Part shown: positions 1 to 64,000 of the stretch, one piece after another | Position numbering within the stretch: position 1 is the stretch's first letter | Layout of the letters: each line of letters opens with the position of its first letter | NCBI RefSeq assembly: GCF_018914005.1 | Contig: NZ_JAHMHI010000001.1 | Location: 558,001-622,000 of the forward strand | Length of the DNA: 64,000 nt | From: Mycoplasma zalophi | Lineage (GTDB): Bacteria; Bacillota_I; Bacilli_A; Mycoplasmatales; Metamycoplasmataceae | Reading direction: 5' to 3' | The notes under the pieces: model-generated | Database searches by the model: none | What the model was told of the DNA's origin: nothing | The model's input: the letters and a program-made list of their open reading frames with translations, nothing else | Translations under genes and position numbers: made by a program

Positions 1-467
1 ATGGTGGGGCAGTTAGAGCGAGAACATTAAGTGAATTAATTTCAAATGATGTAAAAATAGCAATTATCGATAAAAGAAGAACTGCACCTAATGTTAGTGA
101 AGTTATGGGTGTTTTGGGTGATGTTCAAGATAAAAATGTTGTTATTATTGATGATATTATTGACACAGGTGGAACAATTATTAAAGCAGCAAAAACTTTA
201 AAAGAAAATGGTGCAAAAGATATTCTTGTTGCAGCAACACATGGAATTTTTAGTAAAGGTTTTGAAATGTTTGAAAATGAAGAAAGTATTAAAGAAGTTA
301 TTATTACTAATTCTATGGACATAGACCATTTAAGAAAATTCAAAAAAATCAAAATTTTATCACTAGGATTTTTATTAGCTCATGTAATCAAACAAAACAT
401 CAACAGAAAATCATTAACAGAAATTTACAATGCTTACAAAGACGGAAATTGAGAAAATTTTAACTAG
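1..467 (+). CDS. prs: Ribose-phosphate pyrophosphokinase, C-terminal part
   Basis: The 5' end lies outside the window; the visible frame opens at base 3. The enzyme makes PRPP from ribose 5-phosphate and ATP for nucleotide synthesis in the cytosol. Visible family signatures are GGAVRAR, then IAIIDKRR, and the PRPP-binding loop VVIIDDIIDTGGT, followed by the typical C-terminal strand/helix pattern. A TGA at 450-452 is read as Trp, and the frame ends at TAG 465-467. The last 38 bases overlap the start of rsmG, which implies translational coupling. Confidence 0.93.
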
Positions 468-1128
468 TTTTAATATAAATTTATCAGATAGTAAATTACA
501 AACTCTTTTTGAATATTATCTTTTAATAGAAGAAAAAAACAAGGTTATGAATCTTACGGGATTTCATAATGAAAAACTTATAATAGAAGGCTTTATTGAA
601 TCATATTTACTTTTAAAAAAGGCCTTCGATTTATCCGACCCTCAAAAATATAAATTACTTGACATAGGAGCAGGAGTTGGATTTCCTAGTGTACCTTACT
701 TAATAATGACTGATAAAAATATTGAATTAACAATCATTGAACCACTAAAAAAACGTTGTATTTTTTTAAATCATATTTCCGATACCTTGAAACTTAATAT
801 AAACGTAATAAATGATCGCGCAGAGAATGTTAAGTTAAAAAACGAATTTGATTTAGTCACTGCTAGAGCTGTTATGGAACTAAAATATTTAGTTGAAGTG
901 TCATGTCAGTTAGGTAAAATAAATAGCCAACAAGTTTTTATTAAAGGTTCTAATATTAAATCTGAACTTGATGACGCAAAAGCAATTTTAAAACTTTTAA
1001 ATTTAAAATATCTTGTAAATGAATATAAAACTGAAGGAATAAGAACAAATAATTTAGTTTATATTTTTAAAACAGAATCGATAAATCCAAAATTTCCAAG
1101 GTCATGAAACACAATAATTAAAAAATAA
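430..1128 (+). CDS. rsmG: 16S rRNA (guanine-N7) methyltransferase RsmG
   Basis: 232 residues, close to the normal size for RsmG (GidB), which uses SAM to methylate a guanine in the 530 loop of 16S rRNA. The SAM-binding glycine-rich motif LLDIGAGVGFPSVPY sits at about residues 76-90. Upstream is the family motif NKVMNLTGF (about 37-45), and the later strand ends in DLVTARAV. The ATG at 430 lies inside the end of prs. One in-frame TGA (1105-1107, Trp) falls just before the TAA. A strong hairpin terminator follows directly. Confidence 0.93.
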
Positions 1129-1130
1129 CA

Positions 1131-1163
1131 AAAACGCAAAACATATTTCTTGCGTTTTTTATT
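1131..1163 (+). terminator. Rho-independent terminator after rsmG
   Basis: A 9-bp perfect stem (AAAACGCAA at 1131-1139 with TTGCGTTTT at 1150-1158) with a 10-nt loop and a T-rich tail starts 3 bases after the rsmG stop codon. Confidence 0.85.
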
Positions 1164-1628
1164 AACCTAAATAACGTTAAAAATAGTAAAAAATATATTT
1201 AATAAAAAATATTGCAAAAAAAGATAGTTATAACCATTATAATAATAATGAGCAGTTTGGCTTAATTTCCAAATTGCTTATTAGGGTTTATTATTATTTT
1301 TTAAAAATATTTATTGAAAACAAATTAATTATCTGCTTCTATTATTTCAAGATTAATACTAAAACCATCATTATTTTTAAGTTATTAATCTCTCCTTTCT
1401 TTGTAAGTCCAAAAGACTATATATTATATTAAGATTAAGGGTGCCTCAATAATACGGGCATCTTTTTATATACAAATATTGGTAAATCAAAAATTTGTGT
1501 TATAATATAATCACTTTGTTAGCCACTGACAGTGTCAGTATTTTTAATTTTACTTTTTTTTAATTCACTTTATTTTTTCTTGATAAAATTAAAGTAAGAG
1601 TAAATTAGAAAATAAGGAGAAAATAAAA
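1164..1628. other. Intergenic region with several inverted repeats
   Basis: I see no convincing gene here. There are three inverted repeats. Around 1238-1300, TGAGCAGTTTGG pairs with CCAAATTGCTTA and is flanked by A/T-rich arms. At about 1440-1466, GGTGCC pairs with GGCATC followed by T5, which looks like a terminator. At 1527-1541, ACTGAC/GTCAGT is followed by T's, inside the leader of the next gene. On the minus strand a TATAAT-like box near 1424-1432 and an AAGGAG at 1392-1397 precede only a nine-codon hydrophobic reading frame (1342-1371). A short transcript is possible but unproven. Confidence 0.5.
1501..1506 (+). promoter_or_regulatory. Extended -10 box of the dimethylargininase gene
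   Basis: TG-T-TATAAT (TG at 1498-1499) is an extended -10 element 122 bases before the start codon. A hairpin (ACTGAC/GTCAGT, 1527-1541) followed by T-rich DNA lies between it and the gene, so initiation here would give a leader that can fold or attenuate. A second, weaker TAAAAT lies nearer the gene, near 1584. Confidence 0.5.
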
Positions 1629-2432
1629 ATGACACAAATGAAAGATAAATTTAAAAACGTTATTGTTAAGACGCCAGCTTCAACAATGATTAATGGAATT
1701 GCTTCATCAGAAGAAGCACAATCATTACCTCCAGTTAATTATGAATTGGCTCTAAAACAACACGCAAATTATATAAAAACACTAAAAGAAGCAGGAGTTG
1801 AAGTTACTATAGCTCCTAAAAATGAAGATTTCCCAGATTCATGCTTCGTTGAAGATACAGCGGTTATCGTTACAGGTGAATTCGCAGTATTGACAAATCC
1901 AGGTGCTGACACAAGAAATGGTGAAAAATTAGAAATGTTACCATATCTACAAAAATTCTTTGATGATGAACACATCTTTAAAATTCAATTCCCAGGAACA
2001 GTAGACGGTGGGGATGTTATGATGGTAGGGGATACATACTACATCGGAATGTCAGATAGAACAAACCGTGAAGGAATTAGACAATTCCACAACATATTAG
2101 CAGCTCACGGTAAAAAAGTTGTTCCAGTTCCAATGACAGAAATGTTACACTTAAAAACAGGAGTTAACTACTTAGAACACAACAATCTATTAATTTCAGG
2201 AGAATTTTTAAATTACCCAACATTTAAAGACTTTAACCAAATTGTTGTAGATAAATCTGAAGCTTACTCAGCAAACTGTATTTGAGTAAATGAAACAGTT
2301 ATAGTTCCAGCAGGATACCCAGGAACACTTAAAAAAGTTCAAGATCTTGGAATTTACAAAGTTGTTGAATGCGACACATCAGAATTTAAAAAATTAGATG
2401 GTGGATTAAGCTGTCTATCACTAAGATTCTAA
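1629..2432 (+). CDS. Dimethylarginine dimethylaminohydrolase (DDAH)
   Basis: 267 residues, the length of a single-domain DDAH in the amidinotransferase/arginine deiminase fold superfamily. DDAH hydrolyses asymmetric methylarginines to citrulline and a methylamine. Diagnostic motifs are in order: FPDSCFVEDTAVI, DGGDVMMVGD, SDRTNREG, the catalytic-His segment LHLKTG (His174), LEHN, and the nucleophile near the C-terminus, GLSCLSLRF (Cys262). All expected catalytic residues are therefore present. The start is set by AAGGAG nine bases upstream. One TGA-Trp (2283-2285) interrupts the frame under the standard code. A related guanidine hydrolase with a different substrate cannot be excluded from sequence alone. 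Confidence 0.82.
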
Positions 2433-2441
2433 TAAACAAAC

Positions 2442-2500
2442 AAACATCCTTAATGGATGTTTTGTATACAAAAAAACACAGTATTTTACTGTGTTTTTTA
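2442..2500. terminator. Two hairpin terminators between convergent genes
   Basis: AAACATCC pairs with GGATGTTT (2442-2463), followed by T's. A second stem, AACACAGTA with TACTGTGTT flanked by A-run and T-run (about 2471-2500), can act in both directions. They separate the dimethylargininase gene from gpmI, which ends at 2502 on the other strand. Confidence 0.75.
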
Positions 2501-2501
2501 A

Positions 2502-4016
2502 TTATTTTAATCTATTTATTATTAAAGATTGTCCCGTCATTTCTGCGGGTTTATCAATATTTAAATAATCTAAAATTGTAGGAGCAACATCTGCTAGTGT
2601 ACCATTTTTAAGGGCGATGGTTTTATCATATGAAATTAACATAACCGGACTTGTGGTGTGTTTTGTTGCAGGATTATTGTTTTCATCTTCAGTAATTTCT
2701 GCATTGCCGTGATCTGCTGTAATAAATCAATTTACTTCATCTTTGTGAGTGCTTACATAATTTAAAATTCGTTCAAATTGTTCATCTAAAAATTCTATGG
2801 CCTGTGTAGTTGCTTTTAAATTTCCAGTATGACCAACCATATCTGGATTAGCATAATTTACGATTATAAAATCATAATTGTCTATTTCATTTAATAAAAC
2901 GTCTGTAATTTCTCTTGCTGACATATGAGGATAATCTGCAAATGATTCAGCCTTTATGCTGTCCACTAAAATTCTAGATTCATTATTAAATTTAACATCT
3001 TTTCCACCATTAAAAAAGTATGTAACATGAGCATATTTTTGAGTTTCAGCAATTCTTAATTGTTTAATGTTATTTTTAGCAAGAACTTCTCCTAAAGAAT
3101 TTTCTATACTCATTTCTTTAAATGCTATTTCTGTGTTTATGTCTTCGTATTTCATTAAAGAAACAAATTTAGCAATTTTTATCTTATTTTTGGGTTCGTA
3201 ATCATATATTTTTGAACCTAAAAATAAATGTGATAATTGTCTTGCTCTATCGGGTCTAAAATTAAAAAATACAATCGAATCATTGTCTTTTACCGGTTTT
3301 GAATTTCTTACAAAAGCGGGCACAAAAAATTCATCAAAAATATTTTGAGAATATTGTTTATTAATATAGTCATTTATATCATCAATAACATTTTCGCTTT
3401 GTCCCAAAATTGCGTCATATGCTAATTGATTTCTTGAAAAAATTTTATCCCTATCCATTGCATAAAAACGGCCAGCAATAGAAGAAATTACATAATCATA
3501 TTCTTTTATTTTTTTGTTTAAAATTTCGAGAGATTCATTGATAGATTGAGGAGAAACATCTCGACCATCTCCAAAAATATGAACACTCACATCCTTTAGA
3601 TTATTTTCATAACACATATCTAATATTTCAAACAAATGTTTATCAATTGAATGTACTCCTCCGTTACTTAAAAGACCCATAAGATGCAGTGTTGTTTGAG
3701 TATTTTTTGAGTATTTAATAACGTCTAGTAGTGTTTTGTTGTGTTTAAAAGTATTTTCTCTTATTTCATTATTTATTAGAGAAAGCCCGGTATAAACAAC
3801 TCTCCCGGCCCCTATTGTTAAATGTCCAACTTCACTGTTTCCAATTTGATTTTCGGGTAAACCAACATATTTTCCAGAAGCCTCTAGTATTGAATTAGGA
3901 CACATTGCAAAAAGATAGTCAAAAATAGGGTGAAATGCTAACTTAAAAGCATTTCCTTGATTTTCCTCGCGAATCCCTAAACCATCAATAATTGTTAGTA
4001 TTACTTTCTTTTTCAC
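2502..4016 (-). CDS. gpmI: 2,3-bisphosphoglycerate-independent phosphoglycerate mutase
   Basis: 504 residues, the normal length of this two-metal (Mn-type) alkaline-phosphatase-superfamily enzyme. It interconverts 3- and 2-phosphoglycerate in glycolysis. Metal motif IIDGLG lies at the N-terminus (Asp11), and the phospho-accepting serine is in [13 protein letters not shown] (Ser61). Family blocks [30 protein letters not shown] and MVGHTG follow, and the C-terminal metal motif TADHGNAE comes after the single TGA-Trp codon (2727-2729). The start at 4016 is preceded by a Shine-Dalgarno-like AGGGAGG. It is transcribed alone, divergent from the permease gene. Confidence 0.95.
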
Positions 4017-4187
4017 GCTACCTCCCTTATAATTACTTTAATTATATAAAATTATATTTCACATAAATACTAATTCTTATTAAGAATTATTTTTGTGCTA
4101 ATAAGGTATTATTTTTTTAAATTTACAACGATAATGTATTTTTAATATAAAATTAGTATTATTTTTATATATTATATAAAAACAATC

Positions 4188-4194
4188 AAGGAGG
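4188..4194 (+). promoter_or_regulatory. Strong ribosome binding site of the giant permease
   Basis: AAGGAGG lies five bases before ATG 4200. An ATG at 4195 is followed at once by TAA and is not a start. The 183-base gap to gpmI holds the divergent promoters in very A/T-rich DNA. Confidence 0.7.
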
Positions 4195-4199
4195 ATGTA

Positions 4200-7100
4200 A
4201 TGATTAGATTATTAAAAGAAGTTTTTAGATCACTTTCAAGAAATAAAATCACAGTAATCGGATTAACAATTTTAATTTTTATTACTTGTGGATTATTCAC
4301 ATTATTATTTGACATTAAAAAGAGTTATACCTCAACACTTTCAAGTTATCAAACTGTTTCTAAAATGCAAGATTTAACAGTTAATTTAGATGTCAATCCT
4401 AATGGAGAAGTTCCTAATGGAGGATATGATCAGGTTAATGATGAAGGATTAATTGATAATAAACCAATAATTTATACACCGGATTCTTCGCTTAAATTAT
4501 ATAAACAAAGTACAAAAAATTTAAGTGTGCCTGAACAAGAATTAAATTTTTTAAATATTAGAAATTTTTCATTAAATAGTAGCCCTCTAAAAGATCAAGA
4601 TATATATATAGACAGTAGCATTTTTCAAAAATGATTTTTTGACAATCAAAACAACACAGGAATTGCTATTTTTGACATGAAAAATGGTTATTTTGAGTTA
4701 ACTAATGATATTGCACTTCCTATTTATTTAAAATCACAAGATAATTATTCAAGAATATTTCATGATATTTCAATCAATGCAACAGAAACATTTACTTTCG
4801 ATAAACAATATAAACTAAAAGATATTGCAAACATAATTAATACTCCTTCTGGTTCTACGCATTATAAGTTAAATGATTACTTGGTTAAACCACTAGACTT
4901 ATTTATTAATCCCAAAACTAAAGAAGCTTCTTTTGATACTCATAAATTAGAATTATGAACAATTGAAGGTGATGTTGTTATTATTTCTGGCGAGAATATA
5001 TTAAAACAATTAGGTTTTACAAGAGCTGAAAATGATAGATTTTATTTTAAAAATACCGATTCACAAAAAGATTTACATTTTCAAGAACCTTCAAAAATTA
5101 CAGAACAAAACATAGATTCTAAAACTTTATTAGTTAATAAGTTTTCATTAGTTAATTATTTTGCTTCACAAAATATTGATCAAATAAATTCAAAAATTTA
5201 TGATACATTTTTATTCCAAAAAAATCAAAAATATCAATTTCCTTTAAGTTGAATTCAAAATGTTGAAATAGAAACAGAATTTGAAAAAAGATTATTTAAA
5301 TTAAATTGAGATTATAATACAGAAAATAATGCTTCTAATTGAAAGGGTAGCTATTTAAGTTATATTTCTAAAATTTATTCAGATAATAACAATCAAATAC
5401 CTAATGATATTAAAGAATTTGGTTTTTGAACAAAATCAACAAAAACCAGATGATATTTAGAAACAAATTCACCTGGTGAATGACGTTCAACTAAAGAACC
5501 TATTTCATTAGATGATTTAGATGTTGTTTTATCTTTAAAAAATAACCAACCAACCTCTACTGAAAAAGACACCATTGCAAAAATTGAAAATATTGATCCT
5601 CAATGAAATCAAGTTAAGATAAGAGAAAAATTTAATGAAATTTCAAATACTAATTTACTTCAATTAAAAAGAAATGAACTTGCTCAAGGAGCAAATAATG
5701 TTGCTAAGAAAGCAATTATAAAAAAAGTTGTTAATAAAGTTGGAGAAGAAAATGTTGGTCTAAGACAAACTTTAACAGTTGAAACTATTAATGATGGAGA
5801 TTCAAAGAAAAATATTTTCCATTTTATAAATACAGGTGATTCTAATAACTCTATTAGAGGAGTAAAACAAAATGTTGGTAAATTATATAATGAAGTTACC
5901 AATCCAACCATTTTAAATAAAACCGATAGTAGAAGAAACATTGAAGAATATTTATTAATTCCTGATAAAAATTATCCAAACAGAAAAACAAAATTACCTT
6001 CTGAATATGCAAAAAATATAATTGAATATATTTTTAAAGGTTATACACCTGATCCAAATTATTTAGATACAGATATTAGATTTGAACCATATTATAATTA
6101 TTACCCAGGAACACAAATTCCTTATTTAACTAACGCTAAAATTCTTTTATTAATTTCAGAAGATGAAGATAATAATACTGTGCAATATGCAATTGCAAAA
6201 AGTGAGGTTAATTCAAAAACGGGTGAAGCTAAGTATATTGTTCTTGGACAAAAAGAAATAAATGGTGAGTTATACTGAACAAGATTATTAATACCAGAAC
6301 AAGAAAGTAGTTTATCAATTAATGAATTAGACAACTTTTTAATTCAACATAGATTAACAATAAAAGCTAAAATAGGTAAGCAAGGTTGAGCTAAAATAGA
6401 TCCAAGTTATAAAAATAGCATTTATTTACCTATAAATTATGGTTCAGTAGATAATGCTGCCATCATCGATATTACACAAAATAATACAATTAATATTCTT
6501 ATAAAACAAATTAAGCAAACAATATTAAAAACAGATTTATCTAATTTATTTACAAAAGAACAATTAGATAAAATTTTAGCAGCAGGTCAAATAGCAGTTG
6601 AAAAAAATCAGCTACATAATTTATTAGCTTCAGGAAAAACAAATGAAGTTATTATTAAAGTTGTTATATTTGATTGATTACATGAATTATCAAAATCTAC
6701 TCAAAGATCAGATGAGAAACTATTAAATTTTAATATTAATACCTTTTGAGAATCAATTGTAAACAATATCATAGGATTCATTAAAAACAAATATACCTAT
6801 GATAATAATGTTTTAAGAACTCATGAACAACAAAGAAATTATCTAAAACAAGAATTAGATAAATTAGAAGAATTGTTAATGAATATAACTGGCTCAAAAA
6901 CACCATTTTTCAATAACTTAATTTTAGGATTTAAAATTTCAAATATTATTGATTACATTAAAGATTATGATAAACTTTTAGACTCAATTAGTTCAATACT
7001 TACATCAATTGATTTATTAAAATTTTCATCATTAGGTAGACAATGATATTTGAAACACCCTTATAAACCTTATTTAAATGCTAACGCAAATTATTACACA

Positions 7101-10100
7101 TTAAGTTCAGATGAAATAACTTCCTTCTTATTACAAAGCATTGATGAAAACAAAATCAAAAAAGCTTTAAATACATTAATACAACAGATAGATTTTAAAG
7201 CTTTGTTGAGTCCAGAAAGTGATTTAAGTATTTATAAAAAAATCTTAATTACAGCTGAAAATGCAAATAAACCTTTAGGAAATTCTGAAAAAACAAGATT
7301 AACATCTTTATTTAATAAATTAAACGGATATGAAGATCCTCAAAAAGCATTTGATAACATCAATGAAGCATTAGAAATTTTAGTAAATTCATTTTCTTTA
7401 GAAACTTTTAATAAAAACATCACTCATTTTCTAGATAAAAGTGAACAAAAAGAACCAGTTATTGCTAATGGTGTATTATTTAACAATAACTATATCAAAA
7501 GACTAAAACAATCAAATTGAATTGCTAGTTTAATTAGTGCATTAACACAAGCGCAAGCAAACAATCACAATATCTTAGGAAAAGTTAAAACAATACAAGA
7601 AGCAATTAAATTACTTGCCAATTTATCATCTGCTACTCAAAATGCAGCGGGATTACATATTCCAACAAGCGATAATAAAAAAATATCATTTGATGATTTA
7701 GGTTCATTAGGGTTAATTAGATTCCCTTCACCTGAAGATAAAATAGCAACCAATAATTATATTGGTCAGTATGATGCTAATAAAATTTTTGCCTTAAAAC
7801 AAAAAATAGATACAGCCATTGCTTCAAATAAAAATCTTTTAAAATTCAGCATTGAAGAATCAAGTTTTTTAACAGATATTATTTTAGTAAACAATGCTGA
7901 ATTTCAAGATTTAGAAAAAATATCAACTAAATTAAATAATTATTTAAATCTAATTTCAAAATTGTTAATAAAAAATTACCAGAATAATATAAATCCATAT
8001 AATTTAAATTTTGAAGAAGATGCAACTGTACCTATTGCAACATATGGAGATTTAGCTTATCGTTCTGCTTTATTTAATAAGAATACAAAAAATACTGATT
8101 CAAATGAAGTATTACATTTTCTATATAATCAAATAAAACCTATTTTAAGTGGTTTTCTAACAAAAGATGCAAATGGATTTATTGGTCAAGAGTTAAATTT
8201 ATATTCTTTTTGAATTAAACTAACATATGAATTAAAAACTACAGTACCCAACATTACATTTGATGAAATTAAAACAATTATTTTAACAATTTTTAATTTC
8301 ATGCAAAATGAAAATGTTGCTAGATTATTAAGACAATATGAAAACGTTGATAATCAAATACCTTCTTATAATTCAATGCTTGGTAGTGATTTGAATAACT
8401 ATGCAACAATACTAAAAATAAGTAAAGGATTATCAAATAATATTGTTTCAACAAAAGAATTTGAAAACTCTAATCTTTTAGAAACATTACAACAAGATTT
8501 AGCACAAAAGAATTTAAATAATTATTGAGAATATATAAACAAACTTCTTAATAAAAATATTTATCAATTCGTTGCAATGATGAGTATGTTAAATGAAGCA
8601 TCATTTATGCCTACTTTTTACAAAGAATCACAAGAGCAATTTGTAAACAACTTTATAAATGCTCCTGAAAATTCCACTTTAGGTTCTTTAATAACAAGTG
8701 ATTATGATTTAGCTGTTTTATACAAAAACACACTGTCATACTCACAATTATCAAATCAAATTAGAATATTAGGTATAAATCCAATAGTAATAAATCCATT
8801 TATGGCTTTAAGTTTTCCTCAAGTACTTTTATATACTGCTATATCTGACCAAGAAAATAAGGGAAATTTAGCATATTTGGTTACACAACTTTCAAGAGAT
8901 TTAGAAACTATAAATATTGATGATCTTGATAAATTAATTAATCCTTTATATGATTCATTAATAAGACAACAAGAATTATCTGATTCTGGTGATAAAAATA
9001 TTGCTTTAGATATGTCTTATTTCACATGATTAAAAAATAAATTCATTTTAAAAGATCAAGATGACCAAACAATTTTCGGATTAAATACAAACAAAATTTT
9101 TGAACAACTATTGTTTTCATTAATTTCTACTAACTATGTAAATAACTTAGTTGCATATAATGATACAAGTGCATATTTAGCAAAAATTAACTACGCTTAC
9201 TTACAAAAAAATAAAAAAGAAGTTTATACTGGTAATATCGATGAATATTTAAAAGATCCATTTAAAATGGCTGTATTCATCAATACATTGGACTCAAAAT
9301 ACAAAATAAAAATTAACTCAATTGAATATTTAATTATTGGAATTGATACTACAGCTGATTATTTATACCCTGTAATTAATGAAGAAAATTTACAAGTAGA
9401 TACTTCAAAACAATCACTTGTTTATGTAAATAGTAAAGGTTTTGATAGAATCAAAAGTGCTTATCCTACTTTAGCGCTTAAAGACTATTTATTAGTTAAA
9501 AAAGGTGAATTTAAAGACACAGAACTAAAACAAGAATTTTCAGAATTTATTGCTTCAATTGCAAGTAATATAACAAACAAAGTATTTTTAGCTGATGAAT
9601 TAGATCCAATTAACCCTGAAATTTCAATAAGAATTACTTTAGTACAAAAAATTATTCACTCTATAGGTAATGTTCAGTTATTTAGTTTAATTATATTAAT
9701 AACATTAGTATCAATATCTGTTTACTTTATTATTAGAAGATATATAAATGATAGAAATAAAGTTATTGGTATATTACGTTCACAAGGTTATAAAGCTAGT
9801 GAAATATCATTTTCATTTAGTTCATTTGCATGACCAAGTACTATTGTTGGATCTATTACAGGTTATATTCTAGGTCACTTTGTTCAACCAATAGCATTTA
9901 AGGTTTTTTCAAGTTATTGAACATTACCAACAACAATGATTTCATTTAACTGACTAACATTGGTAAATACATTCATAGTTCCGTTTATATTTTTATCAAT
10001 ATTAATATTCTTGATTACGATGTTTAGTATAAGAATAAAAGCAATTGAGCAAATGTCTGGATTAAGTGAGTTAAATGTTGGAAAAATTTCACAAAAAATT

Positions 10101-12392
10101 GCAGTATTATTCAGAGTATTACCTATTAAAAGTAGATTTATTGCAATGTTAACTTTAAATAACTTCTGAAAACTATTTAGTTTATTTATAAGCTTTTCAA
10201 TCACTTCATTGATTACAATGTTTAGTTTAAGTAGTTTAAATGTTTTCCAAAAATCAATCCAAAGAACATATCAAAATAGAAATTACAATTTTAAATTAGA
10301 CTTAGAAACACCAACAATAGAAGGTGGTCCTTATATTCTATATAACAAAAATAATTTAAATGATTTATTATATGTTCCAGATGATTTAAGTGCATCAAGT
10401 CAAGGTGGAGATAAAAACCAAACAGACTATAATTCACCATTTTATTTCAAACCAGGTTATAGCTATAATACAGATGTTTTAAATAAACCATTTGCACCAT
10501 CTGTTTTAACAAAATCATCACTTGATATTTTATTAGATACTTCAGTTGAGTTATCGCCTTGAGATGTTGTTTTTGCAAGTTTACCTGAAACACAAAAAGC
10601 CAGAATAATTCAAATTTTTAAATCAGTATCTACAAAAATGTTTAACACACAAAATTTACACTACACAAATAGCGATACTACTTATTTTGATCCATTATCA
10701 TTAGAATATGAGTCACTATATGCAACCGAAACACCTGATCCAAATTCTCCAAAAATAAGTTACTTTACGTTTAATGAATCAAACATTGTTGCAAGAGGAA
10801 TAAAAAATGCTTCTTCATTAGGACAATTCTTATTTGTTGAATATGATAAATTTAATAACTTCTATAAAAAACCAGCATCAATTAAAACTGATAAAGTAAG
10901 AAGTTTATATCGAAACTTTTTAGTTGACGCTTATAAAAAAATAGATAAAAATGATTTCTTTATGAGTTTTGGTGGAGTAATTTGAAATAACCATACAAAC
11001 GAAAAATATTCATATGCAAAAACGTCAATATTTAATCAAAATATTGAAATATATGGATATAAAAAAGATTCAAAATTTATTGAATTAAGAGATGCAAATA
11101 ATAAAGACTTAAATGACGTTTTATATAAGGACTTTCCATTTGATAAACCTCTACCAGATAATTTAGAAAACGCAATTTTACCACTAGTTATTAATAATGT
11201 TGTGGCAAAAAAATGAGGATTAAAAGAAGGGTCTATTATTAAATTTAATATTCAAAATCACGTAGATAGATTTGTTGATCAAATATTAAATATAAAAAAT
11301 GACAATCACACATTTACGTTTAAAGTTGTTGGAATTAATGAAACCTATATTAATAATGAATTAATTACAACTAAAGAAATCGTTGATAGAATAACTGGAT
11401 TAGATAAGTTATCAACCTGAATTAAAGAAAAAAGACAAGATGAATTAAATGTTTTAATTAAGCAAGATCCAGATAATGCTTTAGAATATAGTCAATGATT
11501 TAACAATGAATACGAAGCATTTAATGGTATTTTAAGTAACGATGAAGCACCGGAACAAACAATTAACACACTAACCACTTATTCATCAAGCGGATACTGA
11601 GGAGCTATTCAAAGTTACAACGCAAATGTCGCAGATGATAAATCAATTACAGATTTTTTTAAAAAAATATTTGTAGGACAAAGTGGAACTGATCCAATGT
11701 TTAAATTTACAGTAGATTCTTATAATCAAACACACAATACTCAGTTAGATTGAAGACAAAAAATTAAAGAATTTTTAAATGTAACTGATGAACAATACAA
11801 AACTTGAGGAGATCAAGCATTGGTAAATGAACCTATTGAACCAGAAATTAAAAAATATATGATTAATGCAATAAATAGACTATATGGTTCAGAAGGATCT
11901 ATTTATGGAAAAGATATATTATATGGTGCTTCACAAAGCGTTAATTCAAAAGATATTGAAGCAGGATTTATAAGTGGTATTGCTGCTACAATTACAAACA
12001 TAACGCTAGCATTTATTATCATAAGTTTTATTGTGTCAATAATTATTTTAATTATGATTACAAACTCAATGGTTAATTCTAATAAGGAATCAGTTGCAAC
12101 ATTTAGTATTTTAGGATATTCAAATAAAGAAAAAATTTATTTATTCTTCTTTAATTACATACCAATCATTCTCTTTGCGTCTTTATTAATGATTCCAATT
12201 ACATTCATATTAATTGTTTCATTTAATGCCTTTATGCTCGCAACTAGTCAGATGGTACTTCCTCTATACTTATTCCAATCAACAATTTTAATCAGTATGT
12301 TAGTATCATTATTAGTATTTGGAATAACAAGTATATTTGCATGAATAAGTTTAAATAAAATTAAACCTGTTTACTTATTGAAAGGAAAATAA
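4200..12392 (+). CDS. Giant FtsX/MacB-type ABC transporter permease
   Basis: 2730 residues in one table-4 frame containing many TGA-Trp codons. I read most of the frame, including all the stretches between the long standard-code segments, and found no TAA or TAG before 12390. There is an N-terminal membrane segment (about 17-37), then about 1790 residues of predicted extracellular sequence. A cluster of membrane segments follows (about 1831-1850, 1880-1900, 1924-1942, 1990-2012). A second extracytoplasmic part of about 590 residues precedes a final set at about 2600-2715. A TM, a large ectodomain, then an FtsX-like TM bundle, twice over, is the layout of LolC/MacB/FtsX permeases, but enormously extended. 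The stop overlaps the ATG of the ATPase (TAATG). Substrate is unknown; export or extraction of membrane-bound material is the family theme. Confidence 0.8.
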
Positions 12393-13258
12393 TGTTTAAG
12401 AAAAATAAAATTGAAAATGATAAAAAACAAACAAATGAAACACCAAAAAATACTCAAATTAATGAAAAAACATTAACAAAGCAAGAAATTAAAAAGATTT
12501 ATAAAGCCAATAATAAACCAAGACCCAAAGATGAATATGCTACTGAAAAAAATTCTGAAGGTGTTATTATTGAAGTTAAAAATGTTACAAAAACTTATCT
12601 TTCAGGAAATTTAGCAACTGAAGTTTTAAAAGGTGTTAGTTTTGAAATTAATCGTGGTGAGATTGCTGTTTTATTTGGAAAAAGTGGTTCAGGTAAATCT
12701 ACATTATTAAACTTAATAAGTGGTTTAGATAGAACAACAACAGGACAAATTATTGTAAATGATGTTGCTTTACCTTATTTATCTAATGCAAAGCAAACAT
12801 TATTTAGAAGACAACATATTTCTTTTATATTTCAGAATTATAATTTATTACAAAATTTAAATTCTTATGACAATGTTGAAACAGGTTCATATTTGCAAAA
12901 AAATAAAAACAAGCAAATGAATATTAAAAAATTATTTGACGATTTTGATTTAACAGATTGTATGTATAAATACCCTTCACAAATGTCAGGGGGACAACAA
13001 CAACGTGTATCTATTTTAAGAGCACTTGCAAAAAACTCCGAAATAATTGTGGCCGATGAACCAACAGGAGCTCTTGATGAGAAAACATCAAAATTAGTAC
13101 AAAATATTCTTTTAGATATTAATGCAAAATATAATTCCACAATAGTTATTGTTTCTCATGATCCAGATATTGCAGCGATTGCTGATAAGGTAATTTATTT
13201 AGAATTAGGAAAAATTAAAGAAATTAAAACAAAAAATAAAACAAGAAGAGATAACTAA
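12392..13258 (+). CDS. ABC transporter ATP-binding protein (LolD/MacB type)
   Basis: 288 residues. A charged N-terminal extension of about 57 residues precedes a complete ABC ATPase: Walker A GKSGSGKST (about 96-104), Q-loop FIFQNYNLL, signature MSGGQQQRVS, Walker B IIVADEPTGALD and switch histidine VIVSHD. LDEKTSK after Walker B is typical of the lipoprotein/macrolide exporter family. It starts at the last base of the permease stop codon, so the two are translationally coupled and surely form one transporter. No TGA codons occur. The N-terminal extension is unusual and could contact the membrane partner. Confidence 0.93.
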   Translation: MFKKNKIENDKKQTNETPKNTQINEKTLTKQEIKKIYKANNKPRPKDEYATEKNSEGVIIEVKNVTKTYLSGNLATEVLKGVSFEINRGEIAVLFGKSGSGKSTLLNLISGLDRTTTGQIIVNDVALPYLSNAKQTLFRRQHISFIFQNYNLLQNLNSYDNVETGSYLQKNKNKQMNIKKLFDDFDLTDCMYKYPSQMSGGQQQRVSILRALAKNSEIIVADEPTGALDEKTSKLVQNILLDINAKYNSTIVIVSHDPDIAAIADKVIYLELGKIKEIKTKNKTRRDN

Positions 13259-13293
13259 AAAAATATCAAGCATTTTTTGCTTGATATTTTTTA
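13259..13293. terminator. Bidirectional terminator between ABC ATPase and tpx
   Basis: A 12-bp perfect stem, AAATATCAAGCA (13261-13272) with TGCTTGATATTT (13278-13289), has T's on one side and A's on the other. The stop codon of tpx (13291-13293) lies at its edge, so the hairpin serves both convergent genes. Confidence 0.88.
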
Positions 13294-13773
13294 AAAGAAT
13301 TTTAAAACTTCTTGATAGTTTGGTTCGTTTGAAACTTCATTTACATATTCAACGTGTTCAATAATGTCATTTTCATTTACTACAAAAACTGCTCGAGTTA
13401 ATAGTCCAAGTTCAGCAATTTTTGTTCCTGTTTTTGCAGAAAAATCATTGTATTTAAACTCACTTAATGTTGTAACTTTTGTATTTTCTTTAGCAGCGCA
13501 TCAACGACTAAAAGCAAATGGTGTATCATAACTAATTACAACAACAGGAAAAGGTTTGTCTTGAAAGTCATGCATAAACCTAGTAGTTTCAAGCTCGCAA
13601 ACCCCTGTATCAATGCTAGGAATAGAAAAAATCAATCTTCTTTTTCCTGCAATATCTTCTGAATTAAAATCTGCTAAATTAAGATCAACTGCTTTAAAAT
13701 TTGGGAATTTATCTCCAACTTTTAGTTGTTGACCAATTAAGTTCATTTCATTTCCTTTAAAAGTTATTTTCAT
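13291..13773 (-). CDS. tpx: Thiol peroxidase (Tpx, atypical 2-Cys peroxiredoxin)
   Basis: 160 residues, about the family length. Tpx reduces hydroperoxides in the cytosol using thioredoxin. The peroxidatic cysteine lies in SIPSIDTGVCELETTRF (Cys59). The resolving cysteine is in SRWCAAKE (Cys92), where the Trp is a TGA codon. KVGDKFPNF near the N-terminus is the usual peroxiredoxin entry motif, and the C-terminal RAVFVVNENDII is the expected strand pair. GGAGAAAA precedes the start. It sits downstream of the LicD-like gene but is separated from it by a terminator. Confidence 0.93.
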
Positions 13774-13805
13774 TTTTTCTCCTTTACTTTTAATTATAAT
13801 TTAAA

Positions 13806-13835
13806 ATAAAAAATCCCTAATAAATAAGGATTTTT
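13806..13835 (-). terminator. Terminator after the LicD-like gene
   Basis: A stem AAAATCC/GGATTTT with a T-run on the minus-strand 3' side lies immediately after the stop codon at 13837-13839. Confidence 0.75.
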
Positions 13836-13836
13836 G

Positions 13837-14595
13837 TTATTTATTTTTATCTACTTTAATATAATCAACCGTATTTATATACTGAAAATTATTTTGTGGA
13901 ACTTTAATGTTTTCATATTTTTCAGCTAATTCACCAAATACGTTTGTTAAATATTCCTTATATTCGTCTAAAACATGTACTTTTACGTCTTTTAATGAAT
14001 AATTTGTCGTTCTGTAAGTTATGTTATTAATTCAATTATTTACAATGTTTTTGCTTCTTGCTGATAATACAAAAAATCCTTCATAATCATTATCATATAA
14101 AATATTTACAAGTTGTTTATAAGTGTTCTTTTTAATGCTAAATGCCAATAAATTACTGATTATTTTCTTAAATTTTATAGAGGAAATATTTGTGTCTTTA
14201 AATGTTTTATTTTTATATACTCAATCTTTTATTTTATTGCTTGTATTTAGATATTTTTTTACTTTTGAAACAGTTGTAGGAATAACTAAGTTGATATTTA
14301 AAAATGGTGTTGCTGTGTATGTTAAATTATCTTTATATAAAAACTTAATTTGTTTATCAAAATATTGTGTTGATTTTGTGTTATCCATTACTCTATCTGG
14401 AAATAATTGTTTTAATTTTTCATATGATTCAAAAGTCATCATAACTTCATGATAATCTAAATTTTCAGTGTAATTAAAACCTGTTATTGCAAATAAAAGT
14501 GAATAATTGTCTAAACTGTATCAAATATTATTTTCTTCACAAATTTTGCAGAAACTTTGTAAAATAATTTCTTTATTCATTCTAATTTTATTCAT
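13837..14595 (-). CDS. LicD-like nucleotidyltransferase-fold protein, degenerate
   Basis: 252 residues with three TGA-Trp codons. The N-terminal third follows the LicD pattern: a helix ending CKICEENNIWYSLDNYSLLFAI, then LDYHEVMMTFESYEKLKQLFP. In functional LicD this region reads YWLxxGTLLGAxR...DDDIDxxMxxxDYEK. The C-terminal DVKVHVLDEYKEYLTNVFGE resembles the late LicD motif (V-P-x-Y-x-x-Y-L-x-x-x-Y-G-D). LicD proteins transfer phosphocholine or similar groups to surface glycans. Here the G-S/T-L-L-G loop and the acidic DDDID cluster are largely lost, so activity is doubtful. ATG 14595 is taken as start; ATG 14580 in frame is an alternative. The family call is by eye and moderate. Confidence 0.55.
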
Positions 14596-14687
14596 AACAT
14601 ATATTATACTTTCATAGTTCCGCTTTTAAAATATTTGTTTTAAATATTTATTTGCAGCAATCACTTATAGAAATTCTTTTATTTTGT

Positions 14688-14693
14688 TATAAT
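14688..14693 (+). promoter_or_regulatory. Extended -10 box for the P80/P60-like operon
   Basis: TG-T-TATAAT (TG at 14685-14686) lies 60 bases before the start codon. GAAGGAG at 14741-14747 is the ribosome binding site for ATG 14753. Confidence 0.6.
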
Positions 14694-14752
14694 TTTATTA
14701 TTAAACTTTTTAAATATATTTTAATATATTAAAATACAACGAAGGAGTTGAG

Positions 14753-16933
14753 ATGGCAAGAAACAATAATTTTGTCAAAAAAATCGCTCGTTTTAATTCA
14801 ACTAAAGCGCAGCAAAATAAGAAACCAGTTTCTAAACAAGAAGAAACTTTAGAAGTAAAAAAACGTTGACCTAAATACTTATTAGGATTTTTAATTGCAG
14901 GGATTTTAGTATCAGGGATTACTATTCCACTTGTAGTGGCCGCTAATAGAGCAAAAGAAGATTACCCTGTTTTAGATAAAAATTCAGTAGTATTTAAATT
15001 TAAAAATAAAGATGGTAGCATTTCTCAAATTGAATATTCAGATTTAAAACAAGCTGTAGATTCAGTAAATGAAGGAAAATATGTATATTCAAAAGTTAGT
15101 GATGAAATTGCACTATATTTATATGAACAAGAATACAAAGCTAGCGCATGATATGAAGCAATTTATAACTCTAATAAAGTAGCAAGTAAGAAAAAATATT
15201 TCAAATTGCAATCTGTTAAAGAAATTGAAAATAATAAAGCAAGAATTTTAGATGATTTAGAACAAAGATTACAAACTCAATTTGGATTTGGAAAATGAGA
15301 AACAGAATTTAAAACTGAGTTAGCAAAACCTGAATATGGTTCATCAAAAAACAAAGCAGATGCTGTTAAACATTTAGTTGCTCAAGAAATCAGAAGAAAT
15401 GCTTTTGGTCGTTTCCAAACAGAAATTAACAGTGATTTCACTGTTTCTGAAGTAGAAAATGGTTTAACCGCTGAACATGATGTATATTACATGTTTTATA
15501 ATTCACAAACACAAAAAGAAGAAAGAGTAGATTTATTTAAAAAAGGTGAAGTTATTCGCTTTGGAAACGGTGAAAAAGATTTACACTTTATTCATACATC
15601 AGGAAATAATCAAAACGTTTATATCCCAAAAGATAAATTAAACACTACAGATCCAGGGGAAACTAAAGTTTATGCATTTTTAACAAAATCATTTTTAAAT
15701 GACAAAAAAGATGCAGGAATTTATATAAATGACTGATTAGCAACTCAACCAATTATTTATTCAAAATTAAACTTAAAAATGACCCAAAATCAAACAGCTG
15801 CTGATTTACCATTTTCATTTAGTAAACAAGAACTTATTAAATTATTAACATTTACAGATTTTAATAATGGAACTGATGATTCGCAAATTGATTTACCAAT
15901 TAATAGAATAAACAATTTTAAAGGTATTTCAAACTTTGTTAAAGGTGAAAATTTAACTGATGAAGAAACAAAACAAGCAATTAATGATAGTTTACTTTTA
16001 AATGTATTAGGATCAGCGAATGATAATACATACGGTTCAGAAGGATTTAAATCATTATCGGACATCTATTCAAGTGAAAAACCTGAGTTTTATTTACCTT
16101 ATATTTCAATAATAAATAATGATTCAATTTATACACCTAATGAAAAAAATAATTTCTTTACTGACTTAAAAACAAAAATTATTGAAAAAATATTTAATAA
16201 TGAACAAGTATACAGTAGCATAATAAATAAACAAGCTACTTCATGAAGCGAATCAGAAAAAGAATTAGCGATTAACAATAATAAAAAAATTGCAGATTAC
16301 ATTAATGAAATGACAGATTTTGATAGCAAAATGGGTAATTTATTACGTGACTTATTTGCACAAAGCGACTCAGATTACAAAACTAATTTAGTTTATAAAA
16401 TTAATGAAAATTACGCTATTTTAAATAGTACAGGATTAAATTTACTTACTTTATCTACAGTTAATTCAGAAGAAACTGCAAGAAAATTAATTCTAAGCGA
16501 TTTATCAAGAAAAGCAAATGACGTTTCAACTACTGCTTTAAAACCACCATTTAATATTGATAATATGTTTAAAGACTTACTAACTTCAGATTTTATTACA
16601 AAAAAAGTATTAGAAGATGCTAGTTTTGTAGAATATCTAAAAACTTTAAAATACAAAAATTATTCAACTGATGAAGAACAAAATTTCAGTGATAATGATG
16701 TGGAAGTTGCTAAAAAATACTCAAAAATTCTTTTAGAATTCCAACATTTACAAATTCTAAATGGAAAAAGTACAGAAATAAAAGAATATATAGATTCATT
16801 AATAGATAAAAATTTAAGTGCTGATTATGTATTTAAAAATGGAAAATGAATAGTTAAAAATCATGGCGATAAAGAATTTATTAAATTTATTTATCCAATA
16901 TTTGAAAAACAAATTAATGGAGGTAATAAATAA
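14753..16933 (+). CDS. Membrane-anchored surface protein, P80-like
   Basis: 726 residues, calculated size about 80 kDa. A basic cytoplasmic N-terminus (Lys/Arg/Gln rich, residues 1-40) is followed by one membrane segment (about 41-63, LGFLIAGILVSGITIPLVVA) and a long hydrophilic extracellular part without cysteine. TGA-Trp codons occur throughout. Its stop codon overlaps the ATG of a lipoprotein gene (TAATG), so the two products should be made together. A ~80 kDa single-span protein paired with a ~60 kDa lipoprotein matches the HinT-interacting P80/P60 complex described in Mycoplasma hominis. That identification rests on size and layout, not on an alignment. Function beyond surface exposure is unknown. 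Confidence 0.75.
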
Positions 16934-18585
16934 TGAAAAAATCATTATTATTAAGTTTATTAAGCGTTTCTGTATTAGCTCCATCAACAGCAATCGCCGC
17001 AATTTCTTGTGCACCATCAGATCCTTTAGATTTAAATGAACGTGGAAAACAAGAAACAGTTTTAACTAGTCAACAAACTAAAACACTTATTTTACAAAGT
17101 GTTGCAGATAATTTAATTTCAAATATTTATTCATCAGAAATAACAACAAAAACAGAAGATACTATAAAAACTTTATATGAAAATAAAAACTCACAATTTT
17201 ATAAAGATTTTAAAAAATTCTTTACTGTTTTTGCTAGAAAACAATTAGATGTAAATGGTCAATTTTTTGTAACATTACGTCAAAATTTATTAAATAATAA
17301 TGTTGATGTAACTAATTTCACTCCCGTGGGTTGAGAAATGCCAACTGATGAACAAATGGACTTTTTATTCAATAATTCAACTAAACTTTCACAAAGTATT
17401 CGTTTAGAAATTGAAAAAATGATTGTAGTATACAATTATTTACTGCAAAATAGACAAGAAGTTTTATCTATTACAAGAGATGAAAAAAACAATGATAAAT
17501 CACTTTTAAAAGTAGATATTTCTAAATTTACAGACGAAAACAAAAGAAGATTTAATTCTCTTGATAAAACTTCAAAAGATGTATATCTAATTAAATACCT
17601 TTTAGATAATAAATTAGCAGAATCATGAAGTTTTGAAAGAACTGAAAACGTTCAGCTTCTACAAGGTCATGCGTTAATAAATAATGTAGATACATACAAT
17701 GCATTAATTCAAAACAATAATTTAAAATATAAAGTTATAGATGATCAAACTTTATTAGTAAATGGTTCAGATAACATCGATTTATCTAAATTGCGTGGAT
17801 ATAATGGTGTTCATAAATATACAGGATCATCAACTGGTGATATGAACTACGATAATTACAGTTTAGAAACTAAAGATTACACAGTTGAAGGTTTTGTAAA
17901 TCCTTTTAATAACGGAATTTATTCAGTTAAACAATTGACATTTAATGCAAGTGTTTTAGATAAATTAAAAGCAAAACCCGTAATTTCTCTAAAAGAAGAA
18001 TCAAAACAAAAAACATCATTTGAAGTTGAAGATTTTAATGTTGCTGAATTTACTTACAATGCTGATACTAAAACATTTACAAGAACTATTGATAATACAA
18101 CATTTAACTTTAAATTAACACGTATTGAATCAACTAGTGATGGAAATAACATTAGATTAACAGTAGAACTTTCAGTACCTGAATTAGGAAATAAAGCAAA
18201 ATACGTTTTTAGCACTGAACTAAGAAACAAAAATCAAACAGAAGCAAGACAATTTGATCCATTTGATTTACCTAAATTTGTAGATTTTTATAACCCAAAT
18301 TCAAAACATATTGAAGGTAAATACATTATAAAAATTGCACCAAGAATGGTTAAAAAAGAATCATCAGAAACTCAAAAAGAAACTCAATATGTTTCAACAT
18401 TAGAAAATACACCATGAAGTACCAATGAACAAAAAGATAAAATAGCTTTAAATATTGTATTTTTAGATTATCCAATATTATATAAAGCAGTTGTTAAATA
18501 CTTCAATGAACAAGGCGTTGGAATTGATACCAACGGAATGGAAAAACTAATAGTTGATTTCTTAAAAGCTGAAGATTTAATATAA
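16933..18585 (+). CDS. Surface lipoprotein, P60-like
   Basis: 550 residues. The signal peptide ends in a lipobox-like AAISC, with Cys26 as the lipid-modified residue of the mature lipoprotein. The rest is hydrophilic, with no membrane segment and no recognised catalytic motif. TGA-Trp codons occur at 17334, 17626 and 18415. It overlaps the stop of the preceding 726-residue membrane protein by one base. The pair resembles the P80/P60 membrane complex of M. hominis in order and sizes, but no hinT gene follows: the next feature is a terminator and a convergent operon. Identification as P60 is inference. Confidence 0.75.
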
Positions 18586-18587
18586 AA

Positions 18588-18620
18588 GAAAAAAGCTCTC
18601 TTTCATGAGAGTTTTTTTAT
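18588..18620. terminator. Terminator between convergent operons
   Basis: GCTCTC pairs with GAGAGT (one G-U) with A-run and T-run flanks, between the P60-like stop and the end of the protease-like gene at 18622. Confidence 0.75.
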
Positions 18621-18621
18621 A

Positions 18622-20670
18622 TTAATTTCCTTGCTTTATTTCATGTTCATATTGAAATTCAACTAATCTAAATAGAGATTCCATTTGTTCTATTTTTTCT
18701 TGTTGTTTTTCAAGAGAATCGTTTTCATGAATTGCATATTCTTGTAATTTATTTGTATATTCTCTTTTCTTGCGTTTGTCTTTTATGTGCGGTAAATATT
18801 TTTGAATATCATTATATACTTTATCTCAAGCTTTTTGTTTTATGCTTGCTAAGTATTGGTTATATTTTTTTTCTCCTAATACAGGATCTTTTAAATATGC
18901 TTCAATGATATCATATTCATAATATGCAAAATATGGAATTTCTAAATCTACTTCAATACCATCTTCAGTGTAAGGTAAATCATTTTCATTTGTTATTATT
19001 TCATCCGGAACACCAACTCAAGCATTATTTGAAGACATATCCAAACTGGTTCCATCAGGTAGTACAACAGGTAGAACAGAATACATTCCACCACCACTTG
19101 TATTTCCTATTATTGTTGCAAAATTTCCTAATTTAGCAATATGAGTAAGTAGGTTTGCAGCACTAAATGTGTTTTTACCCACTAAAATATATCAATTATA
19201 ATCTGTGTATCCATCTCTTGCATCATATGCAGCATCATTATTGATATCAACACGATATTTACTGAAGTTAAGTAATTTATTTAAAATATCATAGTAATAA
19301 ATTTTTTGATCTTTATTTGTCATAAAAGCAACAACTTTTTCCATTGCAGCAATTGAACCACCACCATTTAATGATAAGTCTAAAATAATTTTATTGATTG
19401 ATTGTGTTTTTGAGTGCTCTTGAATTCTTTTCATTGCTTCAAACATTAAAAAGTAACTATCATATTTATAAGGCTGGTCACCGTTTATTTCTTCATTTGT
19501 TCCAACAGTAAAAGAATTTAAATAAATGATTGCAATGTCGTTGTGGAAGGATACGATGTTAGCGTCACCATTATTTAAATCATTTTGCATGTTTTTTGCA
19601 CTTCTTATTCTTGATAGAATTCTATATGTTTCTATATAACTTTGTAATCTTGAACTATCAGCAGATGCATAAGGATTTGCACGATAGTTTTTAGGGTGAA
19701 AATATGAGCCTGATTGAATTGAAGTATGCAATTCATTTAAATATTTATAAATAAATTCTTCATATGCATTAGCGTTAACTGTAGCATCAGGTGACATTAA
19801 TTTTTCTTTTAAATTTACTTTTATAAAAAACTCGTCTAAAGAATTTACATTATGTTTTTTTAAAAATGCTTTTTCTAAACCATAAAAATTATCAAATAAA
19901 AATAATAAGAAATTATAGTTATTTAGTCTTTGTTGCTGTGTTTGTTGAGTATTATTGTAAGAATTATTCATAACTTTATTGTATTCAGATGCATCAATAT
20001 CTTTATTAATTATTGAAGTAATTCCTATTAATTTATCACCATTAAAATAAATGTTGTAATAACTTTGACTTAAAAATAATAAGTTAAATACTGATAAAGG
20101 AAGAAAAATATTTTGATTTTTTTCTAACACACTAAAGTTGTATTTTTTTAGATCTAGTTCAGCATACTCATCATTATTTAAACTTTTAACTGAATCTTCT
20201 AAGTATTTTATTTTATTTGAATAATTTTTAGTTGAAGAACTTTTTAAAAACACAAATACATCAGTTGATTCAAATAATATTTTGTGATTTTTATCATCAA
20301 ATATAATTTCCCTTCCAAAGACAGTAAATTTATGTCCTAATTCTGATTGCCCTGAATATCTAAAAACATTTTCTAAAAATAAGCCTTTTAATTTTGTTAT
20401 AAATTCGTTAATATTTACATAAATTTCTTGCGTATTTTTTTCTTTAAAAAGATTTAAATTGTTATTTTCTATATTGAATTCGTTAGAAATATTTTCAAAT
20501 GCATATGATTTTATTAAATCTAAATTATTTGGGCTTGAATTAGTTATTCTAAAAATTGTGGGTATAGAACAAGAAACAGCTGCTGAGATTGCTGTGACTG
20601 AAGAAATTGATAAAGAAGAAATGACTATTAAGTTTTTTATGAATTTTTTATTTGTATTATATTTTCTCAT
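18622..20670 (-). CDS. S41-family peptidase-like lipoprotein
   Basis: 682 residues. The N-terminal signal peptide ends in AAVSC (lipid cysteine 34). After about 340 residues of unrecognised sequence comes an S41 (C-terminal processing/tricorn type) core. It has IAIIYLNSFTVGTNEEI, then INKIILDLSLNGGGSIAAMEK (family motif IDLRxNxGG), then ILVGKNTFSAANLLTHIAKLG with the nucleophilic serine (Ser503) and IIGNTSGGG. Such enzymes cut exposed C-terminal segments of proteins. It is the last gene of the minus-strand operon; its start overlaps the end of the 869-residue LRR lipoprotein by 34 bases. Surface-anchored protease is the likely role; the general base is not identified. Confidence 0.75.
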
Positions 20671-23246
20671 TCATTTCCCTTAGCTTTTTCATAGTTTGTT
20701 TTTTCAAGTAAATAATCACTTCTTGTTTCACCATCAAGTTTTTCATCTTTTTGAACATTTTCAAATGATAAATCATATCCAAATGTACTAATTAATTTTA
20801 TGTAGTTTTGAATCATGTTTTCAGTCATTTTAAATGTATTTCTACTTGCATAGTTATTTTTATATGGGAATCCAGAAATTAAATTATTTTTTTCTTCTAT
20901 TGGCATATTATCATTAATTTCTAAGATTTCTTTTACAATTTTCTGATTTTCTTCAGATAAAGAATTATAGTCTAAAAAGTGATTTTTGTATATATCTTGT
21001 AAATATTGTATGTAGTATTCAGATTGTCGAACAATTAGACGATATTTTGCCATTTTATCTTCTATTTCTTTATTCTTATCTTCTAAATTATCATATTCAT
21101 TTTTTGAATTATTAAAATTATTTTCAGTTTCAATGAATTTTGCTTTTACATTTTGATCTTCAATATTTTCATCATTATTTAGTTTTTCTTGGGTTATAAC
21201 ATATCCAACAATATTTAATAATTCTTTTTGTTTAGCAACATTTTCATTTAGTGTTTTTATTGTTGCTTTTAAGTTATATGCGTATCTATTTATTATTCAT
21301 TCAACATCTTCTGCTAATTTTTCTTCGTTAGTATTTGAAACAAAATCTTTTAATTTTGTTTTTTGATCTTCTGTTAATTTAGTTAAATCTTTTGTAGCTG
21401 CACGTGCAATTTTTTGTAAGAAATCTAAATAAGTATAAAATTGTGTTTTTCTCTCTTCAATTTTTTTATTATTTGCTTCTTTTTGATTTTCTAATTCACT
21501 ATCATCACTAATTTCAATATCTGATCCTAAAACTTTCATTAATTTATTTTTATCTTCTTCGCTATGAACATAGATTTTTTGAAGTTTTGGGAAAATATTT
21601 TTTGAAATTAAAATTCCACTTGTAGCACTTTGATTAGTTGTTACTAAGTCAAAGTTTGTATCAGCTGCAAAAGTTAATTCTGTTAATTCTTGTAATGATG
21701 TAATAAAAGTTTTTATTTTTGAGCCTAATGTTAAAGTTGCTACTTTAGTATTTCTAAATCCTGTAAATACCTCTAATGTTTCAGGTAAAGATAATTCTGC
21801 TATTTTAGTATTATTAAATCCTTTTAATTCAACTAATTTGTCATTTAAATTTAATGTTGTTAAATTAGATGCATTATCAAAAGCAAAATTTATTTCTGTT
21901 ACATTAGCGGGTATAGTTACTTGTGTCACTTGAGTATTTTCAAAACCACTTAATGTTTCTAATGTGTTAGGAAAAGTAATGTTTTGTAAATTTGTATTGT
22001 CAAAAGCATGAGCACCTATCGATACTAATTTATCATTAAATTGCACATTTTCAAGGTTTTCAAAATTACTAAATGAATTTGCTTGAATATAAAGAACTTT
22101 TGAAGGTATTTGTACTTGGTGAGTTTCTTGATTGTATAAATTATTTGCAATTTCAGGGGTTATAGAAATTGCTGTTGCACTTTCTATAATTTCATTTACT
22201 TTACGTTTTAAGTTTCGCTCTTTTTCTTTATATTGATTACTTGTATCTTCTCTTGCTTCTTTGAAAGATTTTTTAATTTTTTCTTGAATTTCTAAGAAAG
22301 CAGGATCATTTCCAAATTGTTGTTCAAGATTACTTAAAATCTTAAATTCTTTTAACAAGTAAGTTTCAAACAATTCTTGATCAGTTAATGATTCTAATCT
22401 TTTAGCTTTGTGTTCTGTTTCTTTAAGTTCAGAAATCATATTTTTTATTTTTCTATAAAATTGGCTATCTATTTTGTTAATGTTTTCAGCTTCCTGAATT
22501 TTTTCAGTCATTAATTCTTTTGCATCATCTTTTTCAAAAGTTTCTTTTAATTCTTTAGCTTCATTAAGTGTAGAATTGAATTTATCTTCAAGAATTTGTT
22601 GTTTTTGAGCAACTGATAAATTGAAATAATCATCAGCTTCTTTAATTTTTAGGTTTAATTGATTAACGGCTGCTTTAATTGTTTCAGTTGTAGCTTCTGA
22701 ATCATGAAAACTTGCTTCAGCATCTGATATAGCCTGCGCAATTAAATTAAATGCAACATCATCAACGTCATTTGAGTAAGGGCCTTTTTTTCTTTGTGCT
22801 GCAAATATTGTTTGTTCTAAAATATTTAAGTTAATTTGCTTTTCTAATTTAGGTTTTATTGTTTGTCATTGAGCGCTTTCTTCACCTAATTTAGCTTTAA
22901 TTTTTTCAAATTTTTGTTGGTCATTATTAGTTTTTGATTCAATGTCAGCTTTTTTAATTGCATCATCTAATAATTGCATTATTTCTTTTTGCTTTGCGGT
23001 ATCATCACGAAAAGTTTTTGCTTGTTCAATAGCGCTTTCTATTATTTGTAAAGATAAAAAGTCAAGTACATTTGTATAAAGTCCTTTTAATTCTTCTAAT
23101 TGATTAATTTTTTCATTTAAAGCGTTATTTTCTTGATCATTATTTTCTGGATCTTGTTTTTCACAAGAAGCAGCAATTGCAGGGATAGCAGAAATTGGTA
23201 ATAATCCTAGTGATGTAATTGTTAATATTTTTTTAGATTTTTTCAT
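20637..23246 (-). CDS. Leucine-rich-repeat (BspA-like) lipoprotein 2
   Basis: 869 residues. MKKSKK and a hydrophobic stretch end in AIAASC (lipid cysteine 28). Long charged helices (about 35-380) are followed by a BspA/LRR_5-type leucine-rich-repeat region (about 385-590) with units such as FENLENVQFNDKLVSIGAHAF and LETLSGFENT. Then another helical, lysine/glutamate-rich part follows to the C-terminus. TGA-Trp codons occur at 22866, 21297 and 20667; I checked the two connecting stretches codon by codon and found no TAA/TAG. It begins two bases after the upstream LRR gene, with AAGGA inside that gene's end, so it is in the same operon. The ligand is unknown; LRRs usually bind proteins. Confidence 0.85.
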
Positions 23247-23248
23247 AT

Positions 23249-25549
23249 TTATTCCTTTGTTTTATCTTCGATATAAATTGTTGGATTATCTTGTTTCATC
23301 ATAGTTAATCATTTTTCATTATTTATTAAGTGTTTGTTATAAACAACAACTTTTTTAAGTAATGCTCAATGGTCTTTGCTAATTTCAGCATATCTTACAT
23401 TTTTAGGTAATACTAATGTTTCAATTTGTGTTTCAGTAAAACCAGCAAAATATTCAAGGCCTTCAGGTAAAACTAGTTCTTCTATTGGAGTTACATTAAA
23501 TCCCCCTATTTTAGTAACTGTTGATGGTATTTTAATTGATGAAATATTAGTAAAACCAAATCCATCTAATTTTATTAGTCCTTCAGGAAGATTAATTTCA
23601 GTTATTAATTTATTAAAATTAAATGCATCAGATGTAATTTCTTTTAGTGTTGATGGTAAATTTATAGAAGAAATTTGTGATTTTTCCCCAGAAAACCCAC
23701 CTAATATTTCTAAATGCTCTGGCAATTTAATTTCTTTTAAAGCAGAATTAGCAAATGAATTTGGTTCAATAACCACTAAAGTTTCAGGTAGTATAACATT
23801 TTCAAGCCGAGGAGTATTTGCAAACCCACCTAGTTTTGTCAATCCAGAATTTAATCATAAATATTTAACAGATGTAGCATCAAATGCATTTTCAGTTATT
23901 TCTTTTAAGTTATCTGGAGTTTTAACCTTTGTTATTTTTGTATTTGCAAACCCACCTAATATTTCAAGCGAATCTGGTAAATTTATCTCTTTAATATCAG
24001 TTTCATCAAATGAATGTCGATAAATAACTTTTAAGTTTTTAGGTAAATTAATTTCACTTATTTTTGTATTTGCAAACCCACCTAATTTTTCTAAATTCTC
24101 AGGTAAAGATACTTTTGAAATATTAGTTGCATCAAAAGTATTTGCAAAAATTTCAGTAACCGTAGATGGTATGTTTATGTTTCAAATATTTCAGTTTGCA
24201 AACCCACCTAATGATTTTAATTTAGAAGGTAAATTTATATTAACTGGTTGAATTTGAATATCAGTATTTAAATCAAAAGTATTTGGTGCGATATATGTTA
24301 TTGAATCTGGTAAAGTAACTTCTGTAAGATCTAATTTTGCAAACCCACCTATTTTTTTAATTCCATCTGGAAAAGAAATGGAAATAATTCTTGTTGCATC
24401 AAATGAGTTAGGTGCAATTTCTTGCAAATTAGCTGGTAAATTTAAACTAGATATTAAAGTTGTTTGAAACCCACCTAATTTTTCTAAAGTTGAAGGCAGT
24501 GAAATACTTCGTAAATTTTTAGAAAATGCAAAAGCATCTTTTGAAATTTCAATTATTCCTTCAGGAAAAGAAACAGATTCAAATTGTGAATTTTTAAACC
24601 CACCTATTTTTTTAAGACTTGTAGGAAGGTTTAAAATTTTAAATTTAGGTTCTTCAAAAGCATCATCTGAAATTTCTTGTAAATTATTATTAAAAGTGAT
24701 ACTTGATATATTTGTGTGTGAAAACCCACCCAATACTCTTAAATTTTTATTAAGTGATAATTCTTGAATTGGTGTTAAATCTAATGTATTTTTGTGAATT
24801 ATTTCCAAATTATCAGGAAGTTTTATATTTGATATTCCTGTATTCGCAAACCCACCTAATTCAATTAAACCGTTTGGTAAAATAAGTTCAGCTACTTTTG
24901 TGTTATCAAACGAGTTAGGTAAAATTTTTTTTAGGTTATTAGGTAAAATCAATTTATTTATTTTAGTATTTGCAAACCCACCCAATACTTTTAAATTTTC
25001 AGGTAAAGATAAATTATTTATAGAACTATTATTAAATGCCCTTTGTCCTATGTACAATAAAGAATTAGGTAAATGAATCGTTTCTAAATTAAAATAATTT
25101 TCAAAAGCCCCATCTGAAATTTTAGTTATTCCTTCAGGTATAGTAATTTCTTTTAAATCTTTTGAAAATGTTTTTATTACTTTGTTTTTTGTTAGGATAT
25201 TTGCATTGTTTTCTTCGGGGTCTTCAATATTTTGAATATCTTTTTCACTATAAAAAGCTAATTTATCTAAATTACTTTTAATTTTAGAAATTAAATTATT
25301 TTTTAAATTTTTATATTCATTTTCAGTGAGTGAATTAGATTTTAATTTAGTTTCTAGATTGATTATCATATTTAATGTTTCATCATCAGTTACTTGTTTT
25401 TTTCATTCATTTATTTCTTCATTTATTTGATCTTTATTTATATTTTGTATTTGATTGTCTTTTGCACAAGATACCAAAGTAAATGTAGTTATCAAAAATG
25501 GTGTTGATAACATAGATAGATAAAAGAATTTATTAGTTTTTTTGTTCAT
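23249..25549 (-). CDS. Leucine-rich-repeat (BspA-like) lipoprotein 1
   Basis: 766 residues. The signal peptide ends in LVSC (lipid cysteine 28). Residues about 120-730 are almost entirely BspA-type LRRs arranged as a double unit of about 42 residues: L-x-x-L-G-G-F-A-N-T-x-I-x-x-L-x-L-P-x-x-L-x-x-I-x-x-N-S-F-D. At DNA level the GGFANT part recurs as TTTGCAAACCCACCTAAT (reverse strand) roughly every 126-140 bases. TGA-Trp codons occur at 25403-25405, 24191-24193, 23366-23368 and near the C-terminus. AAGGA lies eight bases before ATG 25549. It is the first gene after a TPP riboswitch/terminator and heads the operon with LRR lipoprotein 2 and the protease-like lipoprotein. Confidence 0.87.
23490..24990 (-). 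repeat. Tandem ~126-140 bp repeats encoding LGGFANT leucine-rich units
   Basis: Copies of the sequence encoding L-G-G-F(-A-N-T) occur near 23498, 23693, 23823, 23947, 24075, 24199, 24340, 24468, 24597, 24722, 24848 and 24974. The unit is 42 residues in its commonest form. Copies have diverged at the DNA level outside the conserved core, so they are not freshly duplicated, but they offer substrate for unequal recombination. Confidence 0.8.
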
Positions 25550-25570
25550 AAATGTTCCTTTTAGCAAGAG

Positions 25571-25607
25571 CAATTAAAAAGAGAGGTGCCTAAGGCACTT
25601 CTCTTCT
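25571..25607 (-). terminator. Riboswitch-associated terminator before the LRR operon
   Basis: On the minus strand GAGAAGTGCC (25603-25594) pairs with GGCACCTCTC (25590-25581) across a 3-base loop, with one mismatch, and is followed by five T's (25580-25576). It lies between the TPP aptamer and the start codon, the classical position for a metabolite-controlled intrinsic terminator. Confidence 0.85.
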
Positions 25608-25683
25608 CAAAACCATAACGCATGAATTACCATGATCTGCTTCAAACGGTTTAATCTCAGCTTTTAAAAGCACCCTCGCATAA
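25608..25683 (-). promoter_or_regulatory. TPP (THI-box) riboswitch, operon of LRR lipoproteins
   Basis: The minus-strand sequence carries the conserved THI-box elements in order: GGGTGC (from about 25676), CTGAGA (25661-25656), TTTGAAGC, then AGATCATGGTAATTCATGCG (about 25639-25620). These match the TPP-binding consensus (GGGGUGC, CUGAGA, CCUGAUCUGG...AAUxCCAGCGUA). A terminator follows. When TPP is bound such elements normally switch off transcription, so the LRR/protease operon should be expressed when thiamine diphosphate is scarce. The family identity is strong; the regulatory direction is inferred from the terminator arrangement. Confidence 0.92.
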
Positions 25684-25687
25684 TAAA

Positions 25688-25693
25688 ATTATA
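25688..25693 (-). promoter_or_regulatory. -10 box upstream of the minus-strand TPP riboswitch
   Basis: TATAAT on the minus strand lies just before the aptamer, which would put the transcription start within a few bases of its 5' strand. Confidence 0.55.
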
Positions 25694-25733
25694 AATGATT
25701 TTTATCTATTTTTTGTCTTTTGACCTTAAAGAT

Positions 25734-25770
25734 TAAAAAAATCAAGTTATTTTAAATTCTTGATTTTTTA
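25734..25770 (-). terminator. Terminator of the nrdFIE operon
   Basis: An 11-bp stem, AAAAAATCAAG with CTTGATTTTTT, lies about 20 bases after the nrdE stop. The T-run follows on the minus strand. It separates nrdE from the TPP-controlled operon. Confidence 0.82.
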
Positions 25771-25789
25771 GATTTTATTTATTTTTTTG

Positions 25790-27967
25790 TTAAATCGTAC
25801 AGCTTTCACACTCTAAAAGACTTGCTGTTTGTTCATTTCAATCTATGTTTTCTGAACCCTCTAAAACTTCTTGTCTTATACGAACATAGTAAATACTTGA
25901 ACAACCTTGTTTAAATGCTCTAATGTAAGCTTTGTTTAAATCTCTGGTTGTTGCTTTATCATTCATAAATAAAGTTAGTGAAATTGCTTGATCAATATGT
26001 TTTTGAGCTTTTGCGGCTATATCAATAATTGGATCAGGTCCTAATTCATAAGCGCCTTGTTCATAATATTTGTAATTATTTTCATCTAATTTATAAGCAG
26101 AAGAATATACTCTACCTAATTTTCCTTCTTTTCTTATTTCAATCGGAGCAACTACTGGTTGTAAAGAAGGGGTACATGAACTCAAATATGAAATTGAACC
26201 TGTTGGTGCAATAGCCATTAAATGAGAATTAGCAAGACCGGTTTTTTGTATTTCATTACTTAATTCAATTCAATCTTGTTGTGTGGGTATTTTTATATTT
26301 CTTGATTCAAATATGTTTTTAATTTTTTCAGTTTTAAACATGTATTCTTGAGGATCGTTTTCAGTATATTTTTTAAAATATGATCCATTAGCATATTTTG
26401 ATGTAGTAAAGTTGTCATAAGTTTTGTTGTATTCTTTTGCTAGTTTATTTGATGCTTTGAATGCGTAATAAGCAACTGTGTAGAAAAATAAATCAGTAAA
26501 TTCTAATGCTTCTGGTGAATTATAATATATACCATTGGAAGCTAAAAATCCATGTAAGTTCATAGCACCTAAACCTAAAGCATGATTTTTGGAATTACCA
26601 TTTTTTATTGAAGGAGCAGAATCTAAATTTGAAAATCTTGAAACATGATCTAGTGCTTTAATTGAATAATAAATTGATTCTTCAAATCTTGCTCCTGCTT
26701 CCATCATTTTGTCTATATTTAAAGAACCTAAGTTACATGAAATATCTTGACCTAATTTATTAATACTTAAATCTGCATTATATGTTGTTTCTGAAGAAGA
26801 TTGAACTATCTCAGAACATAAATTAGACATAACTATTCTACCTTGGTTTGGATTTCTTCTATTTACGGTGTCATCAAAAAGAATGTAAGGATAACCACTT
26901 TCAAAGTGTAATTCAGCAACTGTTTGAAAAAATTTACGTGCTGAAATAAATTTTTTGGTAATTTTATCATTATTTAACATATTGTAATATTCTTGTGTTA
27001 CAGAAATATCACTCATAGGTTTTCCATATACTTTTTCAACATCATAAGGACTAAATAAAGCCATATCTTTATTTTCTTTTGCTAATTCAAAAGTTATATC
27101 TGGAACAACAACACCTAAAGAAAGTGATTTAATTCTGATTTTTTCATCAGCATTTTCTCTTTTTGTATCTAAAAATTGCATGATATCTGGATGGTGTGCA
27201 TGTAGATAAACTGCTCCAGCACCTTGTCTTTGTCCTAATTGATTTGCATAACTAAAACTATCTTCAAGTATTTTCATTACAGGAACTACCCCTGTTGCTT
27301 GACCTTGAATATTTTTAATAGGAGCACCAAATTCACGTAGATTTGTTAATAATAAACTAACCCCACCACCTCTTTTTGATAATTGTAAACTTGTAGATAC
27401 TGCTCTTGCAATAGATTCCATGTTGTCTTCAATTCTAATTAAATAACAACTTACATATTCTCCTCTTTGCTTTTTACCTGCATTTAAAAAAGTTGGAGTA
27501 GCAGGTTGTAATCTACCACTTAAAATTTCTTTTAATATATTTTTGGTATCTTCAAAATTTCCATTTCCTAAAAATAATGCATTCATTAATGCTCTTTCAC
27601 TGTAGGTTTCAAGGAATTCTTTTCCATCAAAACTTTTTAAACAATATGAATTATAAAACTTTACAGCTCCCATAAATGAACGAAAATGGTGGTTATATTC
27701 TTTGATAACTTCATATAGTTCTTCTAATTGTTTTTTATTTACATTATTAACAACTTCTTCTTCATAATAATGATTTTTAACTAAATAGTCCATTCTAGCA
27801 TGAATATTATCAAATTTTTTCATTGCTGGTCTAATTGTCTTTTGCATATAAATTTCAATGGCTTTTTGGTCATTTTCATAAACATCTTTACCTTTTGAAA
27901 ATTTTGTTAGTGCATTAAAAGCAAGATACAAATCTGCATCTTTAAATTCTTTTGTGTTTGACGACAT
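25790..27967 (-). CDS. nrdE: Class Ib-type ribonucleotide reductase large subunit NrdE
   Basis: 725 residues, normal NrdE length; it reduces ribonucleoside diphosphates to deoxy forms. Visible signatures are YVSCYLIRI (active-site Cys of the redox pair), LSKRGGGVS, NLCSEIVQ, DISCNLGSLN (second Cys), GLGAMNLHGFL, MAIAPTGSISYLSSCTPSLQP, the radical-path tyrosines near YYVRIR, and the C-terminal redoxin-facing pair CESC in LLECESCTI. TGA-Trp codons occur at 26270-26272 and 25838-25840. It is the last gene of nrdF-nrdI-nrdE, the order usual in mycoplasmas, and works with the unusual NrdF upstream. Confidence 0.96.
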
Positions 27968-27978
27968 ATTTTCTCTTT

Positions 27979-28428
27979 CTATTTATTTCAAATTTCTTTT
28001 AATATTTTTCTTACTTTTTCTACCTCTGCTATTGATCCTCTTAGTTCAATTGTGGTTAAAAGAGGAACATTTAATTTGTTACTTAAAACATAACCCGCTA
28101 AACCATAAGTATCACCAAAATTAGTATTTCCAGTACCAATTACAGCAACACAATTTTTTCTATTGCTTTCTATGTTTAAAAATTTAATTATTTGTTTAGG
28201 AACAGCTCCTTTAGTTTCTCCTAATCCACCTGAAAATGTTGGTGAAACTAAAACATATTGTTGATTTACTAAACAAGTTTCAGGATCGTCTTGTGGAATT
28301 CTTGTGTTTGCAACTTCAAGTTTTGAAACAAAATGTTTTGTATTTTCTGTTCTAGATGAGAAATAAACTACGTGAATTTCTCCTGATGCTTTTGGCATTT
28401 CTGCGTGTAAATTATCTTTAATATCCAT
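27979..28428 (-). CDS. nrdI: Flavodoxin-like ribonucleotide reductase accessory protein NrdI
   Basis: 149 residues from ATG 28428. An in-frame TTG at 28443 overlaps nrdF and is a less likely start. NrdI is an FMN flavodoxin that supplies the oxidant needed to generate the NrdF radical. The phosphate loop VYFSSRTENTKHF and the later flavin-binding segments SPTFSGGLGETKG and GTGNTNFGDTYGLAG are clear. One TGA-Trp lies near the C-terminus, and the stop is TAG 27979-27981. It starts two bases after the nrdF stop, so it is translated with nrdF and nrdE. Confidence 0.94.
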
Positions 28429-28430
28429 AA

Positions 28431-29444
28431 TTAAAACTCTCAATCTTCATCTTCTGTTTCCTCAGTAACTCCCATAATATATGAACTACCGTTACCTGAA
28501 AAGAAGTCATGATTTTCATCTGCTCTTGCTGAAAGTTGCGCAAAAACTTCTGGTGATATTTTTGTTTCTTCAGCTGTAAATGGTGAATCATATCCACAAT
28601 TTTGTAAAAATTTTCCTGCATTATATAAACTAAAACGAATTGCATCTTCCGCTAGTCCAAATCCGTCATAAAGTTCAGTTAAAAATTCTTTTTCTAAATC
28701 AATTAATTTATATAATATATCAAATACAAACTCCTTATATTCTTGTTGTTTTTCTGGAGAAAGTTTTTCAACTTTTTTACGGTATTTGTAACCTGAATAA
28801 TAGTTATGCAATACTTTATCTCTTAAAATTAATCTAATAATATCACTTGTGTTTGGTAACTTACCTCTTGCTGATAAATAAAATGGTAAGTAGAATCCTC
28901 CATATAGTAAAAACCCTGGCATAAGTGCTGCTGCTATTTTTGATTTTAGTGGATCATCTGAAATATAAAAAGGAATTAAAAATTTTGCTCTTGCTTGCAG
29001 TTTTTCATTATTTATAACTCATTCATGAGCTTCTTCAATTTCTTCTGATGTATTTAAAGTACTAAAAATTGTACCATAGCTTCTAGCATGCACTCCAACC
29101 ATAAATGCAAAGTTTGCATAAATAAATTGTTCATGATCTGTTAGTGCATTAGGAATTTGTGCAGTATCTCCTAACGTCGCTTGAATAGTGTCTAATAAAG
29201 TAAGACCTGTAAATGTTCTTGTAAGAAGTTGTTGTCAACTTTTATCCATTTCATTTCATGATTTTAAATCATTAGATACAGGAATTTTTTCAGGTAATCA
29301 AAAGTTTTGCGTAACTCTAGTTCATACTTCTAAATCTTTATCATCGTTTATAACATTTCAATTAATAGCACGTAATGAACCTTGTAAATTTTCCTTTACG
29401 TAACCTAATGGATTGTTAGAATTAAAATAATATTTGTTTTTCAT
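28431..29444 (-). CDS. nrdF: Metal-free (class Ie, VPK-type) ribonucleotide reductase radical subunit
   Basis: 337 residues, full-length NrdF with blocks GLTLLDTIQ, VHARSYGTIFSTL, LPFYLSARGKL, IIRLILRDK and the C-terminal docking segment DENHDFFSGNGSSY...EDED-WEF. Compared with metal-dependent NrdF, three carboxylate ligands are replaced. The Glu of MEAVH is Val116 (MVGVH), the Glu of FLESF is Pro176 (LMPGF), and the Glu of RDEAVH is Lys210 (RDKVLH). Asp85, His119 and His213 remain, and the radical tyrosine is Tyr123 (HARSY). This Val-Pro-Lys set defines the class Ie enzymes known from mycoplasmas and some other bacteria, which use a DOPA radical without metal. AGGT precedes the start. First gene of the operon. 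Confidence 0.95.
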
Positions 29445-29786
29445 TTTTTACCTCGTGCTTTTTATTTTAACAACAAAAAAGATCATTTACCTAAAAAAAT
29501 ATAATGTTTTTTTTCTTCAATTTTCTGTATAAAAAAATGTAAAAAAACTAAGAACAATAAACCATTTTTTTATCTCTTACCTTTCATTTTTTATCAAACC
29601 TAAACAACTTTAGTAATGACTTTTTATCATAAATAAAATACCATTTTTTTATTTTTAATCAAGTTTTTTTGAAATTTCTTTTTTTATAAAAAACTTAACT
29701 GATAATAAAAAATTAAAAAAATATTTTTATATTTATAAATTTCAAAAATAATAAAATATACTATATTAAAAAGGTAGGTAATATGT
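29445..29786. promoter_or_regulatory. Divergent promoter region nrdF / hydrolase
   Basis: 342 bases of very A/T-rich DNA without a gene. It must hold the nrdF promoter (minus) and that of the hydrolase (plus). A TATACT at 29757-29762 and AGGTAGGT before ATG 29787 fit the plus-strand gene. I see no clear riboswitch or operator here. Confidence 0.5.
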
Positions 29787-30587
29787 ATGAATAAAATATA
29801 TAAAATTGCAAATGAAGATATAAATACTTTTTTAGAAGATGATTTTGAAACTTCAAAAAAACCAATATTATTGTTTTTGCATGGATTTGGAGATAGTTTA
29901 AACACTATTAGACCAATTATTAACATGCAAAACAAACCATTCTCGATTGTTGCTATTGATATGCCTGGTTGTGGTAAAAGTTCTTGAAATATTAGACCAA
30001 TTACTTTGGAACATTATTTTGAAGTTGCTGAGGAATTTGTTGATATTGTTTTAAAAGGTCGTGAAGTTTATGTTATAGGTCATTCACTTGGATCATTAAG
30101 TGCGTTGTATCTTTTAAGAAAAAACAAAGCTAAATATGCAACATTAGTAGGAGCTGCACATTATTTAATACACAAACAAAAATTAGAATTTGGAAAAAAA
30201 TATTTAATTCCTATTTCTAAAGAAAATGCTATTGAATCATATTTAAAATTAACAGCAACACCAGAAGCATTTCGAAAAGAAGCTGAAATGTATGCAAATA
30301 TGATAGTTAATAATAAAAATTTAAGATTTAAAAAATTTCATTACTTAGTTGATCAACAAATGTTAAATATTGAATATATATATGAAAATTACTATGATTG
30401 ATACAAAGCAACTGATAAATATCAATTATGTGTTGGTGAATTTGATCAATATACATATCCTGAAGAAATTCAATTAGTCGCTAAACAAATGAATAAAAAT
30501 TTTAAAATAATAAAAAATGCAGGACATGCAACTTTTTATGATAATTCACAAGAAATTTATGATTTTGCTTTAAAAATGTTTAAATAA
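29787..30587 (+). CDS. Alpha/beta hydrolase
   Basis: 266 residues, typical of small single-domain alpha/beta hydrolases. The oxyanion motif is LFLHGFGDS (about 29-37), followed by AIDMPGCGKSSW. The nucleophile elbow is VIGHSLGS (Ser100), the acid probably in CVGEFDQYT, and the catalytic His in NAGHATF. A lid region with FRKEAEMYANMI lies between. It is likely a cytosolic esterase, lipase or peptidase; the substrate cannot be predicted. TGA-Trp codons occur at 29985 and 30399. The next gene starts two bases after its stop, so they form one transcript. Confidence 0.88.
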
Positions 30588-30588
30588 T

Positions 30589-31032
30589 ATGGAAAAAATA
30601 CCAAAAGATTATTTTGTAGATAAATATGTAGAATTTATTAAAAAATTATGTATTAAGTATAACCAAATACCTACTCCATTTGAAAAATTAAAAATTTCTG
30701 ATTTTATTAAAATCAAAAATTACAAAGTAACTAGCAAAATGTGAAAATATCAAAGACATCATATTGACGAAATGTGAATTTCAGGAGCAATATTAGCATC
30801 TATGAAAAAAGAATATGCTCAGGGATTAAGTGTAGTTTGTTCAAATGAAGAACATTTATTTTTACATTATTTAATTGTTTGTAATAATCAAACATCACCT
30901 AATGATGGAATGTTAATGCAAACTGATTTAGCATTTTGAGATAGAGTTGTTAAAAAAATGTGTCAAGAAAACAACATTATTTATAACAAAAATTGAACAT
31001 CTTTACTGTCATCTTTTAAATGAAATTCTTAA
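30589..31032 (+). CDS. Unrecognised 147-residue cytosolic protein
   Basis: I do not recognise this protein. It follows the hydrolase by one base and was missed under the standard code because five TGA codons (Trp) break the frame. It has no signal peptide or membrane segment. It contains an internal cysteine in VVCSNEEHLFLHYLIVCNN and a Trp-rich middle (KMWKYQRHHIDEMWISGA). Codon use matches its neighbours. Tight spacing suggests a joint role with the hydrolase. Confidence 0.75.
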
Positions 31033-31084
31033 AAATGTATTTTTGATAGTAAATAAATTTAGCCATTTTAATACCATTATAAAG

Positions 31085-31090
31085 TATAAT
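31085..31090 (+). promoter_or_regulatory. -10 box of the thiamine-type ABC operon
   Basis: TATAAT directly before the TPP aptamer; transcription would start at about 31097 or slightly upstream, inside the P1 stem. Confidence 0.6.
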
Positions 31091-31091
31091 T

Positions 31092-31170
31092 TAATTAACA
31101 GAGGTGCTAAAATGGCTGAGAATATACTCTTAAAGCTGATCATGGTAATTCATGCGTAGCGAGTTAATTA
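31092..31170 (+). promoter_or_regulatory. TPP (THI-box) riboswitch, Cypl/p37-type transporter operon
   Basis: The closing stem P1 is perfect (TAATTAAC 31092-31099 with GTTAATTA 31163-31170). Inside are GAGGTGC, GGCTGAGA (about 31115-31122) and CTGATCATGGTAATTCATGC followed by GTAG, the conserved TPP-binding core. It lies upstream of a lipoprotein-ATPase-permease set, the expected target for thiamine uptake control. Confidence 0.95.
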
Positions 31171-31179
31171 TATAGTCTT

Positions 31180-31210
31180 TTCCTCTCTGTTACAAGGAGG
31201 AATTTTTTTG
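31180..31210 (+). terminator. Expression-platform hairpin that also covers the ribosome binding site
   Basis: TTCCTC (31180-31185) pairs with GAGGAA (31197-31202), followed by seven T's. The 3' arm contains the Shine-Dalgarno AAGGAGG (31194-31200) of the next gene, and the T-run runs into its TTG start codon. The hairpin can therefore act as terminator and as ribosome-site sequestrator. Confidence 0.7.
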
Positions 31211-32527
31211 AAAAAAATAAGCAAAAAATTAATTTGAAAAATATTTATAACTGGTTTTTTATTAGCAGGAACCAGTACTTTTGCAATATCCTGTGCTGAT
31301 CCCAACACTAATACTAGCACTAATACTAAAACTAATCCCCACACAATTAAAAATACAAAAACAGATGAAAATTGAGATACAGAGATAACCATTACATATA
31401 ACTGGGCAAATAAAGGTTTTCTTTCTCCAGAAAAAAATACTCAAAAATCACCTAATGATGTGTTTTTAGAAAAATTACAGTATAAATTTAATGAATTAAA
31501 AAATGCTGATAATGATTTAAAAAAATATCCTGATGTAATATTTAAAACTGCTGAAGTTTCAAATGATAATGCAAGGGACAATTTATTAATCGACCAAATA
31601 GATAATGATATTTCAATTATTCCATATAAAATACTTGGAGATAAGATTGATAAAAATAATTTAGACCAGTATCCAAATTATGTGGGTAATACTGAAACAT
31701 TAGCATTTAAATGAACGCTCGATGATAATGCTAAATATTTAGATGGAAGTGATAATGATCCACTTATTAAAACCGCAAAAGAAAATAATAAAATATATTT
31801 TTCAGAAAATGGAGAGTATCCTGATTGATGAAAAATTAAAAAACAATTAGAGTGAGATGGCTCAAAATATAAAGTATTTTATGATAACACAGATAAAACT
31901 ACACAATTTTATCGTGGAGCAATTTACATTTCAGGAACAGATGATGAATTAAAAGCAATTGAAAATTCTTGAAAATCAAAAAATTGAGAAGAATTTTCAA
32001 AATATGGGATTATTTTCCAAGGTACCTCAAGTTTAGGTGGATATAGATTACAAGCAAATTTAATTGCAAAAAACTTTAATTTAAGCTCAATTGAAGTAAA
32101 TAAATATTTCACAGATCAAGAAAACAAAAATAACAAAAAAGTGGAGCAAAATAGTCAAGTTTCAATTAGATTAGGTAAAAAAGACAGTCTAGGTCATGTA
32201 TTTCACATAGGTTTTGATGATGAAGGTGTTTTAAACTGAACGGAATCTATTGAAAATGAAGATCATTTTACACCTACTGATCCAAATGCAAAAATACGTG
32301 TTTTAACTCTGACAGATCCTGCTCCTTATAATGGAGTTTTTAGAAGAAAAGGGCTTTCAGAAAAACAAAGTTCATTAGTTATGAAAGCTTTACAAAGCCT
32401 TTCAATTGAAGAAAATCAATTAGGAATTTACACCGGATTTAATAAATTTGTTGCCGGTGATGTCGATACGTTTAAAAAATATATTGATATTTATAATACA
32501 AATACAATAGATACAAAGAATAAATAA
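31208..32527 (+). CDS. Thiamine/TPP-binding lipoprotein, Cypl (p37) type
   Basis: 439 residues starting at TTG 31208, placed by AAGGAGG seven bases upstream; no ATG gives a signal peptide. The peptide ends in FAISC (lipid cysteine 29), followed by a Thr/Asn spacer. The mature part looks like a phosphonate-type periplasmic-binding-fold protein: ITITYNWANKGF at the start, FQGTSSLGGYRLQ in the middle, and RVLTLTDPAPYNGVFRRKGLS near the end. TPP riboswitch, order and ATPase/permease partners match the M. hyorhinis p37-p29-p69 system, whose p37 binds thiamine diphosphate. The role as TPP/thiamine receptor is inferred from that set. TGA-Trp codons are frequent. Confidence 0.85.
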
Positions 32528-32528
32528 T

Positions 32529-33272
32529 ATGATGAATTTAAAGTTTAAAAAAGTTGATATCAAATATAAAAAAAATGAAAATGCTATTTTATCTAATATA
32601 AATTTTGAAATAAAAGCAGGAGAAATGGTTGCTTTTATTGGTCAAAGTGGAGTGGGTAAGAGCACTGTTTTTAAATCAATTGTACGAAATTTAAAACCAT
32701 CAAAAGGGCAAATTCTTTTAAATAATGAAGATATTTATTTATTAAATAAAAGAAAATGAAAACAAACAATTCAAAAAATTGGTTTTTTAACACAACAACC
32801 GAATTTAATATTTACTGACAATGTTTATAACAATATTATTAGATCTATTTCACAATATAAAAATAAATTTTATAGTTTATTTTCTATCATAACTAGACAA
32901 CAAAAAATAAATATTTTTGAACAATTAGCAAATTTAAATATTTTAGATAAATCTTTTTATCGTGTATCTGAATTAAGTGGTGGACAACAACAAAGAGTAG
33001 AAATTGCTAAACTTTTAATAAAAAAAGCAGAACTTATTTTAGCTGATGAGCCAACCAGTAGTTTGGATTTTCAAACTTCATTAGAGGTATTAGAAATTTT
33101 AAAAGATTTAAATAAAAGATATGGATTAACAATAATTGTTATAATTCACGATTTAAATTTAGTAAAAAAATATTTTGATAGAGTTATAGCATTTAAAAAC
33201 AACACAATAACACTAGATAAAGAAACAAAAGATATTGAACAATGACAGCTACTTCAAACAGTACAAAAATAA
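32529..33272 (+). CDS. ABC transporter ATPase, p29 type
   Basis: 247 residues. Walker A is GQSGVGKST (about 39-47), then the Q-loop IGFLTQQPNLI, signature SELSGGQQQRVEIAK, Walker B LILADEPTSSLD and the switch histidine IVIIHD. The closest family by eye is the phosphonate (PhnC) type importer ATPase. It starts one base after the binding protein's stop and overlaps the permease by 31 bases. TGA-Trp codons occur at 32757 and 33243. It should energise uptake of the riboswitch-controlled substrate, probably thiamine or its phosphate. Confidence 0.92.
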
Positions 33273-34969
33273 AAATTTGAAAAAATATTTTCTTTTATCA
33301 AGTGTCATCTAGCGAACAAAAAACACAAAAAAAATTACGAAGCTTTTGAAAACATTTATTAACTATTTGTGTTTTGGTTTTTATTATTTATTTATTTTCA
33401 ACATATAGTTATAAAACTACAAATCATTTTGGAGTTGAACTTTTTAAAAAAAAATTTTTGGCCATTTTTTCATTTTCAAATATAAGCACATTAGATTATG
33501 AACAAAATTTAATTATAAGAAGTTTAAGTGTTTTATGGTTTACTATTAAATATACTATTTCAGGAACTTTTATTGGTTTTCTTTTAGCGCTTTTGACTTC
33601 TAGTTTGACAAATAGAAATTTTACTAATAAAATTTGGTCATTTTTTTCAAGAAATATAATTTTATTTTTACGTTGTATTCCTGAATTATTGTTTATTACA
33701 TTATTTACTTCTATTTATAGAGCTGAATTTAGTTTGATGTTAATTTTTATTTGATTTACTTGATTATGACTTCATAAGTATTACATTGAAGCTCTTGAAT
33801 CTATTGACACAAGACCATTTTATGTTTCAATTAATCAAGGTAATTCTAAAATTAAATCATTTTATAAAGAAATACTACCTAGATTAATTAATAGATTTAT
33901 AAGCTTATTTATTTATTCATTTGAATCAAACATGCGATGAGGTTCTATTTTATCAAGCATAGGAGCACCTGGAATAGGTATTTTAGTCAATTATGCAAGC
34001 CAAACAACTTCAAGATTTAAACAATTAGCCATTCCACTATTAGTTTTATTAATTTTTATTATATTATTAGAAATATTAAATATGTTTTTAAATAAATATT
34101 TATTTCAAATTAATACAAGAAAACTAAAAACAACAGACATAAACAAATTAAGTAAAACAATAAATATCCGTTTTTGAATAAAATTATTTATTGTTTTAAT
34201 TTTAGGGATATTTAGTATCTATGTAATTTCCGTTACTGATAAATCATACATTTTATCTAAATCATCTACAAGATTTTTTAGGGCTTTATTAAGTCCTGAT
34301 TGACAAGCATTTAACTGAAGTAGCTTAGATATAAAAACCAATCCTTTATTACAAATTTTACAGATAATAATATTTGCTATATCTACAATGACTATAACGA
34401 TAATTTTATCCATTCTTATTATTCCTTTTTGTTCTATGTTTACTAATAAATTTCAGTCAACTATAATATTTAGAGGATTAAATAGTGTTAATAGATTAAT
34501 TCCTACTGTTGTTTTAATTTATTTATTTAGCGCTCTTAGTTCAACTCCATCTAAAATAACATTGATTGTATTTGTTTTGGGTATTCATGAGGCTTCTGGT
34601 TTTATAAAACAAATATCAGAAGTTGTAGATAATATTGATGAATGAAAAATAAAAAACTTGCAATTGATGGGTAATTCTAAATTTCGAATATATTTTAAAT
34701 TTATACTTCCTACAATAAAATACGATTTTATTACTTTAGCTATTTTTTACTTTGAAATGGCAATTAGAAATGCAATAATATATAGTGTTTTTACAACTTC
34801 TCAAAACAGTTTGTATTTGGGTAGAGGTTTGATGGATGCACTAAATGAAAGATCTTTACAAGTTAATATTGCTAGTGTTTATTTCTGATGTTCAACCTTA
34901 ACAATCTTTTTATTAAATATCATTTCAGAACAAATAATAAATAATTTAAAAAACAAGAAGAAAAATTAA
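33242..34969 (+). CDS. ABC transporter permease, p69 type (duplicated PhnE-like)
   Basis: 575 residues. A short cytoplasmic start is followed by membrane segments from about residue 40 on, then two tandem BPD-transport permease domains. The first contains the EAA-like loop YIEALESIDTRPFYVSINQG...ILPRLINRF and GSILSSIGAPGIGILV. The second has GIHEASGFIKQISEVVDNIDEWKIKNLQLMG...ILPTIKYDF. It is a fused dimer of the kind known as p69 in the Cypl system. ATG 33242 overlaps the ATPase gene. Many TGA-Trp codons. The stop codon lies inside the terminator hairpin. Confidence 0.88.
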
Positions 34970-34994
34970 CGCTTTAAAACGTTAATTTTTTTTG
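34963..34994. terminator. Terminator of the thiamine-type ABC operon
   Basis: AATTAACG pairs with CGTTAATT, followed by a run of T's, and includes the permease stop codon. On the other strand the first coiled-coil membrane protein gene ends at 34996. Confidence 0.82.
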
Positions 34995-34995
34995 A

Positions 34996-36426
34996 CTAAT
35001 TATCTTCATTTTCCATGAAGTTAATTCTTAAAATATTAAAATATAAAAACAAGTGATTTTTCTGATCGTTTTTTCAAGGTTCAGGAGTATTAACTATAAA
35101 TGATCAATAATCAGAAGATTCAGTAATTACTTCTTTTTTATTTGTTTTATCTAAGTTTTTATATCATTCTTTTGTTTCTAATTCTTTTTGCAAGATTTCT
35201 TTAATTTTATCTTTTTTGTGATCTAAATCACCATCTCACGCACCAAATAATTCTTTTTGTTTTTGAGCAGATAAATAAATTATTAAATCTACGTGTGCAG
35301 GTATAGTGATGTTATTATCTTCACTTTTTTCTTCATACTTTTTTCAATAAAATTTAATATCTGGATTATCTTGATATTTTTGTTCTATTGAGTAATTTTT
35401 TATATTTCAATCTCTATTTACATAATATGTATAAGGATAATCATTTATAAATTCATATTTACTAGTTCCGGGTATTATTGTTATTATGGCTTTATAGTGG
35501 TTATCATGTTTATATAATTCATCTCTTTTTATTGGTTGTGTACCTTTTTTTCTATAATCATATACAAAGTTTATTGTTTCAGTTGTTAAATCTTTCTTTA
35601 AAAAAGTTATATCCATAAGGTTACCATCATAAATTTGGAAATAAAATAGTTTATTATTATCAATATGGAATCCAGGCCCTCCAGGTATTGCTCCAGAATA
35701 CATAAGGGCATAAAATGTAAGAGTTTCTCACGCTAAATCTTCATCGTCAGCCAAATTACCGTATTTTCTTTCTTCTGATAATCTATTTTCGTAAAAAAGA
35801 TCATCAAATTCAAATAAAAATTCTTTGGCAGTAAGGTTATTTGAGTTAGTATCTCTTTTTAAAGTTGCTCTTCACGAAAAGTTATTAAGGTCAATAGGTT
35901 TTAGTGGGTCTGTTTCATTGTTGGTTTCATAATTTGTTATTAAAACCTCGTCAAAATTTTCACTTTTAAACATTTTGTTGTCTACGTCTTCTTTTGATGA
36001 ATATTTTTCTTGATATTCAGTTATTTTTTTATGCAATTGTTCTATTTCAATATCTTTATCTTTTAATATCGAATTTAATTCTAAAATTTGATCTCTTATT
36101 TCATTGATTTTTGCGTTTAAAGAGGTAATTTTGTTAGAAATTTCTTGATTTTTATTTTGATCTGTGTTTTTGTTTTTTAATTGACTTTGTAATTTAGAAA
36201 TTTCAGCAGATTTATCAAGTAATGTATTTTCTAAGGACTTTAATTGAGATTTATAAAAATTTTCATTAATTTTTTGTTGCTTATTAAAACTATTGTTTTT
36301 GTTTTTTGTAACAACATAAGTTGGAATAGTAGCGATTGAAACAACAGATAAAAAAGCTAAAAATATTATTAAAATTCATAATTTTGATTTTTTCTTTTGT
36401 TTATCTTTATCATTATTATTTGTCAT
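34996..36426 (-). CDS. Coiled-coil membrane protein, paralog A
   Basis: 476 residues of unknown function. A lysine-rich cytoplasmic start (1-14) is followed by one membrane segment (about 15-38) and a long coiled coil (about 55-150). Then comes a block shared with three neighbours, VDNKMFKSENFDEVLITNYET...DPLKP. Family C-terminal motif IPAHVDLIIYLSAQKQKELF is followed by a tail ending in RINFMENEDN. I see no cysteine. The topology is N-in with the bulk outside, as for a surface protein. It follows paralog B by 11 bases and shares its transcript. Confidence 0.82.
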
Positions 36427-36437
36427 TATTTCTCCTA

Positions 36438-37898
36438 TTAATTTTTATTAGTATCTTCATTTCCTAAAAAATTAATTCTTAATACATTAATAAATAAAGG
36501 AATTTTATTATTATAATCATAACTTTGAATATCTGAATATTCTAAATTGTAGTTATTCATATCATTGATAAATCAAGAAGTTACTTTTAATTTATGTTCT
36601 TCTAATGATTTGATATATCATTCTTTTTGCTCTATTTCCTCTTGTAAAATTTGGTTTATTTTATCTCTTTTATCACTTAGTTTTGCATCTCAAGATCCAA
36701 ATAATTCTTTTTGTTTTTTAGCGGATAAATAAATTATTAAATCAATGTGAGCTGGTATATTATTTTCATCATCTCTATCTTTATATTCTTTTCAGTAGAA
36801 TTTAATGTCTGGATTGTCTTGATATTTTTTATCAACCTCGTAATTTTTTAAATTAACATCTTTGTTTTTATAATATGTAAATTCCATTTCTTCTCCTGAA
36901 TTAGTTGGAATTAACACACGCGAGCGTTCAATTCTATTAGGTGCTCATTTAAGTTTTATTATAATTCTATAGTGGTTACCAGTTTTATGAATATCGTCTA
37001 AATTTACCAATTTATTTCATGCATCATCTTCATTTTTTGCAGTCATTGTTTGTGTATTTAAATTTTTATCAAGGTAAATTACGTCGATTAAATCTTCATC
37101 ATCTAAACCAAAGTAAAATATTCTTTTATTTGTTATTTCTAGTCTAGAATCTTCTATAAATGTTACCCCTGCATTTATAAGTGCTTGAAAAATTAGTTTA
37201 TTTCATTTAATATTTCCATATTTCACTTCATTGCTAACTCCTAGTTTTCTATTTTTCATTACTTCTTCTACATATTCTTTGTTGAACTCAAATAAAAACT
37301 CTTTTTCTGTAAGCTTATTTGAAGTAATGCCCTTTTTTAATGTAACTTTTGAAGAATAATTTTTTACATCTACAGGGTCTAGCGGGTCAATGCTTTGTGA
37401 TTTTTCATATGTCGTTAGTAAAACTATATCAAAATTCTCATTTTTAAAATCTTCATTATCTATGTCTTCTTTTTTGATATATTTTTCTTCATAATCTTTT
37501 ATGTTTTTAGTAAGCTCTGAAATTTCTTGATTTTTATTTTCTATTATAGAATTTAGTTCTAAAATTCGCTGTTTTAAAGTTTCATATTCTGATTCCAAAG
37601 TTTTAAGTTCATTGGTAAGTTTTTGATTTTCAGAATCATCCTCACTATTATTTTTTAATTTATTTTTTAATTCTAAAATTTTGGCTGCTTTATCTAATAA
37701 ATCATCTTCTAAAGATTTTAATTGTGAATCGTAGTAATTTTTATTAATCTTTTGTTTTATTACTGAATTTTTATTGCTATTTTTTGTTAAAAAGTAAGTA
37801 GAAATAGCCGAAATTGAAGTAATTGAAAATAATAATAAAAACAATCAAAGAATTCACAAAAGCTGTTTTTTGTTTTTCTTTTTATTTTCTTTTTCCAT
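36438..37898 (-). CDS. Coiled-coil membrane protein, paralog B
   Basis: 486 residues with the same layout as its neighbours: short Lys-rich start, membrane segment (about 13-37, with two TGA-Trp codons), coiled coil, then DNEDFKNENFDIVLLTTYEKSQSIDPLDP, and the C-terminal IPAHIDLIIYLSAKKQKELF followed by VLRINFLGNED. Function is unknown. It is more similar to C and D in the DFKNxNFDIVL block than paralog A is. A start at ATG 37898 with GGAGAAA upstream is preferred over internal methionines because it includes the basic anchor. Confidence 0.82.
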
Positions 37899-37940
37899 TT
37901 TTCTCCTATTAAAATTTTATATTAATTTAAAAGTTTTTAG

Positions 37941-38250
37941 AAATGAAAATCAAGTTTGCGTAAAAAACACAAGATTAAACATCAATATTTTCATGCTAAT
38001 AATGGTGTAGAATATGCAGATTTTCATGTGAAAAATTACTTAGTAAAAAATAAAATAATTCAATCAATGACTACTAAAGACAATTCACTAGAAAAATGTG
38101 ATCCAAATATTTATTATATTTAAACAGAATTACAAAAAATTCATATTATAATAAACTATTTCAAATTCTTGAAAAAAGAATGATTTAAAACACAAAAAAT
38201 CATTTAACTGAATTGCTTTATAATTATTTATTTTAAAAATAAGCATCAAT
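37941..38250 (+). pseudogene. Remnant of an IS3-family transposase
   Basis: A frame from 37941 to TAA 38121-38123 encodes KHQYFHANNGVEYADFHVKN, then YLVKNKIIQSMTTKDNSLE. This matches the integrase-core segment of IS3-family transposases (FHSDxGxQY...GIxQSMSxKGxxxDN). After that stop, NYFKFLKKEWFKTQK (about 38154-38195) and an IYFKNKH-like piece (to about 38250) resemble the next transposase blocks, but stops separate them. No start, upstream catalytic region or inverted terminal repeats were seen. It is a dead fragment lying between paralogs B and C. Confidence 0.72.
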
Positions 38251-38409
38251 AATATGAAAAAAATATGAAGACATTTGAAATATACTATGCTATATCTTTA
38301 CACATAAATAATATATAATCTAATAAATTAAAGTAAAAAAACTCATATCAATAAAAATCAATATGAGTTTTGCGTCAAATTTTGTTCATCTAATTTAGGT
38401 GATTTTTTA
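38251..38409. other. A/T-rich spacer with a hairpin
   Basis: No gene. AAAACTCATAT pairs with ATATGAGTTTT (about 38337-38371) and is flanked by A's and T's. It is the likely terminator of paralog C on the minus strand. Confidence 0.6.
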
Positions 38410-39855
38410 TTAATTATCAGAAAGGTCTTGGCTATTTAAAAAATTTAATCTTAATATATTTAGATATAGTGGAGTTTTATTAGATTCACCGTATGAAAAA
38501 TTATTATATTCTAATGTAAAATGTTCATTTTCTACATTTCATGAAGTTATTTCTTTTTCATATGTTTTATCTAAATCTAAATATCACTGTTTTGTTTTTA
38601 GTTCTTCATTAAGAATATTTTTTAATATAGCTGCTTTTTCGTTAATATCACTTTCTAAATTTTGAAATAATTCTTTTTGCTTTTTAGCAGATAAATAAAT
38701 TATTAAATCAACGTGAGCGGGTATATTATTTTCTTCATCTTTTGTTTTGTATTCTTTTCAATAGAATTTAATATCTTCATTATTTTGTGATTTTTCATCT
38801 ATTGAGTAGTTTGCTATATTTCAATCATTATTTATATAATATTTTATTTTCTTATTTAATTCTTCATCGTTTTTATAATTATATCTTGCATCTCTATTAA
38901 TTCCTGATTTTATTTTTATTATTACTCTATAATGTTTTCCTGATTTATAAATTTCATCAATATTCAAGATATGATTTTTTTGGTAATTGTAATTAAATTC
39001 ATATGATATTTTTTTAGATTTTAATTCTTTGTTTAAAAAATTAATTTCTATTAAATCCTTAGGTTCAATAGCGAAATAAAATATTTTATTATTATCAATA
39101 TTTCAACCTGGTCCTACAGTAGCTCCCGCATACATAATGGCATCTAAAACAAGTTCCTCTCATTTTACCAATACTTCGTTATTCATATTTTCTCATTGTG
39201 TATGTCTTTTTTCTTCGTCAAATAATTTTTGATAAAAATCATAATCAAATTCAAATAAAAATTCTTTCTCTGTTAAATTATTATGATTTGTATTTCTTTT
39301 TAAAGTTATCTTTGTTGAATAATCATCTTTTTCAACTGGTTTTAAAGGGTCAGTACTATATGATTTATCATATGTTGTATTTAATACTATATCAAAGTTA
39401 TCATTTTTAAAATCTTCATGATCTACGTCTTCACTCGGAAGATATCTGTCTTCAAATTCTTTTAATTTTTTAAGAAGTTCTGAAATTTCAATATCCTTGC
39501 TTTTTAATATTGAATTCATAGATGATATTCTTTCTCTTAAAGTATTTGATTCAGATTCTAAGGTTTTGACTCTTTCTTTTAGAACATCATTATTATTGTC
39601 ATTGAAATTTTCCATTTGGTTATTTAATTTATAAATTTCAGATTCTTTTTCAATTAGCTGATTTTCTAAAGATTGTAATTTTAATAAATAGTAATTTTTA
39701 TCTTTTTCTTTTTGTTTATTTAAATTAATACCTTGATTTCTAGTTATATAATATACAGAAATTGATGAAACAGCAATACCGAATATAATAGACAAAAAGA
39801 TAATTATTATTGAAATAAGTGTTTTTTTCTTTTGTTTTTGTTTTTCTTTTTCCAT
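38410..39855 (-). CDS. Coiled-coil membrane protein, paralog C
   Basis: 481 residues. The start is ATG 39855 with GGGGG seven bases upstream; an in-frame GTG at 39870 has no ribosome site. The membrane segment is about 12-37, coiled coil about 45-140, then VDHEDFKNDNFDIVLNTTYDKSYSTDPLKP and the C-terminal IPAHVDLIIYLSAKKQKELF. Codons for its last third (38531-38848) are almost identical to those of paralog D (40064-40381), while the middle of the two proteins differs strongly. Function is unknown; it is probably surface exposed. It lies 72 bases after D and could be co-transcribed with it. Confidence 0.82.
38531..38848 (-). repeat. Near-identical 318-bp block shared with paralog D (40064-40381)
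   Basis: By eye the block differs from its counterpart at only a few positions (for example GAGCGGGTATATT against GGGCAGGCATATT), while the flanking coding sequence is much more diverged. The offset of 1533 bases keeps the frame. Recent duplication or gene conversion explains it. Confidence 0.8.
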
Positions 39856-39927
39856 TTGACCCCCAATCACTGAAAAATATAATATTATTTCATTATTTTT
39901 TAATTAATTAAATTATTAAGATAATAA

Positions 39928-41394
39928 CTAGTCAAATATATCGTAATTATCATGATAATCTTTTTTTTCTAAAAAATTAAGTCTTAACATATTAAAGTAT
40001 AAAGGCATTTTATCTGAATTATTAGTAAATCTGTTTTGGTATTCTAGTAAAAAATTATTATTGTCTACATTTCATGAAGTTATTTCTTTTTCATATGTTT
40101 TATCTAAATCTAAATATCACTGTTTTGTTTTTAGTTCTTCATTAAGAATATTTTTTAATATAGCTGCTTTTTCGTTAATATCACTTTCTAAATTTTGAAA
40201 TAATTCTTTTTGCTTTTTAGCGGATAAATAAATTATTAAATCAACGTGGGCAGGCATATTATCTTCTTCATCTCTTGTTTTGTATTCTTTTCAATAGAAT
40301 TTAATATCTTCATTATTTTGCGATTTTTCATCTATTGAGTAGTTTGCTATATTTCAATCATTATTTATATAATATTTTAAATACTTATTTATATCTTTAT
40401 CATGGTAATATTTATGTGATGGTTGTCTGTTTGTTCCTGTTTTTATTTTTATTACAACTCTATAATGTTTGCCAGATTTATAGATTTTATCAATATTTAA
40501 TACGTTTTTTGAATCATAAAAATAGTGGAGATTAAAAGACACTGTTTGTAAATCTAAATTTTTATTTAGGTAATGAATATCTATTAAATCCCCCTCATCT
40601 ATTAAAAAATAAAATAACTTAGTGTTAACACTATATGCTCCAGCTTGATTTGCCCCTAAATATGAAAGAAAATATACAAATAAATCTTCCCAATATAAAG
40701 ATATATCGTCTTGGTTATTTTGATTAGCCATATGTTTTGCATATTCCAGCATTTTTTTATAGAAATTATCATCGAATTCAAATAAAATTTCTTTCTCTGT
40801 AAAATTATTTTTATTATAATTTCTTTTTAAACTTATTTTTGTTGAATAATCATCTTTTGTAAATGGCTTTAAAGGGTCGGTATCATACGATTTCTCATAA
40901 GTTGTACTTAATACTATATCAAAATTATCATTTTTAAAATCTTCATGATCTACGTCTTCACTCGGAAGATACTTATCCTTAAATTCTTTTAATTTTTCAA
41001 GAAGTTCTGAAATTTCCATATCTTTGCTTTTTAATATTGAGTTTATAGATAATATTCTTTCTCTTAAAATATTCGATTCAGATTCTAAGGTTTTAATTTC
41101 TTTTTCCAAATCACTTTTTGCATTATTATTTTCATTATTAATTTTTTTCAAATTGTCATTTAACTTAGAAAGTTGAGATTGTTTTTTGATAAGTTGATTT
41201 TCTAAAGACGTTAATTGTGCTAAATAATAATTTTTGTTATTTTCATTTCGTTTGCTTAAATTTGCATTTTTATTTTTGATTGAATAATAAGTTGGAATTG
41301 ATGCAATGGTGGCACCAATTAAAATAGATAGAAAAATAACAATTATTCAAATAAATGTTTTTTTGTGTTTCTTTTCTTGATTTACTTCTTTCAT
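39928..41394 (-). CDS. Coiled-coil membrane protein, paralog D
   Basis: 488 residues with the shared layout. Lys-rich start, membrane segment (about 16-37, starting with a TGA-Trp), coiled coil, VDHEDFKNDNFDIVLSTTYEKSYDTDPLKP, a variable middle, and the conserved IPAHVDLIIYLSAKKQKELF block. The C-terminal third is nearly identical in DNA to paralog C. A minus-strand TATAAT lies near 41462-41467 and an 18-A tract (18 T's in transcript sense) lies about 40 bases further upstream. GGAGGAAAA precedes the start. Function is unknown. Confidence 0.82.
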
Positions 41395-41503
41395 TTTTCC
41401 TCCATTCATTGTCAAAAATATAAATTATTAATGTGATATTTGAATTAAACGCGAAACGTCATTATAACACATTGTTAAGATTGAAAAAATAAAAAAGACA
41501 AAC

Positions 41504-41521
41504 AAAAAAAAAAAAAAAAAA
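41504..41521. repeat. Homopolymer of 18 A's
   Basis: An 18-nt uninterrupted A-run lies between the pepA terminator and the promoter region of paralog D. On the transcribed minus strand it is a T-run about 40 bases upstream of the -10 box. Confidence 0.9.
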
Positions 41522-41528
41522 CAAAATA

Positions 41529-41551
41529 AAAACCAGAAAAACTGGTTTTTA
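41529..41551 (-). terminator. Terminator of pepA
   Basis: AAAACCAG pairs with CTGGTTTT across an AAAAA loop, six bases beyond the pepA stop, with a T-rich tail on the minus strand. Confidence 0.82.
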
Positions 41552-41556
41552 TTGTA

Positions 41557-42915
<1,359 letters not shown>

Positions 42916-42952
42916 TTTTTCTCCCTTTATTTTAACAATTTATAAGCTTATC

Positions 42953-45364
42953 TTATTTGCAGATAAAGTTTATTATTGCATTTTCTTTGTAAATTACTTT
43001 TATTATATTCTTATTTGTTAAATATTTTTTAACTGATTCAATTTCTTTTGCTTTTTCTATAATTTCATTTTCGGTTCAATCGTCTTCAATACCGATTTCA
43101 CCTCTTATTTTTCCATTAACTTGTATTCCTATAAATACTTTTGAAACAATAATTTTATTTTCATCATAAATAGGTCATGCTTGGTTCATAATATTTTCTT
43201 GTGATAATTTTTCAAGTAACTCTTCAGCTAAGTGTGGAGCAAAAGGACTTAATAGTATAGAAAAAGTTTTTAAAGTTTCAAGTGATGCTTGTTGTAATTG
43301 AGCTAAGTAATTAATAAATATCATCATTTTACTAATAACAATATTAAATTTTAATTTTTCAATATTATTTGTAACTTCTAATATAACTTTATTTAATTCG
43401 CTTTCTTCTTCTTTTGTAGCTTCATCAGTTAATTTATTTTTTTGAAGTCTTTCAAATTGATTATAGACTCTATCTAATCATTTTCTAATTCCGTTAACAC
43501 CTGAATCGTTTCAAGCTTTTGTATCTGTTAATGGACCCATAAACATTTCATAGATTCTTAAAGTATCTGCTCCATAATTTTCAACAATATCATCGGGATT
43601 AATAACATTACCAAGACTTTTTGACATTTTTTGTCCATCGGTTCCTAAAATCATACCTTGATTTACTAATTTGAAAAATGGTTCTTTAACAGGTACAATT
43701 CCGCGATTGAAAAGAAAATTATTTCAGAAGCGAGCATATAATAAGTGTAATGTTGCGTGTTCTTGTCCACCAATATATAAATCAACTGGCAATCATTTTT
43801 TAAAACGTTTTTTAGCTTCTATACTATTTAATTTTTCATATGTTCCATCAGTATTTTTTAATATGTAAGCTAAAAAGTATCATGAAGAACCAGCTCATTG
43901 TGGCATTGTATTTGTATCACGACGATATTTTTTACCATCTATTTCTACATATAATCAATCTGAAAGGTTTGCAAGTGGACTTTCTCCAGTTCCTGAAGGT
44001 TTAATGTTGTTTGTTTCAGGAAGTTGCACTAATTCATCAACTAAACTAATATTACCTTCTTGGTCAAATAAAACAGGGAATGGTTCACCTCAATATCTTT
44101 GACGACTAAAAATTCAATCTCTTAATTTGTAGTTTGTTTCAACTCTTCCTATCATATTGGTTTCAAAAAATTCATTTATTTGTTTTATAGCTTCGTCGGT
44201 TTTTAAACCATTTAACATTTCACTATTTATATGAACTCCATCACCTTCATAAGGTTTAGTTAAATCTTCTGTTTGAATAACTCATTTTATATCAAGGTTA
44301 TATTTAGTTGCAAATTTTCAATCTCTTAAATCATGAGCAGGTACACCCATAACAGCTCCGGTACCATATCCTTCTACTAAATAATCACCTACATAAATAG
44401 GAATTAGTTCGTCATTTAAAGGATTTAAAACATAGCTTCCTGTAAATACTCCGCTTGTTTCTCTGTTTACATTATTTCTTTGAATTTGTGAAAGATTTTT
44501 AGCTTTTTCTACAAAATTTTCCACTTCTTCTCTATGTTCTTCTGTTACTAATTTTTTTAATTTTTTGTATTCAGGGCTAACACAAATAAATGACACACCA
44601 AAAATTGTGTCAGGTCTAGTTGTAAATGTTCTTATATAAATATCTTTACTTTTAACTTTAAATGAAACTTCTGTTCCTACGCTTTTACCTATTCAATTAG
44701 TTTGTAACGCTTTTAAACTATCACTTCAATCAAGATCTTTTAATCCTTCTAGTAATTCTTCTGCATAATTTGTTATTTTTAAAACTCATTGACGCATTGG
44801 TTTTTTTACTACCGGATAATGTCCACGTTCAGAAACTTTATTACCATTTTCATCTTCTACAACTTCTTCATTTGCTAAAACAGTTCCTAAAGCCTCACAT
44901 CAATTAACATCGACATCTTCAATTTTTGCTAAACCATGATTGTATAGTTCTTTAAAAATTCACTGTGTCATTACATAATAATTGGGATCTGATGTATTAA
45001 TTTCTTTATCAAAATCATAACTAAATCCTAAACTTTTAATTTGACGTTTAAAGTTTGCAATATTTTTGGCTGTAAAATCAGCTGGATTGTTTCCTGTTTT
45101 TAATGCATATTGTTCAGCTGGTAACCCAAATGCATCTCAACCCATCGGATGTAAAACATCGTAACCATTTAGTCTTTTGTAACGGCTTATGATATCGGTG
45201 GCAGTATATCCTTCAGGGTGACCAACATGTAAACCAGATCCACTAGGGTATGGAAACATGTCCAAAATATAAGCTTTTTTATCACTTTTATCAGTGGTTT
45301 TAAATGCGTGAGTTTCATCTCAGTTTTGTTGTCATTTTTTTTCAATTAATTTGTGATTATACAT
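42953..45364 (-). CDS. leuS: Leucyl-tRNA synthetase
   Basis: 803 residues, complete bacterial LeuRS. The N-terminal catalytic block has [19 protein letters not shown] (HIGH-type motif HVGH) and [14 protein letters not shown]. The CP1 editing domain is present: TTRPDTIFG (Thr-rich editing loop) and [15 protein letters not shown] with the editing Asp. [10 protein letters not shown]-type sequence (near 43630) provides the second ATP motif. The enzyme therefore should both charge and proofread tRNA-Leu, unlike some mycoplasma LeuRS that lack CP1. Numerous TGA-Trp codons break it under the standard code. It is divergent from the S66 peptidase gene. Confidence 0.96.
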
Positions 45365-45548
45365 ATTTTAATTTTATCTAAAATTCCAAAAAATTTAGTT
45401 AAATTCCTTATTTTAGCCCCCAAAATACTGCAAAACAGTCAATTTTAGAAAAAAATATTTTCAACAACAAAAACAAAATTTTGTGTATTTTAAAGTTGTT
45501 ATTTGATTTTTCTTTTAAATTTGTAACTTTAAATTTTTAAGTCAAATG

Positions 45549-45554
45549 TATAAT
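45549..45554 (+). promoter_or_regulatory. Extended -10 box of the S66 peptidase gene
   Basis: TGTATAAT (45547-45554) lies 42 bases before ATG 45597; AGAGG before the ATG is the ribosome site. The 232-base gap to leuS holds both divergent promoters and no gene. Confidence 0.6.
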
Positions 45555-45596
45555 TTATTATTATGAAATTTAAAGATATAAACAAAAGAGGTAAAA

Positions 45597-46577
45597 ATGA
45601 ATAAATTTATGTTTTTAAAACCTGGTGATGAAATTAGAGTTATTGCACCTGCAAGGAGTTTAAAATTAATAGGTGAAATAAATACTGATTTAGCTATAAA
45701 AAAATTGGAATCTATGGGATTTAAAGTAACTTTTGGTAAAAATGTTTATGAAGTAGAAAATCGCTTATCTGGTTCAATTGAAAAAAAGGTAGAAGATTTA
45801 CATGAAGCTTTTTTGGATAAAAATGTTAAAGCTATTTTAACAGTTATTGGTGGATTTAATTCACATCAGTTATTACCATATATAAATTGAGAAATTATAA
45901 AAAATAATCCTAAGATTTTTTGTGGATTTAGTGATATTACATCGTTACATTTAGCTATTTTAAAACATGCTAAATTTCCTGTATTTTATGGACCACATTT
46001 TTCATCATTTGCAATGCTAAAAAACTCAGAATATATTGAAAAACAATTTAGAAATATGTTTTTAAGTGAAGATAAAGAAGTGCAATTAGAATCATCAGAA
46101 TTATGAAGTGACGATTTATGATTTATTGATCAAGAAAATCGTAAATTAGAAAAAAATACAGGATGATGAAATATTCAAGATGGAAAAGCAAAAGGAAAAA
46201 TATTAGGTGGTAATTTATCTACACTACTGCTAATAAATCCAACTTCAAATTTTCCAGATGTAAAAGAAGATACTATTTTAGCAATTGAAACAGTTTCACT
46301 ATATGATTATGATAATTTTGAAAGAATGCTAGTTTCATTAATTCAATCACCGTGATTTAAACATGTAAAGGGGCTAATGATAGGTAGATTTTGTTTAGGT
46401 TCAAACATTTCAAAAGAAGATTTAGTTACCATGTTAACAACAAAACCAGAACTAAAAAATATTCCAATAATTGCCAATTTAGATTTTGGTCATTCTATGC
46501 CTTTATCTGTAATTCCATTAGGGTTAGAAGCTGAATTAAAAATTAATAATGAATCAGAAATCAAAATTTTTAAATAA
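45597..46577 (+). CDS. S66-family peptidase (LD-carboxypeptidase / MccF-like)
   Basis: 326 residues, normal for family S66, which includes LD-carboxypeptidases of peptidoglycan recycling and the MccF microcin-resistance peptidases. The N-terminal KPGDEIRVIAPARS is typical. The nucleophile is in CGFSDITSLHLA (Ser112), followed by YGPHFSSF. KILGGNLSTLL and ILAIETVS (Glu) lead to the catalytic histidine in LDFGHSMPLSVIPLG. All three catalytic residues appear present. With no cell wall in this lineage, the substrate is unlikely to be the organism's own murein. Detoxification of peptide-nucleotide antibiotics or use of foreign muropeptides is more plausible. Confidence 0.88.
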
Positions 46578-46592
46578 GAAATCTAAAATTTT

Positions 46593-46622
46593 TTAAAAAT
46601 CAGAAAACTGATTTTTTTAATA
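46593..46622 (+). terminator. Terminator after the S66 peptidase gene
   Basis: AAAAATCAG pairs with CTGATTTTT across AAAA, followed by T's. Confidence 0.82.
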
Positions 46623-46692
46623 TTTTTTTGCTTTTAAAACTTTGAAAAATAAAAAAACCTAAAAAACAAGTAAAATTCCAAGCAAAAGTTCG

Positions 46693-46720
46693 TTTTTTTT
46701 TTTTTTTTTGATTGTATAAT
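46693..46720 (+). promoter_or_regulatory. Promoter with a 17-T tract before the first giant surface gene
   Basis: Seventeen T's (46693-46709) are followed after five bases by TATAAT (46715-46720). The start codon is 77 bases further on, with AGGAG at 46786-46790. The tract fills the place of the -35 element and spacer. Slippage during replication would alter promoter geometry, as known for homopolymer-controlled lipoprotein genes in other mycoplasmas. The switching role is inference. Confidence 0.65.
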
Positions 46721-46796
46721 TTGTAAAACATTGCTTTAGCATACTAATAATTAAATTTATGTACAAATTTTTGCTATTTGCAGTTAGGAGAAAGAA

Positions 46797-49700
46797 ATGA
46801 ACTTAAATCAAAAAAAATTAAAGAAAATAAGTGGAATACTGGTTGTATCTACTGCTACTTTAGCGGTTACTACAACAACATTTATTGTTGAAGAAGCTAG
46901 ATTAAAAAATCTAATTCAGACTCAACAAAAATTATGAAACAATTTAAATGAATTTAAAAATACTGAATTAAAAGATGATGAATTTTTATCAAAATTAGTA
47001 CAAGATATTTTAGATGATAACCCTGTGTTAAATATTTTTTACGACACTTTTACAAAAGTTAGGATAAAAATTGATAACCTTAAATTTTCCTTACAAAAAT
47101 TTGCGACTATAATTTCAAACAACAAAGAAAACAGCAGTAAAAAATATAATTCATTAAAAAGCCAAATAAAAAACTATATTGATGATGAATTGAGATTTAC
47201 AGAGTATGAAAATTTAAAAAACAAGCTTCAAGAAGCAGTTGAAAACTCAGATAATAATTTAAATTCAAATTCTAGTCAAAAAGAAATAGACAATCAAACA
47301 AAAATTCTTCAAGATATTTTTGACCAAATAAAAAAAGACAAAGCAATTAAAGATAATGATATTAAACAAATGGCTTTTTCTGATTATGAAACAGCTTTAA
47401 GAAAATTAAATGAATTTATTAATGACCCTTTATCATTACACGATTTTTATAGCGAACTATATTCAAATGAAAAAACTAATCGTGATGAAATTGCAAAAAA
47501 TATTAGTTTTGAAAATTCTAATGTTGGTGAAATTTTAGAAGCAAAACAAAAATTAATTCAAGAATTAGAAGATGCAACTAAAAAAGCTCATGAGGTTTCT
47601 AAACAAACACTTCAAAAAGTGTATGATGAAGCTAAAGCATACTCAAATGAAACATTAATTACTGCAGATGATGCTAAAACAAAAGAAGATTTATTAAACT
47701 TTTCAAAAGAAAAATATGACTTAGGAATTGAAAGTGATGATTTTGAAGTTGTTTATGACAGTATAAGCAAAATTACTAGTTACATAGAATCTGCAAAAGT
47801 TAAAAAATATTTAAACGATGTATTAAGAAATCATTCAATTAATACTTTAAAAGAAGCACAAGAATTTGCAAATACTTTTTTAAATGATTTTACTGATAAT
47901 AAATATCCAGATATTAAACAATATGTATCTGATATTTTAGCAACCGAAAGTCAAGGCACTGAATCAAAAACATTTGACAAAATATACGAATCAGCAGAAA
48001 AAATAATCGAAGCTTTAAAAACCAAAAAAGGTGAAGCAATTACTGCTTATAATACACAAAAAGCGAAATTAAATGAAATCAAAGATGAATTAACAGAATC
48101 TAAATATGAGTCAATTAAACAAGAAATAATTAATTTAATAACTGAAAAAGATGCAATAATAAATAATCCAAACTCAACAACAAGAGATATTTTAGATGCA
48201 ACTGAAGTATTAAAAAACTTTGAAAATCAAATCGAAAACAAAAAGCAAGCTAAAGACAATATAAATTCAACATTTACCGATATTGAAAATTACATAAAAA
48301 CTCATACACACCCAGAAGATGCTAAATCAATAAGCGAGTTACAAGAAGCTTTAAATAACATTAAAGAAAAAACTAAAAACTCTTCAGATACTGCTGAAAT
48401 TCAACAATGAAATAATGAATTATCAACTATTTTTGAAAAAACCAAACAAATGGTTAATGAAACAGCAACAAATCGTGAACAAGCAAGCACAGAATATGAA
48501 ACAATTGCAAATAAAGCAAATAAATTAATAGCAGAATTAGAAGAAAATCCACAAAAATATCCTAATTTAGCTGAAGAATTAAAAATTAAAAAATCAGAAA
48601 CTGATGGAGTCGTTGCTAAAAAAGATACTGAATCAACAAGTACACAAATAACACAAGCAAAAAATGATTTAGAATCAAAATTAAATGAAATAGAAGCCAA
48701 AAAAGACAGAATTGATTTAGAGGAATCAAAAGCTAAATATGAAAATAAATATTCTGAAGCATCTAATTATGAAACTTCATTAGATGAAGAAAAATATTCA
48801 TCAATTAAAACAGAATTAAAAAACAAAATCGCAGAAATTAATGAGTTATATGAAACAAGTATTAATAGCGAAGAAAAAAATGATAAACAAAAAAATGTTG
48901 ACGTTAAAGAAGCAATTAAAAATATTCAAATTGCTCTTGATAAAGCTAAACACGACAAAGAAACCTTAGATAAAAACCGTAAATTCCAAAGTTATTTAGC
49001 ACTAAAACATTTAATTGAAAATTATATTGATTCTGATTTAAAAGATTCTAAATTTAAGTTTATAAAAGATAAGTTAAATGAAGCAATTGACACAAATGAA
49101 CAATTATTAGAAAATGATCCAGATGCTGCTGAACCAACATTAAAAGATTCAGTAACTGATGAACAAATTCAAGCATCAATTGATAATTTAACAACTATAT
49201 TTGAAGCTAATACAGAACTAAAAACATCAAAAGATAACTTTGATCTTAAAGTAGAAGATGCTGAAACATTATTATCAAAAATTAAAGCACCTGTTTTAAA
49301 TAAAGATGATGAAGAACTTTATAATACTTTAAAAAATAAAGTAACAGAATTACAAAAATTTTTTAAAGATGATAATAATAAAACAAAAGACAATTTTGAT
49401 CAAAAAGCAAAAGAATTATCAGGTGCAATAACTCAAGCAAATGACAAATACATTGAAAATAAAGCCAAAAGAAAACAGGCAAGAACTAATTTACAAGCAA
49501 AAATTGATTCAATTAAACAATATGTCCAAGACAACTTACAAGAAAATAAAGATGGAACTTTTGTTACAAAACCCGAACATATAGCTACTGAAAGAAAAAT
49601 TTTAGAAGAATTAGAAAAAGCAAAAACAATTCATGATAGTGCTTCTTCAACTGAGAAAAATTTAATTGATGCTTTAAATTCTTTAAATGATCAAGAAAAA

Positions 49701-52700
49701 ATTCTTAAAGCATCAGAAGCATTTGATAAACAAGCAAAAGAAGCTTCAGATTTTTACAATACCTTAGATGATAAATTAGATAAAAATGTAAAAAATACAT
49801 TAGGTTTAGCAATAACAAATGAAACTGATAATAAAATCAGTGTAGCAAATAACTTTACAAAAAATACAGCAACTATTGATGAAACAATTGATCAAATAAA
49901 TCAAGCAAAAGAAAATCTAAATCAAGCATTAGAAGCTGCAAAAAATCAACAACTAGAAATTTTCCAAAATGCTTATGATAATTTATCTAAACAAGCAGAT
50001 CAATTATTGACTGAATTAGATGAAACTAATGGAGAAGATGCAAATAAACATTCTAAATACCCTGAAATTGCAAGAGCATTAAAAGACATAAAAGATCCAG
50101 AAGATGCAAAAGCACTTTCAACATCTACACCTAAACCAACAATCGAGATTTTAAAAGAATCACTTCCAAAATTACAAAAAGCATATGATGATGCTGTTTT
50201 AGCTAAATCAAAATCAGATTTTGATAAAGTTTATGGCGATATTTTAGATAAATTTAAAGATACAGAAGGTTCTACAAAATATCAAAATCTAAAAAATGCA
50301 GTTATAGAACATTTAAAATTACAAAAAAATATCAGAGATAATGATGATTCAACTGCACAACAAATCAATGAAGCTACTGAAGTACTTAAATCACAAATTT
50401 CGCAATTAGATTTAATAAAAGAAAGTTTTGATGAGTATAAAGATGCTTTTAAAGAGGTTTCAGATTACAATGATAGTTTAACTTCTGAAAATAATGAATC
50501 TAAGGACATTTTAACTAATGCTTTAAACACCTATAAAGAAAGTAATATAGGTGCTGATAATGCTTTAAATCCTGAAAAATATAGTGAATTTAAAACAGGA
50601 TTAAAAAAAGCTCTTAAAGACGCAAAAGATATTGAAAGTTCAAAAACAAACTATAAAAATGAACTACAAAACACAACTTCTGATGACGAATTTGAAAATT
50701 ATCCTGAAGCATTAAAAAAATATAAAAAAGCAATCGAAGATATTACAAAAGAAGATGGTTCACTTGCACAAGATTTAAAAACAGCTAAAACTCCAGAAGA
50801 AATTAAACAAGCATATGACAATGCAACAAATGCTCTTAAAAAAGCAAAAGAAGATATAGTTTTAAATAAAGCAAAAGAAGATTATGATAAAAAAGTAAAA
50901 GAATTACAAACATTAAAAGATTCTTTAAATCCAAGTAATCAAGCTGAAAAAGCAATTATAGATGAATTACAAAACATTGAACATTCTTCAACATCATCAA
51001 TAAAAGCAAAAGAAGATTCAAAAACTATTATAGTAAATGACTATACAAAAACAATAACTACATTAGACGATGCAATATTAAAAGCTAAGTTAGATAAATC
51101 TAAAATAGATTACGAAAATACAAAACAACAAGCACAAGCAACTTCTAATGAACTTGACGGAAATTATCCTAAAACAAAACAATATTATGATGAAGAACTG
51201 TTAAAAATTGAAAAAAAATTAACAACTAGTCTTACCGAAGCAGGAGAAGATAAACAAAAACAAAAAGAAGCATATGATACAGCTAAAAAAGCAATTGAAA
51301 CATTAAATGAAACTTTAGAAGCTAAAAAAATAGAAGAAACAAATGATAATAAAGCTAAATATGAAAAATCATTAGAAGAGTTTAATAAAACCAAACAAGA
51401 AGCTGAAAATATTAAAGATGAAGCTTTAAAACAAAAAATAAAATCTGAATTAAATGATGAAAAAAATAAAGCTGATGCAATATTAAATTCTGATCCAAAA
51501 ACCGCTGCTAAATATGAAGAAGCTAAAAAAATCTTAGACGCTGCAAATAATTTGGCTAAAACTCAAGAATTTGATAAATTAAAAACTGACGTTGAAACAT
51601 ATATAGGCTCAGATTTAAATGATGCTAAATATGATCAAATAAAAGCTGATTTAGAAAATACAAAAAATACAGAAAATGAAATTGTTCATACAGCAGAAAA
51701 TCTAGACAAACCAAGTTCTGAAACAATTAAAGAAGCAATTGACACTCTTCAAGAAGCATTTGATAATGCCAAAAAACAAAAAGCACAAAAAGACTTTGAT
51801 GATGCATATGATGCACTAAAAAATAAAGGTGCAAATGATAGTATTAAAAAAGCAATTGAAAAAGAAGTTTCAGATCAAAAAGATGTTAGAGATAATGTTG
51901 ATTCAACAACTGAAGAAATTAACAACGCTACAACTAAATTAAATGATGCAGAAATAAGCAATAAAATTACTGAAACAAACAATAAAAAATCAGAATATGA
52001 TGAAGAAGCTAAAAAAAGTCTTTCTGGTGAAAAATTAGAAGAAAAATTTGGAAATAATGAAAGAGCAAAACAAAATTATTTAAATGAAATTGAAAAAGCA
52101 CAAGAAAAATTAAATAGTATTTTAGATTCAGATGATGCTGATTTAGACAGTATAAAAGAAGCTTATAATCAAGCAAAAGAAAGATTGCAACAATTAAATT
52201 CTGATGCTAACATAAATCAACAAATTGCTGCAGATAAATACAGAAAAGCACTTGAATCAGCAAAAAATAAACATTCTTCATTAAATGACTTAGAAGAAAG
52301 TAAAATCAAAAAAGATCTTGGGGATGTTATAACTTCAAACACAATTGAAGAATCTGCAATTGATTCAACACCAACTAGTGACTTGGAAGCAAAAACAAAA
52401 GCATTAAATGATGCAGTCACAAAAGCTAATCAAGAACAAGAACGCATAAGAGTAGCAAAAGCAGCTTACGATGCTAAAGTCAGTGAATTAGAGTCAGCAA
52501 AAACAACATATCCAAATTTTGCTAATGAATTACAAACCGCTATAAATAATTCAAATTCAAATATATCAACAAATCAAAAAGCAAAAACAATACAAGCAAG
52601 TGATTATACTGGTGAAACAGATTATTTAAGAGTAATTTTTGATAAAGTTAAAGCTAAAGATAGTTTTGATAAAGAATATAAAGACATTACTGACGCTGTG

Positions 52701-55700
52701 GGTTCTGAATCAAAATACCAAAAAATTAAAGAAGCAATTGAAAAGGATTTAAAACCACAAAAAGAAATTAGAAATAACACAAATTCTAGCGCTTCAAATA
52801 TTAGTCAAGCTAAAAATAATTTACATAAACAAGAAAATATTACTAAAATTTCTAATTATAAAAATTTATTAGATAGATTAATTGAAAAAGAAACTGAACT
52901 TGAAAATTCAAAAACTACTTTATATAGCAATGACCCTGAAATTCAAAGCTACATTCAAAGTGTTTTAAGTAATGAAAATAATCTTCATAATTCAATTACA
53001 AATGAAGAAGCATTAACTGACAACGCATATTCATCAAGACAAAACAAAATTGAAGAAGCAATCACTAATGCAAGTAATATAAAAGCATCTAAAAATAGTT
53101 ATACAAATTCAAAAACAACATTAGAAAGAAACATTAATGCTATAACTGGAAATAATAAAGCAAAAGAATTATTAAATGCTGAAAAGAATCAAATTATTAC
53201 TACATTAAATTCAGATATAACTAGTGCGAATAATGATCCTACAAAAATAAAAGAAGCTTTTAATAAAGCAACTACAAGCTTAAATGCATTACAAAATAAT
53301 ATAGATTGATATAAAGCAGTCGGAGAATATGAAACAAAAAGAAAAGAAGTTGAAGATTATGCAAAAAGCTTAACTAAACCTGAATATAACAAAGTTAAAA
53401 ATGTTGATTTAACAACTGCTATTTCTAGTGCTGATACAGAAGTAAATAGAGATCAAAATTATAATGGTAGAAGCGCTGAAGAAATTAGAAATAAAATTTC
53501 TTCATTACAATATTCTAAGGAAGCAGCAGAAGCCGAAATAAGAAAAATTGATGAAAATAAAGCTAAATATGAAAAAGTAGTCCAAACATATAACACATTT
53601 AAAAATGATGAAAATAACAGTGAATGAAAACCAGAATTAGAACAAACATTAACTAATCAAACTAATTCTTTAAAATCACAGACAAATAATAATCAAATCA
53701 GCTCAAATAGTTATGTAAATGCAAAAAACGCTTTAGAAAACAAATTAAAAGAAGTTTCAGGTAAAAAATACAAAAAATTAAGTGAAACAGTTGGAAATTA
53801 TGTAAATGATACATTATCAGGAAATGATGATTATTATAAAGATTTAAGACAAAGTCTTGCAACAACAAAAAATACTGAAGATAATAAATCTCTTATCCCA
53901 ACACATAATCCAACACAAGAACAAGCCCAAAGATCATATGATACTTTAAATTCAAAATATACAGAAACAAAAAGTAAATACACAACACGTAAACAGTTAA
54001 TTGAACAATTAAATAGTTCAAAAAATACATTTACAACAGAAAAATCTAATATATCTACAAACTTCTCAAATATAAATATAGAGAACTGAATTAATGCTGA
54101 AATTAATAAAATTGAAGGAAATATAACAACAGCAATTAATAATAATTCTTTAAATAATAAAACATTTACTGATGCTAAAGTTGCTTATAATAATTTAGTT
54201 ACAAATTCATATAAAGAAGTTGTAAAAGAAATTAATAAACAAATAGAAAAAACATTAAACGAACCTAAAAATAATAGAATAGAAGAAAGTAATTCAAATT
54301 ACGAATCTCTAGAATCACTAAAAAATCAACTTACAAACTTTAATTATTCTGGTGATTCATACAAAACATCACTAAAAAATATTTATGATCAAGTACAAAC
54401 AAATATCCAAAAAATTGAATCAGATAAACAAAAATACAATGCTGAGCATAAAAAAGCAGTTGAAAAACTAGCAATACTGGGTGCAGAGCGTGTAGATTTA
54501 TCTAATGCAATAAGTTCTTGAATAGATATTGATCAAAGTTGAGGAAAAAGTATTGGTTCAAAAGCTTATGGGGATAATGTTTTTATAAAAAATGATAAAA
54601 AAGTTTTTCAAGATGCTAGAGATAGAATTCTGCGTGAAATGAGTGGATTACAAGAAAAAACTAATAAAAAATCAATAGCTTCTAACAAAGAAGTAAGTGA
54701 TTTTAAAATTCAACCAGTTTTAACTCAAGAACAAATAAAAGAATATATTGATGGTTTAAAAGTTTTAGCACAAACATTTATAGCTAATTCAGATTTATCT
54801 AATCCTGAAAACGGGTTTAATAATAGACAAAGTAATCAATTTAGTGAAATAAAAGACTTACATTTAAATCCTTCATCAAAAAATCTATATAGTGATTTAC
54901 ATGATGGATTTATTACAGATTATGAAAATAAAATAAATAGTAATACAAGACTAACAATTAGAAACTATAAGGATTACAAAGAAAAACTGTATGAAACAGT
55001 TAATTGATATGAAAAAGAAATGTTTGAATTAAAGAAAAAATTAAAACAATATGTTGGATACAATGAGCAAGGCGAAGCCGGAGAATATCTTCAGGCATTT
55101 AGAAGAGCATATGAGTTTTTACCTGAAATAGCAGGATATAAACCTTGATTAGATAAACTAAACAAATATTATGATCTTTTACGTAATTCTACAGAACAAT
55201 ACATTCAATTTGACTATTTCATCGTAGACCATATGAATGGAGAAAATAAACATTTACATTTTAAAGATGTATACGACAATGTTGTAGAGATGCAAAAATC
55301 AGGGTTTAATTTTAGAGATAAATGAGCTCCCGAAAGAGGAATTTATGATTTTGTTACAGAAATTAAACGCGATGATGGTAATTTATATGCAAGAAGTATG
55401 AGACCACAATATAAATTATCAAAAAAAGGACAATTATATCATTCAGATAAACAAAATTGACCTTCAATAAAAATGAAAGATGATTCATCAAATAAAAAAT
55501 ATAATTTCTATGATTATGTTAATAAGATGGTGGATTCATTAATTAATAATATTAATGAAAATATATTAAATAGTGGTGGTAAAAGTTTCGATAAATATAA
55601 TAAAGTACATTTAGGGGCTAAAGAATTATATTCAAATACAAATAGTCGTTATTGAGAAGATGATTTAAGTTATAAAACTTACAGGGATAAAGTAAATAAT

Positions 55701-55874
55701 GTAATTAAATTATATTTCGAAGCAATAGATTATTACTTTGAAGATGATTTAGAACATCGTGTATATAAACAATTAATCATGTGAGATGCAAGAGGTGATA
55801 AAGCAAGTAATACAAAAGTAAATTTAACGCTAGATTATTATGAAGATTCAGACAATGCAGGTTTAACAAAATAA
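46797..55874 (+). CDS. Giant repetitive coiled-coil surface protein 1 (Lmp-like)
   Basis: 3025 residues in one table-4 frame; TGA-Trp codons occur in the N-terminal 540 residues and after 53307. A single hydrophobic anchor or signal segment (about 11-30, no lipid cysteine) begins the protein. Then follow thousands of Lys/Glu/Asn/Ala-rich helical residues built from diverged units. Typical unit phrases are AxxKLNEIKDELTxSKYESIKQEI and DxLSQLxxAxDNA, similar in style to FIVAR-type helical repeats. The last ~600 residues, from the first late TGA, are non-repetitive and rich in aromatic residues (YFIVDHMNGENKHLHFKDVYDN). No cysteine was noticed. It resembles M. hominis Lmp proteins in size and composition; the name is not certain. 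It probably forms a long surface fibre. Confidence 0.85.
50108..50316 (+). repeat. ~209-bp block nearly identical in both giant genes (pair at 59434-59642)
   Basis: Both copies encode KALSTS-PKPTIEILKESLPK followed by LQKAYDDAVLAKSKSDFDKVY and so on, with only a handful of base differences. The flanking sequence is far more diverged. The spacing preserves reading frame. Other shared blocks are 47925-48000 with 57235-57312 and 52290-52440 with 62965-63115. Confidence 0.85.
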
Positions 55875-55890
55875 CATAAATTAATTAAAA

Positions 55891-55937
55891 AAAATCAAGC
55901 AAATATTTACAAAAATAGGTTGCTTGATTTTCTTTTT
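55891..55937 (+). terminator. Terminator after giant surface gene 1
   Basis: A 12-bp perfect stem AAAATCAAGCAA (55891-55902) with TTGCTTGATTTT (55920-55931), followed by T-rich sequence, starts 17 bases after the stop codon. Confidence 0.85.
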
Positions 55938-55993
55938 TATTTTTAATTCGTCAAACACAATCATCAAAAGCAAAGAAAAATAACAATTTTTGA

Positions 55994-55999
55994 TATAAT
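55994..55999 (+). promoter_or_regulatory. Extended -10 box of giant surface gene 2
   Basis: TG-A-TATAAT (from 55991) lies 127 bases before ATG 56126, and AAGGAG (56117-56122) precedes the start. Unlike gene 1 there is no long homopolymer here. Confidence 0.5.
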
Positions 56000-56125
56000 A
56001 GGAATACACTTTTTAATTTAAAATAGTACATAAAATAAGATATTTTTTATAAATTTAACATAATTCATTATTATCATTTACAACTTACTTTGCTACTTTA
56101 AATAAGTGTTGACATAAGGAGAAAT

Positions 56126-64000
<7,875 letters not shown>

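What the first reader, a model, noticed from the sequence alone, without database searches (positions are those of the whole stretch)
18622..25693. TPP riboswitch controlling surface LRR lipoproteins and a protease-like lipoprotein
A complete THI-box aptamer plus intrinsic terminator lies directly upstream of an operon of two BspA-like LRR lipoproteins and an S41-type lipoprotein (seen in sequence). TPP riboswitches are established regulators of thiamine synthesis and transport genes, not of LRR surface proteins. No thiamine enzyme or transporter is in this operon. Inference: under TPP starvation the cell displays LRR proteins that bind host proteins, with a surface protease acting on them, perhaps to release TPP from host carriers or enzymes. 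This would be an undescribed scavenging system.
Basis: partly seen in the sequence, partly recalled or inferred. Interest (0 to 1): 0.85.

Follow-up and report, generated by a model that had tools for sequence, protein, structure and literature searches.

The report
TPP riboswitch controls mycoplasma surface-protein operon
In at least 13 mycoplasma species, an RNA sensor for the active form of vitamin B1 (TPP) sits in front of an operon for two sticky surface proteins and a protease-like surface protein; because these bacteria have no recognisable enzyme for making TPP from thiamine, the operon is probably part of how they get it from a host, although that function is untested.

Summary
A TPP riboswitch (RF00059, 39.9 bits, E 2.8e-5 in 7 kb; below the Rfam gathering score of 54.3) lies directly upstream of a three-gene operon of two BspA-like LRR lipoproteins and an S41-peptidase-fold lipoprotein in a mycoplasma (TGA=Trp). 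It is not an accident of one genome. All 13 of 135 family genomes with the orthologous LRR1 gene have the order LRR1-LRR2-S41, and all 13 have a TPP riboswitch upstream. In one genome the trio is appended to the riboswitch-controlled TPP transporter operon (CypI-ABC-permease-LRR1-LRR2-S41). A covariance model trained only on CypI leaders recovers every LRR leader tested (50-84 bits). The aptamer is conserved (61/61 and 57/61 bases, against about half in flanking DNA) and shows compensatory pairs. Its 5' strand pairs with the terminator loop in 9 of 12 leaders, or next to the ribosome site in the window's clade, which predicts repression by TPP. No genome of the family has a recognisable thiamine pyrophosphokinase, so TPP itself is probably imported. 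The control step is well supported in sequence; scavenging of protein-bound TPP is plausible but untested. I found no earlier description. New regulatory target of a known riboswitch class.

The parts
25688..25693 (-). -10 promoter element TATAAT; transcript predicted to start at about 25682-25680, at the 5' end of the aptamer
   Evidence: Invariant TATAAT in 12 of 12 LRR leaders; sequence
25596..25687 (-). TPP riboswitch aptamer (RF00059), without a classical P1
   Evidence: 39.9 bits, E 2.8e-5; 51.3 bits with the clade model R1 trained on CypI leaders only; core 61/61 and 57/61 identical in relatives
25671..25679 (-). 5' switching strand GCGAGGGUG, shared between P2 and the alternative helix
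   Evidence: Complementary to 25573-25564
25576..25604 (-). Hairpin with U-tract (intrinsic-terminator-like); predicted to form in both states in this species
25564..25573 (-). UUGCUCUUGC: pairs with the 5' strand when the aptamer is unfolded; its UCUU can pair with the Shine-Dalgarno when the aptamer is folded
   Evidence: SD bases unpaired 0.93-0.99 in the free fold, 0.29-0.41 in the aptamer-constrained fold
25556..25562 (-). Shine-Dalgarno AAAAGGA of LRR1
23249..25549 (-). LRR1: 766-aa BspA-type LRR lipoprotein (lipobox LVSC)
   Evidence: PF13306, 383 bits, 8 stretches; 13 orthologues
20637..23246 (-). LRR2: 869-aa lipoprotein, helical N and C regions around a central LRR (about residues 360-560)
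   Evidence: PF13306; AlphaFold2 pLDDT 86.7; PcpA-like LRR
18622..20670 (-). S41-peptidase-fold lipoprotein, 682 aa; His315 and Ser503 invariant in 12 orthologues
   Evidence: PF03572; AlphaFold2 pLDDT 82.5, Foldseek E about 1e-10 to S41 peptidases
18589..18618 (+). Hairpin that closes the operon and the convergent lipoprotein gene
31090..31179 (+). Second, canonical TPP riboswitch
   Evidence: 62.7 bits, E 6.4e-10
31208..32527 (+). CypI/p37 TPP-binding lipoprotein
   Evidence: PF06646 E 3.6e-57; NF045838 361.6 bits, cut-off 225
32529..33272 (+). ABC transporter ATPase of the TPP transporter
   Evidence: PF00005
33242..34969 (+). ABC transporter permease of the TPP transporter
   Evidence: PF00528

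Best explanation
This is a TPP-repressed surface operon that belongs to the TPP-acquisition regulon of these mycoplasmas. Step 1 (well supported in sequence, not tested at the bench): when TPP is plentiful it folds the aptamer, P2 takes up the GGG of the 5' strand, and expression is shut off, by a terminator in the larger group of relatives and by hiding the ribosome site in the window's clade. Step 2 (inferred): when TPP is scarce the 5' strand GACAAGGG (or GCGAGGG) pairs downstream, opens expression and switches on LRR1, LRR2 and the S41 lipoprotein together with the separately regulated CypI TPP transporter. Step 3 (inferred): the LRR lipoproteins bind host or other proteins at the cell surface and the S41 enzyme cleaves them, which releases TPP for CypI to import; these cells have no recognisable TPP kinase and so depend on ready-made TPP. 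Confidence in step 1 as a real TPP-responsive control is about 0.9; in a role in TPP acquisition about 0.55; in proteolytic release of protein-bound TPP about 0.35.
For: Orthologous LRR1 in 13 of 135 family genomes, with LRR1-LRR2-S41 order and a TPP riboswitch upstream on the same strand in 13 of 13. Only two strong riboswitch sites per genome, CypI and LRR, and one in the genome where both operons are fused. Fused operon CypI-ABC-permease-LRR1-LRR2-S41, with LRR1 overlapping the permease end (L073). A model built only from CypI aptamers scores LRR leaders 75-84 bits in one genus and 50-51 bits in the window's clade. Purifying selection on the aptamer. Covariation in P4, P5 and the 5'-strand helix: 9 cells changed on both sides, 0 of 500 shuffles; cells paired 92.6% against 35-50% when slid. 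Folding switches from anti-terminator to terminator when the aptamer is imposed in 9 of 9 leaders of the second genus (clear in 8, weak in G117) and in G037, and for the ribosome site in the window. The 5'-strand helix of 8 bp or more occurs in 11 of 11 LRR leaders (shuffled 0.16) and 58% of CypI leaders (shuffled 0.11). No TPP kinase in 135 of 135 genomes of the family, although the same model finds it in other Mollicutes. S41 fold with invariant His and Ser.
Against: The window copy scores below the Rfam cut-off, has no P1 and a weak P4. In G000 and G047 the terminator hairpin is predicted in both states, so their control rests on a weaker ribosome-site model. No measurement of TPP binding, expression, protein ligands or proteolysis. 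122 of 135 family genomes live without this operon. LRR and S41 paralogues elsewhere in these genomes have no riboswitch, so the protein families have no general tie to TPP.
Confidence: 0.6

Rival explanations
1. The riboswitch is used as a niche sensor: low TPP reports a host site, and the LRR and S41 lipoproteins are adhesion, immune-evasion or general protein-digesting factors with no part in TPP supply.
For: LRR1 resembles adhesins such as HupY/LrrG and PcpA. Other lipoprotein operons are TPP-controlled in single species (L076, L082). LRR and S41 paralogues are widespread without TPP control.
Against: One genome has the genes in the same operon as the TPP transporter (L073); nearly every other riboswitch read in the family controls thiamine or TPP supply genes; the control has been kept in several separate lineages.
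Confidence: 0.28
2. In the window's own clade the riboswitch is degenerate, or has changed ligand, and no longer responds to TPP, although it does in the relatives.
For: 39.9 Rfam bits, no P1, weak P4, GCGG in G037; terminator predicted in both states in G000 and G047.
Against: 61/61 and 57/61 core identity with fast-changing flanks; known TPP-contact motifs CUGAGA, GAUC and GCG intact; ribosome-site switch still predicted. Several CypI leaders of the second genus also have no P1.
Confidence: 0.09
3. Chance: a riboswitch that belongs to another gene, or a random match, happens to lie upstream of an unrelated operon.
For: Score below the Rfam gathering threshold in every LRR leader.
Against: 13 of 13 conservation, E about 1e-10 to 1e-19 per genome with the clade model, covariation, promoter directly before the aptamer.
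Confidence: 0.01

Closest known systems
TPP riboswitch (THI element, RF00059), CypI/p37 operon of mycoplasmas
   Same: Same aptamer core; same clade-wide design in which the 5' strand pairs with the expression platform; the window has one 5.4 kb away in front of CypI. A TPP riboswitch next to p37 genes was noted in M. hominis (PMC4498124).
   Different: Here the controlled genes are LRR and S41 surface lipoproteins with no thiamine enzyme or transporter; the aptamer scores below the Rfam cut-off; in most relatives the platform is a terminator and not a ribosome-site hairpin.
HupY/LrrG of Streptococcus (NF047961; PMC6593403)
   Same: Surface LRR protein under a nutrient repressor (MtsR), an adhesin that also binds haem and supports growth on host haem; LRR1 matches the family model at 181 bits.
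   Different: LPXTG-anchored, haem and iron, protein repressor; 181 bits is far under the family cut-off of 1250, so LRR1 is not a HupY.
PcpA of Streptococcus pneumoniae (PDB 4cp6)
   Same: BspA-type LRR surface protein, best structural match for LRR2; from my own knowledge repressed by manganese.
   Different: Choline-binding anchor, no protease partner known to me, metal and not vitamin control.
S41 peptidases of Bacteroides type and the retinoid-binding IRBP (PDB 4l8k, 8vcb, 4lur)
   Same: Same fold (Foldseek E about 1e-10); conserved His and Ser.
   Different: Large extra N- and C-terminal regions, lipoprotein, in a TPP-controlled LRR operon; activity untested.
MIB-MIP immunoglobulin capture and cleavage system of mycoplasmas
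   Same: Works alike in idea: a surface binder plus a surface protease (from my own knowledge; its disruption in M. hominis is PMC10581049, only title and abstract seen).
   Different: No direct comparison with MIB or MIP was run; searches with the LRR and S41 proteins returned no MIB or MIP match; not known to me to be under a TPP riboswitch.

Membership tests
TPP riboswitch RF00059 | Score at or above the Rfam gathering threshold (54.3 bits) | tested here: not met
   39.9 bits in the window, 24-40 in the other LRR leaders; many CypI leaders of the family also fall short
TPP riboswitch RF00059 | Significant full-length match to the covariance model | tested here: met
   E 2.8e-5 in 7 kb, 8e-7 per genome, model 1-105; E about 1e-10 with the clade model trained on CypI leaders only
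TPP riboswitch RF00059 | Conserved ligand-contact motifs CUGAGA and GAUC...GCG | tested here: met
   Present in the window and in 12 of 12 LRR leaders
TPP riboswitch RF00059 | Helix P1 closing the junction | tested here: not met
   No P1 in LRR leaders; also absent from several CypI leaders of the second genus
TPP riboswitch RF00059 | Helices P4 and P5 with covariation | tested here: met
   Three pairs changed on both sides in P4/P5 in the second genus; P4 is weak in the window itself
TPP riboswitch RF00059 | Binds TPP and changes expression | not testable with these tools
   Needs in-line probing and expression work
S41 peptidase (PF03572) | Family profile and fold | tested here: met
   E 1.2e-13; Foldseek to S41 structures
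S41 peptidase (PF03572) | Catalytic Ser and His of the S41B/tricorn type | tested here: inconclusive
   Ser503 and His315 invariant in 12 orthologues; their assignment as catalytic rests on motif position; active-site geometry not measured
BspA-type LRR lipoprotein (PF13306) | LRR_5 repeats plus signal peptide and lipobox | tested here: met
HupY/LrrG adhesin (NF047961) | Score above the equivalog cut-off 1250 | tested here: not met
   181 bits

The most novel reading that the evidence does not exclude
A dedicated vitamin-scavenging machine on the mycoplasma surface: LRR receptors capture TPP-carrying proteins, an S41 lipoprotein cuts them, and CypI imports the released TPP, all switched on by TPP riboswitches when TPP runs low.
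Probability: 0.35. Interest if true: 0.85.

Novelty: new variant of a known kind. Interest (0 to 1): 0.68.

Why it matters
TPP riboswitches are known for thiamine synthesis and transport genes. Their conserved use in front of surface LRR and protease-like lipoproteins points to an uncharacterised step of vitamin B1 nutrition in TPP-dependent parasites, and gives proteins of unknown function a testable physiological context. It also shows that sub-threshold riboswitches can be found by training on a clade's own canonical copies.

Tried and rejected
Chance or isolated match: rejected by 13 of 13 conservation. A separate promoter between aptamer and LRR1: none of the promoter-like sites listed lies there; the scan is weak evidence. 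Direct anti-terminator in the window through GAGGGUGC with GCACCUCUC: about 4 kcal/mol worse than the free fold, not favoured. An LRR operon outside the family: none at E 1e-40 in a sample of 395 class genomes. The TPP-controlled 1483-aa lipoprotein of G034 as a second conserved case: a singleton. A tree of S41 against the permease to test transfer between genera: long branches, no firm conclusion. A first structure count was mis-sized and was redone. Literature searches on riboswitch plus LRR, Mollicutes, thiamine or lipoprotein found no prior report, in an open-licence library only.
Full report
What the sequence is. The window is a mycoplasma (TGA read as Trp; open frames with code 4). The closest named relative is Mycoplasma zalophi, with 91% identical LRR1. 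The own assembly has 836,022 bases and belongs to a family of 135 held genomes.

The observation. A default Rfam scan reports only one TPP riboswitch, at 31090-31179 on the plus strand, 62.7 bits. A -10 box TATAAT sits immediately upstream and a hairpin with a U-tract lies between aptamer and gene. The genes are LRR1 (766 aa), LRR2 (869 aa) and an S41-type protein (682 aa), all with lipoprotein signals; LRR1 and LRR2 are 2 nt apart and LRR2 overlaps S41 by 34 nt, so they form one operon. It ends at a hairpin against a convergent lipoprotein gene. The plus-strand riboswitch controls the p37/CypI TPP-binding lipoprotein with its ATPase and permease. The window therefore carries two TPP switches 5.4 kb apart.

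Conservation. I searched the 135 family genomes independently for RF00059, for LRR1 and for S41. Thirteen genomes in two genera have an LRR1 orthologue at E below 1e-140 (44-91% identity). In all thirteen LRR1 is followed by LRR2 and S41, and in all thirteen a TPP riboswitch lies upstream on the same strand. In seven relatives and the window it is directly upstream of LRR1; in four (G057, G058, G066, G067) one further lipoprotein with a spiralin domain stands between; in G041 a single riboswitch is followed by CypI, ABC ATPase, permease, LRR1, LRR2 and S41, with LRR1 overlapping the end of the permease gene. I fetched and read the genes behind 103 riboswitch hits in relatives: most precede CypI, ATPase and permease genes; a few precede ThiT-type transporters (L115), a block that looks like thiamine salvage genes (L083, read from the translations), a pyruvate dehydrogenase operon (L078), and lipoprotein operons in single species (L076, L082). 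Some 28 hits were not fetched. LRR and S41 paralogues elsewhere in the genomes carry no riboswitch. In a sample of 395 genomes of the class no LRR1 relative at E 1e-40 was found outside the window's genus (the sample held few of the positive family genomes).

Is it really a TPP aptamer. A covariance model built from 41 CypI aptamers of the family, with no LRR leader in it, gives LRR leaders of the second genus 75-84 bits, as much as CypI leaders, and the three leaders of the window's clade 50-51 bits. In whole genomes the true sites stand out by many orders of magnitude, and there are exactly two strong ones per genome, or one in G041. Between the window and its two nearest relatives the aptamer core is identical at 61/61 and 57/61 positions, while the upstream spacer is identical at 35/66 and 29/66 and LRR1 at 91% and 69%. 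In nine leaders of the second genus four pairs change on both sides (P4 two, P5 one, the switching helix one), against 1.6 in shuffles; 9 cells against 2.8, 0 of 500. Four of these nine sequences are close relatives, so the independent events are few. Classical P1 is absent; several CypI leaders of that genus also have none.

How it switches. In the second genus the 5' strand GACAAGGG, which includes the G's of P2, is complementary to CCCUUGUC in the loop of the terminator; G117 has GAAAAGGG with CCCUUUUC. In free folds this helix dominates and the terminator does not form (terminator probability 0.00-0.30); with P2 and P5 imposed the terminator forms (0.78-0.98). G117 is the weakest case, because its free minimum-energy fold already has the terminator. 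G037 switches too. In the window and G047 the hairpin forms either way; there the strand GCGAGGGUG pairs with UUGCUCUUGC just before the Shine-Dalgarno, and the Shine-Dalgarno is 0.93-0.99 unpaired in the free fold and 0.29-0.41 when the aptamer is imposed (in G047 a longer stretch that includes coding sequence blurs this). CypI leaders of the second genus show the same ribosome-site logic in most cases tested, while the CypI leaders of the window's clade do not switch in this simple model. Across the family a helix of 8 bp or more between the 5' strand and the downstream platform occurs in 11 of 11 LRR leaders and 58% of 74 CypI leaders, against 16% and 11% in shuffles. All point to repression by TPP. 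These are equilibrium folds without ligand energy, so the direction is a prediction.

The proteins. The S41 model has mean pLDDT 82.5 and matches S41 peptidases and IRBP. His315 and Ser503 are invariant in 12 orthologues; one species, G057, has its S41 frame interrupted. LRR2 is an LRR between long helical regions, best match PcpA. LRR1 is nearly all LRR and resembles HupY/LrrG without reaching that family's cut-off. HupY is a surface LRR adhesin under a metal repressor that binds haem and supports growth on host haem (PMC6593403): a precedent for the kind of role proposed, not a homology-based assignment.

Why TPP. No genome of the family has a match to the thiamine pyrophosphokinase catalytic domain (0 of 135), while the same model finds it in 190 of 296 genomes of the class, 23 of them in a sister family of the same order. 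The window's genome has one transketolase-type pyrimidine-binding protein, 332 aa, of the size of a pyruvate dehydrogenase E1 beta subunit (the assignment is my inference). A divergent kinase cannot be excluded. The metabolic model of the minimal cell JCVI-syn3A likewise assumes direct uptake of thiamine diphosphate after loss of this kinase (PMC6609329). A cell that must import ready-made TPP, much of which is held by proteins in animals (general knowledge), could profit from capture and cleavage of those proteins. That last step is inference.

Verdict. Real, conserved and, as far as I could search, undescribed. Known riboswitch class, new kind of target operon.

Noticed in passing
L078:1989-2076 (G005): A TPP riboswitch (68 bits with model R1) lies 10 nt before a pyruvate dehydrogenase operon that starts with E1 alpha, a TPP-using enzyme; direction of control unknown.
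   Followed up: partly
L076:1428-10261 (G034): A TPP riboswitch precedes a different operon of large exported proteins (1483, 611 and 728 aa; the first two with a lipobox Cys); the 1483-aa protein was found in no other genome of the family.
   Followed up: partly
L082:1769-3396 (G120): A TPP riboswitch precedes a lipoprotein with Lipoprotein_17 domains.
   Followed up: partly
L074 and L075 (G082, G071): Two TPP riboswitches face each other 3.8 kb apart. In L075 the CypI-ATPase genes lie behind one and the permease gene behind the other; in L074 only the CypI-ATPase side was recognised.
   Followed up: no
family of 135 genomes: No thiamine pyrophosphokinase (PF04263) in any genome, although the sister family of the same order has it.
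   Followed up: yes
window 34996-41415: Four tandem paralogues of 476-495 aa with an N-terminal membrane segment and coiled coil, weakly like a collagen-binding adhesin model.
   Followed up: no
window 46797-55874: A 3025-aa repetitive exported protein with no NCBIfam match.
   Followed up: no
L066 (G057): The S41 gene is split by a stop or frameshift in this species although its neighbours are intact.
   Followed up: no

Follow-up and report, generated by a model that had tools for sequence, protein, structure and literature searches.

Class Ie ribonucleotide reductases (RNRs) have reportedly been published for mycoplasmas since 2018. A VPK member of the class is told by an R2 subunit (NrdF) in which Val, Pro and Lys replace three metal-site glutamates and an Asp, two His and the radical Tyr are kept, by its grouping with characterised R2e proteins apart from class Ib, and by the nrdFIE order with NrdI; the QSK variant has Gln, Ser and Lys, and class Ib has four carboxylates and two His with a di-metal site. 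PMC11846895 describes the R2e VPK proteins of three organisms as active, reports the nrdFIE order in virtually all VPK operons, and counts in GTDB 128 VPK genomes (93 of them Mycoplasmatales) and 65 species whose sole RNR is VPK class Ie. Horizontal transfer of class Ie is also already proposed in that paper.

The locus analysed here lies in Mycoplasma zalophi, within a stretch of 64,000 nucleotides (the window, G000:C1:558001-622000) of a genome of 836 kb in 7 contigs, estimated to be 99.81% complete. The features that matter for the argument are the following:

28431..29444, (-) strand: nrdF, class Ie (VPK) R2 subunit, 337 aa in code 4, an ATG-to-TAA frame
28806..29192, (-) strand: nrdF codons 85 (Asp85) to 213 (His213), including Val116, His119, Tyr123, Pro176 and Lys210
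27979..28428, (-) strand: nrdI, flavoprotein that would provide the oxidant (TIGR00333, PF07972 and PDB matches)
25790..27967, (-) strand: nrdE, R1 catalytic subunit, 725 aa (TIGR04170, 1pem alignment and motifs)

The nrdF frame is open only when its 7 TGA codons are read as Trp, as in the mycoplasma code. Read from this frame, the residues at the active site are D85, V116, H119, Y123, P176, K210 and H213, so that the initial annotation, which had three metal-site glutamates replaced by Val116, Pro176 and Lys210 with Asp85, His119, His213 and the radical Tyr123 kept, was right in both its numbers and its motifs. With Val, Pro and Lys in place of three of the four metal-binding glutamates (in the count of that annotation), NrdF is not expected to assemble a di-metal site. 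Positions 116, 176 and 210 were read in an alignment of distinct sequences with an alignment span of at least ~280 residues: V/P/K was found in 42 of the 56 NrdF and E/E/E in 14, without intermediates, and glutamates occupied the three columns only in the metal-type rows, where all 14 distinct sequences have them. At position 180 there is L in 42/42 VPK and F in 14/14 EEE proteins; an F-to-L change as a fourth VPK signature was considered and dropped, since F and L at this site are already noted in PMC7615503, which gives F in 91% and L in 9% of R2 proteins.

When NrdF was compared with the PDB by phmmer, the R2e of Mesoplasma florum (the 6gp2 group) came out on top with an E value of 2.2e-187 over residues 1-337 and no gap, followed by 9r5l and then by the 7mmr/7mmp and 6ebo sequences, whereas the best class Ib chain, 1kgn, ranked far below these class Ie-type R2 proteins (E 1.8e-119). 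We take 6gp2 to be the M. florum protein, and the 7mmp and 6ebo entries to be class Ie. The numbering of M. florum equals that of the window protein plus 3, which makes Tyr123 the equivalent of Tyr126 in the M. florum R2 (MfR2), Lys210 of K213 and Asp85 of D88. All the second-shell residues that PMC7615503 names from the radical-state structure of MfR2 are present in NrdF (W49=W52, D85=D88, Q88=Q91, Y123=Y126, Y160=Y163, L180=L183, F184=F187, K210=K213 and Y322=Y325). From the ligand set of class Ib, just Asp85 and the two His remain, and V, P and K stand where a QSK protein would have Gln, Ser and Lys.

The neighbouring genes had been described as intact, and their family matches bear this out. 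NrdI scores 135.6 bits against TIGR00333 (cut-off 74.65) and also matches PF07972; its closest solved proteins are 6ebq and then the NrdI chains of 7mmp/7mmr, 7mmp being an entry in which NrdI occurs together with an R2 close to the window NrdF. The likelier start of nrdI is the ATG at 28428, 2 bases past the nrdF stop, rather than the TTG at 28443 given in the list of open reading frames. NrdE is full length, scores 958.8 bits against TIGR04170 (cut-off 750), aligns with 1pem over 14-706, and shows cysteines in YVSCYL (from 171), SNLCSE (381) and DISCNLGS (408), the tyrosine pair SIYYVR (691) and a C-terminal CESC; the roles of its individual cysteines are presumably those known from the R1 literature. 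The genes stand in the order nrdF, nrdI, nrdE, which matches that reported for VPK operons. Around the operon, 21 sigma-70-like sites were counted against a shuffle mean of 28.9, that is, no excess.

Ligands, operon order, second shell and closest solved structures all agree with the earlier proposal that the VPK pattern marks a class Ie reductase, and we read the locus from its sequence as a complete class Ie (VPK variant) RNR operon, nrdF-nrdI-nrdE, with a probability of about 0.96. NrdF is thus an ordinary further member of a published class, not a discovery.

Chance does not account for the VPK pattern, because an R2 match was found in 42 of the 135 genomes of the family, 41 of them above the cut-off, and all 41 full-length NrdF are V/P/K; the weak match in genome G039 (17.6 bits, below the cut-off) proved not to be NrdF by tblastn of its stretch. 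The three genes follow each other in the same order and on one strand at 41/41 family loci, although in 30 of the 41 the stretch examined ends within nrdE. A tree of 64 NrdF rows (some of them copies of one genome and none from the PDB), from which seven loci listed as duplicates and alignments spanning <250 query residues were left out, fully supported a VPK group of 50 rows (100/100) against 14 metal-type rows. Within it, the window NrdF belongs to a clade of 12 rows (100/99) with congeners, M. lipofaciens (labelled Metamycoplasmataceae) and M. imitans (labelled Mycoplasmoidaceae), a composition of the NrdF tree that may point to transfer between mycoplasma families.

In the window genome the R2 family gave one match, the R1 barrel family one and the NrdD family none, so class Ie seems to be the only RNR of the organism, a second one being unlikely, if conceivable in an assembly of 7 contigs. 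In the genus, the R1 barrel family occurs in 4/24 genomes and NrdD in none of the 24; most congeners seem to have no RNR at all, and we infer that they live by salvage. The locus fits the distribution picture of PMC11846895.

Synonymous divergence (dS) from genome G047 is about 0.2-0.3 in the genes compared. A simple counting method in our own implementation gave dN/dS values against G047 of 0.005 for nrdF, 0.060 for nrdI and 0.036 for nrdE (0.071-0.184 for three neighbouring genes), and against G037 of 0.031, 0.157 and 0.081, respectively (0.156-0.334 for the three neighbours). Three comparisons were made, of six genes each for G047 and G037 and of five for G041, and in every one nrdF showed the tightest constraint; these values indicate strong purifying selection on a protein that works. 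They speak directly against a decayed or inactive NrdF whose metal site was lost by drift. Such a loss would find some room in the genus, where the RNR large subunit is absent from 20/24 congeners and the lack of an RNR must therefore be tolerated; yet nrdF has the lowest dN/dS of the six genes, V/P/K is common to 42/42 distinct VPK relatives, and the activity of R2e VPK proteins from three organisms (PMC11846895) is hard to square with drift. Low dN/dS together with the constancy of the ligands led us to reject decay, which we regard as most improbable. No better standing can be given to an ordinary di-manganese class Ib enzyme, as automatic annotation has it: the best NCBIfam models are indeed named class 1b, and NrdI and NrdE also belong to class Ib, but three carboxylate ligands are missing, the nearest solved proteins are class Ie (E 2.2e-187 against 1.8e-119 for 1kgn) and the 50 VPK rows form one group separate from the 14 metal-type rows. 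At the sequence level this identity is rejected by ligands, PDB ranking and tree alike.

A last alternative accepts class Ie by descent and has the radical formed otherwise, for instance on an unmodified Tyr or with an oxidant source other than NrdI. It draws on the rapid divergence of NrdI among mycoplasmas, and it is set against a DOPA site of which every checked residue is kept, an nrdI gene that adjoins nrdF in 41/41 family loci, and purifying selection on nrdI itself (0.060 and 0.157); we hold it to be very unlikely. Of the three proteins NrdI has by far changed the fastest: median identity to relatives is 54% for NrdI, 79% for NrdF and 66% for NrdE (53, 56 and 23 loci, respectively, some being duplicates of one genome). 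Because NrdI has kept far less of its sequence than NrdF has, the NrdI step of the mechanism rests on family membership and not on close identity.

Returning to class Ie with the DOPA radical, the absence of metal, the DOPA at Tyr123 and the transfer of the radical are inferred from homologues in print of M. florum, S. pyogenes, A. urinae and Gardnerella. On this analogy, NrdI and O2 would provide an oxidant that is sent along a channel between R2 and NrdI and hydroxylates Tyr123 to DOPA. Water would connect the DOPA radical with Lys210, and Asp85 and Gln88 would lie close to it. By way of Trp49 and/or Tyr322 the radical would then reach the cysteine of NrdE that initiates the reduction of ribonucleoside diphosphates. 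The DNA precursor synthesis of the organism, where it is not covered by salvage, probably needs no iron or manganese. This is hidden by the label 'class 1b', which the initial annotation had rightly expected to be wrong: the best-scoring NCBIfam model for NrdF carries that name, and the VPK nrdF of Lactobacillus plasmids is annotated in the same way. The wider point is a small one, mycoplasma class Ie having been in print since 2018 and counted in 2025.

The surroundings of the operon are partly shared between genomes. In G047 and G037 the same flanks are found: to one side lie genes for two leucine-rich repeat proteins and an S41 peptidase, to the other those for an alpha/beta hydrolase and an ABC transporter of the CypI type (thiamine-binding lipoprotein). 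In G041 a homologue of the hydrolase likewise stands at the nrdF end, some 2 kb distant. G034, where the R2 and R1 families were not found, has the hydrolase, CypI and the transporter, but at the place where nrdF would begin it has a different, lipoprotein-like frame of 791 aa. The two adjacent leucine-rich repeat proteins of the window (20637-25573) are of the BspA type (PF13306), with 869 and 774 aa, and the latter is lipoprotein-like and evolves faster than the nrd genes. Elsewhere in the window, four neighbouring frames of 476-495 aa occupy 34996-41415 on the (-) strand; at least three of them look interrelated, and two align at 45-47% with the copy that G047 has of the first frame. Two giant frames, of 3025 aa (46797-55874) and at least 2625 aa (56126-64000, running off the window), have strongly A-rich coding strands.

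Outside the mycoplasmas, VPK proteins were also seen in two streptococci and in Oceanivirga miroungae (Fusobacteriota), whose nrdFIE operon encodes an NrdF 78% identical to that of the window. Moreover, the operon of L. crispatus is found, at 98.9-100% identity over 90-100% of its 3,580 bases, in 20 records of Lactobacillus plasmids (crispatus, gasseri, paragasseri and one 'sp.'). V/P/K was read in four of the 20 (L067, L068, L090 and L091), and in these four plasmids IS, toxin-antitoxin, recombinase or ParA genes lie near the operon. PMC11846895 counts 24 genomes of Lactobacillales with class Ie VPK; a search of titles and abstract openings returned nothing visibly on the VPK operon of Lactobacillus plasmids, which is no proof of its absence in print. 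Among 632 phage records no match to VPK nrdF exceeded 60% identity, the criterion by which these records were judged, and the single viral contig found as a possible carrier was ruled out as EEE. We consider it an even wager that the VPK operon moves between hosts and can be dispensed with, and is not fixed mycoplasma heritage; it would have crossed mycoplasma families and would now circulate on plasmids carried by lactobacilli of the human vagina and gut. If so, the plasmid operon could give lactobacilli a dNTP synthesis independent of iron and manganese. The patchy presence in the genus (4/24 congeners) together with the plasmid copies may interest those who study the spread of this enzyme.

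Among known systems, class Ib NrdF (for example 1kgn and 1r2f) shares with the window protein the family and the NrdI and NrdE partners, and differs from it in the Glu at 116, 176 and 210 and the Mn2/Fe2 site, these three Glu being absent here. The class Ie QSK R2 of Gardnerella vaginalis is, according to PMC11846895, also metal-free and DOPA-bearing with a Lys at the third site, but it has Gln and Ser for Val and Pro, belongs to Actinomycetota and comes in different gene orders. In a scan of named genomes the nearest protein was the NrdF of Mycoplasma zalophi CSL 4296 (L044), 99.7% identical to that of the window and with the operon and flanking genes shared. The class Ie R2 of Mesoplasma florum (R2e VPK; PDB 6gp2, 6gp3, 8bt3 and 8bt4) is like the window NrdF in V/P/K, in the kept Asp, His, Tyr and His and in the second shell, and the window protein, known from its sequence, differs from it by ordinary sequence divergence only.
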